From Ectothiorhodospiraceae bacterium WFHF3C12 (lineage in GTDB: Bacteria > Pseudomonadota > Gammaproteobacteria > Nitrococcales > Nitrococcaceae), in NCBI GenBank assembly GCA_013519935.1, contig JACDUA010000018.1, positions 1-64,000 on the forward strand: a DNA stretch of 64,000 nt. Reading direction: 5' to 3'. Position 1 is the first letter of the stretch, and the number at the start of each line of letters is the position of its first letter. The notes under the pieces are model-generated. The model saw only the letters and a program-made list of their open reading frames with translations. It was not told where the DNA came from and searched no databases. The position numbers were made by a program, and so were the translations under genes. Below are positions 1 through 64,000 of the stretch, piece after piece.

Positions 1-354
1 GGCCTCGTGCTGGCCCTGCTGTCCTGCTACGGCGTAGTGGCTGCCGCAGCGTTGCTGGCGACACTCGGCGGCGGCCTGGCGCTGAACACAACGGTCTGGG
101 CGGGCGCCATCGCCGGGTTCTCCGTGCTGGCGGCGGCGTGTATCACGGCCGGCGCCCTGCGTCATCGATCGCCGGGTCCCGGCGCGCTCGCGCTGCTCGG
201 TGTCGCCGCGATTCTGTATACGATGTTCGTCAGTTACCATGCCCTCCTGGAGCTGGCCGGGTTCGTGGTTCTTGGTGGTGCGGCTGCCTGGGACTACCTG
301 CTGCGGCGAAGATGGCAGATGCGCGTGCTGGGCCTGGAGCAGTCTCGCGGGTAG
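1..354 (+). CDS. Hydrophobic membrane protein, 5' end outside the window
   Basis: The frame is open from the first base of the window to a TAG at 352-354, so the true start probably lies upstream; a GTG at position 7 is available but has no visible ribosome site. The visible 117 residues are almost entirely hydrophobic, with three to four likely transmembrane helices and a basic C-terminal tail rich in Arg (RRRWQMRVLG), which would place the C-terminus in the cytoplasm. I recognise no family motif. The next gene on this strand starts 366 bp later, so it is probably the last gene of its transcript. Confidence 0.6.
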   Translation, partial: GLVLALLSCYGVVAAAALLATLGGGLALNTTVWAGAIAGFSVLAAACITAGALRHRSPGPGALALLGVAAILYTMFVSYHALLELAGFVVLGGAAAWDYLLRRRWQMRVLGLEQSRG

Positions 355-719
355 TCGATTTCGGTGCGTCTCGGCTTTCGCGTCGCGGTGAGGTCCGGTT
401 CCGCAGGAGAAGCGTGAACTTTTGAGCCGCGCCGCCGTCCGGGCTCGTCCCTGCTCAAGCTGAGCCGGGCCACCGCCGCGTTTTTCAGCCAGCGCCCGTT
501 ATCCCGCGGCCGGTGCTAGTGCGGATCGGCATCCTCCCGCCCCATGGTCATGCGGGCGGCTGCTGCGCCGGCCGCGAGTCGGAGAACACTTCGTGCCCCG
601 TCCCCGGGGCAAACTGTGACTCCCGTGCGAGGATAGTGGGCCCGACACGGGTATAGTCGGGCGCGGGGAACCGGACACGCCCCCCGGTGTCCATGTAGAG
701 CAACCATCCTGGAGGTACC
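355..719. other. Intergenic stretch, no gene seen
   Basis: About 365 bp between the truncated membrane protein and the 48-aa gene. Short open frames exist on both strands but none has a ribosome site or recognisable protein. The right end carries the ribosome site GGAGG at 711-715 of the next gene. I see no convincing hairpin terminator. Confidence 0.5.
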
Positions 720-866
720 TTGGCGAAACCCAACTTCGGATTCGAGAAACGCCAGCGCGAGCTGGAGAAGAAGCGCAAGAAAGAGGAAAAACTCCAGCGC
801 AAGCTGGACAGGAAGAACCCGCCGAGCGACGATGAGACCGTCACGCCCGGCGAAGGCGAGACGTAA
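720..866 (+). CDS. Small highly charged protein, 48 aa
   Basis: A TTG start at 720 is preceded at ideal distance by GGAGG (711-715), and the frame runs 48 codons to TAA. The protein begins MAKPNFGFEKRQRELEKKRK and continues as a Lys/Glu/Arg-rich single helix (about residues 8-32), then an acidic, Pro/Thr-rich tail. Small proteins opening with MAKPNF-x-FEKRQREL are common and conserved in gammaproteobacteria but have no assigned function. It lies 104 bp before the RIO1 kinase gene on the same strand. The strong ribosome site and family resemblance make it a real gene despite its length. Confidence 0.75.
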   Translation: MAKPNFGFEKRQRELEKKRKKEEKLQRKLDRKNPPSDDETVTPGEGET

Positions 867-970
867 CGCGCCTGCAGCCGCTGACTGCTGGACGGCGCGT
901 GCCCCGCAAGGCGGCACGACGGCCGGGAATCCGCGACAGACCACCCCCCTTTCAAACCGCTCAGGTCTCC

Positions 971-1822
971 ATGAAGATCCCCAAACGTATCTTGCCCCTT
1001 GTCGAGGACGGGCTCGTGGACGACGTCGTCCGGCAGCTCAAGAGCGGCAAGGAAGCCGCCGTCTTCGTGGTCCGCTGCGATGGCGAAGTCCGTTGCGCCA
1101 AGGTCTACAAGGCGGCTCATCAGCGCAGCTTCCACAAGCAGGCCGAATACGGGGAAGGGCGCAAGGTGCGCAGCGGCCGCCGGGCCCGTGCCATGGCGAA
1201 GAACACCCGCTATGGACGCCGGGAGCAGGAAACCGTATGGCAATCGGCGGAGGTGAACGCCCTGCGCCAGCTGGAAGCGGCTGGCGTGCGCGTGCCGCGC
1301 GTCCACCAGTTCGTTGACGGCGTGCTGCTAATGGAGCTGGTGACCGACGCTCACGGCAACGCCGCCCCACGCCTGGACGACGTGGCGCTCACCCAGGCGC
1401 AGGCGCGCGAATTCCACCGGTTCCTCATCGACCAGATCGTGCGCATGCTGTGCGCCGGGCTGATTCACGGCGACCTGTCCGAATACAACGTCCTGGTGGA
1501 CGAGACCGGCCCGGTCATCATCGATCTGCCCCAGGCCGTCGACGCCGCCGGCAACAACAATGCCTGCCGGATGCTGGTCCGGGACGTGGACAACATCACG
1601 ACCTATCTGGGCGGGTTCGCCCCGGAGCTGCTGGACACCGACTACGCCGCCGAGATCTGGGCGCTATTCGAAAGCGGCGATCTGGGACCGAGCACCGTTC
1701 TCACCGGCCGGTTCCAGCGGGACGAGCAGCCGGCGGACGTGGACGACGTGCTGCGGGAGATCGCCGAGGCTCGGGAGGAGGCCCTGGCGCGGCGACAGCC
1801 GGTGGACCTGGACGAGTACTGA
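971..1822 (+). CDS. RIO1-family serine/threonine protein kinase
   Basis: The 283-aa protein has the minimal kinase fold of the RIO family. A phosphate-binding loop (GKEAAVFVV, residues 26-34) is followed by the ATP-anchoring lysine in CAKVYK (Lys44), the catalytic loop HGDLSEYN (166-173, Asp168) and the metal-binding IIDLPQ (Asp185). HGDLSEYN and I-D-x-P-Q are RIO signatures, and the flexible-loop region around residues 60-85 is strongly basic as in RIO1. The ATG at 971 is chosen because homologues begin MKIPKR; an upstream in-frame GTG at 899 would add 24 unconserved residues. In archaea and eukaryotes RIO1 acts in small-subunit ribosome maturation; the role and substrate of bacterial members are unsettled. 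It appears to be a single-gene transcript. Confidence 0.93.
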   Translation: MKIPKRILPLVEDGLVDDVVRQLKSGKEAAVFVVRCDGEVRCAKVYKAAHQRSFHKQAEYGEGRKVRSGRRARAMAKNTRYGRREQETVWQSAEVNALRQLEAAGVRVPRVHQFVDGVLLMELVTDAHGNAAPRLDDVALTQAQAREFHRFLIDQIVRMLCAGLIHGDLSEYNVLVDETGPVIIDLPQAVDAAGNNNACRMLVRDVDNITTYLGGFAPELLDTDYAAEIWALFESGDLGPSTVLTGRFQRDEQPADVDDVLREIAEAREEALARRQPVDLDEY

Positions 1823-1905
1823 TCGCGCGGTTGACCGCCGTGTCGAGCGCGCCGGCCTTGCCGCCCCGCCTCGATGCCCCGAGAGCAAGCGTAGCCAATC
1901 CGGTC

Positions 1906-2346
1906 CTATCTCGTGACCAGCTCTACGCCCGTTTCGGTCCATTCGTGCTCGTCGGTCATGTTCCCGCCGTCGTAGGTGCGGGCGCGAGCCCAGACTTCAG
2001 CCGTTCCGGTGTCGAACTGGTCCTCGGCGGCGGTCGGGGCGATCACCGTCCATTCCTGGGTCTCTCCGGCACACCGGGCATGATCAGTGCCCGCGGTCAT
2101 GGCGCCATTCGAAGGCTGCTTGATCCGCATCTTGATTCTTACGGTTTCGGTGTCGTTGTCGCATGTCACGTGGCCTTTCACGACCACGAAATTGCCGGAG
2201 CCGACCAGTTCCGCGGTATCGCCGATCCCGGTGAGTATGTCGTTGCCTTTTCCGTCCAGGGACGCGGTGATCGGCTGAAGGAATGCCAGGGCCAACGCGG
2301 CGGCAATGAAGGGCCGAATCGCCTTGCCGGGTGTCGAAAAGTCCAT
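1906..2346 (-). CDS. Secreted protein of unknown function
   Basis: 146 aa, with an N-terminal signal peptide (basic start, hydrophobic core about residues 10-26, likely cleavage near Ala28). The mature part is beta-rich, contains a Cys pair (in HVTCDND and HARCAGE) that could form a periplasmic disulfide, and is acidic overall. The start is supported by a near-perfect ribosome site, AGGAGGTGG read on the minus strand just upstream of the ATG. I recognise no family. It is convergent with the RIO1 kinase gene (83 bp apart) and divergent from the lipoprotein pair at 2563. Confidence 0.7.
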   Translation of the reverse strand: MDFSTPGKAIRPFIAAALALAFLQPITASLDGKGNDILTGIGDTAELVGSGNFVVVKGHVTCDNDTETVRIKMRIKQPSNGAMTAGTDHARCAGETQEWTVIAPTAAEDQFDTGTAEVWARARTYDGGNMTDEHEWTETGVELVTR

Positions 2347-2562
2347 AAGCCACCTCCTGGCGCGACACCTGTGTCCGTGGGGCGGACGCCGCGCGTCAGT
2401 TAAGGAAGCGTAGCAGTGCCCCGGGCCGCCTGCATGATCCGTGGAGCGTCTGAACGTCCGGCCCGGGACGGTGAATTCACGGCGGCGCGTAGCGATCGAA
2501 CCACGGGTCTGCTAGCTTCTTCCACAAGGGCCGTATGGGCCCAGACCCAGGGGGAGTCCACC

Positions 2563-2961
2563 ATGGCGATGCCGAAGGGAGCTCGGTTGTGCCTATCTGC
2601 CGTTCTGGTCGTTCTGGTCGGCTGCGCATCGGCGCCGCCCCCGAAGCCCGCCGAGGCGCTTTCCCGGGCCGACTACGCGATTGCCCAGGCCCGTCGCGCC
2701 GTTGGGGACGGGGTTCAGTCCGTGCCCCTGTACGAAGCCGAGCAGAACATGGAAACAGCCCGTCGCCTGGTGTCTTCAGAGGACCGCACGGCGGCCGACG
2801 TGGCGCGTGCGGAGCGCCTGGCCGAGCGCGCGGTGCTCGACGCCCAGCTGGCGCAGAGCCGGGCGGAGCGACGTGACGCGGAGTCGCGGGTCGCCGAGCT
2901 GGAGGAAGCGCTCGCCGAGCTCCGCGAGCAGATCGAGAAGGCCGAGGGAGGCGCTCGATGA
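2563..2961 (+). CDS. DUF4398-type lipoprotein
   Basis: 132 aa starting at the ATG after GGGGGAG; an in-frame upstream extension has no signal sequence and is rejected. A type II signal peptide ends in the lipobox LVGC (Cys about 24). The mature protein is an alpha-helical hairpin of the DUF4398 kind: a helix with alternating Ala and charged residues, the motif LYEAEQNMETARRL, then a heptad-rich C-terminal coiled coil (AELEEALAELREQIEKA). It overlaps the next gene by 4 bp (ATGA at 2958), so translation is probably coupled. Both gene products are outer-membrane-directed lipoproteins with DUF4398 helices, which suggests a shared complex in the envelope; function unknown. Confidence 0.8.
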   Translation: MAMPKGARLCLSAVLVVLVGCASAPPPKPAEALSRADYAIAQARRAVGDGVQSVPLYEAEQNMETARRLVSSEDRTAADVARAERLAERAVLDAQLAQSRAERRDAESRVAELEEALAELREQIEKAEGGAR

Positions 2962-3740
2962 AGCCGGCGGCGGTCAGCCTGCTCGCGGCCGTGCTCCTCT
3001 GGGGCTGCGCCAGTCAGCCGTCGGTCACGACCCAGCAGAGCAACCGGGTCGAGGTGGCCGCCGAGGAGGTGGGGCGCTCGGAGACCGAGCGGGTCCGCCA
3101 GTATGCGCCGGTGGATCTGCGCCGGGCCCAGGACCGTCTGGCCCAGGCGCGGGAGGCGCTGGCCGCGGGCGACGGCGAGCTTGCCCAGCACCTGGCGTAT
3201 ATGGCCCAGCGCCACGCCGAGATCGGGCGGATACACGCGGACACCGCGGCGGCGAAGGCGCGGGCCGACGAGCTCGCCGGAACCCGTGAGCAACTGCGCG
3301 ACCAGGCCCGGGATGCGGTGGTGAGCCTGCAGCAGCGCCAGATCGAGCGCCTGCGCGAGCAGCTGGAGGAGCTCAATCCCCGGCGCACCGAACGCGGCAT
3401 TACGCTGACTTTCAGCAACGTGCTGTTCCGTTTCGACAGCGCGGAGCTCACGGAGGCGGCCCAGCCGCCGCTGGACCGGCTGGCCGCGTTCCTGCGGCAG
3501 TACCCGGACCAGCGCGTGAGTATCGAGGGCCACACGGACAGCCTCGGTCCGGAGGAATACAACCGTGAGCTGGCGCAGCGCCGCGCGCAGAGCGTGGCGG
3601 ATGCGATGTCGGCGCGCGGCATCGACGCCGCGCGCATGACCATCATCAGCTACGGCGAGTCACAGCCCGTCGCGAGCAACGATACCCAGGCCGGACGGCG
3701 GCAGAACCGTCGCGTGGAATTCGTCATCTGGGCCGAGTGA
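2958..3740 (+). CDS. OmpA-family lipoprotein with N-terminal DUF4398 domain
   Basis: 260 aa. A lipoprotein signal ends in LLWGC (Cys about 17). Residues about 25-130 form DUF4398-like helices (RRAQDRLAQAREALAAGDGE) followed by a short coiled coil. Residues about 145-260 are an OmpA/MotB C-terminal peptidoglycan-binding domain: VLFRFDSAELTEAA, then IEGHTDSLG-x-x-YN, then LAQRRAQSVADAM, and the terminal RQNRRVEFVI. The Asp and Arg residues that bind diaminopimelate in this family are present. The ATGA overlap with the preceding DUF4398 lipoprotein indicates an operon. The pair probably anchors the outer membrane to the cell wall or organises an envelope complex. Confidence 0.92.
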   Translation: MKPAAVSLLAAVLLWGCASQPSVTTQQSNRVEVAAEEVGRSETERVRQYAPVDLRRAQDRLAQAREALAAGDGELAQHLAYMAQRHAEIGRIHADTAAAKARADELAGTREQLRDQARDAVVSLQQRQIERLREQLEELNPRRTERGITLTFSNVLFRFDSAELTEAAQPPLDRLAAFLRQYPDQRVSIEGHTDSLGPEEYNRELAQRRAQSVADAMSARGIDAARMTIISYGESQPVASNDTQAGRRQNRRVEFVIWAE

Positions 3741-3967
3741 CCCGGCGGCATCGGCATGGGTGCGGGGCGCCCGTTTGGCGGCTGACTGCCGGGACGCCCG
3801 CTGCCTGTTTTTCCCCGTTTATCGACGAAAGCGGCCGCGTTATCCGCGTGTGGCCGGTGGCTGCACGTGCGGTGAAGCCGGTCACACCGTTTGGGGGCGC
3901 GTTCCGCAAGAATGGGGCAGTCCTCGGGCGCAGCCCGGCGGCCGATCGCGAACGAGGGGAAACCGCG

Positions 3968-4708
3968 ATGGAGTGCCCGAAATGCGGTGCGGCGAGAGCG
4001 GCGGGGCAGATCACCTGCGCCGGCTGCGGCCTGGTGTTCCACAAGTACGAGCAGTATCTGGCCCGCCAGGCGGCCCTGGCAAGCGCGGCTGACGAAGGGC
4101 CGTCGGGACCGGGTCAATGGTTGGCGGTGCTGTGGCAGGATCTTCTGCGGCCCACGGACAGCCTGCGTGCCCATGTCTGGGCCCATGCCGGGCTGTGGGC
4201 GCTGCTGTCGGTCTGGGGGATGAGCTACATCGTGCAGGGTATCGACAGCCTCGGTACCCATCCCGGCTTCCTGCACAGCGTGAATCTCCCTTTTCACGAG
4301 TTCGGGCACGTGCTGTTCGGCATTCTGGGCGATTTCATCGGCTCCCTGGGAGGCACGCTGGGCCAGCTATTGATGCCGGTGATCTGCGGGGTAGCGCTCC
4401 TGAGAACCCGCGGCGATACCTTTGGCGCTAGCGTGTGCCTGCTGTGGTTCGGCCAGAACTTCCTCGACATCGCGCCCTACATGGCGGACGCCCGTGCCGG
4501 CCGACTGCCGTTGCTGGGCGGCAACTATGGTCAGTCATCGCCCTACGGCTTTCACGACTGGGAGTTCATTCTGGGTGAGACCGGCCTGCTGGCCTACGAC
4601 ACCGTGCTCGCCGCCATCACCCTCAATGCCGGACGGCTCGTCATGCTCGTCGCCATGGCCTGGGGCGGCTACCTGCTCTGGCGTGCCTGGTCCGACGCCG
4701 ATGCGTGA
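3968..4708 (+). CDS. Zinc-ribbon membrane protein with an HEFGH motif (possible metallopeptidase)
   Basis: 246 aa from the ATG at 3968; an open extension back to 3737 lacks a ribosome site. The N-terminus is a four-cysteine zinc ribbon (CPKCG near residue 3, CAGCG near residue 18). After about 60 residues come several hydrophobic segments. HEFGHVLFG sits at the edge of one of them, matching the HExxH zinc-peptidase signature, and other polar residues in hydrophobic context follow (WFGQNFLDIAPYMADA, YGFHDWEFIL). This resembles the layout of membrane-embedded peptidases such as M50 or M48-like proteins, but I do not see the classical third-ligand motif of either. Activity is an inference. No operon partner is evident. 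Confidence 0.65.
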   Translation: MECPKCGAARAAGQITCAGCGLVFHKYEQYLARQAALASAADEGPSGPGQWLAVLWQDLLRPTDSLRAHVWAHAGLWALLSVWGMSYIVQGIDSLGTHPGFLHSVNLPFHEFGHVLFGILGDFIGSLGGTLGQLLMPVICGVALLRTRGDTFGASVCLLWFGQNFLDIAPYMADARAGRLPLLGGNYGQSSPYGFHDWEFILGETGLLAYDTVLAAITLNAGRLVMLVAMAWGGYLLWRAWSDADA

Positions 4709-4751
4709 GCCGGTGCCGCGGGCCCGGTCGGCTCGGTCGTTACCCTCTGGC

Positions 4752-5393
4752 TCAGCGCCGCTGCACGGGGATCAGGACCTCGTTGCGGCGAAACATGGGA
4801 AGGGTCCAGGGCGGGTTGTAACCGGCTACCAGCGCGGGACCGCTCGGCCGCCATTCGCTCTCGGCCAGCCAGCCTGACAGCCGTTCCCGGTGGGTGGCCG
4901 CATTGCTCGTTGAAAGCAGACCGGTGAAGCGGATTGCCGCGACGGTCCAGTCCGCGATCCGTTCCAGCCGGACCGCCGGGTCGGTGGGCTGGGGCGCCTC
5001 ATCCAGCGTGTAGGACGCCGGCAGCACGAACGACATGGCGGGCCCGCCGCCGTTTTCACCGATGAGCACCGGCGCCGTCATATCGATGGACTCGCCGGCC
5101 CCGTCTTCGCCCATGAGCACCGGCGCCGTCATGTCGATCTCCCGCGCGGCCCGGTTCTCTCCGTTGATGTAGTTGAAAAGACGGCGGAACGCGGCATTGC
5201 GCTCACCTTCCATGCCGCCCGGCAGCGGCGTGGTTGCCGGCACGAGACGCTCGTAGCGCCTGACCTCGATATCGCCGTCCGCCTCAATGACGTCATACCC
5301 GGCGATTTCCACGTTCGAGTCCCCGAACACCGAGCAGGCCGCCACGGGTAGGGCGCAGATCACGGCAAAGACGGCGCGCAGGATACGACCCAT
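4752..5393 (-). CDS. SOUL-family haem-binding lipoprotein
   Basis: 213 aa from the ATG at 5393; a TTG 12 bp upstream would add four residues. The signal peptide ends in a lipobox-like PVAACS, suggesting a lipoprotein. The mature part matches bacterial SOUL proteins: YDVIEADGDIEVRRYE, then FNYINGENRAAREIDMTAPV, with the MTAPV element occurring twice about 20 residues apart, and a terminal YNPPWTLPMFRRNEVLIPV. The doubled MTAPV is usual for bacterial members. SOUL proteins bind haem or related tetrapyrroles in some eukaryotes; the bacterial role is not established. It is convergent with the zinc-ribbon gene (43 bp gap) and has no clear operon partner. Confidence 0.88.
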   Translation of the reverse strand: MGRILRAVFAVICALPVAACSVFGDSNVEIAGYDVIEADGDIEVRRYERLVPATTPLPGGMEGERNAAFRRLFNYINGENRAAREIDMTAPVLMGEDGAGESIDMTAPVLIGENGGGPAMSFVLPASYTLDEAPQPTDPAVRLERIADWTVAAIRFTGLLSTSNAATHRERLSGWLAESEWRPSGPALVAGYNPPWTLPMFRRNEVLIPVQRR

Positions 5394-5502
5394 TGACTCG
5401 CCCAACCCCGTGGCTCACCGGATTTCCTGTTTCTGGGGGTCAGGTGCCAGTCTCGCAACGGCGCCGATGGGGCGCTTGCGTTCAGGAGCGATCCGCGAGT
5501 GG

Positions 5503-5829
5503 TTATCGTCTTGCCCTGAGCGCGGCCTGGATGCCAAGGCGCGCCCATTCGAGCATGGCTTCCCGGTCGTCGGCGGCGGCCTCGGGCAGGAGCCAGTAGG
5601 ACATGGCCATGGGCTTGCCCTTCCTGTGGTAGACGAAGGGCTCGCTGCCGGCGGCCTCGAAGTGGGGGCGGTTCTCTTCGTCCACTTTGAGGTAAAAGGC
5701 ATTGTCGGCCACCAGGCCAAACATGACCCGGTCGAGATAGACGCCGAAACCGCCGAACATGGCCCGCGCGCGCACCTCGCCGAGGGGCGCGAGCTGGTCG
5801 AGCAGGTAGTTGACGTATTCCCTGTCCAT
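5503..5829 (-). CDS. TfoX/Sxy N-terminal domain protein
   Basis: 108 aa from the ATG at 5829 (MDREYVNYLLDQLAPLG); a longer reading to 5877 has poor similarity at its N-terminus. The TfoX_N hallmarks are visible: the helix ending LGEVRARAMFGGFGVYLD, then MFGLVADNAFYLKVDEENR and the closing PFVYHRKGKPMAMSYW. In Haemophilus the full TfoX/Sxy regulates competence; proteins with only the N-terminal domain are widespread and mostly uncharacterised. It lies just before a region containing a decayed gene, with no operon partner. Confidence 0.88.
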   Translation of the reverse strand: MDREYVNYLLDQLAPLGEVRARAMFGGFGVYLDRVMFGLVADNAFYLKVDEENRPHFEAAGSEPFVYHRKGKPMAMSYWLLPEAAADDREAMLEWARLGIQAALRARR

Positions 5830-5998
5830 GAGCCCGCTATGGTTTGACTTGCTGAATTTTAGCCGCAGTTGCGGCACCTATCCGCAGAGGTCCTCTTGGC
5901 GTTCAAGGGTCATCAAATGCCACCCGCCGAACGCGCGTTGGTAGGAAGAGACTGACCTGCCGCCTCTTGAGTAGGAGGCCGTTGTAACCGGGAAGGGA

Positions 5999-6295
5999 AT
6001 GCTGATGATCACCGGCAAGTTAGCCGAGGGCGACCAGACCATGACGCCGTTCCACGCAATGCCGGCCATGGTGTAGGTAGTGGCGGCGGTCTGACCGGGT
6101 AGGTAAGCGCGGGAGGGCTCGTCTACGACTTTCCATGGGTTCGAACCGGATCAGATCTACGCTTGGAAGCGCGACCACAATTCCGCGCTGAACGCGGACT
6201 TCGGCCGGGCGAATATCGGCAGCTACAATGCGTTGGTGCTATCCGGCGGATGCGCGCCGGAGTACCTGAGTCTGGACGCGCGGGATCTGCACTGA
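5999..6295 (+). pseudogene. Decayed DJ-1/PfpI (peptidase C56 family) gene fragment
   Basis: One frame from the ATG at 5999 reads MLMITGKLAEGDQTMTPFHA, then passes three in-frame stops (TAG 6074, TGA 6092, TAA 6104). It resumes as FHGFEPDQIYAWKRDHNSAL, then NADF, then YNALVLSGGCAPEYLSLDAR before a TGA at 6293-6295. Intact DJ-1/PfpI deglycase or protease-like proteins have the matching series: ILMITGDFAEDYE, a region ending in AVCPGK, a DFEG-x-QTYSEKRGHNF segment and YDALVIPGGRAPEYLRL. The C-terminal half carrying the nucleophilic cysteine (normally in a CHG-type motif) is absent. The fragment is therefore a dead remnant and should not be annotated as coding. Confidence 0.8.
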
Positions 6296-6433
6296 CGACG
6301 GCGTGCCTTGTTGGCGAATAGCTGCGGGAACGTGCTGAGACGGCCACGGTGGTTTTCCGCCCGCGTGCCGGGGTTTATGGTGCCTTGCATGGTTCCGTCG
6401 GATTTGCCGGGTGATCGAGGCAACTGAAAACGT

Positions 6434-7537
6434 ATGAGATTCGCAAGGCGCGCTTTCTGGCGAAAGCTACATCTCTACGTTGCCCTAGTGGCTATGCTTC
6501 CGATCGTGTTGGCCGCCGTGACCGGCATGCTGCTCGCATACCAGCCGTGGATGGAGCGGTGGCTTGAGCCGCAGCACTTTGGCGTGCGGGACGACGGCGG
6601 CGAACCGCTGGACGCCCGGGGTGCCTTGGCCGCGCTTCGTGAGGCCGCGCCACGCGCGACGCTGCACGAGGTTATCGTTCCTGAGAACGGCGCCAGACGC
6701 CCCTACGTGGCCCAGGCGTCGACCATAGAGTCAGGGGGCCAAGAACAGTGGTATGCACTGTTCGTCGATCCCTACTCTGGCGCCGTGACACGCCGTAGTG
6801 GCGCTGCTCCCATGGGCGTGATCGAGCACTTTCATAGCACGCTAATGGTGGGGCAGCTCGGGCGGTACTGGCTCGGCGGATCGGCGTTTCTGTTGATTCC
6901 CCTCACCATCGTAGGTGTCTATCTATGGTGGCCAATACGCAGGGGAATGCTCCAACGCTTCGTTCGCCGCCGGGACGCGCTGGGTTGGCACCAGGTACTT
7001 GGCCTGTTGTCTTTGCCCATCGTGCTGATTATTGCGGTAACGGGCGTTACGATTACATTTTACCAACAGGCCATGCCCCTGCTGGAGCTCGCGACCATGT
7101 CCGCTTCGCGGCCAGACAGGCCGGTGGTCCGATCGCCTGAAGACAACCGCGCCGACCTGAACAGCGCAATCCGCACGGTGGAGGTGCAATACCCAAACGC
7201 GCGAATTGCAGCCTTTGGCGAGCCCCGCGCCGCGAACCAGCCTTACGTGATTCGTTTGCGATACCCAGGGGAGTTACATCCCGAGGGTTGGACGGAGGTA
7301 TACCTGCACCCGAGTTCGCTAGCAATACTCGGCGAATTCAATGCGTTCGATCACTCGCCGGCAACGGCCTACCGCCATTCCTTCGTTTTCTGGCATACGG
7401 GCGACATGCTGGGGAGAGCCGGCCGAGCCGTCTGGAGCATGGCCTCGGTCGCGCTGCTCATCATGGCCATTACAGGCTTTCTCCACTGGCTTCGCAGAGG
7501 TAGGGGCCGGTCAATGCGTTCCCGGGGCCGGTCCTGA
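6434..7537 (+). CDS. PepSY-associated TM helix protein (PiuB-like)
   Basis: 367 aa. The layout is that of PepSY-associated membrane proteins: a first TM helix at about residues 13-35 (preceded by FWRKLHLYVAL), a periplasmic PepSY-like region with WYALFVDPYSGAV, then GVIEHFHSTLMVGQLGRYW and further TM helices at about 140-160, 190-212 and 340-360. The conserved histidines in KLHLY, EHFHSTL and RHSFVFWHTGD lie near membrane boundaries; in this family they are thought to contact haem or metal. Many homologues sit in iron-uptake loci, but no TonB receptor is visible here. The gene looks somewhat less GC-rich than its neighbours and follows directly on the decayed PfpI fragment, so this patch may have been acquired. 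Confidence 0.87.
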   Translation: MRFARRAFWRKLHLYVALVAMLPIVLAAVTGMLLAYQPWMERWLEPQHFGVRDDGGEPLDARGALAALREAAPRATLHEVIVPENGARRPYVAQASTIESGGQEQWYALFVDPYSGAVTRRSGAAPMGVIEHFHSTLMVGQLGRYWLGGSAFLLIPLTIVGVYLWWPIRRGMLQRFVRRRDALGWHQVLGLLSLPIVLIIAVTGVTITFYQQAMPLLELATMSASRPDRPVVRSPEDNRADLNSAIRTVEVQYPNARIAAFGEPRAANQPYVIRLRYPGELHPEGWTEVYLHPSSLAILGEFNAFDHSPATAYRHSFVFWHTGDMLGRAGRAVWSMASVALLIMAITGFLHWLRRGRGRSMRSRGRS

Positions 7538-7603
7538 TTGGCCTTTGACGGCGGATGACACGAGATGAGTCCGGACGGCGTCCGGGAATTTCCACGCTGA
7601 ACT

Positions 7604-7873
7604 TTACTTGAACGCATGACCCACGTCGGCGTCGGAAAACCGCTTGTGGGTGCCGTCGCAGAACGGGGCATTGCCGGTGTGCTTGCAGCGGCAGAGGAAG
7701 GCCTCCTTGTCCTCGTCGGCGGTGAAGACCAGAGGTGTGAAGCCCGTTCCCTTGTGGGAGCCGTCGCAGAAGGGCTGGTTGCTGGAGCGTCCGCACCTGC
7801 AGAACGCGTATTTCTCACCGGCGGCGAGCTGCACCTTCGCCGGCGAATTGGCGGCAACGACTGGATTCGGCAT
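7604..7873 (-). CDS. CDGSH iron-sulfur protein with two clusters
   Basis: 89 aa, with a strong ribosome site (GGAGG) before its ATG. It holds two complete CDGSH motifs: Cys25, Cys27, Cys36, His40 in CRCGRSSNQPFCDGSH, and Cys61, Cys63, Cys72, His76 in CRCKHTGNAPFCDGTH. Each should bind a [2Fe-2S] cluster with 3Cys-1His ligation, as in MitoNEET-family proteins of the double-motif class. There is no signal or membrane anchor, so it is cytosolic. The role in bacteria is not settled; redox or Fe-S transfer is the usual suggestion. It is transcribed alone and is convergent with the PepSY gene. Confidence 0.95.
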   Translation of the reverse strand: MPNPVVAANSPAKVQLAAGEKYAFCRCGRSSNQPFCDGSHKGTGFTPLVFTADEDKEAFLCRCKHTGNAPFCDGTHKRFSDADVGHAFK

Positions 7874-8012
7874 GGAGCCTCCTCGGCTTGGCTCTTTGTG
7901 GGTCCCACTATTCCCCAGATTAGGCGGGAAGGCGCGCTCGTCAATCCGAACGGCCCTCGCGGTATCCGGAACTGTCGCCGGGACGGACGCGGGCGTGGCG
8001 CGGCGGCCATGC

Positions 8013-11006
8013 TCAGCGTGTCGTCACCGACAGGGCCAGCGGCACCCGGCTGTTCGACTCCGTGTCGGTCTCGCGCGGCTCGACGACGCGCAGCCGCGCC
8101 TCCTCGATGCCCCCGCCCAGCGATCCGCCGCCGCTCACCAGTGCAGCGCGCACCGCACTGGCGCGTTCGCCGGCGAGCGATTCGAGGGCGGTCCGCGACA
8201 CGGACTGTGCCTCGATGATCCGGCTGGCGAGGTGCGCCTGCCAGGCGACTTCGTCGAAGACCGCTTCGGCATCGGGCTTGTCTTCCGGCGGGCGGGTAAA
8301 GCGCTCGCGCAGGGCGTCGAGGTCCGCGTCCGGGTAGGCGTCCATGAACAGGGCGCGGACGGTGTCGCGCACCGCCTTGTCGGTGAGCGAGAGCTCGCCG
8401 TCTTCGCCTTCGGCCTTGCCGAGGCGTTCCCGCAAGGCCGCGAGCGCCTGTTGCCGCCTCAGCGCCGGCTCGTCCAGTGACGGCGCATAGGTGCCGGCGA
8501 TCTCCAGGGCGAGCTGCGGGCGCTTCTCGAGGGCGGCGGCGAGCTTGCCGGTCTTCTCGCGTTGCGGCGGGGTCAGGTCGCTGCGCCCGGCGAGGAACTC
8601 GATGGTTCCCAGGTCCTCCGAGCCCAGCCCGAGGATGGAACCCAGCAGGCGGAAGGGCGACTTGACGATGTCCCTTATGGTCGTCGCCAGCACCTGCCGG
8701 ATGACGCCGGCGATGTCGAATTGCGGGTCGTTGACGTCTCCGGAGACCGGTAAAGCGATGTCGATGACGCCGTCGGCGTCCTTGAGCAGGGCCACGGCCA
8801 GGCCCAGGGGCAGGTCCGCGGCGTCCGGGCTGTCGACCTTCTCTCCCAGCTCGAGGTCGCGCAGCACGATGTCGTTGTCGCCCCTGAGCTGGCCTTCGTC
8901 GAGCCGGTAGGCGAGATCCAGGTCCATGTTGCCGTCGGCGATGCGACGCCCGGCGAACTGAACGGTGTACGGCGAGTAGTCCGGCATCTTCAGGTTGCGG
9001 AACTCCATGCGGATGTCCGTGAACCGGGCCGGCGCCCAGGTGTTGATGCTGCCGTCGATACGGGCCAGGCCGTTGTCGCCCACCTGCCCCTCCAGGTCCA
9101 CATTGGCGGGTTCGGTGCTTTCCGTGGCCAGCGTGGAGATGCCGCCGTCGAGGTCGGCGATACGGGTGGAGAACGGCAGCGGCAGGGAGTAGTCCGCGAA
9201 GTCGAGCCGTCCGCCCGCCACCCGGACCCCGCCGAGCGTCACGGCAAGCGGCTCCTGCGTCGCTTCCCCGTCCTGCGCGGCCCGTTCTTCCGCCGCGCGC
9301 TGCACCAGCAAACGCCCGATGTTGGTGGTCTTGTCCTCGGCGATGACGAAGGTCGCCGAAGGCTGTTCGATGACGACAGGGGATGTCTCGACGCGCCGGC
9401 CGCCGAGGGACAGGTCCAGGGTTTCGACCCGCACCGCCGCCCAGCCCAGCACGGGCTCCCCCGCGTCAGCCGTCTTCACGTCCAGCGTCTGGACGCTGGC
9501 CGAGCCCCGATAGCTGAATGGCTCGCCGGGGCCGATGCCCAGCTCGCCGTCCAGGTTGAAGGCGCCATTATCCAGCCGGACGCGGGCGAATTGCTGCAGG
9601 TACGCCTGCGCCGGTTCGAGCTTCAGGTCCGTGACGCTGGCAGTGCCGCTCAGGGTGAACGCCGGCCGATAGCCGAGACGGCCGTCGAACTCGAGTCCGC
9701 CGCCGCTGGCCACGGTGCCCTGAATCCGGGCCGGGAACCTTGCGCCGTCCTCGGTGGTGAAATCGTCCAGCTGTACGGACACGTCGTTCAGGCCGAGCCG
9801 GGTGGCGGGCTCGGTGGAGCGGTCCTCGAACTCGGCGGCGAGGCCGTTCACCCGAAGCGCGCCCAGTTCCAGGGCCAGCGGTGCGCCGGTTTGTCCGGCG
9901 GTTTCGGCCGCCGGATCAGCCTCGTTGTTCTCCTCGGGGAGCAGGGTGAGCAGACCCAGCTCGCCCTGTTCGGTCAGCCAGGTCCGAAAACGCGGCTCCT
10001 CGACGGCCAGCGAGTCGACCCGCGCCCGGCGTTCACCCAGGTTGAAGGCGATGCCTTCGGCCCGGACCGCCTCGGTCGCCAGGAACTCCACCGCCGGGTC
10101 GAAACCGGAAACGCCAAGGTCACGCAAGGCCAGGGTGCCCCCGGATACGGTCAACTCCGGGCCGTCTTCGGCGAGTCCGGCGTTGTAGTCGAAGCCCCCG
10201 TCCAGCGTCAGCCGGAACCCGGAGAGGGCGGCGAACCGACGCAGATAGGGCAGCAGCGGGTCCAGCACGATTTCGTTGAGCTCGATCCGGCCGGCGGAGC
10301 GCAATGGCGCCAGCTGAACGGTGCCGTCCCAGGTGAGATTGCCGCCGCTTTCCAGTGCGACGCGGACGGTATTGCGGCCTTCCCGGTTCGGCCGGGTATC
10401 GAGGCCGTTCAACGTCACGGAAATCGGGTCGAGTACGAAGGAGACGGTCTCATCCGGCAAGTGATCGACGAAGCGCACGCGGCCCGCGTCGAGCCGGAGA
10501 TCCTCGATCAGCAGGCTGGGACCGCCGTCGGGCTTCGCCTCCGGCTCGGGGACGGCGCCTTCGGTGGCAACGGGTGGGGTCAGATCCTCGACAAGGCGGG
10601 CGAAACGGCTCGTACCGTCCGCGAACCGTTCCTCCTGTAGCGCCAGGCCGTCGAGATGCACGGTCTGGAATGTCCAGGCCCGGTTGAGCAGGCTGGCCAG
10701 CGTGAAGTTCACGACAAGCCGGTCGAAGGCGACGAGCGGTTCGCCGTCGGTATCGGCGAGGGCCAGGCCGTTTATCTGCAGCGTGAAGGTGTAAGGGTTG
10801 AAGCGCACCTCGGCGATGCGCAACTCGCGGTCGTAGTCGGCGCGGACCGTCTCGATGGCGGTGCTCCGCACGAGCCAGGGCAGGAGCAGGAAGCCGATGG
10901 CCGTGTACGCCAACAGCGCCAGCACCACCCAGAAGCGCTTCGCGCGCCAGTTCAGCCAGTTCCGGCGCAGGGACGGCCAGCGGGAGGAGGCGCTTTGTTC
11001 GTTCAA
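8013..11006 (-). CDS. DUF748 (AsmA-like) envelope protein
   Basis: 997 aa. The start is a TTG at 11004-11006, chosen because GAGGAT lies just upstream on the minus strand and because the frame opens with a cytoplasmic basic segment followed by one TM helix (residues about 27-47, FWVVLALLAYTAIGFLLLPW). The rest is periplasmic: DUF748 repeats such as LRIAEVRFNPYTFTLQINGL and the module FTDIRMEFRNLKMPDYSPYT. The C-terminal 200 residues contain FLAGRSDLTPPQREKTGKLA, reminiscent of an OmpA-type repeat of large DUF748 proteins. AsmA/DUF748 proteins are thought to form hydrophobic channels that move phospholipid between inner and outer membrane. It is a single-gene transcript. Confidence 0.9.
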   Translation of the reverse strand: MNEQSASSRWPSLRRNWLNWRAKRFWVVLALLAYTAIGFLLLPWLVRSTAIETVRADYDRELRIAEVRFNPYTFTLQINGLALADTDGEPLVAFDRLVVNFTLASLLNRAWTFQTVHLDGLALQEERFADGTSRFARLVEDLTPPVATEGAVPEPEAKPDGGPSLLIEDLRLDAGRVRFVDHLPDETVSFVLDPISVTLNGLDTRPNREGRNTVRVALESGGNLTWDGTVQLAPLRSAGRIELNEIVLDPLLPYLRRFAALSGFRLTLDGGFDYNAGLAEDGPELTVSGGTLALRDLGVSGFDPAVEFLATEAVRAEGIAFNLGERRARVDSLAVEEPRFRTWLTEQGELGLLTLLPEENNEADPAAETAGQTGAPLALELGALRVNGLAAEFEDRSTEPATRLGLNDVSVQLDDFTTEDGARFPARIQGTVASGGGLEFDGRLGYRPAFTLSGTASVTDLKLEPAQAYLQQFARVRLDNGAFNLDGELGIGPGEPFSYRGSASVQTLDVKTADAGEPVLGWAAVRVETLDLSLGGRRVETSPVVIEQPSATFVIAEDKTTNIGRLLVQRAAEERAAQDGEATQEPLAVTLGGVRVAGGRLDFADYSLPLPFSTRIADLDGGISTLATESTEPANVDLEGQVGDNGLARIDGSINTWAPARFTDIRMEFRNLKMPDYSPYTVQFAGRRIADGNMDLDLAYRLDEGQLRGDNDIVLRDLELGEKVDSPDAADLPLGLAVALLKDADGVIDIALPVSGDVNDPQFDIAGVIRQVLATTIRDIVKSPFRLLGSILGLGSEDLGTIEFLAGRSDLTPPQREKTGKLAAALEKRPQLALEIAGTYAPSLDEPALRRQQALAALRERLGKAEGEDGELSLTDKAVRDTVRALFMDAYPDADLDALRERFTRPPEDKPDAEAVFDEVAWQAHLASRIIEAQSVSRTALESLAGERASAVRAALVSGGGSLGGGIEEARLRVVEPRETDTESNSRVPLALSVTTR

Positions 11007-11250
11007 GGAATCCTCGTGGAGGTTGAGGCACGCTGGTCCGGGAATGATAGTTGGCGACGGGTGTTTCGACCAACAGCGTCGAAATGCGTACCGCGTCCCT
11101 CGACGCGAGCTTCAGGTCGCGCATTGCCGGGTGGTCTTCGTCACGGATCCGCCCGCACTGTCACCGTCCGGTACTTTCTCCAGCCGGCCGCAAGGTTGTG
11201 CCGGCCATGCAGAATGTGCACCCTGTCGCCTGGGCTTTCTGGGGGTACCC

Positions 11251-11445
11251 ATGCAAGTTAATCGGGGCGATTTACTGTTCGTGCCCAACGTCGGGCCGTG
11301 CGAGGTGCTGGATCAGGATCCGGAGACGGGGACGATCACGTTGCATTCCGACGAGAGGGGTGCGTTCGAGCTGGAGCCTGACGCCTTCTTCGACGCGTTG
11401 CTGGCTCTGGGGCTTGGCTATACTGAGGGTGAGCCGTCACGGTAG
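11251..11445 (+). CDS. Small acidic protein of unknown function, 64 aa
   Basis: The ATG at 11251 is preceded by GGGGG at good spacing. The product (MQVNRGDLLFVPNVGPCEVL at its start) is acidic and resembles a small beta-barrel in its first half, with a short helix EPDAFFDALLALGLG near the end. The next gene, HicB-like, starts 9 bp after its stop, so the two are probably co-transcribed. It lacks the double-stranded-RNA-binding features of a HicA toxin. Function unknown. Confidence 0.6.
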   Translation: MQVNRGDLLFVPNVGPCEVLDQDPETGTITLHSDERGAFELEPDAFFDALLALGLGYTEGEPSR

Positions 11446-11454
11446 GCAGTGGCC

Positions 11455-11691
11455 ATGCGCTATGTGTACCCCGTTGAGCTATTGCCCGATGCCGGCGGTT
11501 ACCTGATCCACTGCCCGGACATTCCCGAAGTCGTGGCGCAGGGCGCGACCCGGGATGAAGCGATTGCAAACGCCCGCGTTGCTCTGGTGGATCAGTTCGC
11601 GAGCTACAGTGCGCGGGGCCGGGCATTTCCCGAACCGTCGCCGGTGCGCAAGGGGCAGGAAGCCGTCACCGTGGAGTTCGAGTGGCAATAG
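11455..11691 (+). CDS. HicB-family protein (antitoxin-like) without a HicA
   Basis: 78 aa; ATG at 11455 (a GTG two codons upstream is also possible). It matches the partial RNase H-like fold of HicB: YPVELLPDAGGYLIHCPDIP, then EVVAQGATRDEAIANARVAL and a closing segment with KGQEAVTVEFEW. There is no extra C-terminal DNA-binding domain. In HicAB modules the toxin normally lies directly upstream and is a basic protein of about 60 aa; here the neighbour is an acidic 64-aa protein, so this is an orphan HicB or half of an unusual pair. A strong terminator follows 55 bp downstream. Confidence 0.82.
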   Translation: MRYVYPVELLPDAGGYLIHCPDIPEVVAQGATRDEAIANARVALVDQFASYSARGRAFPEPSPVRKGQEAVTVEFEWQ

Positions 11692-11745
11692 GGGACACCA
11701 GGCCCGGTGATGCCCTCCCGGGCGCAGGGCGGATCGTCCGCACAA

Positions 11746-11777
11746 AAAAGGCGCAGCCGCACGCGGCTGCGCCTTTT
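11746..11777. terminator. Bidirectional intrinsic terminator between hicB-like gene and katG
   Basis: A perfect 15-bp stem (AAAAGGCGCAGCCGC and its complement) around a 2-nt AC loop, giving a T-run on both strands. It lies between two convergent genes and can end both transcripts. Confidence 0.9.
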
Positions 11778-11798
11778 CGGTTTCGCTAGAGGCCCGGA

Positions 11799-14494
<2,696 letters not shown>

Positions 14495-15832
14495 ATGAAC
14501 TACTACGCCTACGAGTTGGCGCACATGTCTGTCGCGCCCATGCGGTGGGGGGCGGAAGTGCTGAAGATGCAGCTCGAGTCCCCGCTCAATCCCATGCGTG
14601 AAATGCTCGTGCCCCGCATGATGGCGGCCGGCTGTGAAGTCTTCGAGAACGTCACCCGCCGCTACGACAAGCCCGACTGGGGCATAACCGAAACGAAGAT
14701 CCACGGTATGCCGGTGCCGATTGACATCGAGACCGTGGTGCGCAAGCCGTTCTGCAATCTCATCCACTTCAATCGGGACGAGGCCGTGGTCGGCAAGCGC
14801 TACGATCCCAAGGTGCTGATCGTCGCGCCACTGTCAGGCCACTACGCGACGCTGCTGCGCGGCACCGTCGAGGCGATGATCCAGGAGCACAACGTCTACA
14901 TCACGGACTGGGCCGACGCCCGGAACGTGCCGATGAGCGAGGGTGAATTCGATTTCGAGGACTATGTCGATTACGTCATCGATTTCATCCACTACCTCGG
15001 GGATAACACCCATGTCATCGCGGTTTGTCAGCCGGCGGTGCCGGTGCTGGTGGCCGCTGCCGTCATGGGCGCGCGCAACGACCCCATGCAGCCCACCTCT
15101 CTGACCCTGATGGGCGGGCCCATCGATACCCGCCGTAACGAAACGGAGGTGAACAAGCTCGCGAAGACCCGGCCCATCGAGTGGTTCGAGGACAACGTCA
15201 TCGACCGGGTGCCATTCCCCAACCCGGGTTTCCTCCGGCGGGTGTATCCGGGCTTCATCCAGCTCACGGGGTTCATGCAGATGAACCTGGAACGACACCT
15301 CGACGCCCATCGGGACCTGTTCAATAACCTGGTGAAGGGCGATTGCGACAGCGTCGAGCAGCACCAGCGTTTCTATGACGAGTTCCTGTCAGTGCTGGAC
15401 CTGCCCGCGGAGTTCTATCTGCAGACAGTCCAGCGCGTGTTCCAGGATCACGATCTGCCGGACGGCCGGCTCACCCATCGCGGCGAGCCGGTGGATTGCG
15501 GTGCCATCACCCGGACCGCGCTGATGACGGTGGAAGGGGAGAACGACGACATATCCGGTCTGGGCCAGACCGAGGCCGCCCACGACCTGTGCACCGGCAT
15601 TCCCGTGGACGAGAAATACCACTACGTGCAACCGGGCGTGGGCCATTATGGCGTGTTCAACGGCACTCGCTGGCGTACGGAGATCCAGCCGCGCATCCGT
15701 GACTTCATCCGCTCCATCCAGTTCAAACGGCGCAGCGGCAACAGCGCTGCCATGGGCCTGCCATACCGCACCTTGCACCCGGAACGCGAGGAGATCGTCG
15801 AGTACAGCGAGCCTGCCGAAGACGGCAACTAG
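14495..15832 (+). CDS. phaZ: Intracellular polyhydroxyalkanoate depolymerase
   Basis: 445 aa from the ATG at 14495, preceded by GGGGGTG; longer open frame upstream is not coding. The protein belongs to the PHB_depo_C / intracellular PhaZ family: MNYYAYELAH at the start, VLIVAPLSGHYATLLRGTV, then ITDWADARNVP and the lipase-box-like VCQPAVPV with Cys178 as nucleophile. Asp351 and His384 (in GVGHYGVF) complete the triad by analogy with Cys183/Asp355/His388 of Cupriavidus PhaZ. There is no signal peptide, so it acts on stored granules in the cytoplasm. No PHA synthase is present in the window. It diverges from katG. Confidence 0.93.
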   Translation: MNYYAYELAHMSVAPMRWGAEVLKMQLESPLNPMREMLVPRMMAAGCEVFENVTRRYDKPDWGITETKIHGMPVPIDIETVVRKPFCNLIHFNRDEAVVGKRYDPKVLIVAPLSGHYATLLRGTVEAMIQEHNVYITDWADARNVPMSEGEFDFEDYVDYVIDFIHYLGDNTHVIAVCQPAVPVLVAAAVMGARNDPMQPTSLTLMGGPIDTRRNETEVNKLAKTRPIEWFEDNVIDRVPFPNPGFLRRVYPGFIQLTGFMQMNLERHLDAHRDLFNNLVKGDCDSVEQHQRFYDEFLSVLDLPAEFYLQTVQRVFQDHDLPDGRLTHRGEPVDCGAITRTALMTVEGENDDISGLGQTEAAHDLCTGIPVDEKYHYVQPGVGHYGVFNGTRWRTEIQPRIRDFIRSIQFKRRSGNSAAMGLPYRTLHPEREEIVEYSEPAEDGN

Positions 15833-16174
15833 CGGTACACGACGGGCTATTGGGCGCAGTAGCCATTGGGGGTAACCCGCTACACGCCGGTAACCGGTGC
15901 CGCATTCGAAGGTGGCTGGCCTTCAATGCCTTACGGGATTTGCTTCGGGGTCGCCCATGGGCCCTGTCGGATATCGCATTCGCTTCGACATGAAACCCCC
16001 ACCGCGTTCATGGGTGTACCCGCATGGTTCCGGCCGGGAATCGTCGGTAACCTGAAACGGGCGGTCTGTTCCGAACGCAACGCCGATCACCTGATCCGGT
16101 TCATCGGGCCGATTGTCCGGACATGACGCGATATCGCTGCAGGAAGCTCTCTACACGGGGCAGGGAGAAGAAAA
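15833..16174. other. Intergenic stretch, no gene seen
   Basis: 342 bp between phaZ and a lipoprotein gene. No open frame with a ribosome site and no strong terminator. The 7-mer GGTAACC occurs at 15871-15877, 15889-15895 and 16046-16052, perhaps by chance. The ribosome site of the next gene (GGGAGAAG) is at its right end. Confidence 0.4.
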
Positions 16175-16798
16175 ATGAAGGTAAAGGACGCCCGACCCAT
16201 GGAGGTCAATCGGACATCAACGCTCGTGGCGCTGGCGACGTTCGCCGTTTTCATTGCCGGCTGTGGCGGCGGGGACGACGATACCTACGAGAAAATGTAC
16301 GATGTGGCGGCGCATCAGAATGGCTGCGAGGGATTTCTGCCGCCGGACCTCTGCCTGCTAGTGCGCGAGAGCGACACGGACGACTGGTCCAGGCTCTTTC
16401 GGGACATAGACGGCTTCAATTACCAGCGGGGCTATGCCTATCGGATCAGGGTCGAGGTCGACCCGCCGCCCGAGGCACGAGCGGACGCAGTGAACGACTA
16501 CTCGCTGGAGGAGGTCCTGGAGCGTTCACCGGTGCCCGCCGGACAGACCTTCGAGTTCTCGTTCCTGTACGCCGCCAACGCCATGGAAGAGATCGCCACA
16601 GGTGTCTACGAAGTCTATGGCGAGGAACGCATCAGCTGCGGGCCGAGCGAGTGCTCAAGTATCGATTCACTGCTGACGCAGCAGAGATCGATACTGTTCG
16701 AGCTTCGGCACCCCGACGATCCAGCCGATCCGCTGGAGATCAGCCAGATCCTCTGCAGCGCCTCACCGCAGAGCTTCCGTTCGTCCTGCCTGGACTGA
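16175..16798 (+). CDS. Lipoprotein with DUF4377-like domain
   Basis: 207 aa; ATG at 16175 follows GGGAGAAG, with an alternative ATG at 16199. The signal peptide ends in FIAGCGGGDDD, a lipobox followed by a flexible acidic linker. The region LCLLVRESDTDDWSRLFRDI, then DGFNYQRGYAYRIRVEVDPP and DAVNDYSLEEVLERSPV, resembles the DUF4377 domain (Cys-Leu start, a Trp-containing middle, GYxY-RVxV strand and Y-LxxVL end) seen in proteins near HslJ-type META domains. Six cysteines in the mature part may form disulfides. Function unknown; transcribed alone. Confidence 0.72.
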   Translation: MKVKDARPMEVNRTSTLVALATFAVFIAGCGGGDDDTYEKMYDVAAHQNGCEGFLPPDLCLLVRESDTDDWSRLFRDIDGFNYQRGYAYRIRVEVDPPPEARADAVNDYSLEEVLERSPVPAGQTFEFSFLYAANAMEEIATGVYEVYGEERISCGPSECSSIDSLLTQQRSILFELRHPDDPADPLEISQILCSASPQSFRSSCLD

Positions 16799-16827
16799 TT
16801 CCAGCGGCTCGGGGTGCTGCCCTTCGT

Positions 16828-16848
16828 GACCCGGCCCAGGGCCGGGTC
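16828..16848. terminator. Hairpin between convergent genes
   Basis: Perfect 9-bp stem GACCCGGCC / GGCCGGGTC with a CAG loop, lying between the convergent lipoprotein and SPFH genes. There is no T-run, so this is at best a weak or bidirectional terminator. Confidence 0.45.
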
Positions 16849-16897
16849 GCCGACCAACCCGTGGCAGCCGCCGCTTGCTGTCGAGGCCTGAGTTCGT

Positions 16898-17908
16898 TCA
16901 GCCGCGTCCGTACTCGCCCTGGGCCATCCGTCCCAGATTGCGGCGCGCCGTCTCGCCCAGGTTCTCGGTCAGCTCGTTGAACGTGCCCAGGCTGCCGAGG
17001 AACGCGGAGGCCTCATAGGGTATGAAGACCCGCTCGCCGTTCTTCGCCATGTCCGGCAGGGTTTTCAGGTACTGCAGCCCCAGCAGGTAGCCGATGACCA
17101 TCTGTTCCTGGCCCTCGCCGGCGGCCTTGACCACCTTCTTGATCGCTTCTTCCTCGCCCTCGGCCCGGAGCACGGCGGCCTGCTTGTCGCCCTCGGCCCG
17201 CTCGATGGCTGCCTGGCGCTCGCCCTGGGCCTGGGCGATGGCCGCTTCCTTCTCGCCGCTGGCCTCGGTGACCGTGGCCCGGCGCCGGCGCTCGGCGGCC
17301 ATCTGCAAGCGCATGGCCTCCTCCACGTCCTCGGGCATCTGCACGTCCTGGATTTCGACCCGGTTGACCTTCACGCCCCATTTGTCGCCGACCTCGTCCA
17401 TGGTCCGCTGCAGGGCGCTGTTCACTTCCTCGCGGGACTCGAAGAGCTTGTCCAGCTCCATCTTGCCGATCTCCGAGCGCAGCGACGTCTTGGCGAGGAC
17501 TTCCACCGCCTGGGTGAAGTTCTCGACCTCGTAGACCGCGGCACGGGGATCGGTGATCTGGAAGAACAGGGCGCCGTTGACCACGACGGTGACGTTGTCC
17601 TTGGTCACGACGTTCTGGCCCGGGAAGTCGAGCACGGTCTCGCGGCGGTCAATCTTGGTCTCGTCCACCACGTAGGGCACGTTCTCCCCGCGGTGCTCGC
17701 GATAGCGCCGGATGGTGATGGAACGGGGCTTGTCGATGAACGGCACGACCCAGTTAATGCCCGCGCCCAGCACCCGCTTGTAGGAGCCCAGCCGCTCGAT
17801 GACCACGGCCTCGGACTGCTGCACCAGCATGATGCCCTTGAACAGAAAGAAGACGACCAGGACGGCGATGACGATCGCGATGATCAGACCGGGTGAGATG
17901 AGTTCCAT
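16898..17908 (-). CDS. qmcA: SPFH/Band 7 (stomatin-like, QmcA type) membrane protein
   Basis: 336 aa. One N-terminal membrane helix (residues about 7-27) is followed by the stomatin core: QSEAVVIERLGSYKRVLGAG, FIDKPRSITIRRYREHRGEN, then DNVTVVVNGALFFQITDPRA and LAKTSLRSEIGKMELDKLFE. A long Ala/Glu/Arg-rich coiled coil (about 200-265, with repeated QGERQAAIERAEGDKQAA) ends near a hydrophobic segment. These proteins form large oligomeric rings at the membrane and are linked to quality control with proteases. It lies 33 bp downstream of an NfeD-family gene, the standard partner of prokaryotic stomatins, so the pair is an operon. Confidence 0.92.
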   Translation of the reverse strand: MELISPGLIIAIVIAVLVVFFLFKGIMLVQQSEAVVIERLGSYKRVLGAGINWVVPFIDKPRSITIRRYREHRGENVPYVVDETKIDRRETVLDFPGQNVVTKDNVTVVVNGALFFQITDPRAAVYEVENFTQAVEVLAKTSLRSEIGKMELDKLFESREEVNSALQRTMDEVGDKWGVKVNRVEIQDVQMPEDVEEAMRLQMAAERRRRATVTEASGEKEAAIAQAQGERQAAIERAEGDKQAAVLRAEGEEEAIKKVVKAAGEGQEQMVIGYLLGLQYLKTLPDMAKNGERVFIPYEASAFLGSLGTFNELTENLGETARRNLGRMAQGEYGRG

Positions 17909-17941
17909 GGTGTTGGCTCCTGCCTTTCCTGAGTAGGGTTC

Positions 17942-18388
17942 TTATCGGTTCTCGGGATCGGCATCGTGGACGATGGCGGTGATGCCCTCGATGCGATCGA
18001 CGATGACTTCCGTGTCGGCCTCGGGTGTTCCGCCGTCGGCGTAGCGCGCGGGGAAGAAATCGCTCTTGAGCCTGACGCCGGGTCTGCCGGCTTCGACGGA
18101 AACGCTCGCCCGCGTGCCATGCTCGGCACCTTCGCTGACCATGGCGTAGGACCTGCCGGAATCGAAGGCGCGGCGCAATCCGAACACGGAGATCGGCACG
18201 AGGGCCGCCGCCGCGGCGCCGGTGATCAGCAGTTGCCCGGTGAAGCTGACGCCGGTCCAGGCCGCCACGCCGGCCCCGATGAAACAGGCGACGCCAAGCG
18301 CCAAAGCGGCGAACTCCATGCCGAGCAACTCCGCCAGGATCAGGACCAGCCCCAGAATGACCCAGCCGTGCCAGATTTCGAATTCCAA
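17942..18388 (-). CDS. NfeD-family membrane protein
   Basis: 148 aa from a TTG start (18386-18388) supported by GGGAG upstream on the minus strand. Two to three hydrophobic helices occupy residues about 8-70 (WVILGLVLILAELLGMEFAA at the start). A C-terminal soluble OB-fold-like domain follows (SYAMVSEGAEHGTRASV, VIVDRIEGITAIV). This is the short NfeD form without the N-terminal ClpP-like protease. It is the first gene of the NfeD-SPFH pair; the partner proteins are believed to act together in membrane organisation. Confidence 0.88.
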   Translation of the reverse strand: MEFEIWHGWVILGLVLILAELLGMEFAALALGVACFIGAGVAAWTGVSFTGQLLITGAAAAALVPISVFGLRRAFDSGRSYAMVSEGAEHGTRASVSVEAGRPGVRLKSDFFPARYADGGTPEADTEVIVDRIEGITAIVHDADPENR

Positions 18389-18492
18389 TTACCGCTCCCA
18401 ACCAGCCTTGCCCGAGGGCGGGATTCTAGCATCCCGAGAATGCTCGCAGTTTTCACTGGCCGCCGGCCGGCGTGTTCCCTCCGGATGCGCCC

Positions 18493-18521
18493 TTGCATAC
18501 GCCGCCTTGTGCGTTTATGTT
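18493..18521 (+). promoter_or_regulatory. Sigma-70-type promoter of the RND efflux operon
   Basis: TTGCAT (18493-18498), a 17-bp spacer and TATGTT (18516-18521) give a good match to the sigma-70 consensus. The predicted start point near 18528 falls inside the dyad at 18520-18537, the classical arrangement for repression. Confidence 0.6.
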
Positions 18522-18537
18522 AGCGAGTAGTCACTAA
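18520..18537. promoter_or_regulatory. Inverted repeat, probable TetR operator
   Basis: TTAGCGAGTAGTCACTAA is an 18-bp near-palindrome (14 of 18 positions symmetric) overlapping the -10 element and ending 19 bp before the efflux adaptor gene. The TetR-family gene at the end of the same operon is the obvious candidate to bind it. Confidence 0.6.
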
Positions 18538-18556
18538 TTAAAGAGATTCTGCACTC

Positions 18557-19915
18557 ATGAAAACTCCCGGCGGAATAAGGCATTGGTCCTGGGTGCTCGG
18601 GTTGTTCGTGCTCGGTCTCGCGTTGGCGGGATGGCTCATTGCCAGCCGGGAGCCACCCGGGCGGTCCGCAGCCATCGATGAGGGGCTGGCTGTCTCCGTG
18701 GTGCGCGTGCAGGCGTTGCCCGTCGTGCCGCGGGCCGTCGGCTATGGTTCCGCGCAGCCCGGCCGGACCTGGCAGGCCGTGGCGGAAGTGCCGGGCCGGG
18801 TCACCTACCGCCATCCTAAGCTGGAGCCCGGCGCCCTCATGGGTGAGGGGACCGTTTTGCTCCGGTTGGACGCGACGGACTACGAGCTGGCTGTCGCCCA
18901 GCTGGAGGCCACCGTGGACGCGCGCGCCGCGGCCCTTGAGGAACTGGATGTGCGCACGGCGAACACCCGCACGGCCCTGGATATCGAGCAGCGCCGCCTG
19001 GCGCTGGCCGAGGGCGAGCTGGAGCGGTCCCGCTCGCTGGCCCGGCAGGGCAGTGTTTCGGCATCCGAGGTGGACGCCCAGCAGGAACGGGTGCTGCAGA
19101 TCCGTCAGTCGGTCCAGCAGCTGAAGACCACCCTGGCGGCCCGGCCCGCGGAGCGCAGGCGGCTGGTTGCGGAGCTGGAACGTGACAGGGCGCAGCTCAG
19201 GCAGGCCCGCCGCGACGTGGACCGCACCGTGATACGGGCGCCCTATGACCTGCGTATCGCCGCAGCGCCCGCCGAGGCCGATCAATACGCCGGCAAGGGG
19301 GAGACCCTCCTGCGTGGCGACGGCGTTGCGGTCGCGGAAGTGATTGCCCAGGTGCCGGTTTCGGCCTTCCGCAACGTCCTCAAGGGTGTCGTGGCCGGAA
19401 GCCTGCTGCCGGGCTCGACCCCCGACCTCGATCCGCTCTCGGCCCGGATCACCCTGGTCTCCGGCGGTGACGCCGTTCATTGGGATGCCCGGGTTGCCCG
19501 GGTGACGGGGAGCATTGACCCCCAGACCCGCACGGTGGGTGTCGTGGCCGCCGTGGACCGTCCCTACGCGAACGCCGACCCGCCGGCGCGGCCGCCGCTG
19601 GCCAAGAACATGTACGTGCGGGTGGAGGTGCGTGGCATTCCGCAGCCGGACGCGCTGGTGGTGCCGCGAGCGAGCGTGCAGGGCGGACGCGTGTACGTCG
19701 CCAATGACCAGGACCGGCTGGAGATCCGCGACGTGGAGATCGCCTACCGCCAGCAGGATTTCGTGGTCGTGGCCGACGGGTTGAAGGCAGGTGAGCGGGT
19801 GCTGCTTGGGCACCCGGTCCCGGCGGTGGAGGGCGCCAGGCTGGCACCGGCCGCCGACAAGGCCACGGAGCGTCGCGTGGCCAAGCAGGCGACGGCCGGG
19901 GAACAGCTGCCATGA
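18557..19915 (+). CDS. RND efflux periplasmic adaptor (MFP) subunit
   Basis: 452 aa with a single N-terminal membrane helix (residues about 9-29) and no lipobox. The membrane-fusion-protein layout is clear: a first lipoyl half with TWQAVAEVPGRVTYRHP, a long alpha-helical hairpin (about 105-215, rich in Arg/Glu/Leu), the second lipoyl half RDVDRTVIRAPYDLRIAA, a beta-barrel domain and a membrane-proximal domain ending VVVADGLKAGERVLL. It links the inner-membrane pump to an outer-membrane channel, whose gene is not present here. The stop overlaps the pump gene by 4 bp (ATGA). Expression is probably controlled at the promoter/operator at 18493-18537. Confidence 0.93.
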   Translation: MKTPGGIRHWSWVLGLFVLGLALAGWLIASREPPGRSAAIDEGLAVSVVRVQALPVVPRAVGYGSAQPGRTWQAVAEVPGRVTYRHPKLEPGALMGEGTVLLRLDATDYELAVAQLEATVDARAAALEELDVRTANTRTALDIEQRRLALAEGELERSRSLARQGSVSASEVDAQQERVLQIRQSVQQLKTTLAARPAERRRLVAELERDRAQLRQARRDVDRTVIRAPYDLRIAAAPAEADQYAGKGETLLRGDGVAVAEVIAQVPVSAFRNVLKGVVAGSLLPGSTPDLDPLSARITLVSGGDAVHWDARVARVTGSIDPQTRTVGVVAAVDRPYANADPPARPPLAKNMYVRVEVRGIPQPDALVVPRASVQGGRVYVANDQDRLEIRDVEIAYRQQDFVVVADGLKAGERVLLGHPVPAVEGARLAPAADKATERRVAKQATAGEQLP

Positions 19916-22900
19916 TCCGCTACCTGGCCGCCCATCCCAACGCCGCCAACCTGCTGATGCTCATCATCGTGGCTGCTGGCGTGTTGAGCATCCCGCAGAT
20001 CCAGCGGGAGACGTTCCCCCGCTATGCCGCGGACCGCGTCGGTGTGGAGATCGCGTATCCGGGCGCTACGGCGGCGGACGTGGAGGATGCGGTCTGCCAG
20101 CGCCTGGAGGACGCGCTGCAGGGTACGACAGGTCTCGAGGAGCTGCGCTGCGAGGCGCGGGAGAACCTGGGGTTCGCCGTGGCGGAGCTGCGAGAAGGTG
20201 GAGACGCCGGTCGTTTCCTCGACGACGTGAAGACCGAGGTCGAGGCCATCGACGACTTCCCCGAGCGGGCCGAACGGCCCATCGTGCGCGAGCTCGGGCG
20301 CACGGATTTCGTGGCGTCCCTGGCGGTGACCGGGCCGATGTCCGACGGCCACCTGAAGGCCTACGCCGAGGATCTGAAGGGGCGGCTGCTGCAGCTGGAA
20401 GAGGTCTCCCAGGTGGATCTCAAGGGGTTTTCGGACCACCAGTTCCGGGTGGAGGTGGACCGGACCGTGCTGCGCCAGCATGGCCTGAGCGCCGCCGAGC
20501 TGGGCCGGCGCATTGCCAGCCAGAACGTGGACCTCCCCGGCGGCGTCATCGAGACGGCGGATCAGGACGTGCTGATCCGCATGACCGACGAGCGCCGCAG
20601 TGTCGAAGACCTGGAGGCCCTGGTGGTCATCGGCGGCGCCTCGGGGGGCGAGATCACGCTCGGGGACATCGCCACCGTGACGGACCGTTTCGAGGACGAG
20701 GCCGAGCGGATCGAGTTCAACGGCCGGCGCGCGGCGCTGCTGGAGCTGCGCAAGACGCGCTCGGAGGATGCCCTTCGGGTCGTGGACGCGGTGCGCGACT
20801 ACGTGGCGCAGGAACGCCGGCGCATGCCCGAGACGGTCAGCATCAAGCTGACCCAGAACGTTTCGTCCATCGTCCGCGACCGGCTCTCGATGCTGGCCGT
20901 CAACGGGCTCCAGGGGCTGGTCCTGGTGTTCCTCGCCATGTGGGCCTTCTTCAGCTTTCGCTTCTCGTTCTGGGTGGCCCTCGGGCTGCCCGTGTCCTTC
21001 CTCGGTACCGTGTTCTTCATGCACCTGTTCGGCCTGTCGCTGAACATGATCAGCATGGTGGGGCTGCTGATGGCGATCGGTCTGCTCATGGACGATGCCA
21101 TCGTCATTGCGGAAAACATCGCCGCCCACCTGCGGGAAGGCCGCGAGCCCCTGGACGCCGTGGTCCACGGTGTCCGGCAGGTGGCGCCCGGCGTTCTGTC
21201 CTCCTTCATAACCACTCTGGCCGTGTTCGGCCCGCTGGCCTTCATCTCCGGGGATATCGGGCAGGTGCTGCGCGTGATGCCTATCGTGCTGCTGGTCACC
21301 CTGGCCGTGAGCCTCCTGGAGGCCTTTTTCATTCTGCCCCATCATCTGGTCGGCCCGGTCAGGCGTATGGCCCGGACCGGGCCATCGAGGTTCCGTGCCG
21401 GACTGGAGCGGCGGTTCGAATGGCTGCGGGAGCATGTCGTCGGGGCCGCGGCCGACCTGGCCGTGCGCTGGCGCTATCCGTTGCTGGGCGCGCTGCTCTT
21501 CGGCGCGGCGCTCACCGTGGGACTGCTTGCCGGGGGCCGCATTCAGTTCCAGGCGTTTCCCGACATCGATGGCGACGTGGTGCACGCGCGGCTGCTGATG
21601 CCGCAGGGCACCCCGCTGCACGTGACCCGGGAGCGGGTGGGCCGCATCGTCCAGGCACTGGAGCAGGTTAATGCCGAGCAGACGCCGCGCCAGCCCGGGA
21701 CGAGGCCGTTGGTGCAGAGCGTGCAGGTCCGTTTCGGGGAAAACGCCGACGCGGGCACCCGTGGCGCCCACCTGGCCACGGTCATTGTCGATCTGTTGGG
21801 GGCCGAGCAGCGCCGTCTGACCCTGGACGAGCTCTACCAGGCGTGGCGGGACGCGCTGGGCCCGCTGCCGGACGCCATGCAGTTCACCCTGCAGGAGCCG
21901 GGCCTGGGCCCGCAGGGGCGCGCGCTGGAGTTTCGCCTGTCGGGGACCGACCTGGACCGGTTGAAGGCGGCCGCGGCGGAGCTCAGGGGCTGGCTCGCCG
22001 GTTTCGAGGGTGCCCACGACCTGATGGATGACCTGCGTCCGGGTAAGCCCGAACGCCGTGTGCGCCTGCGTGAGGGCGCCTCCGCCCTGGGGCTGACGTC
22101 GGCCGAGATCGCGGATCAGCTGCGTGCCGCCTTCCTCGGCCAGGAGGTGGCGGAGGTTCAGGTAGGGCCGGAGGGCTACGAGATCGAGGTACGTCTGGCA
22201 GCCGGCAATCGCGACAGCCTGGCGGACCTCAGCGACTTTGCCGTGACAATGCCGAACGGCGACGCCGTGCCGCTGGACGCGGTAGCGGAGATCGAACCGG
22301 CCAGGGGCTGGGCCCAGGTGGTGCGGATTGATGGACGCCGCAGTGCGACGGTGATCGGGGATGTCGACACCGCGGTGGCGAATACCATGGCCATCATCAA
22401 CCGGACTCGGACCGAATTCCTGCCGCAACTGCGTGAGCGCTTTCCCGGCGTCGATGCCAGTGTAGAAGGGCAGGCCCGGGAGTCGGCTTCCACCGGGCAG
22501 TCCGTGGCCCGAGGGTTCGTGATCGGCCTGCTGGGCATATTCGTTGTCCTGGCGTTTCAGTTCCGCAGTTACGTGGAACCGTTGGCCGTCATGGTCGCCA
22601 TTCCCATGGCGATGATGGGCGCTGCCTGGGGGCATTTCCTCACGGGTTACGACCTGTCCATGCCGAGCGTGGTTGGAGCGGCGTCTCTGGCCGGTATCGT
22701 GGTCAACGATTCCATCCTGCTGGTGTACTTCATCAAGATGCGCGTGGCCGAGGGCCGCGCGGTGGCGGAAGCCGCGCGGCTGGCGAGCCGTGACCGGTTC
22801 CGGGCGGTATTGCTGACGTCGCTGACGACCATCCTGGGACTGTTCCCGCTGCTGGCGGAGACGAGTCTGCAGGCGCAGGTCCTCAAGCCACTCGTGATCA

Positions 22901-23034
22901 GCGTGGTATTCGGCCTGCTGGTGTCGACGGTGTTGATTCTGCTGGTTCTCCCGGCACTGTATAGCGTTCTCGACGACCTGGGGCTGGCCCGGGCCGGCAA
23001 TGAGGGCATTCCGGCAGAGGTCGCGGGCGGATGA
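19912..23034 (+). CDS. RND-type efflux pump, inner-membrane permease
   Basis: 1040 aa, normal for AcrB-like pumps. The fold is visible: TM1 (LLMLIIVAAGVLSIPQ), porter domain starting PGATAADVEDAVCQRLEDAL, TM2-6 cluster from LQGLVLVFLAMWAFFSF, and the TM4 motif GLLMAIGLLMDDAIVIAEN with the proton-relay Asp pair. A second large periplasmic loop follows and then TM8-12 ending LVISVVFGLLVSTVLILLVL. It belongs to the AcrB/MMPL-related group with the short PGAT-type first loop found in many proteobacterial pumps of unknown substrate. It overlaps the adaptor gene and the TetR gene by 4 bp each, so all three are translationally coupled. Confidence 0.95.
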   Translation: MIRYLAAHPNAANLLMLIIVAAGVLSIPQIQRETFPRYAADRVGVEIAYPGATAADVEDAVCQRLEDALQGTTGLEELRCEARENLGFAVAELREGGDAGRFLDDVKTEVEAIDDFPERAERPIVRELGRTDFVASLAVTGPMSDGHLKAYAEDLKGRLLQLEEVSQVDLKGFSDHQFRVEVDRTVLRQHGLSAAELGRRIASQNVDLPGGVIETADQDVLIRMTDERRSVEDLEALVVIGGASGGEITLGDIATVTDRFEDEAERIEFNGRRAALLELRKTRSEDALRVVDAVRDYVAQERRRMPETVSIKLTQNVSSIVRDRLSMLAVNGLQGLVLVFLAMWAFFSFRFSFWVALGLPVSFLGTVFFMHLFGLSLNMISMVGLLMAIGLLMDDAIVIAENIAAHLREGREPLDAVVHGVRQVAPGVLSSFITTLAVFGPLAFISGDIGQVLRVMPIVLLVTLAVSLLEAFFILPHHLVGPVRRMARTGPSRFRAGLERRFEWLREHVVGAAADLAVRWRYPLLGALLFGAALTVGLLAGGRIQFQAFPDIDGDVVHARLLMPQGTPLHVTRERVGRIVQALEQVNAEQTPRQPGTRPLVQSVQVRFGENADAGTRGAHLATVIVDLLGAEQRRLTLDELYQAWRDALGPLPDAMQFTLQEPGLGPQGRALEFRLSGTDLDRLKAAAAELRGWLAGFEGAHDLMDDLRPGKPERRVRLREGASALGLTSAEIADQLRAAFLGQEVAEVQVGPEGYEIEVRLAAGNRDSLADLSDFAVTMPNGDAVPLDAVAEIEPARGWAQVVRIDGRRSATVIGDVDTAVANTMAIINRTRTEFLPQLRERFPGVDASVEGQARESASTGQSVARGFVIGLLGIFVVLAFQFRSYVEPLAVMVAIPMAMMGAAWGHFLTGYDLSMPSVVGAASLAGIVVNDSILLVYFIKMRVAEGRAVAEAARLASRDRFRAVLLTSLTTILGLFPLLAETSLQAQVLKPLVISVVFGLLVSTVLILLVLPALYSVLDDLGLARAGNEGIPAEVAGG

Positions 23035-23654
23035 ATGCCCAAGCCCCGAGACGCCAACGAAAGTCGGCCGAAGAGCGCCGGCGGGAAATCGTCGACGCCG
23101 TGCTGGCCCTGGCCTACGAGTATGGGCCGGACAGCATTACGGCCGGTGCCATCGCCGAGCGGGTCGGCTTTGCGCAGCCGGCGGTCTTCCGGCATTTCCC
23201 CACCATGGCCGACGTCTGGCTGGCAGTCGCCGACACGGTGGGCGAGCGGGTGCGTGAGCGATGGGACGCCGTGGACGACCCGGCTCTGCCGGCCGGGGAA
23301 AGGCTGCGCGCCGTGCTCAGCGCCCACCTGGGTGTCATCACGGCCAATCCGGGGCTGCCGTCGGTTCTCTTCTCCCGGGAGCTTCAGGCCGGAAACAGGG
23401 AGCTGCAGGCACGGTTCGCGCGGCACATGGAGGGGTTCGTGGAGCGGCTTCAGTCGCTGATCACCGCCGGCCAGCGGGCCGGCGAGATCCGCCCGCACCT
23501 CGACGCCCGCCGCGCCGCGTACTCGATTATCGGGCTGTTGCAGGGAACGGCATTCCGATGGGCGCTGAACCGCCAGTCGTTCGATCTGCAGTCCGAGGGC
23601 ATGGGCGCCTTCGAAGTGCTCTGGTCGGGGCTGAGCTCGCCCACCGCGGCGTGA
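23031..23654 (+). CDS. TetR-family repressor of the efflux operon
   Basis: 207 aa. Residues about 14-60 are a TetR helix-turn-helix: RRREIVDAVLALAYEYG, then ITAGAIAERVGFAQPAVFRH and FPTMADVW. The C-terminal all-helical ligand domain (about 75-205) is variable. The ATG lies inside the stop of the pump gene (ATGA), so it is the third cistron of the efflux operon; that position and the dyad over the promoter at 18520-18537 suggest autoregulation of the whole operon. The inducing ligand is not predictable. Confidence 0.93.
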   Translation: MNAQAPRRQRKSAEERRREIVDAVLALAYEYGPDSITAGAIAERVGFAQPAVFRHFPTMADVWLAVADTVGERVRERWDAVDDPALPAGERLRAVLSAHLGVITANPGLPSVLFSRELQAGNRELQARFARHMEGFVERLQSLITAGQRAGEIRPHLDARRAAYSIIGLLQGTAFRWALNRQSFDLQSEGMGAFEVLWSGLSSPTAA

Positions 23655-23725
23655 ATCGTCCGGGACAGGCCCGGGGCACCCGTTATCTGTTCGTCCGTGA
23701 TCCACGCGATGCCGGCAATGCCATC

Positions 23726-24700
23726 CTAGATGTCGCCCAGGTGCAGGTGCTCGATCTGCTCGAGCTCCTCGGGCCGGAAGGCCTGCCGGAGCAGCTCCCC
23801 CACCTGGGCGCGCTTGTCCGCTTCGGAGAGGCCCGCCCGCAGAATGCGCGCTTTCTCGGCCTGAAAACGCGCATGACGCTCATCCCAGTTGTCGATGTGG
23901 ATGTAGGCGTGCTGCAGCTCGGCGTGGAGTGCGTCGACCTTCGCCAGCTTTTCCTCTTCTGAGAGGTCCGGGTCCAGCTGGATCCGGTGGGCCCGGAACA
24001 TGTACGCCGCGTTGGCGTCGCTGGTGCGGAACAGCTGCCGCGCCGCGTCCGGCCCGAGATACTGTGCGCGGAGCTGCCTGAGCCGTCGGTAACGGGCCTC
24101 ATGCGTGGCAATTGCTTTATCGGCCGCGGGTGCCTCGCCGGTGGTGCTCATGTACTGTTCTTCGGCCTGGAGGTAGCGGTAGTAGTCACCGACGACCTCG
24201 GCCGTCTGCTCGCCGGCTTTTCCGGGCAGCCGTTCCCGAATGAGCGCTTGCAGTTCCGCCAGGGCCAGTTCGTCCAGCGGCAGCCGGCCATACTCCAGTG
24301 AACGGTTCAGGGCCTGGCGGGCGCGGTCATCGAGAATGACATCCCCGTTGGCGTCCAGGCGGACGTTGCGAAGGGATTCGCGCACGGCCCGAATCGTGAA
24401 GGGATGTTCGTCATCAACAGCGTTGGACGGTCGCGCAGGACGCCCGGATTCGCTCGCTTTCGGTGCCCGGATCAGGCGCCACAGGTCCCCCAGGGTTGTC
24501 ACCCGGTTCTCGCCCTGGCCGACGCCTTGAGGGCGTTCGGCTGGCGCCGATGCGGCGCCGGCGCGTTGCGGGGTCCCGCCGGCGCTGTCGCCCGTGATTT
24601 CCAGGTAGCCCGCGCTGGCGGCCAGGGCGAGTGCGACCAGCGCGCCGGCCGCGCGGGGAAATCCGGTGTGGCTGGTCTTCGCTTCCGTGTTCGGATTCAT
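23726..24700 (-). CDS. lifO: Lipase chaperone (Lif-type foldase), divergent
   Basis: 324 aa. An N-terminal membrane anchor (about residues 15-34) and a Gly/Ala/Pro-rich linker lead into the Lif fold: SLRNVRLDANGDVILDD, RLPLDELALAELQALIRERL, a long helical arm with YLGPDAARQLFRTSDANAAY, and RIQLDPDLSEEEKLAKVDAL. These match the periplasmic steric foldases needed by subfamily I.1/I.2 lipases. The signature RxxFDY(F/C)LSA box near the first mini-domain is not conserved; the aligned segment reads RQALNRSLEYGR. The start codon overlaps the AraC stop by 4 bp, so the two are coupled. No classical lipase is adjacent; the nearest secreted esterase is the PETase-like enzyme two genes upstream. Confidence 0.8.
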   Translation of the reverse strand: MNPNTEAKTSHTGFPRAAGALVALALAASAGYLEITGDSAGGTPQRAGAASAPAERPQGVGQGENRVTTLGDLWRLIRAPKASESGRPARPSNAVDDEHPFTIRAVRESLRNVRLDANGDVILDDRARQALNRSLEYGRLPLDELALAELQALIRERLPGKAGEQTAEVVGDYYRYLQAEEQYMSTTGEAPAADKAIATHEARYRRLRQLRAQYLGPDAARQLFRTSDANAAYMFRAHRIQLDPDLSEEEKLAKVDALHAELQHAYIHIDNWDERHARFQAEKARILRAGLSEADKRAQVGELLRQAFRPEELEQIEHLHLGDI

Positions 24701-25569
24701 ACGGCAACGTTTCCTTCAGTGATCCCGGCGACGAGCGCGAGGGCGGAATCGTCGATGACGGCATCGATATAGGGGCGCCGCGAAAAGACGGCCGAGGGGG
24801 TGATGCCGTTCAGCGCCCGGTACGAGCGCGAGAGATGAGCGGAGTTGGAAAAGCCCGCGCCAAGGGCGGCGTCGGTCATCGAATGACCCAGTGCCATGAG
24901 TATACTGGCCAGGAACAGGCGATAGCGCATGCGGTACTGGGTGATGGGCAGCCCAGCCTGTTCCTTGAACAGTTTCTCCAGCCTCGAGCCGGACAGGTTA
25001 ACCTCGGCGGCCAGCTCGGCCAGCGCGATGCCGTCGAAGAGGGTCTCCCGGATGCGCCGGGCCACGTGGACAGCACGGCGGTCAAATGCGCGAAACCTTC
25101 TGTTGGCGAGCCCCGGCGGCAACATCGCCTCGCGGATGATCTCCCGGGCCCGCGCGGGCGGCGTCCGCTTGCGGTCCCGCACGCCGGTCGCCGCTTCCAC
25201 CAGGGCCCGTTCGTTGGGATGATCGTAGTAGATGCCCGGCAACGCGGCTTTCATGACACTGCGCATGGCCGCGTAGTCCTGGGCAAACGGCGCCAGGTAA
25301 TAGATGGCCACGACCGCGTCGTTGGCGTCGACGCAGGAGCGGTCTATCCACAAGCCGGCCGGGACCACGCAGCTGCGGGTGGTGGCGACACCGCCTCGCG
25401 GCGTACGGAGCCTGAGTTTGCCGTTCAGGGCGAGAACGAGCTTCTCCTGGGTGGAGCGCCGGCGTTGTTGCCTGGCGGTGCCAGTGCCCAGGAACAGGAC
25501 TTCCCGCGACCACATGTACAGTTTCGGTGGTCTCAGGCAGGGGATGGATTCGTCGTAGCGTACAGACAT
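24697..25569 (-). CDS. AraC-family transcriptional regulator
   Basis: 290 aa. The C-terminal 100 residues carry two AraC helix-turn-helices: GIALAELAAEVNLSGSRLEK with LFKEQAGLPITQYRMRYRL, then MTDAALGAGFSNSAHLSRSY and ALNGITPSAVF. The N-terminal half looks like a cupin-type sensor (KLRLRTPRGGVATTRSCVVP, AGLWIDRSCVDANDAV), a layout shared with regulators of lipid-related genes. It overlaps the lipase foldase by 4 bp (start of foldase inside its stop) and lies 133 bp downstream of the PETase-like gene, separated by a hairpin. It plausibly controls foldase and hydrolase expression. Confidence 0.9.
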   Translation of the reverse strand: MSVRYDESIPCLRPPKLYMWSREVLFLGTGTARQQRRRSTQEKLVLALNGKLRLRTPRGGVATTRSCVVPAGLWIDRSCVDANDAVVAIYYLAPFAQDYAAMRSVMKAALPGIYYDHPNERALVEAATGVRDRKRTPPARAREIIREAMLPPGLANRRFRAFDRRAVHVARRIRETLFDGIALAELAAEVNLSGSRLEKLFKEQAGLPITQYRMRYRLFLASILMALGHSMTDAALGAGFSNSAHLSRSYRALNGITPSAVFSRRPYIDAVIDDSALALVAGITEGNVAV

Positions 25570-25632
25570 CGGACACCGGGTCCTCTATCGAAACGGTCCA
25601 TCCGTGGGCCGGTTGCCTGCGAAATCGAAGCA

Positions 25633-25659
25633 GCCGGACCCGCCCGTGACGGGTCCGGC
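25633..25659 (-). terminator. Terminator of the PETase-like gene
   Basis: Perfect 10-bp stem GCCGGACCCG / CGGGTCCGGC with a 7-nt loop, 44 bp beyond the stop of the hydrolase. On the minus strand it is followed by a mildly T-rich run (TGCTTCGATTT). It suggests that the hydrolase is mostly transcribed alone. Confidence 0.6.
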
Positions 25660-25702
25660 ATGACGGCGGCGAACGCGTCCCCTTCGCCGCCGTATTCCCG
25701 GA

Positions 25703-26647
25703 TCAGTACGGGCAGGTGCCCCGGTATTCGGAAACCTGGTATTCGCTTTCGTGATTGGGGCCACAGAGGAACTGCTCGTAGCGCTGGTCCTCGTCCAGGT
25801 GCAGCTTCATCCAGGACACGCCGTACTTGCCCAGCAACTCGTCGTAAGCGTTGCCGCCGTTGGCGCAGGTATGACTGCCATTGTTCATCTCGAAGAACGC
25901 CTTGTCGGTGGCGTCCGGGATGTCGTTGTAGAACGGCGAGGCGTGGGAGCTGACCGGTGCGACGGCATCACTCTCGCAGGCGAAGATCAGCGTCGGCGTC
26001 TGTATCTCGTCGAAGTCGTTGAAGCTGGAGTTCCACGGCGCCAGCGGCATTGCCGCCTTGAGCCGGCCTGGCTCCGCGGCCAGCTGCAATGTGCCGCCGC
26101 CGCCCATGGACCAGCCCACGGCCGCCAGGCGGTCGCCGTCGACCATGCCGCTGATGGCGCTGGAGGACGCATTGCTCTGGCCGACCAGATAATCCAGGGC
26201 GGCGTCGATCTGGTCTTTCCGGGACCCGGGCTGGTCGTAAATGGAGTTGGTATCGATGGTCATGACCACGAAACCGTGGGAGGCCAGCCGCGGACCCCAC
26301 CACTCGATGGAGGACTCATACGACACGTAGCCGGGGATCACGACGATGCCGCCCATCGAGCCGCTGGTGTTGGTCGGATAGTGGATGGTGCCGCCGCCGA
26401 AGCCGCTGACGAACGAGGAGACGTTGCTGGTGGCGACGTTGTAGGGGCCGCTGGAGGCCTCCAGGTAGGAGTCCGTGGGATCGGGACCGCGGGTGTATCC
26501 GCCGTTGCCGCCGTCATCGCAGTCGGTCTGGCATGGCTCCGGGTCGTCGTCCGGCGGCGGGTTCTGCGCGGAAGCCGACGCCGAAAACAGCATGGCCGCG
26601 GTCAGGGCGACAACCAGGCCCAGCGCTCGTTTGAGTGATGGATCCAT
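25703..26647 (-). CDS. Secreted PETase-like polyester hydrolase (type II features)
   Basis: 314 aa with a strong ribosome site (GGGAGGAGG) and a Sec signal peptide ending near residues 26-28 (SASASAQ). After an acidic Gly linker with a Cys pair (Cys39, Cys43) comes a cutinase/PETase alpha/beta-hydrolase fold: [58 protein letters not shown] and [10 protein letters not shown]. Catalytic triad Ser180-Asp227-His259. Compared with Ideonella PETase, Tyr107, Trp179, Met181, Trp205 and Asn263 match the substrate-site residues. Cys224/Cys261 match the extra active-site disulfide that defines type II enzymes and Cys295/Cys312 the C-terminal one, while His235/Phe239 replace the Ser214/Ile218 pair and Thr260 replaces Ser238. 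Natural substrate may be cutin-like or other polyesters. Confidence 0.9.
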
Positions 26648-26954
26648 GAGATACCTCCTCCCAAAGGGTTGATCTTTTTCTGTTGGGTTTTGATTACCCA
26701 GGGATTACGGTACCGACACATGTGTACCGATGCTTTCACGAATTGGCAGTATTGTGATTCGGTTCCCGTGCCGGCCGGCGCCTTTGAAAGGAGCTGTCGA
26801 ACAGGGATGCGCTGAGCACCCGGATGGGCGTGGGGCCGCATTGGGCGAGACTGCGGCCTCGCGTGGGCGGAGGGCGCCCGCCGGCGGCTTTCGGACGGGC
26901 TGGGTGCCCGTGGCGATAGATCCCTGGCTCACCCGGGCCCATGATCGGCCGGGG
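26648..26954. other. Upstream region of the PETase-like gene
   Basis: 307 bp without a gene. The hydrolase ribosome site is at 26655-26663. An AT-rich stretch at 26665-26700 and the perfect 10-bp palindrome ACACATGTGT at 26716-26725, flanked by partly symmetric GGTACC/TACC, lie 69-78 bp before the start codon and could be a regulator site. No convincing promoter hexamers are seen. Confidence 0.4.
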
Positions 26955-27893
26955 TTAACGCTCGGGGTGTAGCGGCCCGGACAGCGAAACGGAGCCACCC
27001 TCGATTTCCGGCCAGGTCATTTCGGTGACGACCGGACCGGGCAGGCTTTCCAGCTGAACGTCCGCGGCAGTGCCCGTTGTCGCGCCGAGTCGCACGGTGA
27101 CAGTCTGCCCCTTGCGGCGGATCTTCAGTTGCCCGGCCTGGGGCCGCGCGCCGTAGGCCGAGATTGTCAGCGGTTGGTCTCCGTGCGTCAGGATGACGTG
27201 TCGCGCGCCGGTCCGTGGGTCCGCCACAACCCCCTTCAGATGTATGAGCCGCCGATGGTCCCGGCTGTCGATGCGCAGCACCGCCGTCCCCAGGTTGCTT
27301 CCGCTCGCGGAGCGGATGTTCCACCTGGTCTCTCCATCCCTCAGGCCGGTGGAGGCCTCCACGGCCGCCTTGATCAGCGGCAGGAACCGTTGTGCCCTGT
27401 CATTGGCCGCCCGGGTGGCCTGCAGCGTCAGTGCCCGGGCTGCGTGGGTCGTCGCCGACTCAAGCCACCACAGCGCCGCCTCCTTGTAAGACGGCCATAA
27501 CGTGACCGACAGCGTGTAATCGAGCGGGTCGTATTCCCACCCGAAAACCTCGATGTACCAGTCGCCGGTCATCGGGTAATCGAAGCCGCAGATCTCCGGG
27601 CGGGTGCCGGTATGCAGCGACTCGCACGCATGTGTCCCGTCGGGGCTCTCCACATAGAGGTCCGCGTCGTTGCTGAGATCGTGCAGCTCCACGATGAGCT
27701 CATCCGTGCCGTATGGAACGCGCGTGGCATAGGCCTCCCAGTCGTAGCCACTGATCGAAGCCTCGACGCTCACCGCGTTGAGGCTGCGCGGTGGCGGGTG
27801 GCCGCCCTCCAGGGTCGCCTCGCTCCGGCAACCGGCAAGCGCCAGCGCGAACACTAGGACGGCCACAGTGGCTGGAATGAGGGATTTGTTCAT
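26955..27893 (-). CDS. Lipoprotein with pre-peptidase (PPC) domain
   Basis: 312 aa from the ATG at 27893 (ribosome site GGAGGAG); open frame upstream is not coding. The signal peptide ends in the lipobox LALAGC. Residues about 45-130 are a PPC-type beta-sandwich of the kind found at the end of secreted peptidases: VPYGTDELIVELHDLSNDAD, LYVESPDGTHACES, then WYIEVFGWEYDPLDYTLSV. The remaining 180 residues start with an Ala-rich helix and end in a beta-rich segment with no recognised motif. No catalytic domain is present, so it is probably a binding protein on the cell surface or in the periplasm. Confidence 0.78.
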   Translation of the reverse strand: MNKSLIPATVAVLVFALALAGCRSEATLEGGHPPPRSLNAVSVEASISGYDWEAYATRVPYGTDELIVELHDLSNDADLYVESPDGTHACESLHTGTRPEICGFDYPMTGDWYIEVFGWEYDPLDYTLSVTLWPSYKEAALWWLESATTHAARALTLQATRAANDRAQRFLPLIKAAVEASTGLRDGETRWNIRSASGSNLGTAVLRIDSRDHRRLIHLKGVVADPRTGARHVILTHGDQPLTISAYGARPQAGQLKIRRKGQTVTVRLGATTGTAADVQLESLPGPVVTEMTWPEIEGGSVSLSGPLHPER

Positions 27894-28039
27894 GCCTGGA
27901 CTCCTCCGGTTCACGACAGCCGAGGTACGAACCGCCGTTCTCCTCGAACACGTGAGACAGAGAGTGCAGGGCGGGCGCTGAACGGGAACTGAACATGGTT
28001 GCCGGGCGCCGGCGCTCGGGCCGGCGGGGGAGCCCTCTT

Positions 28040-29209
28040 CTAGCTTTCCCGTCGGTCGGGTCCGCGGAAGGGTTGCGCCGCGGGGGACGTGCGAATCACG
28101 GCAACCAGCTCGGTCTGGCGATGGGTGCCGGTCTTGGCGAGGACCCGCTCGAGGTGGACACGCGCCGTGCTGCGGCTGATGGCCATGATCTGGGCCGTTC
28201 GTGCTACCGTCCGGCCCCGGGCGATGTGACTGGCGAGCTCGGCTTCGCGGGACGTGAGCCCGAAGACCTCGCATAGCGAGTCGATGCAGATCCGGGAAAG
28301 CGCCTGTTCCCAGATCATGACCATTGCGGCGGCGCCGCTGGGTTTGGCCGAGCCCTGCTCGCCCGGCAACGGTGCTGTGAGTGCCGTGCATGTTTGCCGG
28401 CCGTCAGCGGAGGTCAGATGCAGCAGACGGCGCCGGCGGTCGTCGTCCTTGGCGGCGATGACGGCCTTGATCCGGGCGTGCAGGGTCCGGTCGTCTCCCT
28501 CCCTTGCCAGTCGTATGCGGCCGTGGTGAACGTGCAGGATGCGGCTGCGGCTCATCAGGTGCTCGGCGGCCGCATTGCGATAGACGATGTGGCCGTCTGC
28601 GTCGACCACGAGAACGGCCGTGGGCAGGTAGTTCAGGCAACTCGTCAAGGCGGATGAAATGGACCGTTCGGCGTGTAGCTTTTCGCCGACGAGGGCGGCA
28701 CTGCGGATCAGGCTCGCCACGGCCGGGAAGTCCGGTGGCGCATCCGGCACCCGGGCGGGTCTTCGCGGCCCCCTCAGGAGCAGGGCGAAAAGGGTACGCT
28801 GGGCGTTCTCGTGAAGCCGGGCGCCCGAGTAGGACTGCCAGTCCGGGTTCCGGCTTAGCCAACGGTGGAAATCGGCGTTCCCGGCGCTCGGGCACGCCTC
28901 GGTGAGGCCATCGTGCACGCAGGGCAGGTCCGGGTGGGAACGCAGGAATTCCAGCCTCGGGTCGGCGTTGACGTACTGCCGCGTGTAGGCATCCCATACA
29001 TCGCCGGGAACGCCGGCCTGCTCGCTGTATATACACTCGTAGGTGCGGCGGTCCAGGGCGAGGAGCGCTGCCGCCGGCGCCTCGAAGTAGTCCGCGACGC
29101 TGCCCAGAAACCCCCGCCACTGGGACGGATCCACTGCAGCCGCGTGGGATTCCCTGGCCAGACGCAGGAACCAGCCCCCTGCGCATTCCGTTTTCGGTGA
29201 CGGTTCCAT
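28040..29209 (-). CDS. LuxR-type regulator with N-terminal sensor domain
   Basis: 389 aa from the ATG at 29209; the open frame continues to 29365, so the start is uncertain. The C-terminus is a LuxR DNA-binding domain: FGLTSREAELASHIARG, then TVARTAQIMAISRSTARVHL and ERVLAKTGTHRQTELV. The central part has a PAS-like segment (LPTAVLVVDADGHIVYRNAA), preceded by a region with WRGFLGSVADYFEAPAAALL. It is a paralogue of the two regulators at 30704 and 31953, with the same architecture and spacing. The signal is unknown. Confidence 0.85.
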   Translation of the reverse strand: MEPSPKTECAGGWFLRLARESHAAAVDPSQWRGFLGSVADYFEAPAAALLALDRRTYECIYSEQAGVPGDVWDAYTRQYVNADPRLEFLRSHPDLPCVHDGLTEACPSAGNADFHRWLSRNPDWQSYSGARLHENAQRTLFALLLRGPRRPARVPDAPPDFPAVASLIRSAALVGEKLHAERSISSALTSCLNYLPTAVLVVDADGHIVYRNAAAEHLMSRSRILHVHHGRIRLAREGDDRTLHARIKAVIAAKDDDRRRRLLHLTSADGRQTCTALTAPLPGEQGSAKPSGAAAMVMIWEQALSRICIDSLCEVFGLTSREAELASHIARGRTVARTAQIMAISRSTARVHLERVLAKTGTHRQTELVAVIRTSPAAQPFRGPDRRES

Positions 29210-29459
29210 TCCCTGTGTCCCCGTTCCACGCACGATCGCGATCCACACGCCCTCGGCATGATGGCGTGGAGTCCCAGGCGCGGCCGGGAGGCTTCCATTG
29301 GAATAATTTGAGAATACGGCGCATCGCGCCTGGAAGCCTTCCCTGGGGAACGCCGGACAGCGCACGACGGCCCCGTCCAGCGTTCCTTCATAGTTAGAGC
29401 AGAGAATATTCCCAAAATCAGCTCTTCCGGCTCGAGCGCCGGCGTCGGGAGCCGTGTTG

Positions 29460-30029
29460 TCAGAACGTGACCAGGGCGCCGATACTGAAGTTCGTCACGT
29501 TATGGCGGAAACGGTCCTCGGTCTCGAAGCCGAAAATATCCACGCCGGCGCGCAGGCCGAACCCGTCCCCGATGTCCGCCTCGAAACCCAGGGCAATGCC
29601 CATGGTGCTGCCGGTCTCTTCTCGTTCCTCGTAGCCGTCGACCGACTGTTCGATCCGCCAGTCGATGAAGTCCAGCCGCCCGCTCAGGCGCACGTCGTGA
29701 CTCAAGGGTAGACGCAGCACCGGCCCGGCCGTGAACGCATGCAGGTCCGTCTCCACCCGGGTGGCGCCGGAATCCACGACGAAATTCCCGTAATTGCGCA
29801 GGCCCGCCTCCAGGGCGAATGTCTCGCCGAAGCTGAAGCCGCCGAAAAGCCCGGCGCTGGCACCCCCGTAGCCGTCGTAGCGCTCGCCGGACGGCGTCTC
29901 TTCCTGGACGCGGCTGGTGCCGATGGACACGCCGGCATAGACGCCGGTGGCGACAGCCCCTTGCGAGAACAGCACGGAGCCGGAAATGACCAGCGCGGCG
30001 CCGAGCTTGAACAGGTTCCAGGCACGCAT
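29460..30029 (-). CDS. Small outer-membrane beta-barrel protein
   Basis: 189 aa with a signal peptide ending near Ala27 (SQGAVA). The mature protein is a run of amphipathic beta strands with Gly and aromatic residues (GVYAGVSIGTSRV, GYGGASAGLFGGFSFGETF, LEAGLRNYGNF, FTAGPVLRLPLS, GLRAGVDIFGF) and a C-terminal VTNFSIGALVTF ending in Phe, the typical sorting signal for BAM-dependent barrels. It resembles the eight-stranded OmpA/OmpW-like class. The ribosome site GGGAGTG supports the start. Function unknown. Confidence 0.8.
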   Translation of the reverse strand: MRAWNLFKLGAALVISGSVLFSQGAVATGVYAGVSIGTSRVQEETPSGERYDGYGGASAGLFGGFSFGETFALEAGLRNYGNFVVDSGATRVETDLHAFTAGPVLRLPLSHDVRLSGRLDFIDWRIEQSVDGYEEREETGSTMGIALGFEADIGDGFGLRAGVDIFGFETEDRFRHNVTNFSIGALVTF

Positions 30030-30211
30030 GTTTCACTCCCGGTTCGCATTGCCGGACAGCGTGGGACAACGCAGCTGAACGGCGCCTGAACGGCCATGGA
30101 AGCCTTGGTCTCTTGCAGGCATGGCGCCCATGCGGGCCTGTTCGATGGCCCGGCGGACGTCCGGCTACACTGGAAAGGGATGCGGTGCGGTTAGCGTCGA
30201 GGAGGCAGGCC

Positions 30212-30667
30212 ATGAAGCTCTACATCGCGCAACACGGAGCCGCGCTGTCCAAGGAAGAAGACAGCAGCCGTCCGCTCAGCGAGCGGGGAAGGGACGACGT
30301 CCGGCGCCTGGGCCGGTGGCTGGCGCACGCGGGCCTCGGTGACATTGAATTCGTGCACAGCGGCAAACTTCGGGCCCGGGAGACGGCGGAACTCATCGCC
30401 GCGGCGGTCGGTGGCACCGCGGGCGAGGCGGACGGCCTGGGCCCCAACGATGACCTCGCGCCGTGGCTGACGCGTCTCGGCGATGCGCCAGGCGACCTGG
30501 CGCTGGTGGGGCATCAGCCCTTCGTGGGAAGACTCGCGACACGGCTTCTCAATGGCCGGGAGAGTCCATCCGTCGTCGCATTCGAACCCGGCACGATGCT
30601 CTGTCTGGAGCACGGGGACGAGTCGTGGACGCTACGCTGGATGGTCGGGCCGGTGCTTTGGGGCTAG
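30212..30667 (+). CDS. sixA: Phosphohistidine phosphatase SixA
   Basis: 151 aa from the ATG at 30212, after GGAGG. It is the shortest form of the histidine phosphatase fold. The catalytic motif is QHG at the N-terminus (MKLYIAQHGAA, His8 being the phospho-acceptor; most family members have RHG, many SixA proteins QHG). The second catalytic region is LVGHQPFVGRL, with the conserved SKLRARETAEL-like segment HSGKLRARETAEL between. SixA dephosphorylates histidine in phosphotransfer proteins (in E. coli linked to ArcB and NPr). No phosphotransfer partner gene is adjacent. Confidence 0.93.
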   Translation: MKLYIAQHGAALSKEEDSSRPLSERGRDDVRRLGRWLAHAGLGDIEFVHSGKLRARETAELIAAAVGGTAGEADGLGPNDDLAPWLTRLGDAPGDLALVGHQPFVGRLATRLLNGRESPSVVAFEPGTMLCLEHGDESWTLRWMVGPVLWG

Positions 30668-30703
30668 CGAGGCGCAGCATATCTATTCAGTTCGAGGCGG
30701 GGA

Positions 30704-31909
30704 TCAGCCGGCCGGATCCGGCATCGGCCTCGCCGTCCCGGGCTCGCTACCCTGTCGTTCCGGATCGGGCCGGCCTCCGGTCGCGGCCCAGGGCTTACCG
30801 CAGATTAGCCGAATGAGCTCCACCTGCCGCGAAGTACCGGTTTTGGCCAGCACGCGTTTCAGATGGGTTCGCAGCGTCTCTCTCGATACAGCCCAATCGT
30901 CGGCGATCTGCGCCAGTTCGCTACCGCGGCCGAGACCGATGGCGAGATTCGCTTCCGCCGGCGTCAGGCCGTATAGCTCGCGAAGCAGTGAAGCGTCCAG
31001 TACGCCGGTCTCGTCCAGATTTCCCACATAGACCGCGGTGTCTGCCCTCGAACCGCTAACCGCTCCCTGCGCAGGCGCGGATATGGCCACGAGGTGAGGG
31101 CCATGATTGTCCGGTGAACGCAGCAGCAAAGGCTGGTTTGAGGTCAGTGGATGCATGTCGGGTCGGGACAGCAGCTCGATAAGGGGTTCATGTCCGCCGC
31201 CGCATTGAGGCGCCGCCGCCAGCAGCCGCCCTCCCGAAAGACGAAACCGCGTATCGTCCCTGATCAGCGCCTCGCCGACGCCGTTGGTGTGGGTCAGTCG
31301 GCCGGTATCGTCCAGCAGAAAGCAGGCGACACCAATCCCGTCGAGCGCGGCTTCCGCCGCCGCCGCGCGCTGGGCACTGCGCTGCATCGTGCGCTGAAGC
31401 CAGAGGGCGCGGCGCAAGTGGGGCGCCAGCGTCTGCAGCGCTGCCAGCACCTGGTTGTCAAACCGCGCCGCGTTGCTGTGGCGGTGCAGGCCGATCAGCG
31501 AGCATGCCTCGTCCTCATGCCGTTCGAGGATCCCGCCAACGATGAAGTGATTGTCCAACGGGCACATGTAGCTTCGGTAGAACTCGGTGTGGCGAAGGGC
31601 TTCCAGGTCGATCATGTTGTCATTGGTGACCATGCGGCCGGTCGGAACCCGATCGAGCACCTCCAGATAGGGATCTTCCTGCACGAGCCCGCCCTCATAG
31701 TCCTGCTGCAGCGGGTCGTGCATGTTGTAGTGATACGTGGCGTGGACATCGCGATGGGGCCCGGTCCTCACGGTGCGCAGCACGGCGGACTTGGCGCCGA
31801 ACGTGTGGGCGATGCAGCAGAGCACCTCGGGCCAGTGGGCGGCGTCGGCTGACGCTTCGTACAGCATGCCGACGATCCGGCTCCATTTTTCGACGTCGAG
31901 CTGTCTCAT
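30704..31909 (-). CDS. LuxR-type regulator, second paralogue
   Basis: 401 aa. The LuxR domain reads YGLTPAEANLAIGLGRGSEL, AQIADDWAVSRETLRTHLKR and VLAKTGTSRQVELIRLI. The first 200 residues are a sensor domain (LYEASADAAHWPEVLCCIAH, then a region with DPYLEVLDRVPTGRMV) and a PAS-like middle (GVACFLLDDTGRLTHTNGVG). The gene starts 43 bp after the third paralogue on the same strand, so the two are probably co-transcribed with the alpha/beta hydrolase upstream. It is closely similar in layout to the regulators at 28040 and 31953. Confidence 0.88.
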   Translation of the reverse strand: MRQLDVEKWSRIVGMLYEASADAAHWPEVLCCIAHTFGAKSAVLRTVRTGPHRDVHATYHYNMHDPLQQDYEGGLVQEDPYLEVLDRVPTGRMVTNDNMIDLEALRHTEFYRSYMCPLDNHFIVGGILERHEDEACSLIGLHRHSNAARFDNQVLAALQTLAPHLRRALWLQRTMQRSAQRAAAAEAALDGIGVACFLLDDTGRLTHTNGVGEALIRDDTRFRLSGGRLLAAAPQCGGGHEPLIELLSRPDMHPLTSNQPLLLRSPDNHGPHLVAISAPAQGAVSGSRADTAVYVGNLDETGVLDASLLRELYGLTPAEANLAIGLGRGSELAQIADDWAVSRETLRTHLKRVLAKTGTSRQVELIRLICGKPWAATGGRPDPERQGSEPGTARPMPDPAG

Positions 31910-31952
31910 CGTTGCCTGCCTTTGTAGTTGTTTTTCGTGCGGGCCGTGCCCC

Positions 31953-33167
31953 TTAGTGCACCTCGGTGCGGCCGAGGGCCCGTGGCGCCGCGGACGGATC
32001 GCTCATCAGGTTCCAGGGTTTGCCGGTAAGCAGGCGGACGAGGTCCGCCTGCCGGGACGTCGCCGTCTTGCCCAGTACGCGTTTGAGGTGCGTTCGCAGT
32101 GTCTCCGTCGATACCGACCACCGGCCGGCGATCTCCGTCAGGGTATCGCCGTTCGAGAGCGCGATGGCGAGCTCCGCTTCCCGGTGGGTCAGGCCGTATA
32201 GCCGGCGCAGCACTTCGCGATTGAGCAGACCCGCCTCCTCGAGACTGCAGATGAACAATGCGACGTTTGCGGAAGGCCAGGGATCGAGGAAGTGCCGTTG
32301 CGTTGAGGTTACCGGTAGCGCAACCACCAGTCGTTGAGGTGCATCGGCCGGATGCTGCAGCAGCGCGGCTTCCGGCGCCGCCGGTCCCCCTGCACGGGCA
32401 CGCTGGGTCACGACGCTTAGCAATTGTTCAATCGTCGCGGCGTTGGCTGTGTTGCCGGCGCGCAGGATCCCGTCCCGCTGGGTCAGGTCGTTGCCATCGC
32501 GGAGCATGGCCTCAGCCTTGGTATTCATGGTCAGTGCCCGCCGCTGCTCGTCGAGCAGGATGACGGCTACGGCCATGGCCTCGAGGGCACGATCACTGCT
32601 TGCGGCGCGGGCATCGGCAACGCGCAGCAGGTGCCCGAGCCTCACGGATCGCTGTATATGCGGAACCAGCCGCCGGATGAAGCCGGCATCATCCCAGGAG
32701 AAGGGTCCGCTGCGGTGGTCGCGCTGAACGCCGAACTTGATCGTGAACTCCGCGTTGCGCATCGCCAGCCCGCCGCAGATGTAGTAGTTGTCCTGGGGGC
32801 GCGCATATTCGTTGAAGAACTCCGTGCGCCTGTAAGCCCGGGAATCGAGGAAAGCTTCACCCGGGGCCACGTAGACGTCGGGAGCGTGCGTGAGGGCTTC
32901 GACAATGGGGTCCTGGGATACGTAATACTGCTGGTAGGCGGCCTGCAGCTGCTCGTCCAGGTTGTGATAGATGCCGGTGCGAAGTGTCCGGGTGCGCTCA
33001 TCCACCACACGGAACAAGCCGGACTTTGCGTTGAGCGTAGAGGCGAGCCCTTCCAGGAAGACCCGCCACTGATCCGGATCAGTCGCCGACTCATAGACCG
33101 AATCCAGCAGCGCCGAGAAAGTGTCCATGTCGTTGGTTTTCCCGGTCTTGCCGTGCCAGCCACCCAT
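31953..33167 (-). CDS. LuxR-type regulator, third paralogue
   Basis: 404 aa; ATG at 33167 is preceded by GGAG inside the last codons of the hydrolase gene, though the family-like start MDTFSALLDSVYES at 33128 is also possible. The C-terminal LuxR domain is YGLTHREAELAIALSNGDTL, TEIAGRWSVSTETLRTHLKR and VLGKTATSRQADLVRLL. The N-terminal sensor contains WRVFLEGLASTLNAKSGLFR and FFNEYARPQDNYYICGGLAM. The gene begins 4 bp after the hydrolase stop, implying co-transcription and a functional link to that enzyme. Confidence 0.88.
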   Translation of the reverse strand: MGGWHGKTGKTNDMDTFSALLDSVYESATDPDQWRVFLEGLASTLNAKSGLFRVVDERTRTLRTGIYHNLDEQLQAAYQQYYVSQDPIVEALTHAPDVYVAPGEAFLDSRAYRRTEFFNEYARPQDNYYICGGLAMRNAEFTIKFGVQRDHRSGPFSWDDAGFIRRLVPHIQRSVRLGHLLRVADARAASSDRALEAMAVAVILLDEQRRALTMNTKAEAMLRDGNDLTQRDGILRAGNTANAATIEQLLSVVTQRARAGGPAAPEAALLQHPADAPQRLVVALPVTSTQRHFLDPWPSANVALFICSLEEAGLLNREVLRRLYGLTHREAELAIALSNGDTLTEIAGRWSVSTETLRTHLKRVLGKTATSRQADLVRLLTGKPWNLMSDPSAAPRALGRTEVH

Positions 33168-33171
33168 CCAA

Positions 33172-34056
33172 TCAGTACTCCAGGAAATCGAGCACCTCGC
33201 CCCAACGCTGGAATGACGCGAAGTGGCCGGCGTCCGGCCATTCGGTCAACTCCGCGTGCTTCAGAGTGCTCTGAAGCCATCGGCCCATGACAATGGGGGC
33301 GTTCGGGTCCAGCGTGCCGTGCCAGATGCGGGTCGGGCAGCTCAGACGGTCGAGGTCCACCTGCCAGTCGGCGATCATGGCGCGGGCGTCGCCGAGCATG
33401 CCATCGAGCCCATGGCTGACGGCCTCCTCCAGGTTCCTGCGGTAGGCCGCAGCGAGCGCTTCGTCCTCGAAAATGGCCTGATCCACCGGTATTGCCCCGC
33501 CCAGCAGCATGCCGTACGCCCCGCCGGAGGCCTCGATGGCGTCGGTCAGCGTGTCGGAGAAGGCTGCGAAGTCGGATGCCGCAAGCTCCCAAAGCTGCTG
33601 GAAGGCCTCCGCCATTCCGTCCGTGCCGGCGAGCTCGAATGGCGCCCAGCTGCTCACCAGTGCCAGCCTCCCCACGCGCTCCGACATCCGCGTCGCGCAT
33701 GCCAGGGCGTGCGGCCCCCCACCGGAGAATCCGATAACGTCGCAGGTCTCGAGATCGAGATGGTCGAGCAGTGCCGCGGCGTCGTCCGCGTAATCGGCGA
33801 CGCTGCGTCCCGACCACGGCGTACTCCCGCCGTAACCGGGGCGGTCCGGAACAATGATCCGCTGACAACGCCCGCGGGCCAGCGCGTCGGCGTAGGCATG
33901 CTCGAGCCGGGACCCGGGCATGCCATGGCAATAGATAATGGGTCTGCCGCCGGTGTCACCGTACTCGCACCAGGTCATCCGGCGCCCATCGGGCCGTGTC
34001 AGAGTAGTCGGTGTCGGTGTGCTTGAGCTCACGAGTCCCCCAGTGCCTCGTTTCAA
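33172..34056 (-). CDS. Alpha/beta hydrolase
   Basis: 294 aa, cytoplasmic (no signal peptide). Standard fold: IIYCHGMPGSRLEHAYADAL (HG oxyanion region), IIVPDRPGYGGSTPW, nucleophile elbow DVIGFSGGGPHALACATRM (Ser in GFSGGG), TRIWHGTLDPNAPIVMGRWL (Asp) and TEWPDAGHFASF (His). This is the large MhpC-like group; substrate is not predictable. The next gene, a LuxR regulator, starts 4 bp after its stop, suggesting the regulators at 31953 and 30704 are in its operon. Confidence 0.9.
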   Translation of the reverse strand: MKRGTGGLVSSSTPTPTTLTRPDGRRMTWCEYGDTGGRPIIYCHGMPGSRLEHAYADALARGRCQRIIVPDRPGYGGSTPWSGRSVADYADDAAALLDHLDLETCDVIGFSGGGPHALACATRMSERVGRLALVSSWAPFELAGTDGMAEAFQQLWELAASDFAAFSDTLTDAIEASGGAYGMLLGGAIPVDQAIFEDEALAAAYRRNLEEAVSHGLDGMLGDARAMIADWQVDLDRLSCPTRIWHGTLDPNAPIVMGRWLQSTLKHAELTEWPDAGHFASFQRWGEVLDFLEY

Positions 34057-34500
34057 AGGGTCAAGCTGGTACGGACACCCGTGGGTCGTCCCTGCGCGCG
34101 GTAGGGTTCGAGAGAATGCTGCGATACCCGCCTCGCGGGGCGTCTTCTTCCTTATTCGTATGAACGCGTCCCCAAACTATACGTCCGGCGAGGCCTCAAT
34201 TTGGAACCGCGTCACAGTTTGAGCCTACCAAGCCAACAGTACTTTGTGCCATGGCGTTGCCCGGAATCAGTGTCGAAGGGGTCGATGGATCGCATTGCTT
34301 CGTGGTGCACGTCGTAGGGGCGAATCGTAGTCGGACCGCCATGGAGCGGTCTCCATGGCAGGTGCATTCGCGGTGGCGTTCCGGCGGTGGCGCAGGGCCG
34401 TGGAGCAGAAGCTGCCTTTGCGCGGGCGCACGTGGCAACGCTGTTGGTTCTGGCGTTCAGCGCTCCGGCGTATCGGGCCGGAGTGGTGCGCAATATCCGC
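34057..34500. other. Intergenic stretch of lower GC, no gene seen
   Basis: 444 bp between DUF1289 and the hydrolase. The part around 34140-34260 is visibly more AT-rich than its surroundings, and short open frames on the minus strand show no ribosome site or recognisable protein. It contains the inverted repeat at 34339-34358. It may hold the promoter of the hydrolase operon. Confidence 0.4.
34339..34358. repeat. Perfect 8-bp inverted repeat
   Basis: CCATGGAG-CGGT-CTCCATGG in non-coding DNA. A second, overlapping pairing GACCG/CGGTC shares the same bases, so two alternative hairpins are possible. Confidence 0.6.
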
Positions 34501-34953
34501 TTAGGCGGCGGACGCGCCGCGCGCGCGAGCCTCTGCTGCACGTGCTTTGAGTGCCGCTTTCTTGGCTTTTCGCGCGTGCCTGCGGGCCTTCTTCCAGGCC
34601 TTTCTCGCCTCCTTGGCCGCCTCGGCGTCGACGACGTCCGCCTGAGCCGGCGGATGTGGCATGGCGGTCTCCTCATGCGGTCTGAACTTGACCACCATGC
34701 CGTCGCTTTCGCCGGTGGAGGCAGCCTGAATCTTCCCGGCCCGGCGTTTGGCTTTCTTGCGCTGCTTCTTGCTCAGGATCGCGCGTTCGCCGAGGGCTTC
34801 GATACGTGCCGCGGATCGCGCCAGCACCTCTTTGCGCTGGGGCTTGCTCAGGCGCTTCCACTGCTTCTTTTCGGAGCGCAGGCGCCCGCAGGACAGGCAG
34901 AGCCCTTCATCGAACTTGCAGATCCCGGTGCAGGGATTGGACGCGGAACCCAT
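34501..34953 (-). CDS. DUF1289 protein with Lys/Ala-rich extension
   Basis: 150 aa from the ATG at 34953 (ribosome site GGAAGG); a reading back to 34995 is not conserved. Residues about 5-40 are the DUF1289 cysteine motif: NPCTGICKFDEGLCLSCGRL, then EKKQWKRLS, with four cysteines that probably bind a metal. DUF1289 proteins are usually only 50-70 aa; here about 100 residues follow, with a basic stretch (KKQRKKAKRRAGK) and an Ala/Lys/Arg-rich helix at the end. The tail may contact nucleic acid; this is an inference. Confidence 0.85.
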   Translation of the reverse strand: MGSASNPCTGICKFDEGLCLSCGRLRSEKKQWKRLSKPQRKEVLARSAARIEALGERAILSKKQRKKAKRRAGKIQAASTGESDGMVVKFRPHEETAMPHPPAQADVVDAEAAKEARKAWKKARRHARKAKKAALKARAAEARARGASAA

Positions 34954-35083
34954 GTTGGCCTTCCAGTCAGCGAAGATAATGAGAACGTATCTCATTCAGA
35001 TGGGGCGCGAAAGGATGAGTTCCAATCGGAGACCGCGACTCGTCGATTCGAGGGCGCGAGAGGGCGGCCGGGGTGCCTCGCAA

Positions 35084-37228
35084 TCAGGTCTGGCCGGCGT
35101 GCCGGACACCGGCCGCCAGCTCGTCCAGCGGCGCGGGGTGGTGGATATGGTAGCCCTGGGCGTAGTCGATACCCAGAGCCTGGAGTGACTCGACAATGGT
35201 CCCCGATTCCACGAATTCGGCCACGCACTGCATGCCGTGGATCCTCGCCAGATCCCGCACGCAGGCCACGATGACACGGCTCGCCTCGTCCTGCCCCAGG
35301 TTGCGAATGAACTGCCCGTCAATCTTGATGTACCGGACGGGCAACTGGTTGAGATAGCCGAAATTGGCCACACCGGCGCCGAAATCGTCCAGGGCGAAGC
35401 TGAAGCCAAGACTGTTCAGCCGGCTCATGGTTTCCGACGCCCGCGCCAGGTTGTGGATGGCAGCGCGCTCTGTCACTTCGAAGCAGACCCGCCCCGGGTC
35501 GACGCCGAGGCGTTCCGTGGTCTCCTGCACGAAGCCGAGGAAGTCCGGCCGGTCCATCGTCTCCGCCGCCAGGTTGATGCTCAGGTTCACGGCCTGCGGC
35601 GCCGTACCGGCCAGGAACTCGAAGCTCCGTGTAATCACCCAGTGGTCGATCATCGGCATCAACCCGTAGCGGCTGGCGCTGGGCAGGAACTGGCCGGGCG
35701 ACGTGAGCCGCCCGTTCTCATATTTACGCAGCAGCACTTCGAAGTGCGGTGTGCCATCGTCGGCGCAGACCGGAGCAATACGTTGCGCGAACAGCAACAG
35801 ATCGCCCCGCGCCAGCGCATGCTCGAAGTCCGTGGCCCAGTCCAGCTCCGACTTGTGTCGCTGTACCGATACGTCGGCGCTGGTGAACACCCGTATCCGG
35901 TTTCCGCCCTCCCGCTTGGCGGCGTGGCGAGCCAGGTCCGCCCGGCCCATGACGGCAGCCGGCGCCTCCGAACCGGCGAACGGTGCGACGCCGATGCTGG
36001 CGCCGAGCGAGAAGCTCCGCTCGCCGCAGTCGAATGCGAAACCGAGCACGCTGCGCCGCAGGGTCTCGCCCAGGCTGTCCGCCTGCGCGCCGCGCCCCGG
36101 GGCCAGCACCAGGAACTCGTCGCCGCCGAGCCGTCCCACCAGGGCGTCCGCCGGCAGTGCCGCCCGGATTTCCCGTCCCAGATCGCCGAGCAGTTCATCG
36201 GCGCGTTCGTGGCCGCAGCTGTCGTTGACCAGCTTGAAATGGTCCAGGTCCACGTGCAGAAGGGCGTGCGTGGCGCCATCCGCGCCGTCTTCGTCGTGCA
36301 ACCGGCGCAGCTCGCGCTCCAGCCGCGAGCGGTTGTAAAGGCCGGTGACCGTGTCGTGATCGGCCTGGTGGGTCAGCGTCGCCATTACGGCGTCACGGCG
36401 GGAGAGCAGGGCGGCGAGGACGTAGCCGATCATGGCCGATACACCCACGAAGGCGACATGGACCCCCGTGGTGAAGGCGTCCTCCGGGCTGTGCAGCCCG
36501 AAGACCACACCCGCCAGGATTACGGCGGCGCTGGTCGCGCCCGCGGTGCGAAAGCGCAGGGCGAGCCAGCCGACGAAGGGCAGCAGGAGGAAGAACAGCA
36601 GGTCCCCGTGGGCATTCGGCAGCTGCGAGAGCATTGCGCCGACACCGATCTGCAGTCCGCAGATGCCGCCCCATCGGGCGAGGTCCGTCCCCGACCACGC
36701 GGGCAGCGGCCACCATGCCATCAGGAACGGCACGAGGATCAGCAGGGCCATGGCATCGCCTAGCCACCAGGTCAGCGCGGCTTGCCCGAGGCCTGACAGG
36801 GGAATCAGGCCGTGACCGAGCTGCGCCAGGGCGCCGCCGGCGGCGCTGAAGAGCGGCGGCAGGAGGCATACATGAAAGCAGAAGCCGAGCGCCTGCGGAA
36901 CGTTGCTGAACAGGCCCGTGGCGCCGACCCTTTGCAGCAGGAACAGCGCGATTGCGGCCTCCAGGGCCTGCAGAACGCCGCCAACCAGGCCCATGGTGAA
37001 CGGCTGGGACAACCACAGCGCGACCAGGAGCTCGCCGATGACGATCAGCGGCCACCAGCGAAGCCCGCGCGTATGGAGCAGGTACAATGAGACGGCCGAG
37101 GCCGGCCACAGCGGGGTCAGGCCGCCATATTCGCCATGCAGATACAGGCCGATGCCGGTTCCGCCGAGATAGACGCCCAGGAAAAGAACTGCGATACCAA
37201 CCGTGGTCGTGTACTGGCCGGGTTTCAT
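35084..37228 (-). CDS. MASE1-GGDEF-EAL c-di-GMP enzyme
   Basis: 714 aa. Residues 1 to about 285 are a MASE1-like multi-helix sensor (GGTGIGLYLHGEYGGLTPLW, LTWWLGDAMALLILVPFLMA). The GGDEF domain has an intact active site, GRLGGDEFLVL (GGDEF 368-372), with VDLDHFKLVNDSCGHERAD. The EAL domain has EVL at 497-499 in place of EAL (FEVLLRKYENG), keeping the metal-binding Glu, and retains NLSINLA, FEVTERAA, DDFGAG and KIDGQFI; the later AEFVES replaces the common AEGVE. The protein may make or degrade c-di-GMP; the GGDEF half looks competent and the EAL half mostly so. Divergent from fadH. Confidence 0.92.
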   Translation of the reverse strand: MKPGQYTTTVGIAVLFLGVYLGGTGIGLYLHGEYGGLTPLWPASAVSLYLLHTRGLRWWPLIVIGELLVALWLSQPFTMGLVGGVLQALEAAIALFLLQRVGATGLFSNVPQALGFCFHVCLLPPLFSAAGGALAQLGHGLIPLSGLGQAALTWWLGDAMALLILVPFLMAWWPLPAWSGTDLARWGGICGLQIGVGAMLSQLPNAHGDLLFFLLLPFVGWLALRFRTAGATSAAVILAGVVFGLHSPEDAFTTGVHVAFVGVSAMIGYVLAALLSRRDAVMATLTHQADHDTVTGLYNRSRLERELRRLHDEDGADGATHALLHVDLDHFKLVNDSCGHERADELLGDLGREIRAALPADALVGRLGGDEFLVLAPGRGAQADSLGETLRRSVLGFAFDCGERSFSLGASIGVAPFAGSEAPAAVMGRADLARHAAKREGGNRIRVFTSADVSVQRHKSELDWATDFEHALARGDLLLFAQRIAPVCADDGTPHFEVLLRKYENGRLTSPGQFLPSASRYGLMPMIDHWVITRSFEFLAGTAPQAVNLSINLAAETMDRPDFLGFVQETTERLGVDPGRVCFEVTERAAIHNLARASETMSRLNSLGFSFALDDFGAGVANFGYLNQLPVRYIKIDGQFIRNLGQDEASRVIVACVRDLARIHGMQCVAEFVESGTIVESLQALGIDYAQGYHIHHPAPLDELAAGVRHAGQT

Positions 37229-39588
<2,360 letters not shown>

Positions 39589-39814
39589 CCCGGTGGGCGT
39601 TTGCGACGGGCCTATCCCGGAGTGAGAGCCGTTTCACAAACAATGGCATGCGCCTTTTCAATCACTGATACAGTTCACGCAATTTCACGCATTTTGCCGG
39701 TACGTTCAGTGAAATACACCGCAGCAGGTCCGTTGGCGTGACCCCGGCGATTGCAGCGACAAGGCGAACATCCAGGCGCGGCGGCGGTCGCGGCCGCCAG
39801 CGGTTGGTATCGCC

Positions 39815-41380
39815 GTGACGGGCAGTGTTCCCGGATTTCTTGGCCTGACGGACGAAGAGCGTTTCGGCGCCGGTCCGAGGGCACAGGCTCGTGCGCGGCG
39901 CATGTCGGCGCAGACCTATCGCCTGCGGCTTCTGATCTACACCTATAACGGGCTCGCCTGGCCCTTCGTCATTCCCCAGCTGCCCGAAGGCCCGGTTTTC
40001 TGGGTCCTCTGGGTGGGACTCCATTTCGTCTGGCCGCACCTGGCTTACGGCCTTTCCCGTCGCCTGGGCAATCCCCTGAAGACCGAGCGGATCGCGATGG
40101 TCTGCGAGGCGGCGATCATCGGCTGCACCATCAACGAAATGGGTTACGCGGTCTGGTACGTGTTCTCGGCCCTCGCCGGCATCTTCATCAGCGCGTCGGC
40201 ATTCGGTGGCGGGCGCCTTCTCGGCAGCGCCGCGGTCAGCCTGCTGGCCGGCACGCTTGTCTGGGGCCTGATCCGGGGGTTCTCGGTAATCGTGATGCCG
40301 CCGCTGGTCACGGAGCTCGTCGGAGCCATTGGCGGCGCGATTCCCCTATTGCTGACCACTCAGGCAACGTTCCGGGTGTTGAGCCGCCTTTCCCAGGCGC
40401 GGCGGGAGACCGAGCGGCGAAACCGCCAGTACCAGACCATGATGGAGATGAGCGCGGTGCTCAAGGACAGCACCGGCACCGAGCGGCTGGTTTCCCAGGC
40501 GCTTTCCGATTTCCGCCGGCTCATGCCCGACTACGGCTTCGGCATCGTTCTGCGTGAGCCGCTGCGGCCCACCGTCATCCGCATCGCGGACTTCCGTGGC
40601 ATCGAGCGGGAACGCTCCGAGGCCATCGTCCGTCGGCTCGCCGACGTCGAGGACGGGGAAACGGCGGGCGCGCTCATGCTGGAGTGCGGCGGGGACAGCT
40701 TCAACGTGCTCCCCCTCACGCCCCATCTGCAACAGTTGCAGGGCTTTATCGTCATCCGCGGCGACGTGGGCGCCGGGGAGCTCGGTACCATGCTGCGGCT
40801 CTTCGCCGAGCAGGTTGCCTCGGCGCTGGAAAGCAACCTGCTGACCCAGCGTCTGGACCGACTGGCCAACACGGACGCCCTCACCGGACTGCACAACCGC
40901 GTGTTCTTCGACGCCCAGCTGGAACTCGCCCGGCGCAACCTGCTGGGGCCGGCGGCCACCGACTTCTCCGTCATCATGATCGATCTCAACGGCCTGAAGG
41001 CGATCAATGACACCTACGGCCACGAGGCCGGCGACGCCATGATCCAGGTGGCGGCGAGACTTCTGAGCTCGGCGGTACGAAGTTGTGACGTGCTGGCCCG
41101 CCTCGGCGGCGATGAGTTCGTGATCCTCGCCAACGATTGCGGTGCCCGGAATGTCGGCGAGATCGTCGCGCGCGTTGACAATGCCGTGAATGAGCAGCAG
41201 GTGCCCACCGAGGTCGCCGGCATCGAGCGGTTGGACATGCGCGTGAGCTTGAGCATGGGCGCCGCCAGCTCGGACGAGGCCGAACCGGGTGAATTGCTCG
41301 AGATGGCCGACCGGCGAATGTATGCGAACAAGCAGCGCTTCTATCAGCGGATCCGGCAACCCGGAAGCGAAATCGAATAG
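39815..41380 (+). CDS. MASE2-GAF-GGDEF diguanylate cyclase
   Basis: 521 aa from a GTG at 39815; an ATG at 39902 is an alternative. The N-terminal membrane domain with FVWPHLAYGLSRRLGNPLKT matches MASE2, seen in AdrA-like cyclases. A coiled coil (RRETERRNRQYQTMMEMSAV) leads to a GAF-like domain (about 220-345). The GGDEF domain has the active site ARLGGDEFVIL (431-435) and NGLKAINDTYGHEAGDAMIQ, so it should synthesise c-di-GMP. There is no EAL domain. It lies 226 bp after fadH; convergent with the Mut7-C-like gene downstream. Confidence 0.92.
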   Translation: MTGSVPGFLGLTDEERFGAGPRAQARARRMSAQTYRLRLLIYTYNGLAWPFVIPQLPEGPVFWVLWVGLHFVWPHLAYGLSRRLGNPLKTERIAMVCEAAIIGCTINEMGYAVWYVFSALAGIFISASAFGGGRLLGSAAVSLLAGTLVWGLIRGFSVIVMPPLVTELVGAIGGAIPLLLTTQATFRVLSRLSQARRETERRNRQYQTMMEMSAVLKDSTGTERLVSQALSDFRRLMPDYGFGIVLREPLRPTVIRIADFRGIERERSEAIVRRLADVEDGETAGALMLECGGDSFNVLPLTPHLQQLQGFIVIRGDVGAGELGTMLRLFAEQVASALESNLLTQRLDRLANTDALTGLHNRVFFDAQLELARRNLLGPAATDFSVIMIDLNGLKAINDTYGHEAGDAMIQVAARLLSSAVRSCDVLARLGGDEFVILANDCGARNVGEIVARVDNAVNEQQVPTEVAGIERLDMRVSLSMGAASSDEAEPGELLEMADRRMYANKQRFYQRIRQPGSEIE

Positions 41381-41393
41381 CGCCGGCGGGGCG

Positions 41394-41909
41394 TCAATCG
41401 AGCTGGAGCCGCGTGCGCAGTTCCCGCAGCTGGGCAGCCGGCTGCGTCTCGCTCAGGCGCAAATGGTGCGCCGGCTTCACCGCCGGCCGCGGCGTCGCAG
41501 CGGCGGTGATCAGGATCCAGCCCGCGGGCGGCTCGTCGGGATGCGCTTCCCGGACCGGGTACCCCAGGCCGCGCAGCTTCTGCGCGAGTGGCCAAAGCTC
41601 GTGGGGCAGGGCGAAGCGCGGCGAGCGCAATGCCCCGGCGCGCACCCGTGTGTCGCGGCTGACGTCGAATGCCTCGAAGACCGGATAAACGCTGACGCGC
41701 TCACCACCGGACAGGGGCTGTGCCAACCGGGCAGGCTCGCCGTCCACCAGGACCAGGTCCACCTCCCCCACCGGTAACCCCAGATCGCGCAGAAGCCCCT
41801 CCACGTCCGTGGCGGGGGCGAGCGGGAATTCAAAGGCGCGCTTGCGGCACGATGGCGGCAGGTAGTCGTTGAGCTCTTCGTAGACCCGCAGGGTCACGGT
41901 TCTTTCCAT
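41394..41909 (-). CDS. Ubiquitin-like/Mut7-C protein with shortened C-terminal domain
   Basis: 171 aa; ribosome site GGAGGACGG before the ATG. Residues 1-80 match the ThiS/MoaD-like ubiquitin fold that begins Mut7-C proteins (VTLRVYEELNDYLPPSCRKR, VEGLLRDLGLPVGEVDLVLV, RVSVYPVFEAFDVS). The remainder aligns only in outline with the Mut7-C PIN-like RNase domain (RFALPHELWPLAQKLRGLGY, then GWILITAAATPRPAVKPAHH). The usual LDxHLGKLARYLR and LTRDR acidic motifs are lost and no zinc cysteines remain; intact proteins are about 250 aa. The C-terminal domain is probably not a nuclease. Function unknown. Confidence 0.75.
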   Translation of the reverse strand: MERTVTLRVYEELNDYLPPSCRKRAFEFPLAPATDVEGLLRDLGLPVGEVDLVLVDGEPARLAQPLSGGERVSVYPVFEAFDVSRDTRVRAGALRSPRFALPHELWPLAQKLRGLGYPVREAHPDEPPAGWILITAAATPRPAVKPAHHLRLSETQPAAQLRELRTRLQLD

Positions 41910-42028
41910 CTACCGTCCTCCGCTATCCCACGGTGCCGGCGCCCAGGCAGGCCCGGCCTGCGGAAACGGAGCCGGCATTCGAGCGCTGAAGCGGATGCCG
42001 TCCGGCCGCCGGAGATGCCATCGCGGCT

Positions 42029-43480
42029 TCAACCGGGCCCGTTGCCGGATTCCTGGATCAGCACGTCTTCGCCGCTGGTTTCATACTGGGTTCGCATTGC
42101 CTCCGCTGCCTCGGCCTCCGCCTCGCGTGAGATGGAGGCGGGGATGAACCGGTCCAGCACGGTTGCGCCCACCAGATCGCCGGTGATGTTGAGGCTGGTG
42201 CGGAAGCGCTCCAGCACCTGGTCCAGGCCGATGATCAGCGCCAGGCCGGCCAGCGGGATGCCGGCGGCGTTGAGCACGGTGGCCAGCATGATGATGCCCA
42301 CGCCGGGCACCGCCGGCGTGCCCAGCGATGCCCCCACCGCGGTGAAGGTCAGGGCCACCAGGGCGCTGACCGGCAGATCGATCTGGAACATCTGCGCCAT
42401 GAAGACCGTGCCCAGGGCCTGGTAGAGCGCGCTGCCGCTCATGTTGATGGCCGCTCCCAGGGGAATGACGAACTGCGCCAGGGAGGGGCGGATGCGCAGG
42501 GGCCCCTCGGCGCACTTGGCCGTGATCGGCATGGTGGCCGCGGAGCTGTTGGTGGAGAAGGCCAGGAGGAACGGCTCGCGGATGGCCTTGAAGAAATGCC
42601 AGGGGTTGCGGCGGCCGAGCACCGTGGCTACCAGCAGAAAGAACACCAGGAGCAGGAACATGCCGAAGATGACCGTGCCGGCGTAGTAGCCCAGACCGGC
42701 TATCACGCTGGGTCCGGTTCGGATCATGGCCTGGGCGAGCAACCCGAACACCGCCACGGGCGCGAAGGTCATCACCGCGCCGACCACGGCCATGCAGACC
42801 TGCTGGACCGATCCCAGGAGCTCCAGCAACGGCTTGGCCGAGGCCGGCGGCAGGCTCAGCAGGCCGATGCCAAGGACAATGGCGAAGATGACGATCTGCA
42901 GCATCCGCCCCTCGGCTATAGCGCCCAGCGGATTGCGGGGCAGCACGCCGGTTATGCGTTCCGGAACGTTGGTCAGTGACAGGGGCTCGCGCTGCTGGAC
43001 CGCGTCGGTCGCGCTACTCAACGCGGCCGCGTCGGTACCGGCCGTAAGACTGGAGGCGTCTATGGCCATGCCGGGTTGGAGCAGCAGCGCCAGGGAAATG
43101 CCGATGACCACCGCCACCAGGGTCGTGGACAGGAAATAGGTCGCCAGCCAGATGCCGGTGCTCTTGAGCTGCTGGATATCGGTCGCCGAGGACAGGCCCC
43201 GGATGATCGAGCTGAGGATCAGCGGTACCACGATCATCTGGATGAAGATCAGGAACAGATTGCCGGGCAGGGCCAGCCACTCCCCGACGGCCAGGGCCGT
43301 GGGGCGCTCGACCCATCCCGTATCGGGTGACAGGGCCAGCCCGGCGCCGATGCCGAGTACCATGCCCACCAGAACCTGGAGCCAGAGCTTGCCCCGGGTG
43401 AGCTTGAGCAATGGCTGGGTGAAGAAGCCCAGCCCCCGCATGGTGACGTTGTTGAGCGTGGTGCCGATGTTCTCGATCAC
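42029..43480 (-). CDS. Dicarboxylate/amino acid:cation symporter (DAACS)
   Basis: 483 aa from a GTG start supported by GGAGTG. It has eight hydrophobic segments and the family signatures FLLAFSTNSSAATMPIT (helical hairpin 1) and MSGSALYQALGTVFMAQMFQ, LGTPAVPGVGIIMLATVLNA (hairpin 2/TM8). The loop near residues 150-185 with a Ser/Ala/Glu-rich stretch is longer than in GltP. It transports aspartate, glutamate or C4-dicarboxylates with sodium or protons; substrate not resolvable. Transcribed alone. Confidence 0.92.
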   Translation of the reverse strand: MIENIGTTLNNVTMRGLGFFTQPLLKLTRGKLWLQVLVGMVLGIGAGLALSPDTGWVERPTALAVGEWLALPGNLFLIFIQMIVVPLILSSIIRGLSSATDIQQLKSTGIWLATYFLSTTLVAVVIGISLALLLQPGMAIDASSLTAGTDAAALSSATDAVQQREPLSLTNVPERITGVLPRNPLGAIAEGRMLQIVIFAIVLGIGLLSLPPASAKPLLELLGSVQQVCMAVVGAVMTFAPVAVFGLLAQAMIRTGPSVIAGLGYYAGTVIFGMFLLLVFFLLVATVLGRRNPWHFFKAIREPFLLAFSTNSSAATMPITAKCAEGPLRIRPSLAQFVIPLGAAINMSGSALYQALGTVFMAQMFQIDLPVSALVALTFTAVGASLGTPAVPGVGIIMLATVLNAAGIPLAGLALIIGLDQVLERFRTSLNITGDLVGATVLDRFIPASISREAEAEAAEAMRTQYETSGEDVLIQESGNGPG

Positions 43481-43617
43481 TGGGTCACTCCTCGGGTACC
43501 GACTCTGGCGGTCAGGCCAAGACGCACCGCCAATAGGCTAAGCCGCAAGCTCCTTGGCCGTATCGAGCTGGATCAAGTCTCACTCGAATCTGGACCGGAA
43601 CTCGGAGCGCCTTTGTG

Positions 43618-44502
43618 CTAGCCGCCTTCCGAGCGCGGACCGGGCCGCAGGTAGACGAACCAGTAGACCAGTGCCACGAGCACGCCGCCGCCGAGAATGT
43701 TGCCCACGGTCACGGGGACCAGCAGCGCAAGGAAATCGGCGACACCCAGCTCCAGCGCCGAGCCGGACGCCAGGGTCGCGGCGCCAGTGGTGTCGAAAAG
43801 CTGGATCAGTTCCGCGCAGGGGAGGTAGAACATCACGGCGATAGCGTGCTCCAGGCCCATGGCATAGAAGGCAACCACCGGCGGCGTGAGTGCGAGAATG
43901 CGGTCGGTCGTCGTGCGTGCGCTGTAGGTCAGCCAGACGCCGAGACAGAGCAGTGTATTACCCAGAATCGCGAGGAACAGGGCCTGAACCGGCCCCAGCT
44001 GTTGCAGCTCCCGGGCCGTTTCCAGAACCGAGCTGCCCACGCCGCCCGAGAGGTCCGTGTACTGTCCCGCCAGCACCAGCATGGCGGCGGTGGCCACGGC
44101 GCCGATGAAGTTGCCGGCGAAGACAATGCCCCAGGCGCGCAACAGGCCGAGGGTGGACAGCCGGCCGTGGGCCCAGGCCATCACCATCATGTTGTTGGTG
44201 GTGAACAGCTCGGCGCCGCCGACGACGGCCAGCACGTAGGCGAGTGAGAACGCCAGCCCCCCGATCAACCGCTCGAAGCCGGGCGATACCGCTTCTTCCA
44301 GGCCCACGCTCACCGTCGCCGCGAAGGTGGCGCCGAAGGCGATGTAGGCCCCGGCCATGGCGGCCAGCGTGACCAGGGTCGAGGCGTTTTCGGCGGCCTT
44401 CTCGAAACCGATGGCCTCCGCCCGTTTCGCCATGTCCTTGGGCAGGATGGCGTCGACCGTCGCGATACCGAAGCGCACGTCGCCGCGTTTTTCCTCGTTC
44501 AT
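43618..44502 (-). CDS. Formate/nitrite transporter (FNT) family channel
   Basis: 294 aa with six hydrophobic segments. The FNT pattern is visible: LAAMAGAYIAFGATFAATVS (TM1 region), GGLAFSLAYVLAVVGGAELF TTNN, GIVFAGNFIGAVATAAMLVL, AILGNTLLCLGVWLTYSART and a last segment VGNILGGGVLVALVYWFVYL. These pentameric channels carry formate, nitrite or hydrosulfide. A cytoplasmic N-terminal extension (about 40 residues) resembles the regulatory N-helix of FocA. No formate or nitrite enzyme is adjacent. Confidence 0.9.
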   Translation of the reverse strand: MNEEKRGDVRFGIATVDAILPKDMAKRAEAIGFEKAAENASTLVTLAAMAGAYIAFGATFAATVSVGLEEAVSPGFERLIGGLAFSLAYVLAVVGGAELFTTNNMMVMAWAHGRLSTLGLLRAWGIVFAGNFIGAVATAAMLVLAGQYTDLSGGVGSSVLETARELQQLGPVQALFLAILGNTLLCLGVWLTYSARTTTDRILALTPPVVAFYAMGLEHAIAVMFYLPCAELIQLFDTTGAATLASGSALELGVADFLALLVPVTVGNILGGGVLVALVYWFVYLRPGPRSEGG

Positions 44503-44643
44503 TCGTGGTCTCTCCCGCTGTGGGCATTGGGCTGAGGCTACTGCGGCGCGCGTCGCAGCGTCCAGGCGCCGCCCCGCGGGGTGGATTGACTCGCCCGGCC
44601 GGTGCTAAAACGAGCGGTGGTCAGCGAAACGGCGGCGAGCTCC

Positions 44644-46005
44644 ATGACGGAAAGCGATCAGCAAGCGCAACAAGCCGGTGCGGCTCGCGATGGGCAGTCC
44701 CTGCGGCCCCAGGACCACCCGCTGCGTGCCCGCATCGCCGCCGAGGTGCACGCGCGGCCTTTCGAGTCCATGGCGGGTCCGCTGCGCGTCTCGCATCTGG
44801 CCGTTAAGTCCGGAGAGAGACATTCGCAGGCGGTTAGCGAGCATCTGGCGCGACTCTGCGAGCCGGCCGGGATTACGCCGCCGGCAATGGACGCGGATTT
44901 CTTTCGGGCCGACATCGACGGCTTGCGACTGCGCTGGGAGCGCCACACCGAGTTCCGGAACTATACCTTCACCGCCACCGGTGGCGGCGACGGGGACGAT
45001 CCGTTCTCGGGCATGCCGGTCGCCCGCCTGCCGGGAGAATGGCTGCGCGGCATCCCCGGCCAGTGCGTCGCCGCCGCCCACCTGGTGCTCGAGGCGCAGA
45101 TCGATCCGGACCGGGATGCCGGTATCGTGGCGCGGCTCTTCGATCCGGAGTCCGTGGTCGGCAGCGAGGTCCTCAACGGGGCCGCGGTGGTCTGGACGGA
45201 TTTCAGGCTTCACGGGGACGGCTTTTCCCGCATTCTCGTTCAGGACCGTTCGCTTACCCCGCGCCAGACCGGACGCCTGGTGCAGACGATCCTCGAGATC
45301 GAGACCTATCGCTTGATGGCGCTGCTGGCGTTTCCCCTGGCCCGGGAGGTAGGCGCCGACCTGCGGACCCTGGACATCGGCCTCGGTGAGCTCACCGACC
45401 GGATGCCCGAAGCCCAGGGGCCGGACAGCGAGCGTTTGCTGCTTGCCGAGCTCTCCGACCTGGCGGCCCGGTTGGAGCAGGTGGTCTCCCGCACCGGGTA
45501 CCGCTTCGGCGCTGCCAAGGCGTACTACGCGCTCATTCAGCGCCGGATCGAGGGTCTGCGGGAACGGCCCGTGACGGGCCTGCAAAGCATTAGTGAGTTC
45601 ATGGAGCGGCGCCTGGCGCCGGCCATGAACACCTGCCTGGCTTCCGAGGAGCGTCAGGCACAGATTGCCAAGCGCCTCACCCGGGCCGGGAACCTGCTGC
45701 GCACGCGCGTCGACGTGGCCATGGAGGCGCAGAACGTGGACCTGCTGCAGTCCATGGACCGGCGATCCAGGCTCCAGCTCAGGCTCCAGGAGACGGTGGA
45801 AGGGCTGTCAATCCTGGTGCTGAGCTATTACGGCGCCGGATTGTTCAGCTATTTCCTGACGGGGCTGGACAGAACCGGCTGGCTTGGCCCCCTGGGCGTG
45901 GCCTACGACCCCAAAGTGGTGGTCGGGCTCAGCGTGCCGGTGATCGCCATTTTCGTATGGGTCGGGGTTCGCCTCGCCCGGCGGCGTTTCGGCGCCGACG
46001 GCTGA
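44644..46005 (+). CDS. DUF3422-family inner-membrane protein
   Basis: 453 aa from the ATG at 44644; a GTG at 44602 is an alternative. The DUF3422 pattern is clear: HPLRARIAAEVHARPFESM, DFFRADIDGLRLRWERHTEF, TFTATGGGDGDDPFSGMPVA, a coiled-coil-like region ending NTCLASEERQAQIAKRLTRA and two C-terminal TM helices (SILVLSYYGAGLFSYFLTGL and VVGLSVPVIAIFVWVGVRLA). The layout is a large cytoplasmic domain anchored at its C-terminus. Function unknown; the family is common in proteobacteria. Confidence 0.93.
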   Translation: MTESDQQAQQAGAARDGQSLRPQDHPLRARIAAEVHARPFESMAGPLRVSHLAVKSGERHSQAVSEHLARLCEPAGITPPAMDADFFRADIDGLRLRWERHTEFRNYTFTATGGGDGDDPFSGMPVARLPGEWLRGIPGQCVAAAHLVLEAQIDPDRDAGIVARLFDPESVVGSEVLNGAAVVWTDFRLHGDGFSRILVQDRSLTPRQTGRLVQTILEIETYRLMALLAFPLAREVGADLRTLDIGLGELTDRMPEAQGPDSERLLLAELSDLAARLEQVVSRTGYRFGAAKAYYALIQRRIEGLRERPVTGLQSISEFMERRLAPAMNTCLASEERQAQIAKRLTRAGNLLRTRVDVAMEAQNVDLLQSMDRRSRLQLRLQETVEGLSILVLSYYGAGLFSYFLTGLDRTGWLGPLGVAYDPKVVVGLSVPVIAIFVWVGVRLARRRFGADG

Positions 46006-46142
46006 GTGGCGACTGCCCCGGCCGGTTCCTGCGGCTGGCGTTCGGGCGCAGCCGCCTGGGGAGCTGCAAGGCTGGGGCGCCTGCGGTCGATCGCGATCTC
46101 GCGTCACTTACCGTGCCCGGTCCCGGCTTGCAAAGCCGCGAG

Positions 46143-47528
46143 TCAGCGAGCGTATGTAGCGGCAGGTTCAATGCTGGGCCAGTACACCGGGATCATGGAC
46201 GTTCGGTCCGGTCGGTCGCCGAGGGCGCGGGCGAGCTCGTGATTCAGCGGGCTGGCGGGTCTGAGCGCCAGGCGTTCCGCGATGAGGGCACGTGCAAGCC
46301 GGCGTTGACGCGATCTCAGCGCGGCCTCCACCAGGGTCAGGTGGAGCAGGTCGTACTGAGCCTGACTGCCGCCGCCGCCATAGGGCAAATCCCGCAGGGC
46401 CGACAGCTGGTGCACCGCCGATGCGTAGTCACCGCGTCCGAATGCGGCCAGTGCTTCGCACACGGGGATGAGGCGCCCGGCGATGACAGCGGCGCCCGCG
46501 CCTCCACCGTCAGCCCTGGCGCGAAGCGTGGTCAGCATGGCCTCGATACGGGCCGGGCGCTCGGCACCCACGAACGCCAGCATCGCGTGGGCGTCCTGAA
46601 ACAGGTTGAGGCCGCCGACGGGCCGTTCGGCCCAGAGATCGGCAAGGGTGTGAAAACGACGCCCTACATCCACGCCGCGCAGGCACAGCCGCCAGAGCAG
46701 GGCTGCGGCGTCCACCAGGGCGGCAGTGTCGTCGCCGCCGCCCATGGTCATATGCCGGTCATGGATGCACAGCGCATCCTCCAGTTGCGTCAACTCCGTG
46801 TGAAAAAGGGCCAGATGCCACCACTGGTGAACGGCGTGGGCCCTGCTGTCCGCCCAGTTTCCGACCGAATGGCGTAGCAGGGCGACGCCCTCCTCGGGCC
46901 TGCCCTGCATTTCCATGACGTGTGTCAGCGCATGCATGGCCCCGGCGTTCCCGGGGTTCAGTGCCAGGGCTGCCCGCGCGAACCGTTCAGCCGGTGCGTA
47001 AAGCGCGGATTCGGCCAGACCGAAGGCGTGCATGCCGAGCACGTAGCTGTATCCCGGCGTGTCGGCGCTCCAGTCCGGAAGCGCGCGGGCGAGGCGGTCG
47101 CGCAGCATCGCCCGTTGTCCGAGCCGAAAATCACCCGTGTGCGCCAGGCGCAGGGCAAGCAGGTCCCGCGGGTAGTCCACCGCCAGATCACCGAAGATCC
47201 GGAACGCTCGCGTTGCGTCCCGGTCGAGCCAGGCCCGGCCGGCGACGGCATAGGCGCGCTCCCGGCGGTTGGGGGTTGTACTCGTGCCCATGGCGTTGAC
47301 GCTATCGCGCAACGCCGGGTCCAGGCGTTCATCCGCCGCGAGGATCAAGACCGCTATGCGAAGGGCGTGGCCCATGGCAAAGCCGGGGTCCGACGCGAGC
47401 GCCTCGTCGACGAGCATCAGCGCCGAGCCGCGCCCGCTGAGCAGCGCCTCAAGGGCGTTCTCGTAGGCGTCTATGGATGCGCGGTGACTGGCCGATGTGG
47501 ACAGCCCGCGATGGTCATGACCTGTCAT
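46143..47528 (-). CDS. TTC38-like tetratricopeptide repeat protein
   Basis: 461 aa from the ATG at 47528 (ribosome site AGGGA); the open frame to 47714 overlaps the methyltransferase gene and is not coding. Helical repeats of TPR type run through the protein, e.g. ALEALLSGRGSALMLVDEAL ASDPGFAMGH, RIFGDLAVDYPRDLLALRLA and ALALNPGNAGAMHALTHVME. The order matches the TTC38 family of bacteria and animals. It starts 70 bp after the methyltransferase gene on the same strand and is probably its operon partner. Function unknown. Confidence 0.85.
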   Translation of the reverse strand: MTGHDHRGLSTSASHRASIDAYENALEALLSGRGSALMLVDEALASDPGFAMGHALRIAVLILAADERLDPALRDSVNAMGTSTTPNRRERAYAVAGRAWLDRDATRAFRIFGDLAVDYPRDLLALRLAHTGDFRLGQRAMLRDRLARALPDWSADTPGYSYVLGMHAFGLAESALYAPAERFARAALALNPGNAGAMHALTHVMEMQGRPEEGVALLRHSVGNWADSRAHAVHQWWHLALFHTELTQLEDALCIHDRHMTMGGGDDTAALVDAAALLWRLCLRGVDVGRRFHTLADLWAERPVGGLNLFQDAHAMLAFVGAERPARIEAMLTTLRARADGGGAGAAVIAGRLIPVCEALAAFGRGDYASAVHQLSALRDLPYGGGGSQAQYDLLHLTLVEAALRSRQRRLARALIAERLALRPASPLNHELARALGDRPDRTSMIPVYWPSIEPAATYAR

Positions 47529-47598
47529 GGGGGTTCCCTTGCGTAGTCTTTCGGGTTGGCGGCCGGGCCCGGCTCCTGCGCCGGGCCCGGTTCCGGCC

Positions 47599-48672
47599 TC
47601 AGGGACGGACCTCCAGGACCATGTTGAACGGGGTCTCGGCGGCCCGCTGCACGCTGGAGAAGCCGCCGGAACGGAACACCTCGGTGAGCCGGGCCTGGCC
47701 GGCTTGTCCGCCAAGCGCGGTGCCGTGACCCTGGGCCAGCGCCGTAGGCACGCAGATCATGGTGGAGCCGGCGTAGAACAGCCGCCCTACCGGGTTGAGG
47801 TTGTCCTCGATCCGGTCGCCGGAGTTGGGCTCCACCACCATCCAGGTGCCGTCGGCTTTAAGCCGGTCGCGTACCCGGGCGGCGGTGCCGGCCGGGTTGC
47901 CCATGTCGTGAAGCGCGTCGAAGCAGGCAACCAGGTCATAAGGGCCGCCGGCGAAACCGTCTGCCGGGGCGACCTCGAAGCGCACGCGTTCGGGGTCGAT
48001 GCCGTGGGCGTCGCGGTGCTCGTTGGCCGCCGCGATGGACTCCGCGTGGAAGTCGAAGCCGATGAAGGTGGAGTTGGGGAAAGCCTTTGCCATGATCAGG
48101 GTCGAGTGCCCGTGGCCGCAGCCCACGTCGGCCACCAGCGCGCCGCGCTCCAGCTTCTCGACCACACCATCCAGCGCCGGCAGCCAGTGTTGAACCAGGT
48201 TGTGCAGATAACCGGGGCGGAAGAACCGAGCCACGGCGCAGAACATGCAGCTCGCCTGATCGCCCCATGCGACGCCGCCCCCGGTGCGGAAAGCCGCCGC
48301 TACCCCGGGCTGGTTCTCAATTGTGCTGATCGCGTTCTCGAAGCCGCCGATCATGTAGACCGGGCTATCCTCTTCGGCGAATACCAGGGCCTGCTCCGGA
48401 GGTAGCCGGAACCGGCCGCTGCCGGACTCGTACGACAGGTAGTTGGAGGCCGCCTGATGGGCCAGCCATTCTTCAAGGTAGCGCTGGTCACAGTCGGTAC
48501 GCGCGGCCAGCTCTGCGGCGGTTGCCGGCCCGTCGTCCCGGAGGGCCCGGTACAGGCCGAGCTCGTCGCCGAGCTTGACCATGGCAACGCTGTAGGCGCC
48601 GCCCAGGTCATTGGTGATCTGGCCCATGAAGTCAGTGAGCCGGTTCTCGTCTACCGCGTAAGTTGCTTCCAT
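47599..48672 (-). CDS. SAM-dependent class I methyltransferase
   Basis: 357 aa. An N-terminal winged-helix-like domain (LGDELGLYRALRDDGPATAA, then YLEEWLAHQAASNYL) precedes the Rossmann domain with the SAM-binding motif ALVADVGCGHGHSTLIMAKA, FIGFDFHAESIAAANEHRDA and the later VACFDALHDMGNPAGTAARV. The overall architecture matches the mycobacterial Rv2258c-like group. Substrate unknown. It is the first gene of a likely two-gene unit with the TPR protein. Confidence 0.9.
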   Translation of the reverse strand: MEATYAVDENRLTDFMGQITNDLGGAYSVAMVKLGDELGLYRALRDDGPATAAELAARTDCDQRYLEEWLAHQAASNYLSYESGSGRFRLPPEQALVFAEEDSPVYMIGGFENAISTIENQPGVAAAFRTGGGVAWGDQASCMFCAVARFFRPGYLHNLVQHWLPALDGVVEKLERGALVADVGCGHGHSTLIMAKAFPNSTFIGFDFHAESIAAANEHRDAHGIDPERVRFEVAPADGFAGGPYDLVACFDALHDMGNPAGTAARVRDRLKADGTWMVVEPNSGDRIEDNLNPVGRLFYAGSTMICVPTALAQGHGTALGGQAGQARLTEVFRSGGFSSVQRAAETPFNMVLEVRP

Positions 48673-48831
48673 GTTTGTTCTCCCGCTTTTGGTCTGTCTC
48701 AGTAGCAGGCGTCGCCGGCACCCGGCGGGGCCGCGTTGCCTGGAGCGGGTACTATGGTCGGCGCGGGGCGGCGCCGGAATGACTGTTCTTCCGCGTTTGT
48801 TGACCGAATTCCCTGAATCGGAACTTTAGGG

Positions 48832-49896
48832 TCAGTCCGGCACGGTGGTGGGCGTTGTCGAGGGAAGGCGCCGGCCGAAGAAGTCGGCATCGTGGGTACG
48901 GCGCCGCCAGGCCGTGGGCGAGACGCCAACCGTTCGCTTGAAGGTTCGGCTGAACGCGGCTTCCGATTCGTAGCCCACCTCCCGCGCGACGGCGGCCAGC
49001 TTGCAATTGCCCTCGGCAAGCAGGCGGGTGGCGAGCTGCATGCGCCAGTTCTTGAGGTACTGGATCGGCGATTGCCGGATCAGCTGAACGAAGCGCTCGT
49101 GCAGCGCCGAGCGCGACAGCCCGGCATGGGCGGATAACAGATCCAGCGTCCAGGGGTGGGCGGGATCACCGTGGATCAGGCTCAGTGCCCGGCCCACGTG
49201 GCGGTCGCGCAGCCCCGCTAGCCAGCCGGTCTGGTTATCGGGCAGGCCGTCCAGGTAGCCGCGCACGACATCCACGAACATCATCTCGCTCATTCTTTCG
49301 AGCACGGCTTCGCCGCCCGGGCGTCGACGTTCGGCCTGCAGTGCGGCCAGCCGGCCGAGCTGGGCGGACCACCGCTGATCCGAGGTTGCAGCCGCCCGCG
49401 CATGGATCATGCGGGGGAGCGCCTCCAGTAGCGGGTTGAACGGGCCGCGATCGCAGCCCAGAAAGCCGCATAGCAGGGTCGCCGTCGTCGTCGCGGCGAG
49501 TTCCCCGGCATCGGAGTCTTCCACGTCGTCCCCGGCATCCTGTTGCACCAGGAAGGGCAGGGGTTGGCGGGCGACGTTGCGGAGCAGTTCGTCGACGTCC
49601 GGCTCCGCACGCATGCCGGGGAGGCTGGACATCACGTGGCGGTCGCCATGGGGGAAGACAACCACGTCCCCGGAGTGCATGCGCACGGGTGGCTCACCCG
49701 TAACGCCCGCCCAGCAGGCCCCCTTGAGCACCAGATGGTACTCCATCAGATGCTCGGACTCCGGCATCAGCAGCGGCCGGATCTCCGCGGACGGCGGGGC
49801 CTCGCTGACCCACGGTCCGGAACACTGAACGTGAAAGAACAAGGCACCGCGCAGACGCACGCAGCGCAGCAGGTCGGACAGCGGATCCCGGCTCAT
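48832..49896 (-). CDS. AraC-family regulator with cupin sensor
   Basis: 354 aa. The N-terminal 200 residues are a cupin-type domain (YHLVLKGACWAGVTGEPPVR, MHSGDVVVFPHGDRHVMSSL), of the cupin_6 kind. The C-terminal domain has the two AraC helix-turn-helices: PWTLDLLSAHAGLSRSALHE with RFVQLIRQSPIQYLKNWRM, and CKLAAVAREVGYESEAAFSR with TFKRTVGVSPTAWRRR. It reads the same way as the methyltransferase but is separated from it by 159 bp. The regulated genes are unknown. Confidence 0.93.
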   Translation of the reverse strand: MSRDPLSDLLRCVRLRGALFFHVQCSGPWVSEAPPSAEIRPLLMPESEHLMEYHLVLKGACWAGVTGEPPVRMHSGDVVVFPHGDRHVMSSLPGMRAEPDVDELLRNVARQPLPFLVQQDAGDDVEDSDAGELAATTTATLLCGFLGCDRGPFNPLLEALPRMIHARAAATSDQRWSAQLGRLAALQAERRRPGGEAVLERMSEMMFVDVVRGYLDGLPDNQTGWLAGLRDRHVGRALSLIHGDPAHPWTLDLLSAHAGLSRSALHERFVQLIRQSPIQYLKNWRMQLATRLLAEGNCKLAAVAREVGYESEAAFSRTFKRTVGVSPTAWRRRTHDADFFGRRLPSTTPTTVPD

Positions 49897-50339
49897 AGGC
49901 TTTCCGTGCCCTCCTTGGGCTCGTCCAGGCTGCAGTATAGGCCAAGGGGGCCTTCCCGGCCCGCGGCGCCAGGGCGGCTCGCCCGACGTCCGCCCGATAC
50001 CGGCCGCGCGCCCAAGTTGCCGTACCGGCCCGCTGGCCGGGCGATGCCCCCACCGTATACCCTAGCCCCCCGCGGAGAAAGCGCGGCTGGCGTGGAATCC
50101 TATAGATCCTGCCGTCCTTGTTGCTGTCCCCCCGACCACGGCCAGGTGCACGTGGGTCCGGTCCAGAGCGATGTCGGTTCCGAAACCGTGGCTCATGGAA
50201 GGCCGGGATGACCCGCGCGGCCACTGCTACACTCGACCCGGTACGTCGACGTCTGGGGTATCGCCCCAGGGCCTGGGCGGCGAGCGTGAGTGCAAAACAA
50301 CAAATGCCCGCACCTAGCGGGCCGAGACGAGGAGAGACC
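49897..50339. other. Divergent intergenic region
   Basis: 443 bp between the AraC gene and the secreted cyclase gene. No coding sequence is recognised. A perfect hairpin GCCCGC-ACCTA-GCGGGC lies at 50306-50322, directly before the cyclase ribosome site (AGGAGAG, 50329-50336), where it could affect translation or transcription. No promoter is assigned. Confidence 0.45.
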
Positions 50340-51296
50340 ATGCGATCAAGAGCTGTTATGGCATTCAGACAACTGATGGTGCCGGCCCTGGCTGTCGCCA
50401 TGGGCGCCGCGGTGGCCCAGGACGAGACGGCCGTGCCGGAGTCCCCCTGGGGGCCGGACGACCAGATCGGCGCCGCCAACTACCTCTCGGCAGAGAAGGT
50501 GCTGGAGGCCGCCGAGCTCATCGAGACGGGCAAGACCTATTCCCTCGGCGTCGAGCTCAACCGGGATTTCCCGGCTTACGGCACCCGTTTCTTCGACATC
50601 ACGGTGGTGGAGTCCGTGCCGGGCGGGAGCACCGTGGGCCCCAACAAGCTCACCGCCAATGACGACGTACTCCACACCTGGGTGGGCATCGGCAGCCAGA
50701 TTGATGGCTTCGGTCACATCGGCATCGATCACGTCCACTACAACAACAACCACGCCGCGGAGATCATCGACACCAGCGGTCTCAAGCGGTTGGGACTGGA
50801 GAACCTGCCGCCCATCGTCACGCGGGGCGTGCTGCTGGACATGACCGAGCACTTCGGCAAGGACATGCTCGGCGAGGGTACGGCCTTCAACAGCGCGGAG
50901 ATCAAGGCCGCCGCGCAGGCGCAGGGCGTGGAGATCCGTGAGGGTGACGTGGTGCTGTTCCATACCGGCTGGCTGAACCTGGTGGGTGAGGACAACAAGC
51001 GCTTCGCCCAGGCCGAGCCCGGACTCGGCGTGGATGGTGCCGAGTACCTGGCCCAGCAGGGCGTCGTGGCCGTTGGGGCCGACACCTGGGGGCTGGAAGT
51101 CATCCCCTTCGAGGAGAATCGCGGTCCCTACGAAGTCCACCAGACACTGCTGGCCAAGCACGGCGTCTACATCCTGGAGAACATGGATACCCGCGAGCTC
51201 GCCGGGGACGGTGTCAGCGAGTTCCTGTTCGTTCTGGGCCAGCCCAAGGTGAAGGGTTCCGTGCAGATGATCGTTAATCCGGTCGCCATTCGTTGA
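50340..51296 (+). CDS. Secreted cyclase-family (kynurenine formamidase-like) hydrolase
   Basis: 318 aa from the ATG at 50340 after AGGAGAG. A signal peptide ends near AAVAQ (residues about 22-27). The cyclase-family layout follows: IGAANYLSAEKVLEAAELI, GKTYSLGVELNRDFPAYGTR, the metal-binding region QIDGFGHIGIDHVHYNNNH in place of the canonical HxGTHxDxPxH, and IREGDVVLFHTGW. This altered His motif occurs in a secreted subgroup of unknown substrate. The gene is not next to tryptophan-catabolism genes, so kynurenine formamidase activity is not supported. Confidence 0.88.
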   Translation: MRSRAVMAFRQLMVPALAVAMGAAVAQDETAVPESPWGPDDQIGAANYLSAEKVLEAAELIETGKTYSLGVELNRDFPAYGTRFFDITVVESVPGGSTVGPNKLTANDDVLHTWVGIGSQIDGFGHIGIDHVHYNNNHAAEIIDTSGLKRLGLENLPPIVTRGVLLDMTEHFGKDMLGEGTAFNSAEIKAAAQAQGVEIREGDVVLFHTGWLNLVGEDNKRFAQAEPGLGVDGAEYLAQQGVVAVGADTWGLEVIPFEENRGPYEVHQTLLAKHGVYILENMDTRELAGDGVSEFLFVLGQPKVKGSVQMIVNPVAIR

Positions 51297-51313
51297 CGTA
51301 AAGCCGCCGCGAG

Positions 51314-51330
51314 CCGCCGCGCCGCGGCGG
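51314..51330 (+). terminator. GC-rich hairpin after the cyclase gene
   Basis: CCGCCGC-GCC-GCGGCGG, 18 bp beyond the stop. It is followed by only two T residues, so it is a weak candidate terminator. Confidence 0.4.
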
Positions 51331-51514
51331 TTCCATCCCTCGTGCCCGGCGGATCAGACCGCGGCGCCATGCCGGCGCCGCCGGGCTCCCAGGCTGGAAT
51401 CAGTCAGCCATTCAAGGTGCCATAGACGACGTACATCGCCGCGTCCACGTCTTGTGCACCGGGCATGGTGGCCGAATATCGGACGACACGAGCCGACCGA
51501 GTGGAGGATGTGAC

Positions 51515-52231
51515 ATGGACGAGAGCAAGGTGGGTGTCGTCATCGGCGCCGGGCCGGGGCTGGGCGCGGCGGTGGCGGAACGTTTCGCACGCGGCGGCTA
51601 TCACATGATTGTCTCCAGCCGCCGCGGGGACAACTGCGAGGCCGTGGCGCGTCGTATCAGGGAAGGCGGCGGCCGTGCCGATGCCGTCGCCGCCGACGCG
51701 ACGGATCCGGCGGCGGTTCAGGCGTTGTTCGACCAGGTCCTGACCGGAGCGGGGCGGCCGTCGGTGGTGGTGTTCAATGCCGGCGCCTTCGAGCCGAACC
51801 GGGTCACGGATATCGACCCCGATGATTTCGAGCGCTGCTGGCGGGTGGGCTGCCTGGGCGGGTTTCTCGTCGGTCAGCGTGCGGCGCAGTCCATGCAGGC
51901 GTCCGGTGGGGGCACCATCATATTCACCGGCGCCACCGCCAGCCTTAGAGGCGGCGCGGGCTTCGCGAATCTCGCCGTGGGCAAGTTCGGTCTCCGGGCG
52001 CTGGCTCAGAGCATGGCGCGGGAGCTGGCGCCGGAGAACATTCATGTCGCCCACGTGATTATCGACGGGCAGATCCTTTCCGAGGACCGCCGTCACCTTC
52101 AGGATGAGCGTGGTCCGGATGCGTTGCTCGATCCGGCGGCGATCGCCGAGCAGTACTATCAGCTCCACTGTCAGCACCGTAGTGCCTGGACCCACGAACT
52201 GGATCTCCGTCCCTGGGTCGAGAAGTTCTGA
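51515..52231 (+). CDS. Atypical short-chain dehydrogenase/reductase
   Basis: 238 aa from the ATG at 51515, after GGAGG. The Rossmann motif GAGPGLG, the NAG (VVVFNAGAFEP) and a conserved Lys157 are present. The usual catalytic Tyr of YxxxK is replaced by Leu153 (ANLAVGKFGLRALAQSMARE) and the partner Ser position by Ala140. The segment QSMARELAPENIHVAHVIID is typical of a known SDR subgroup that lacks the tyrosine. It may bind NAD(P) without normal catalysis. It precedes the DUF3253/DUF5924 pair by 49 bp. Confidence 0.85.
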   Translation: MDESKVGVVIGAGPGLGAAVAERFARGGYHMIVSSRRGDNCEAVARRIREGGGRADAVAADATDPAAVQALFDQVLTGAGRPSVVVFNAGAFEPNRVTDIDPDDFERCWRVGCLGGFLVGQRAAQSMQASGGGTIIFTGATASLRGGAGFANLAVGKFGLRALAQSMARELAPENIHVAHVIIDGQILSEDRRHLQDERGPDALLDPAAIAEQYYQLHCQHRSAWTHELDLRPWVEKF

Positions 52232-52280
52232 TCGGCACCGGAGCGTACGGAAGCAGTCGCCAACACGCACAAGGCATGCG

Positions 52281-52562
52281 ATGACGGAACGCCAGCAACT
52301 GGAGGACGCCATGCTCGAGCTGCTGGCGCATCGTGGTCCGGGCAGGACCATCTGCCCATCCGAGGCGGCGCGTGCGTGTTCGCCGTCAGGATGGCGGGAG
52401 CTGATGCCCACGGCGCGGGAGGCGACCTGGTCGCTGGCGAACCGCGGGCTCGTTAGCGTTCTGCGACGCGGGAAGCCGGCGCGGCGGAAAACGGCTCGCG
52501 GTCCAATCCGCATCGCGCTCGCTCGCCGCCCGCCGGGTTCCGCGTCGATGCCCGCCCAATGA
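52281..52562 (+). CDS. DUF3253 protein
   Basis: 93 aa from the ATG at 52281. It matches DUF3253: LLAHRGPGRTICPSEAARAC, WRELMPTAREATWSLANRGL and a terminal GPIRIAL. The helical part resembles a small winged-helix DNA- or RNA-binding domain, but no function is established. Its last 4 bp overlap the start of the DUF5924 gene (ATGA), so the two are coupled. Confidence 0.88.
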   Translation: MTERQQLEDAMLELLAHRGPGRTICPSEAARACSPSGWRELMPTAREATWSLANRGLVSVLRRGKPARRKTARGPIRIALARRPPGSASMPAQ

Positions 52563-53623
52563 CTTTCCCGGGCGGCCGCTCCCTGAGCGCGCTATCCGGC
52601 CGGCTGCGTATGCCGGCGTTGCGGGCGCTGGCGCGCCTGCGGCGGTTCCGGGCGCTTTTGCCGGTTGCCTGCTTCGCCCTGGGGGTGGCGAGCTTCCTGC
52701 TGGTCGACCGTCAGGCCCGCCTGGCCGGCTGGCTTGCCGGCGGTATGGTGCTCGGGTGGGTCTGGCTGCTGGGGGAGAACCTCTTTGGCCGGCTGTTGCA
52801 GCGCCTGTTCGGTTACCGGTTTCCGCCCGCGCTGATGCGCTTCGCCGTCCAGGCCGTGCATCAGGAGACGTTCTTCTTCGTGCTGCCGTTCTTCGCCATG
52901 ACCACGACCTGGCTCAGCGGCCAGGCGGTGTTCACCGGTGTCCTCGCCGGCGCGGGGCTGGTGTCGATCGTCGACCCGGTCTACTTTGGCCGACTGGCCC
53001 GCCGCCGCTGGCTGTATCTGCTCTTCCATGCCTTCGCGGTGTTCGCCATCACACTGACGGCGCTGCCGATTCTTCTGGAGCTCAACACCCGTCAGAGTTA
53101 CCTCATCGCGGTGGTTGCCACCCTGGTTTTCGCCATGCCCAGCGTATGGTCGCTGCTGCCGAGCCAGGCCTGGTACCGGTGGGTGCTGCTGCTCTCGGTG
53201 CTCATCGCGTTCGGCGGCGGGCTCTGGCTGCTACGCATCTGGGTGCCGCCGGCAACGCTCTGGCTCACCGAAATGGCGGTCACGCCGGTTCTGAACGTGG
53301 ACCGGCGCGAACCCATCGCCCCGATGAGCACCGTGACGCAGACGACACTTCGCGAGCGTGGGCTCTACGCCTACACGGCGATCCGGGCGCCGCGCGGGCT
53401 CGGCGAGGACGTCTTCCACGTCTGGCACCACGACGGCCGGGTCATTGACCGCATACGGCTGCATATCGAGGGTGGCCGCGAGGCGGGCTACCGTGCCTGG
53501 ACCCACAAGCGTCACTTCCCCGCGGAAGCGGCGGGCCGATGGAAGGTCCAGGTAATCACGGAAGGGGGTCAGCTTATCGGGGTGCTCCGTTTCACGGTCG
53601 AAGCGATGAGCGGTCCCGGTTGA
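52559..53623 (+). CDS. DUF5924/DUF2914 membrane protein
   Basis: 354 aa. About seven hydrophobic helices occupy residues 30-240 (e.g. LLPVACFALGVASFLLVDRQ, GWLAGGMVLGWVWLLGENLF, TFFFVLPFFAMTTTWLSG) and match DUF5924. The C-terminal 110 residues form a DUF2914 beta domain: LYAYTAIRAPRGLGEDVFHV, then WHHDGRVIDRIRLHIEGGRE and GRWKVQVITEGGQLIGVLRF. Such domains are also found on secreted proteins. Function unknown; the gene is coupled to DUF3253. Confidence 0.87.
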   Translation: MTFPGGRSLSALSGRLRMPALRALARLRRFRALLPVACFALGVASFLLVDRQARLAGWLAGGMVLGWVWLLGENLFGRLLQRLFGYRFPPALMRFAVQAVHQETFFFVLPFFAMTTTWLSGQAVFTGVLAGAGLVSIVDPVYFGRLARRRWLYLLFHAFAVFAITLTALPILLELNTRQSYLIAVVATLVFAMPSVWSLLPSQAWYRWVLLLSVLIAFGGGLWLLRIWVPPATLWLTEMAVTPVLNVDRREPIAPMSTVTQTTLRERGLYAYTAIRAPRGLGEDVFHVWHHDGRVIDRIRLHIEGGREAGYRAWTHKRHFPAEAAGRWKVQVITEGGQLIGVLRFTVEAMSGPG

Positions 53624-53740
53624 CCGGGTGTGCGAAGGGATTGATAAGGCGCGGGCGAATGAGAAAAGATAGATTGTCGTAATTGGAGGGCGGTGGGTCG
53701 CTTCGGCACATTGCCCGGGTATGGGCCCCTCGCTAGCGTT

Positions 53741-53768
53741 CGTATATACGTGGTACTACAACAGTACC
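53741..53768. promoter_or_regulatory. Two adjacent dyads upstream of alkB
   Basis: A perfect palindrome CGTATATACG (53741-53750) and the inverted repeat GGTACT-ACAAC-AGTACC (53752-53768) lie 31-58 bp before the alkB start. The A/T-rich core TATATA is unlike the surrounding GC-rich DNA. Together they look like a promoter/operator module for alkane-responsive control; no regulator is encoded next to alkB. Confidence 0.5.
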
Positions 53769-53798
53769 GTTTCGGCGATGCCGAGGAGGAGGTGGGTC

Positions 53799-54974
53799 AT
53801 GGAAGCCCTGAGTATCGAGCAGGCACGCGACTACGATCACAAACGTTACCTCTGGCCGATGGGCTTCGGCATCATCCTGTTGATCGGGGCCCTGACGTCC
53901 GTCGGCCTGTACGCGGGCATGACGTTGTTTCTCTTCAGCGCTCCATTGATTACCTACGGCGTCATCCCGCTGATGGACTGGCTCATTGGCAAGGACAGCG
54001 CGAACCCGCCCGAGGAAGCGCTCGCCGCGCTTGAATCGGACCCCTACTATCGCTGGCTGACCTATATCTACGTCGGCATCGAGCTGGTGTTCTTCGCCTT
54101 TCTCGCGTATGTGGTCGGCACCTTCCAGCTCTCCTGGCTGGAATGGTTCGGGCTGACCTGGACGACGGGCATCCTCACGGGCGTATCCATCAACACCGCC
54201 CATGAGCTCGGGCACAAGAAGCCCCGTCTCGAGCGTTGGCTGGCCATGATCGCCCTGGCGCCGGTGGCATACGGGCATTTTTACGTGGAGCACAACAAGG
54301 GCCACCACCGCAGGGTCGCGACACCTCAGGACCCCGCCAGCGCCCGCATGGGCGAATCATTCTGGCGCTTCCTGCCCCGGACGATGGTGCTCAGCGTCGC
54401 CTCGGCATGGCGCATCGAGAAGGAACGCCTCGCCCGCAAGGGCAAGTGCGCGTTTAGCAGCGACAACGAAGTGCTCCAGGCCTGGGCCATGACCGCGGTG
54501 CTGTGGTTCGCCCTGATGGCGGCTTTCGGTACGCAGCTGCTCCCGTTCCTGGTGCTGCAGGCATTCCTGGGGGCATCCCTGCTGGAGGCGGTCAACTACG
54601 TGGAGCACTACGGGTTGCTGCGCCGGAAGATGGACAACGGGCGTTTCGAGCGGGTCCAGCCGGCTCATTCCTGGAACAACGACCACATCGTCACCAACGT
54701 CTTCCTGTTTCACCTGCAACGCCACTCGGACCATCACGCCCATCCAACCCGGCGCTACCAGGCGCTGAGGCATTTCGACGATGCCCCGGAGCTGCCCACG
54801 GGCTACGCCGGCATGATTCTGCTCGCCTACGTGCCCTGGTTGTGGTTCCGGGTGATGGACCCCAGGGTAGTGCGTCACTACCGGGGCGATATACGCCGTG
54901 CCAACCTGCAACCCGGCCGCGAGGAGAAACTGTTGGCCCGCTATCCAGCGGCGGATGCGGCGGGAGAGGGGTGA
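53799..54974 (+). CDS. alkB: Alkane 1-monooxygenase AlkB
   Basis: 391 aa from the ATG at 53799 (ribosome site GGAGGAGG). The integral-membrane non-haem diiron enzyme shows all histidine boxes: HELGH (135-139), EHNKGHHRR (164-172), the NYVEHYG signature (266-272) and LQRHSDHHAHPTRRY (306-320). Six hydrophobic helices are visible. It hydroxylates medium-chain n-alkanes to 1-alkanols using electrons from rubredoxin. It overlaps the first rubredoxin gene by 1 bp (TGATG) and heads a four-gene electron-transfer operon (alkB, two rubredoxins, reductase). Length is close to that of Pseudomonas and Alcanivorax enzymes. Confidence 0.97.
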   Translation: MEALSIEQARDYDHKRYLWPMGFGIILLIGALTSVGLYAGMTLFLFSAPLITYGVIPLMDWLIGKDSANPPEEALAALESDPYYRWLTYIYVGIELVFFAFLAYVVGTFQLSWLEWFGLTWTTGILTGVSINTAHELGHKKPRLERWLAMIALAPVAYGHFYVEHNKGHHRRVATPQDPASARMGESFWRFLPRTMVLSVASAWRIEKERLARKGKCAFSSDNEVLQAWAMTAVLWFALMAAFGTQLLPFLVLQAFLGASLLEAVNYVEHYGLLRRKMDNGRFERVQPAHSWNNDHIVTNVFLFHLQRHSDHHAHPTRRYQALRHFDDAPELPTGYAGMILLAYVPWLWFRVMDPRVVRHYRGDIRRANLQPGREEKLLARYPAADAAGEG

Positions 54975-55156
54975 TGGCCCGGTATCGATGCGGCGAATGC
55001 GGTTTCGTCTACGACGAGGCGGAAGGCTGCGAACACGAGGGCTTTCCGCCCGGTACCGCCTGGGCGGACATCCCTGACGACTGGGCTTGCCCGGATTGTG
55101 CGGTGGTGGAGAAACCCGAATTCGACCGCCTGGACGACACGACAGTGGAGCATTGA
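54974..55156 (+). CDS. rubA1: Rubredoxin, AlkG1-like
   Basis: 60 aa. The two iron-binding knuckles are CGEC (Cys6, Cys9) and CPDC (Cys39, Cys42), with the invariant GFVYDEAEG and GTAWADIPDDWACPDC. An extra Cys19 and the sequence CAVVEKPEF after the second pair differ from ordinary rubredoxins and are closer to the AlkG1 class (no Gly after the last Cys). That class was reported to be less able to support AlkB in Pseudomonas. It overlaps alkB by 1 bp and directly precedes the second rubredoxin, so both are co-translated. Confidence 0.93.
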   Translation: MARYRCGECGFVYDEAEGCEHEGFPPGTAWADIPDDWACPDCAVVEKPEFDRLDDTTVEH

Positions 55157-55324
55157 ATGAGAAAATGGCAATGCGCGGTCTGCGGCTTCATTTATGACGA
55201 GGCCGAGGGCCTGCCCGAGGAGGGCATCGCGCCGGGCACCCGGTGGGAGGACATCCCGGACGACTGGACCTGTCCGGATTGCGGCGCATCCAAGGACGAT
55301 TTCGAAATGGTTCCCACGGACTGA
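55157..55324 (+). CDS. rubA2: Rubredoxin, AlkG2-like
   Basis: 55 aa, starting immediately after the stop of the first rubredoxin (TGA then ATG). It carries CAVC (Cys6, Cys9) and CPDCG (Cys39, Cys42) with the sequence [12 protein letters not shown], the AlkG2 pattern that supports alkane hydroxylation in Pseudomonas and relatives. It reads [19 protein letters not shown] at its start. It passes electrons from the reductase encoded next to AlkB. Confidence 0.95.
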
Positions 55325-55383
55325 TCCGGCCGGATCGGTCCGCCACCTTCACGAGCGTTCCGGTCCAGGGGGATATACAGCCC

Positions 55384-56526
55384 ATGCAACCCATCGTGGT
55401 TATCGGCACCGGCCTCGCCGGCTATGGCGTGGCCCGGGAGTTTCGCAAGCACGACAGGCACACGCCGCTGATCCTGATCACTCGCGACGACGGCGCCAGC
55501 TACTACAAGCCGGATCTGTCCGAGGCGCTGACCAAGGGCAACGCTCCGGAGGATCTGGTGAAAAAGCCCGCCGCGCGGATGGCGGAAGAGCTGGACATCG
55601 AGGTTCGCGCGGACAGCGAAGTCAGCGACATCGACACCGGGGCGCGCACGGTCACGGTCAACGGCGAGGCCCTGGCGTATACGAAGCTGGTCCTGGCCAA
55701 CGGTGCCAGCCAGCTTAGCGTGCCGCTGGGCGGCGATGCCGTGGCGGACGTCCATCACGTCAACAGTCTGGCCGATTATCGTGTATTTCGACGCGATCTG
55801 AATGGCGCCCGGCGTGTGCTGATCATCGGCGCCGGGTTGATCGGCTGCGAGTTTGCCAATGACCTGGCCAACGCGGGTATCGCCGTCGACAGCGTGGATC
55901 CGGTGGACTGGCCGCTGCAGCGTCTTTTGCCGGAGGAAGCCGGTCGGGCGCTGCAGTCCGCCCTGGCCGAGCAGGGCGTGCAGTGGCACCTCGGCGATAC
56001 GGTTTCCTCGGTGGAGCGGGACGGCGATGGCTTCCGGGTCAGCCTCTCCGGCGGCGGCGAGGTGTCGGTGGACCTGGTGCTCTCGGCGGTGGGACTGCGT
56101 CCGAACACGGCGCTCGCCGAGGCGGCGGGACTGCGCACCGCAACAGGCGTGTCGGTGGACCGCCACCTGCGCAGCAGCGATCCCCAGGTATATGCCCTTG
56201 GCGACGTGGCCGAGGTGGAGGGGCAGTTTCTGCCCTTCGTCATGCCGCTGATGAACGCCGCCCGCGCCCTCGGCCGCACGCTCGCCGGCGAGGACACCCC
56301 CGTCCGTTACCCGGTCATGCCGGTGACGGTGAAGACGCCCGCCTGCCCGGTTATCGTCTATCCGCCTCGCGGCGCGGCGGGGCAATGGCAGGTCGCCGGC
56401 GAGGCGCCTTCGCTGGAGGCACGGTACGTAGACGCGGCGGGCAACCTCATAGGCTATGCCCTGACCGGGGAGGCCACGGGCAAGCGGGGCCAGTACATGC
56501 GGGAGGCACCGCCGGTCCTGGGCTAG
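55384..56526 (+). CDS. rubB: Rubredoxin-NAD(+) reductase
   Basis: 380 aa from the ATG at 55384. It is a FAD/NADH-binding pyridine nucleotide-disulfide-type oxidoreductase: IVVIGTGLAGYGVAREFRKH (FAD), VLIIGAGLIGCEFANDLANA (NADH) and the FAD signature VYALGDVAEVEGQFLPFVMP. These match AlkT/RubB enzymes. It reduces rubredoxin with NADH to feed AlkB. Its position 59 bp after rubA2 completes the alkane hydroxylase electron chain. Confidence 0.94.
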   Translation: MQPIVVIGTGLAGYGVAREFRKHDRHTPLILITRDDGASYYKPDLSEALTKGNAPEDLVKKPAARMAEELDIEVRADSEVSDIDTGARTVTVNGEALAYTKLVLANGASQLSVPLGGDAVADVHHVNSLADYRVFRRDLNGARRVLIIGAGLIGCEFANDLANAGIAVDSVDPVDWPLQRLLPEEAGRALQSALAEQGVQWHLGDTVSSVERDGDGFRVSLSGGGEVSVDLVLSAVGLRPNTALAEAAGLRTATGVSVDRHLRSSDPQVYALGDVAEVEGQFLPFVMPLMNAARALGRTLAGEDTPVRYPVMPVTVKTPACPVIVYPPRGAAGQWQVAGEAPSLEARYVDAAGNLIGYALTGEATGKRGQYMREAPPVLG

Positions 56527-56597
56527 GGCGCGCCGCACCATGGCCGCGTACCGCCACGGGCTGGACAGCCGCGGAGGCAAATCGCGACTTCCCGGTG

Positions 56598-57443
56598 TCA
56601 ACCGACCCCGGCGCCCAGCCCCGTCCACGCCAGACTGCGCTCGCGCAATTCCGCGGTCAGGGTGGCGTCCCGGGCAAGCCTGCTCGGCGGCTTGGGCTCG
56701 CAGTTCGCGTAGTACAGGCCGCTCTGGCTGCCCGCCGCTTCGGACACGGCGCAGTATTCCGACGTTCGCGCACCGGCTTCCGGCGACTCCATGAACAGGC
56801 GAATGAGCTGGCGCAAGCCCCACGGCACCTTTCGCCAGACCTCCGTGGCCACCACGCCCGGGTGCAGGGCGTAGGTGGTAACGCCGGAGTCCGCCAGCCG
56901 CTCCGCGAGCTCCCTGGCGTGGAGTACATTGCACAGCTTGCTTACGGCGTACTCCGGTAATCCGGTCAGGCTGCGCGTGGGTCGCTGCAATGCGTCCCAG
57001 TCGACGGTTTCCGCGCTGAAGTGGGCGTCGCTGGCCACGTTGACGATACGTGCCGGCGCCGATTCGTGCAGTCGGTCCAGCAGGAGCTCGGTAAGCAGGA
57101 AGTGGCCCAGGTGATTGACTCCGAAAGTGCGCTCGAAGCCGTTCTCGGTCCTGCCGCGGGCGCCGGCCAGCCCGGCATTGTTGAGCAGCACGTGCAGCGG
57201 CTCGCCGCTCGCCAGGAAGCGCTCCGCCCCGTCCCGGACACTGGCGAGATCGGCCAGGTCCACGGGCAGGAAACGCGCCCGGGCCCCGGTGGCTTCCAGT
57301 TCGGCCAGCAGCGGCTCGTGCCGCTCCTGCGAACGGCCGGCCAGGTGCAGCGTAACGCCGCTGTCCGCCAGTGCCAGGGCTGTCGCCCTGCCGATGCCGG
57401 AGCTCGCGCCAGTAATCAGTATGGAGAGCGATTCCCTGCCCAT
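56598..57443 (-). CDS. Short-chain dehydrogenase/reductase (retinol dehydrogenase-like)
   Basis: 281 aa from the ATG at 57443 (ribosome site GAGGAT); the open frame to 57578 lacks a start site. Full SDR motifs: ILITGASSGIGRATALALAD, LLNNAGLAGARG, SSDAHFSAET-region Ser, and the catalytic YAVSK (PEYAVSKLCNVLHAREL). The order and the long C-terminal part match the eukaryotic-like retinol dehydrogenase/WWOX-type SDRs found in bacteria. It could oxidise alcohols from alkane metabolism, but this is only context. It is convergent with the rubredoxin reductase gene. Confidence 0.9.
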   Translation of the reverse strand: MGRESLSILITGASSGIGRATALALADSGVTLHLAGRSQERHEPLLAELEATGARARFLPVDLADLASVRDGAERFLASGEPLHVLLNNAGLAGARGRTENGFERTFGVNHLGHFLLTELLLDRLHESAPARIVNVASDAHFSAETVDWDALQRPTRSLTGLPEYAVSKLCNVLHARELAERLADSGVTTYALHPGVVATEVWRKVPWGLRQLIRLFMESPEAGARTSEYCAVSEAAGSQSGLYYANCEPKPPSRLARDATLTAELRERSLAWTGLGAGVG

Positions 57444-57552
57444 GTTGATCCTCGACGCCGAAGGCGCGGCTGTGAAGCCGGCGCACCCGCCGCTCACGGC
57501 TGAACGTGCCCGTACGGGCAGTCTGCAATGCCCCGCCCGGCGTTGACAAGAA

Positions 57553-57575
57553 AGGCGGAGGCACAGCCCCCGCCT
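57553..57575 (-). terminator. Terminator of the secreted protein gene
   Basis: A near-perfect 10-bp stem, AGGCGG-A-GGC / GCC-C-CCGCCT, with an ACA loop. On the minus strand it is followed by TTTCTTGT. It lies 19 bp past the stop of the gene at 57595. Confidence 0.65.
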
Positions 57576-57594
57576 CATGCGACGTCCCGCAATC

Positions 57595-58191
57595 CTACTG
57601 CGGCGCTATTGTCGCCGTGAGGCCGCGGCGGTAGACGGTAACGTCCTGGTCGGTGGTGTTGAGTTTGGCGCCGCACAGGGAGTAGGTCACGTCGCCGGTG
57701 ACGCCGGTGTCGAAACCCGTGAAGGATATGGTCATCGACTGGTACTGGTTGCTCGTGGACGCGGGGCGCCACCAGCCGGCCCCGACTAGATTTGCGTTGG
57801 ATGCCGTGCCTTTGCAGATGCCGAACCGGTACCGGTCGGTGCCGTCGAGGTTGCCGCCCTCCACCACCACATGAGCGTTAAAGCTGATGTCCACCGGGGT
57901 GTTGCCCGCGGATACGGTCATGCCCTGGATCTGCGTCCAGGTCGTCGTGTTGATGTTCACCGGGTTGCTGAAACTGGTGTCCTGGAAGCCGTTGATCCAC
58001 GGCATGGAACGGGCATTGTCGGAAACCCCCGTGCGCAACCGCTCGAAGTTGCCGTTCAGGTCGCCGGACGTGAGCGTGTCTCCCTGGTTGAAGTCGTTGA
58101 TGGCGTTCCTTGGCACCTCGCCGGCCAGGGCCGGGCCCGAAGCCACGATACCGGCGATGAGCGCGCTGAGCTGAATGGTGGAAATGCGCAT
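57595..58191 (-). CDS. Secreted protein with N-terminal NFERL-type motif
   Basis: 198 aa from the ATG at 58191 (GGGGAG ribosome site). A signal peptide ends at GPALAG (about residue 24). The mature start contains INDFNQGDTLTSGDLNGNFE, resembling a motif (F-x-G-x-x-(I/L)-(T/S)-A-x-x-(V/L)-N-x-N-F) that begins many exported gammaproteobacterial proteins and usually precedes a coiled coil or beta structure. The rest is beta-rich (INTTTWTQIQGMTVSAGN, VDISFNAHVVVEGGNLDGTD) and resembles a jelly-roll or TNF-like fold. Two cysteines may form a disulfide. Function unknown. Confidence 0.72.
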   Translation of the reverse strand: MRISTIQLSALIAGIVASGPALAGEVPRNAINDFNQGDTLTSGDLNGNFERLRTGVSDNARSMPWINGFQDTSFSNPVNINTTTWTQIQGMTVSAGNTPVDISFNAHVVVEGGNLDGTDRYRFGICKGTASNANLVGAGWWRPASTSNQYQSMTISFTGFDTGVTGDVTYSLCGAKLNTTDQDVTVYRRGLTATIAPQ

Positions 58192-58262
58192 GGTTTCGCT
58201 CCCCCTCGCTTGATCGTGAACGGCGCGTCTATGGGAATGCTGATGACCCGTGGTGCGACGCC

Positions 58263-58403
58263 TTAGCCCAACGAGCAATTCCCGACCTCGCTCTGGCCTA
58301 CGACGCAGGTGCTCTCCGAAGTGCCGCCACCGCCGCCGCCCCCGCAGGACGTGGCGGCGAGGGCCAGCACCAGCGTGCAGACCGTGGTGGCAACACGCTT
58401 CAT
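58263..58403 (-). CDS. Small lipoprotein, 46 aa
   Basis: An ATG at 58403 is preceded by GGGGGG. The 46-residue product begins MKRVATTVCTLVLALAATSC, a clear lipoprotein signal with lipobox ATSC, then a run of seven Gly and a short tail with two cysteines (STCVVGQSEVGNC). It lies 71 bp before the secreted protein gene on the same strand and may be co-transcribed with it. Too short to assign a family. Confidence 0.65.
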   Translation of the reverse strand: MKRVATTVCTLVLALAATSCGGGGGGGTSESTCVVGQSEVGNCSLG

Positions 58404-58628
58404 GGTGGTCCCCCCTCTTTCGCGCGATTGACGCCGTTTCAGGCTAGGTATCCTGCGGCTTCCACAACATGGCCCGCATGGGGGAGCGAGTGTGAAAGGG
58501 TTCACATCAGCGTGACTCCACTGCGGGTGTGCCGGCCCCGTCGAACGCCGGCCCCGACGCCCGGCTGCCTCGGTTGGCCCGCGCCCGCGTGCCGGCCTAT
58601 GCTTTCTGGCTCGGGCCGCGAGGAGAGA

Positions 58629-59717
58629 ATGATGGCACTGGAAACCCTGCTCGAAGGCTTGCGCCCCTGGGCGTGGCCGGCCGTCGTCTCCGCCGGCGCG
58701 CTGATTCTGGTCCTGACCGCGTACTGGCTGACCCTGAAAGGGCTTCGCCGGGTCCTGCCGGGGGAGGGCATCGGCAGGATGTTCCTGGACAACGCCGCCC
58801 GTGCCCTGGGGGCCGTGATCAGCCTGCTGGTCCTGCGCCTGGTCTGGCAGGGCGCGCCCGCGGACCTGCCGCAGATGGGCGTCGTGGCCCATGTCATCAC
58901 CCTGGGCCTGATCGTCGCCTTGACCTGGGCGGCCGTGCGCTGCTCGGCGGCCATCGGTGACGTCATCGTCCATCTGTATCCGCCGCTGGAGCACCAGAGC
59001 CGCCAGGCCCGCAAGATCGAGACGCAAACGCGGTTCGTGACCCGGGGTCTCAATATTCTGTTCGTCGTCGTGGGGCTGGCTGCCGCGCTCATGACGTTTC
59101 CGCCGGTGCGTCAGCTCGGCACCAGCCTGCTGGCCTCGGCGGGCATTGGCGGCATCGTGCTGGGTTTCGCCGCGCGGCCGGTGTTGACCAACCTTCTCGC
59201 CGGCATGCAGATCGCACTCACGCAGCCTTTCCGCATCGATGACGTGTTGTACGTGCAGGGGGAATGGTGCTGGGTGGAGGAGGTGACCAGTACCTACGTG
59301 GTGCTTCGCGTCTGGGATTTGCGGCGGCTGGTCATGCCCCTGCAGTGGTTCATCGACAATCCTTTCCAGAACTGGACCCGGCACACCACCAACCTTATAG
59401 GTACCGTCTTCCTCTGGGTGGATTACCGTATGCCCGTGGATGCACTCCGGGCGGAGTTCGACCGGATTCTGGCCGAGGCGCCGCAATGGGACGGCCAGAC
59501 CAGCTCGGTCCAGGTAACCGACGCCGACCCGCGCGCCATGCAGGTGCGATTCCTGGTCAGCGCCCGCAACTCGTCGCTGAACTGGGAGCTGCGCTGCCAT
59601 GTCCGCGAACGCCTGGTGGCATTCGTGCAGGCGAATTTCCCCGAGTACCTGCCGAGGGTGCGGGCCAGCCTCGAAGCCTCCGATGCGGGTCAGAAACCCG
59701 GGATTTCCGGCCAGTAG
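58629..59717 (+). CDS. Small mechanosensitive channel (MscS family)
   Basis: 362 aa from the ATG at 58629 (AGGAGAGA). Three to four N-terminal helices, then the MscS pore and beta domain: LGTSLLASAGIGGIVLGFAA, RPVLTNLLAGMQIALTQPFR, IDDVLYVQGEWCWVEEVTST, YVVLRVWDLRRLVMPLQWFI. The pore-lining GIGGIVLGFAA replaces the Ala/Gly zipper GLALGLA. It resembles the YbdG/YnaI-type proteins without a large periplasmic N-terminus. It releases solutes on membrane tension. Transcribed alone. Confidence 0.92.
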   Translation: MMALETLLEGLRPWAWPAVVSAGALILVLTAYWLTLKGLRRVLPGEGIGRMFLDNAARALGAVISLLVLRLVWQGAPADLPQMGVVAHVITLGLIVALTWAAVRCSAAIGDVIVHLYPPLEHQSRQARKIETQTRFVTRGLNILFVVVGLAAALMTFPPVRQLGTSLLASAGIGGIVLGFAARPVLTNLLAGMQIALTQPFRIDDVLYVQGEWCWVEEVTSTYVVLRVWDLRRLVMPLQWFIDNPFQNWTRHTTNLIGTVFLWVDYRMPVDALRAEFDRILAEAPQWDGQTSSVQVTDADPRAMQVRFLVSARNSSLNWELRCHVRERLVAFVQANFPEYLPRVRASLEASDAGQKPGISGQ

Positions 59718-59771
59718 GCGGCACCGGGCCGGATTGTCGGCATCGTGATGCGGGGTTACGCTTCCATGAAG

Positions 59772-59797
59772 CGGGAATGCCCCGAGGTGCATTCCCG
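59772..59797 (+). terminator. Hairpin after the mechanosensitive channel gene
   Basis: Perfect 9-bp stem CGGGAATGC / GCATTCCCG with an 8-nt loop, 54 bp beyond the channel stop. No T-run follows, so termination is uncertain. Confidence 0.4.
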
Positions 59798-59951
59798 AGA
59801 AGACGCCGCTTCCCGTTGACGGCTGTGCCGAAGCCGGCGGAACGGGAAATCGTGGAAGCGCCGACTGGGCTCGCGCGTTACTCCGGCGCGAATGGGCGAT
59901 GCGGTTGAGGACCGGTCCCGAGGTCCCCGACAACAAGGACGAGTCGTTTCG

Positions 59952-60806
59952 ATGGATATTGGGCCACGACGAGCACTGGTTGCCGCGCTGGCAGGACTGG
60001 CCCTGCTGACGGGCTGCGCCGGCGTGCCCACCGAGCGGGCGCCGTCCGCCGGCGAGCGACTGGAGCAGGGTCGGGAAGCGTGGGCCCGGGGCGACTACGA
60101 GGCGGCGCTGGAGCCCCTCAGGTCCGCGGCCGCGCAGGGAGAAGCCCGCGCGCTCTATGCCCTCGGTTACCTGTATTTTTACGGGCGCGGTGTCGATCAG
60201 GACCGTGCTCGCGGCATTGAAATGATCCGGCGCTCAGCGAAGAGCGGTGATCCGTTGGCCGTGGAAGCCCTTGGCCGCATCGCCGATGCGCGGGGTATTT
60301 CGCGCAAACCGATGGACGACGATGTCCGCGGCGGGGCGGCGCCGGCCGCGGGAGGCCGTACGTCTCAGGCGAATATGGCGCCTCCCCCGGCCACCGATCC
60401 CGCGGCATCCGGCGATGGCTCCGCGGTAGAGGGCGGCACGGAGTCCGCCGCGCCCAAGCCGGGCGACGCTGCGGATTCCGGGGAGCCGGCCGGCAAATGG
60501 TTGAGCCAGCGTGACCCGGAGCATTACACCATCGAGCTGATTGCGCTGCGCGACCGCGATACCGTGCAGCGCTACCGGGATCTTTACCTGAGTCGCAGCC
60601 CGCCACCCCAGCCGGTGCAGGTCGTGGAGACCATGCGGCGGGGCGTGCGCTGGCTGTTGCTCGTGATGGGGGACTATGCCGACCCCGAAGAGGCACGCCG
60701 CGCGATCGATGCTCTGCCGCCGCTGCTCAAGGCGGGCAAGCCGAAGCCGCTGCAGTTCCGGAATCTATCGGTTTCGGGGCCGCAGGCGGCGTTGGGCCGA
60801 GAATGA
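59952..60806 (+). CDS. Sel1-repeat/SPOR-domain lipoprotein
   Basis: 284 aa from the ATG at 59952. A lipobox LLTGC (Cys about 22) follows the signal peptide. Residues about 35-110 are TPR/Sel1 repeats: AWARGDYEAALEPLRSAAAQ GEARALYALG and YLYFYGRGVDQDRARGIEMI. After a Pro/Ala/Gly-rich acidic linker, residues about 200-270 are SPOR-like (YTIELIALRDRDTVQRYRDL and VRWLLLVMGDYADPEEARRA), which bind denuded septal peptidoglycan. The protein is likely involved in cell-wall or division processes at the outer membrane. Confidence 0.87.
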   Translation: MDIGPRRALVAALAGLALLTGCAGVPTERAPSAGERLEQGREAWARGDYEAALEPLRSAAAQGEARALYALGYLYFYGRGVDQDRARGIEMIRRSAKSGDPLAVEALGRIADARGISRKPMDDDVRGGAAPAAGGRTSQANMAPPPATDPAASGDGSAVEGGTESAAPKPGDAADSGEPAGKWLSQRDPEHYTIELIALRDRDTVQRYRDLYLSRSPPPQPVQVVETMRRGVRWLLLVMGDYADPEEARRAIDALPPLLKAGKPKPLQFRNLSVSGPQAALGRE

Positions 60807-60866
60807 ACCGGCCGGGCTTGGCCGGGCGGTTCAGGGTATCCGTCGACGCCCTGTCCGAAGGGGAGC

Positions 60867-61253
60867 TCAGGGGCGTTGGCCAGCCCACCTCGCCAGCTCC
60901 CCGACACGTTCGGCGAGGTCCCGGTAGATCCGGTCCGCCTGGTTGGGGTCGAAATCCTCGTGGTTGCGTTTCTTGACGCCTTGTTCACTGAGCTCGAGGT
61001 GAAGGTGAACCGGGACGGCATGCCGGCTCAGGCAGCGGCGGGCGCAGACCAGCGGGCAGCCGTCGAGGACGACTACAGGGGCGCCGGATTTCGCGGTTCG
61101 GACGAGTCCGTCCACGTCGCCCCCGACGCCGGCAATGCAGGACATGCGGGCGATGCCGTCGCGGTCGAGGCGCAGCGCCAGGGCATTCGTCATCTGGGCC
61201 GCGCTGGAGCATCCGGAGCACGAATAGACGATGGGTTTTCGGCGGCGTTGCAT
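60867..61253 (-). CDS. DGC-motif putative zinc-binding protein
   Basis: 128 aa (ribosome site GGGGCAGG). The N-terminus has a CSGCSSAAQMTNALALRLDR motif, then SCIAGVGGDVDGLVRTAKS and the characteristic VVLDGCPLVCARRCL with DGC and closely spaced cysteines. This is the DGC domain family, predicted to bind zinc through its cysteines. The last 40 residues are acidic and helical. Homologues lie near metal- or sulfur-related genes elsewhere, but no such genes are adjacent. It is divergent from the esterase gene at 61430. Confidence 0.88.
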   Translation of the reverse strand: MQRRRKPIVYSCSGCSSAAQMTNALALRLDRDGIARMSCIAGVGGDVDGLVRTAKSGAPVVVLDGCPLVCARRCLSRHAVPVHLHLELSEQGVKKRNHEDFDPNQADRIYRDLAERVGELARWAGQRP

Positions 61254-61429
61254 GGTCCTGCCCCAGTCCGTTTTCTATGATGCGGAGTCTGAACCGCCGC
61301 GTCCCGCGCTGCCTTGATGTCGATTAAGTCCTTGCGGGGCGGTCCGGCAAGCGCTGGTGCGGACGGCAAGTCGTTGTCGGGCGACCCGCGGGATGTCGCA
61401 GGCGTGCACGGCCAGGGGAGACCTTCATC

Positions 61430-62320
61430 GTGAGTGTTCGGGCAAGGGCCGTTGCGTTCGTGTTGAGGCACAGCCTCAAACGGGTGCTGGCGCACGCCGA
61501 CAGCGTGGCCATGTTGCGTGGCGCCTTGGCCAGCGGCCCCTACCGCGTGCCAGGCGATGTGTACCGCGAGGCCGGCAACGTAGCCGGCGTTGCCGGTGAA
61601 TGGATGTTGCCCTGTGGCGGGGTACGTCGCGGAACCCTCCTCTACCTGCATGGCGGCGGGTATTTCGCGTGCTCGCCGCGTACGCATCGGCCCTATAGCT
61701 GCTACTTCGCCCGCTGTGGCTGGCGGGTCTTCGTCCCGGATTACCGGCGTGCCCCCGAGCACACCTTCCCGACGCCCATTGAGGATGCACAGACGGTCCT
61801 GTCCGGGCTTGCCGCGGAAGTCGATATTTCTCGCCGGCTCGTGATTGCCGGCGACTCGGCCGGCGGCGGCCTGGCCCTTGCGCTCATGGTGGCCGAGCGT
61901 GACGCCGGGCGGCCCCTCCCGGCCGGTGCCGCGCTGTTCTCCCCCTGGACCGATCTTACGGTCAGCGGCGGATCCGTGGAGCAGAACCGGCGCCGCTGCG
62001 CCATGTTCACCGGTGATATCCTTCGCCGCGGCGCCGCGCTGTACCTCGATGGCGCCGATCCCGGGAATCCGCTCGCCAGCCCGTTATATGCCGATCTCGC
62101 GGGATTGCCGCCGCTGCTGATCCACGTCAGCGAACACGAAACCCTGCGCGACGACGGGCTGCGCCTGGCCGAGCGGGCCGAGGCGGCAGGGGTGCCGGCC
62201 TTTGTCCGGCTCTGGAGCGGGGTGCCCCACGTGTGGCAGATCCTCTATCCGTTCATTCCGGAGGGACGGGAATCGCTGGCGCAGGCGGCGGGTTTCCTGG
62301 AAGGCCAGCTCCGGCATTGA
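61430..62320 (+). CDS. Alpha/beta hydrolase of the hormone-sensitive lipase (family IV) group
   Basis: 296 aa from a GTG at 61430, with GGGGAG in good position. The HSL-family motifs are intact: LYLHGGGYFACSPRTHRP (oxyanion HGGG), VFVPDYRRAPEHTFPTPIED, nucleophile IAGDSAGGGLALALMVAERD, then the HVSEHETLRDDGLRLAERA region and the catalytic His in GVPHVWQILY. There is no signal peptide, so it acts in the cytoplasm on short- or medium-chain esters. It is divergent from the DGC-motif gene and could link to lipid degradation. Confidence 0.93.
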   Translation: MSVRARAVAFVLRHSLKRVLAHADSVAMLRGALASGPYRVPGDVYREAGNVAGVAGEWMLPCGGVRRGTLLYLHGGGYFACSPRTHRPYSCYFARCGWRVFVPDYRRAPEHTFPTPIEDAQTVLSGLAAEVDISRRLVIAGDSAGGGLALALMVAERDAGRPLPAGAALFSPWTDLTVSGGSVEQNRRRCAMFTGDILRRGAALYLDGADPGNPLASPLYADLAGLPPLLIHVSEHETLRDDGLRLAERAEAAGVPAFVRLWSGVPHVWQILYPFIPEGRESLAQAAGFLEGQLRH

Positions 62321-62412
62321 GCCGGTCCCGGGCGATCGTGGGCGCCGGACCGGGACACCCCGCAGCAAGGACGGCGCGAATCGGCATCTACAGCGCCTGC
62401 TATCATTCTGGT

Positions 62413-62431
62413 CCGGGCCTTCACGGCCCGG
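62413..62431. other. Hairpin upstream of the PAS-GGDEF-EAL gene
   Basis: Perfect CCGGGCC-TTCAC-GGCCCGG stem-loop, 25 bp before the start codon at 62457. It could end the preceding esterase transcript or form part of the leader. No T-run follows. Confidence 0.4.
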
Positions 62432-62456
62432 CGATACATCGCGGCTGGGAGTTTTC

Positions 62457-64000
62457 ATGCGGCGGGACGCTCGGGACATTTCGCTGAATGCGCTGCTGCA
62501 GGCCGCGTTCCCCGGCCATGACAACCCGGTGATGGTCGTGGGGTGGAAGACGCGCCGTATCCTCGCCGCCAGCGAGAGCATGGCGCGCGTCTTCGGTTAC
62601 CGGCCCGATGAATTGCAGGATCGGACCACGGAAGTGCTGCATGTCGACCGGCACAGCTTCGAGCGCTTCGGCGAAATGACCGAAGCGGCGCTGGCGAAGT
62701 ACAAGGATTCCTTCCACGGCTACTACCGCATGGTCCGGCGTGACGGTTCCCGGTTCGACACCGAGAACTTTGTCAGCCTGGTCCGCGATCATCAGGGCCA
62801 CCCGGTCGCGGCCGTGAGCATGGTGCGGGACCTGAGCGAGGTGCAGCCGCTGGGCCCGGACCAGCAGTCCCCGCAGCCCGGTTTCCGGGCCCTGAATCAG
62901 AACCTGCCCGGCGCGGTGTTCGAACGCGTCAGCAAGCCCGACGGCACCATCGTTCACGGGCTGCTGCAGGGCAATCTGGGAGCGCGGCTCGGTATCGCCG
63001 ACGAGCATGCGCAGCAGAACGTTGCGCGTATCCTGGCGCTGATCGTTCCGGCGGACCGCCGTCGAATGCGCGAGGCTCTGAACCGTTCCGTGGCGAGCGG
63101 CTGTGCGGTGGACGTGGATATTCGGGCCCATACCGTGGACGGCGATCCGCGCTGGCTGCGCTGCATCGCCCAGCCCCAGCGCATGGACGACGGCTCCATG
63201 GCTCTGGGCGGCATCCTGCTGGATATCACGGAACAGAAAGAAGCCGAGCAGGGTCTGCGGCGATTGGCCATGTACGACGGCCTGACGGGTCTGCCGAACA
63301 CCGCCACGTTCGATCAGCGCCTCGAGGGCGCCATCGATCACGCCCGGCGCGCGGGGCGCAGGCTGGTGGTGGCCGAGCTTGATATCGAACGGTTCCACGC
63401 CATCAACGAGAGCCTGGGGTACGGATTTGGCGATCAGGCGCTGCGGGTGGTCGGCGAGCGCCTTTCCACGGTGGCCTTCGGCAATGACCTGGTCGCCCGC
63501 TTCCAGGGCGACGAGTTCCTCGTGCTGCGTCAGGACATCGGGTCGAACGAAGAGGTCGTCGGTGTCGCCCAGCAGCTGTTGAGTCTTTTCGAAGAGCCGC
63601 TGCGGCTTGACGGGGATAACCGATTCCTGGTGAAGCCGCGCCTCGGGCTGTCGGTGTATCCGGAGGACGGCGACACACCCGATGCGCTCCGGCGGTCGGC
63701 GGACCTGGCGCTGCAGCGTGCCCGGAGAAACCGGGGGGCGGGCTACGCCTTTTACTCTTCGGAAATGACCCGCGACGTGCTGGCCGCTCTGGAATTGGAG
63801 GACGACCTGCGGGAGGCCATCCGCTGCGGGGAGATCGGGCCAGTCTACCAGGCACAATATGATGTCTCGGGCACGGATATCATCGGTGTCGAAGCGTTGG
63901 CTCGGTGGACGCGTCGTGACGGGAACGCGGTTTCGCCTGGGCGTTTCATACCTCTGGCGGAAGACACCGGCCTCATTCACGATCTCGGCAGGCTTCTGGT
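62457..64000 (+). CDS. PAS-PAS-GGDEF-EAL signalling protein, 3' end outside the window
   Basis: 514 codons are visible and the frame remains open at the window end. The start (ATG at 62457) follows GGGAG at 5 bp. Residues about 15-125 are a PAS domain (VVGWKTRRILAASESMARVF, GYRPDELQDR) and a second PAS-like domain with PAC follows to about 258 (GGILLDITEQKEAEQGLRRL). The GGDEF domain has QGDEF at 350-354 (VARFQGDEFLVL), a first-position change often seen in composite proteins that no longer make c-di-GMP. The EAL domain starts around 455, with EAL at 479-481 (GVEALARWTRRDG). It therefore probably acts as a phosphodiesterase. The rest cannot be judged. Confidence 0.9.
   Translation, partial: MRRDARDISLNALLQAAFPGHDNPVMVVGWKTRRILAASESMARVFGYRPDELQDRTTEVLHVDRHSFERFGEMTEAALAKYKDSFHGYYRMVRRDGSRFDTENFVSLVRDHQGHPVAAVSMVRDLSEVQPLGPDQQSPQPGFRALNQNLPGAVFERVSKPDGTIVHGLLQGNLGARLGIADEHAQQNVARILALIVPADRRRMREALNRSVASGCAVDVDIRAHTVDGDPRWLRCIAQPQRMDDGSMALGGILLDITEQKEAEQGLRRLAMYDGLTGLPNTATFDQRLEGAIDHARRAGRRLVVAELDIERFHAINESLGYGFGDQALRVVGERLSTVAFGNDLVARFQGDEFLVLRQDIGSNEEVVGVAQQLLSLFEEPLRLDGDNRFLVKPRLGLSVYPEDGDTPDALRRSADLALQRARRNRGAGYAFYSSEMTRDVLAALELEDDLREAIRCGEIGPVYQAQYDVSGTDIIGVEALARWTRRDGNAVSPGRFIPLAEDTGLIHDLGRLL

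Follow-up and report, generated by a model that had tools for sequence, protein, structure and literature searches.

The secreted hydrolase encoded at positions 25703–26647 of the window (the 64,000-nt stretch of DNA analysed here) belongs to a minus-strand cassette with the order hydrolase, AraC-family regulator and LifA, the name we give here to a lipase-chaperone-like gene (23726–24700) and its clade. We consider it reasonably probable that the hydrolase is a polyester-cleaving type II enzyme and that LifA is kin to the lipase foldases with a changed client, aiding maturation of the hydrolase. The initial annotation described the enzyme and left the other two genes unmentioned. The enzyme itself is a well-supported additional member of an already known group; what specialists would not expect is a partnership of the PETase family with a foldase clade that lacks the foldase motif.

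Class and structure of the hydrolase

The open reading frame assigned to this interval is present there on the minus strand, with an ATG start and 314 encoded residues; a plus-strand reading of 25703–26647 does not give it. Its product matches the Pfam PETase family PF12740 at 389.6 bits (E 8.6e-117; cut-off 28) and scores 329.6 bits against the NCBIfam BHET-hydrolase equivalog model, under the cut-off of 520. The signal peptide claimed earlier agrees with our own reading of the sequence by eye, which places a predicted Sec-type peptide at residues 1–27 with cleavage after ASA (26567–26647, minus strand); the structural model has a helix at residues 4–12 and low confidence at residues 13–38.

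We aligned the hydrolase with IsPETase, PE-H, Ple628, PET2/LipIAF5-2, PET44 and about 90 homologues and counted residues over 97 rows. The family placement agrees with the chains found by PDB search, 6ane among them. In this alignment the proposed triad of Ser180 (codon 26108–26110), Asp227 (25967–25969) and His259 (25871–25873, all minus strand) corresponds to S160, D206 and H237 of IsPETase. Trp179, claimed to precede the catalytic Ser in place of His, aligns with W159, and the residues assigned to the binding site, Tyr107, Met181, Trp205 and Asn263, fall on Y87, M161, W185 and N241. Val229 stands for I208 and Thr260 for S238, as described. Both predicted disulfides are in register with those of IsPETase, Cys224/Cys261 with C203/C239 (and with C214/C251 of PE-H) and Cys295/Cys312 with C273/C289, and the loop after the catalytic His has the IsPETase length that had been noted, aligning with no gap. 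Two features that the initial annotation listed as differences are present but do not set the hydrolase apart: His235 and Phe239, at the S214 and I218 positions, are the family norm in 84 and 91 of the 97 rows, and the Cys39-x3-Cys43 pair is common to PET2/LipIAF5-2 and PET44.

The assignment to type II holds, given that three features, the second cysteine pair, Trp179 and the length of the loop, point to this type and that tree and structure agree. Set against the type II criteria of Joo et al. 2018, the hydrolase has the fold and triad, the Trp, the second cysteine pair and the extended loop. A structure prediction and a tree had been proposed as checks. The AlphaFold model (mean pLDDT 85.7) lies about 1 Å from crystal structures of PET hydrolases, with an rmsd of 0.9 Å to PET2/LipIAF5-2 and 1.0 Å to PET44. 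In the tree, built by a quick method, the hydrolase falls inside the PETase clade and joins PET2/LipIAF5-2 and PET44 with support 92, in a starred clade (97*) that also contains Ple628 and PE-H; IsPETase lies outside this clade, on what is a long branch in a quick tree. Plasmid sequences contained only distant relatives, below 60% identity.

Neither subtype fits cleanly, because Thr260 breaks the IIa rule and the phylogeny is not that of IIb. By definition, type IIa has Phe or Tyr in place of IsPETase Ser238 (Joo et al., PMC5785972), a position at which the hydrolase has Thr; it nevertheless groups with the gammaproteobacterial type IIa enzymes in the 97* clade and does not group with IsPETase, the representative of IIb. 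By sequence, then, the enzyme is a type II PET hydrolase that branches on the IIa side yet resembles IIb in having a small residue at position 260.

Thr260 (codon 25868–25870, minus strand) lies in subsite II and corresponds to Ser238 of IsPETase and Tyr250 of PE-H. The 97 rows have Phe in 45, Tyr in 41, Ser in 5, Trp in 4, a gap in one and Thr in the window hydrolase only, which thus carries neither the Phe/Tyr of type IIa nor the Ser of IsPETase. In PE-H, the Y250S substitution more than doubled the cavity, from 153 to 362 Å3, and more than tripled activity on p-nitrophenyl butyrate (PMC7031157). Because this change enlarged the PE-H cavity, we expect by analogy that Thr260 instead of Tyr or Phe would make the cleft roomier. 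The window enzyme is a natural variant exactly where a single change improved PE-H.

The hydrolase likely cleaves polyesters, since PET44/Dh3 is active on both polycaprolactone, which it clears, and PET powder, which it degrades (PMC10547765); PE-H cleaves PET film (PMC7031157). It is also quite probable that polyesters such as PET are incidental substrates and that in nature the enzyme acts on a different polymer or on a lipid, for instance cutin, suberin, PHA or storage esters. PET is a young material, and the hydrolase belongs to a clade that spans marine and haloalkaline bacteria. A GDSL hydrolase linked to the cassette in two other loci (L158, L194) hints at broader ester use, and a search of the host genome gave no tannase/MHETase match, though the search controls gave none either. 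Such a native substrate would not conflict with polyester activity in the test tube and is compatible with our main reading.

The cassette and the LifA protein

The hydrolase gene is separated from the AraC gene by a 133-bp gap (25570–25702, minus strand) with two strong hairpins (RNA fold −73.8 kcal/mol, z −3.34 against shuffles), in which we searched for a U-run terminator and found none. The AraC-family regulator (24697–25569, minus strand; 290 aa, PF12833 and PF00165), whose target we infer, has homologues at roughly a dozen further loci, close to PETase genes there. LifA, also on the minus strand, is a predicted membrane-anchored protein of 324 aa whose gene overlaps the AraC gene by 4 bp. 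Pfam searches found no lipase among its neighbours in the window.

Other genes of the window and the host genome may be recorded here. An RND efflux system (HlyD-type and AcrB-type) with a TetR regulator, at 18557–23654, is convergent with the LifA gene. Three LuxR-type-looking regulators of 401–441 aa lie on the minus strand at 28040–33167, two of them adjacent and possibly paralogues; two match the LuxR HTH and one has no Pfam match. The host genome has a type II secretion (T2SS) secretin and, on contig C97, a canonical lipase-foldase pair. Convergent with that pair is a gene for a membrane acyltransferase resembling Lnt (L101:3363-5057), homologues of which come after LifB, a shorter LifA-like gene, in PETase cassettes. 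Contig C92 carries a second Lif-like gene without a lipase (L102:5171-6265), which lacks the foldase motif and falls on the LifA side of the tree.

LifA matches PF03280 (Lipase_chap) at 56.6 bits, above the cut-off of 25.7. Its score of 60.5 bits against the NCBIfam lipase secretion chaperone model does not reach the cut-off of 285, which is a weak test because the canonical foldase of C97 misses it too (228). The LifA model (pLDDT 79.1) has a helical body preceded by an N-terminal helix, the predicted membrane span. Foldseek returned lipase foldases alone at E<=0.001, with 9g8u and 2es4 as the best fold matches, and VIA-align gave lipase foldases Z scores of 12.4 and 11.9 (next row 5.2), a size of Z that may be a common arrangement among helical proteins. 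The LifA sequence profile, however, retrieves the same foldase chains, a result that points to genuine kinship.

The foldase motif RxxFDY(F/C)L(S/T)A, which belongs to the first mini-domain, is needed for lipase activation, and its mutation kills foldase activity (PMC7046727). It was found in none of the 19 members of the LifA clade (18 LifA and the C92 gene), compared with 13 of 14 lipase-type foldases, and a 99* branch separates the two groups. In the PETase-linked copies the helical domain is also shorter by about 50 aa. Since the lipase-activating motif is missing, the mechanism of LifA cannot simply be copied from Lif. It could be that LifA is not a foldase but a holdase, an inhibitor or an export escort, keeping the hydrolase silent or free of aggregation until it meets the type II system. 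The absence of the motif in all LifA, the shortened helical domain and the existence of membrane-bound T2SS chaperones for non-lipase cargo, such as CpaB of Acinetobacter (PMC4713064), would all suit this idea; sequence alone does not separate a holdase from a foldase, however, and the predicted fold is that of a foldase, and so we regard it as doubtful. LifA most likely serves PETase-type hydrolases in the periplasm, as a foldase or as a chaperone for secretion.

As a separate observation, the LifA of L040 (485-1186) apparently has a lipobox (ILVGAC) in place of the membrane helix, which may mean a switch to a lipid anchor.

Linkage of LifA with PETase-family genes

Among 369 evenly drawn gammaproteobacterial genomes, the three with a close PETase are the same three with a strong LifA, and the genes are adjacent in each. 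If the two were independent, the chance of this coincidence would be 1 in 8.3 million, or 1 in about 37,000 by genus, because two of the three genomes share a genus. A second gammaproteobacterial draw, centred on another point and searched with a fuller model, brought back the same genomes and is a repeat, not new evidence. Within the order of those two genomes, 6 of 109 genomes have a PETase and the same 6 have LifA, again adjacent, all from one genus. There the gene order (L121, L122) is PETase, LifA, the shorter LifB and an Lnt-like (apolipoprotein N-acyltransferase-like) protein in which, from our reading of the alignment to Lnt, the conserved positions for Glu, Lys and Cys are retained. 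The window cassette has neither a LifB nor an Lnt-like gene.

We also searched in the reverse direction, with LifA alone against 391 Pseudomonadales genomes, taking the surroundings regardless of PETase. This gave 11 new lipase-free LifA loci in 9 genomes, of which 9 adjoin a PETase-family gene and two (L197, L202) have no hydrolase adjoining LifA; L203 and L204 are lipase-chaperone pairs. The linked hydrolases are of type II, type III (L196) and a third PF12740 group (L198–L201). In L192 and L193 the order is PETase, AraC, LifA, LifB and Lnt-like gene, while in L194 and L195 the PETase is divergent from LifA-LifB-Lnt. A type III PETase homologue immediately precedes LifA in L196. The hydrolases of L198–L201, four close relatives of one another, are divergent from LifA and have the GWSMGGG elbow, lack the type II cysteines and carry His for Trp185; large secreted-looking proteins lie nearby in L199–L201. 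In Marinobacter zhanjiangensis (L160), a type III homologue (E 1e-84 to 9w68, 1e-74 to 2fx5) is followed by AraC and LifA, the last two overlapping by the same 4 bp as in the window; the other two of the three Marinobacter loci (L161, L162) have no hydrolase adjoining LifA.

The linkage is far from universal. A strong LifA was found in only 12 of the 45 PETase-bearing gammaproteobacterial genomes searched, Halopseudomonas, the home of PE-H, has weak canonical matches or none, and in several genomes LifA and the type II PETase are on different contigs. Two results count against a partner role: PE-H made in E. coli without LifA was soluble and active (PMC7031157), and Dh3/PET44 made likewise cleared polycaprolactone (PMC10547765). 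Because these enzymes work without LifA, and because of the 12 of 45 genomes, LifA is not essential for every PETase, and it may bring a benefit in folding, export or protection in some lineages.

A stricter interpretation of the same facts would be that the hydrolase is an ordinary type II enzyme that folds alone and that LifA, with no role in maturation, is the relic of an ancestral lipase-foldase operon. A possible route to such a relic can be seen in A. ehrlichii (L104), where the gene for PET44 has a canonical lipase-foldase pair just upstream of it and AraC downstream, and both the lack of LifA in the majority of PETase genomes and the activity of close relatives from E. coli fit it. We nevertheless find it improbable: the linkage spans many lineages, three hydrolase groups and both same-strand and divergent layouts, and it survives a search blind to PETase. 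Nor is it what one would expect of a relic that the frame stays open, that the core is conserved and that the 4-bp overlap with the regulator gene recurs. The recurrent pairing instead suggests that PETase-type hydrolases have a dedicated, so far undescribed maturation partner. We lean slightly towards a broader statement, namely that a whole foldase-like clade of membrane proteins, separate from the lipase foldases, is devoted to at least three PETase-family groups, often as a hydrolase-LifA-LifB-Lnt-like module and with AraC in several loci. In the literature searched, whose coverage left out most subscription journals, we found no report of a PETase paired with a foldase or lipase chaperone.

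A small residue at position 260 as a rule accompanying LifA was considered and dropped. The enzymes of five loci (L032, L040, L193, L194, L195) have Phe or Tyr and still adjoin LifA, and for the Psychrobacter enzyme with Ser (L066) there is no more than a weak Lif match, elsewhere in its genome. The Lif-checked proteobacterial type II enzymes with a small polar residue there, namely those of the window (Thr), L035, L043 and L192 (Ser) and genus g159 (Asn), all adjoin LifA; L066 is the exception. L035, from proteobacterium 005FR1, encodes two tandem PETases (5887-6819 and 6870-8180) with Ser at the 238 position, and the loop of one, HSCANSGNSN, is identical to that of IsPETase; type IIb has been reported only from Burkholderiales.

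Proposed role and comparison with known systems

In the maturation scheme we favor, the hydrolase would leave the cytoplasm via Sec, and LifA, anchored in the inner membrane, would meet and embrace the new protein at the outer face of that membrane, in the periplasm. LifA would fold or hold it during disulfide formation, and the hydrolase, now active and secretable, would be handed to the type II system and cleave polyester through Ser180-His259-Asp227. Both halves of this idea have precedent: in Burkholderia vietnamiensis, degradation of the polyester mcl-PHA requires a lipase, a chaperone and the T2SS (PMC13101487), and CpaB is the membrane-bound chaperone already mentioned.

Most studies of PET hydrolases have produced the enzyme in E. 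coli as a single protein. If the scheme is correct, native PETases would be secreted enzymes helped by a chaperone, a partner that work in the field has so far left out, and if many of them have a dedicated folding or export partner, co-expression could raise yield, stability or secretion. LifA would also be a genomic beacon for unknown polyester hydrolases, a use that our LifA search has already made of it.

The lipase-specific foldases (Lif; 2es4, and 9g8u of LipB) share with LifA the PF03280 domain, the N-terminal anchor helix and the helical foldase fold. Unlike them, LifA has no foldase motif, a shortened helical domain and no adjoining lipase, and its neighbors are of the PETase family.

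The closest named relative of the hydrolase, PET2/LipIAF5-2 (7ec8), is 75% identical to it in the structural alignment and shares the triad, both type II cysteine pairs and the CQTDC linker; it has Trp in place of Thr260. PET44/Dh3 of Alkalilimnicola ehrlichii (8otu), from the same bacterial order as the window, is 72% identical and shares the downstream AraC family, but it has Tyr at position 260, and its neighbor is the canonical lipase-foldase pair where the window has LifA. PE-H of Halopseudomonas aestusnigri (6sbn; Y250S, 6scd) has the type II fold and both disulfides, as predicted for the window hydrolase, and differs in Tyr250 and in a genome with only a weak canonical Lif match. Similar to the window hydrolase, IsPETase of Ideonella sakaiensis (type IIb) has Trp159, a small residue at 238, the same loop length and both disulfides; it is 52% identical, sits on a separate branch and carries Ser214/Ile218 instead of His/Phe.

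The host genome itself (G000) encodes a second secreted hydrolase on contig C83 (L103:2527-3513), with a GHSQGGGG elbow, whose nearest matches are type III PETases (9k0h at E 4e-20) and which has no adjoining LifA. Type III PETases such as HaloPETase1 and PmC differ from the window hydrolase in their GHSQG motif, the absence of the active-site disulfide and Tyr for Trp185 (PMC13396203), yet their homologues in L160 and L196 likewise adjoin LifA.
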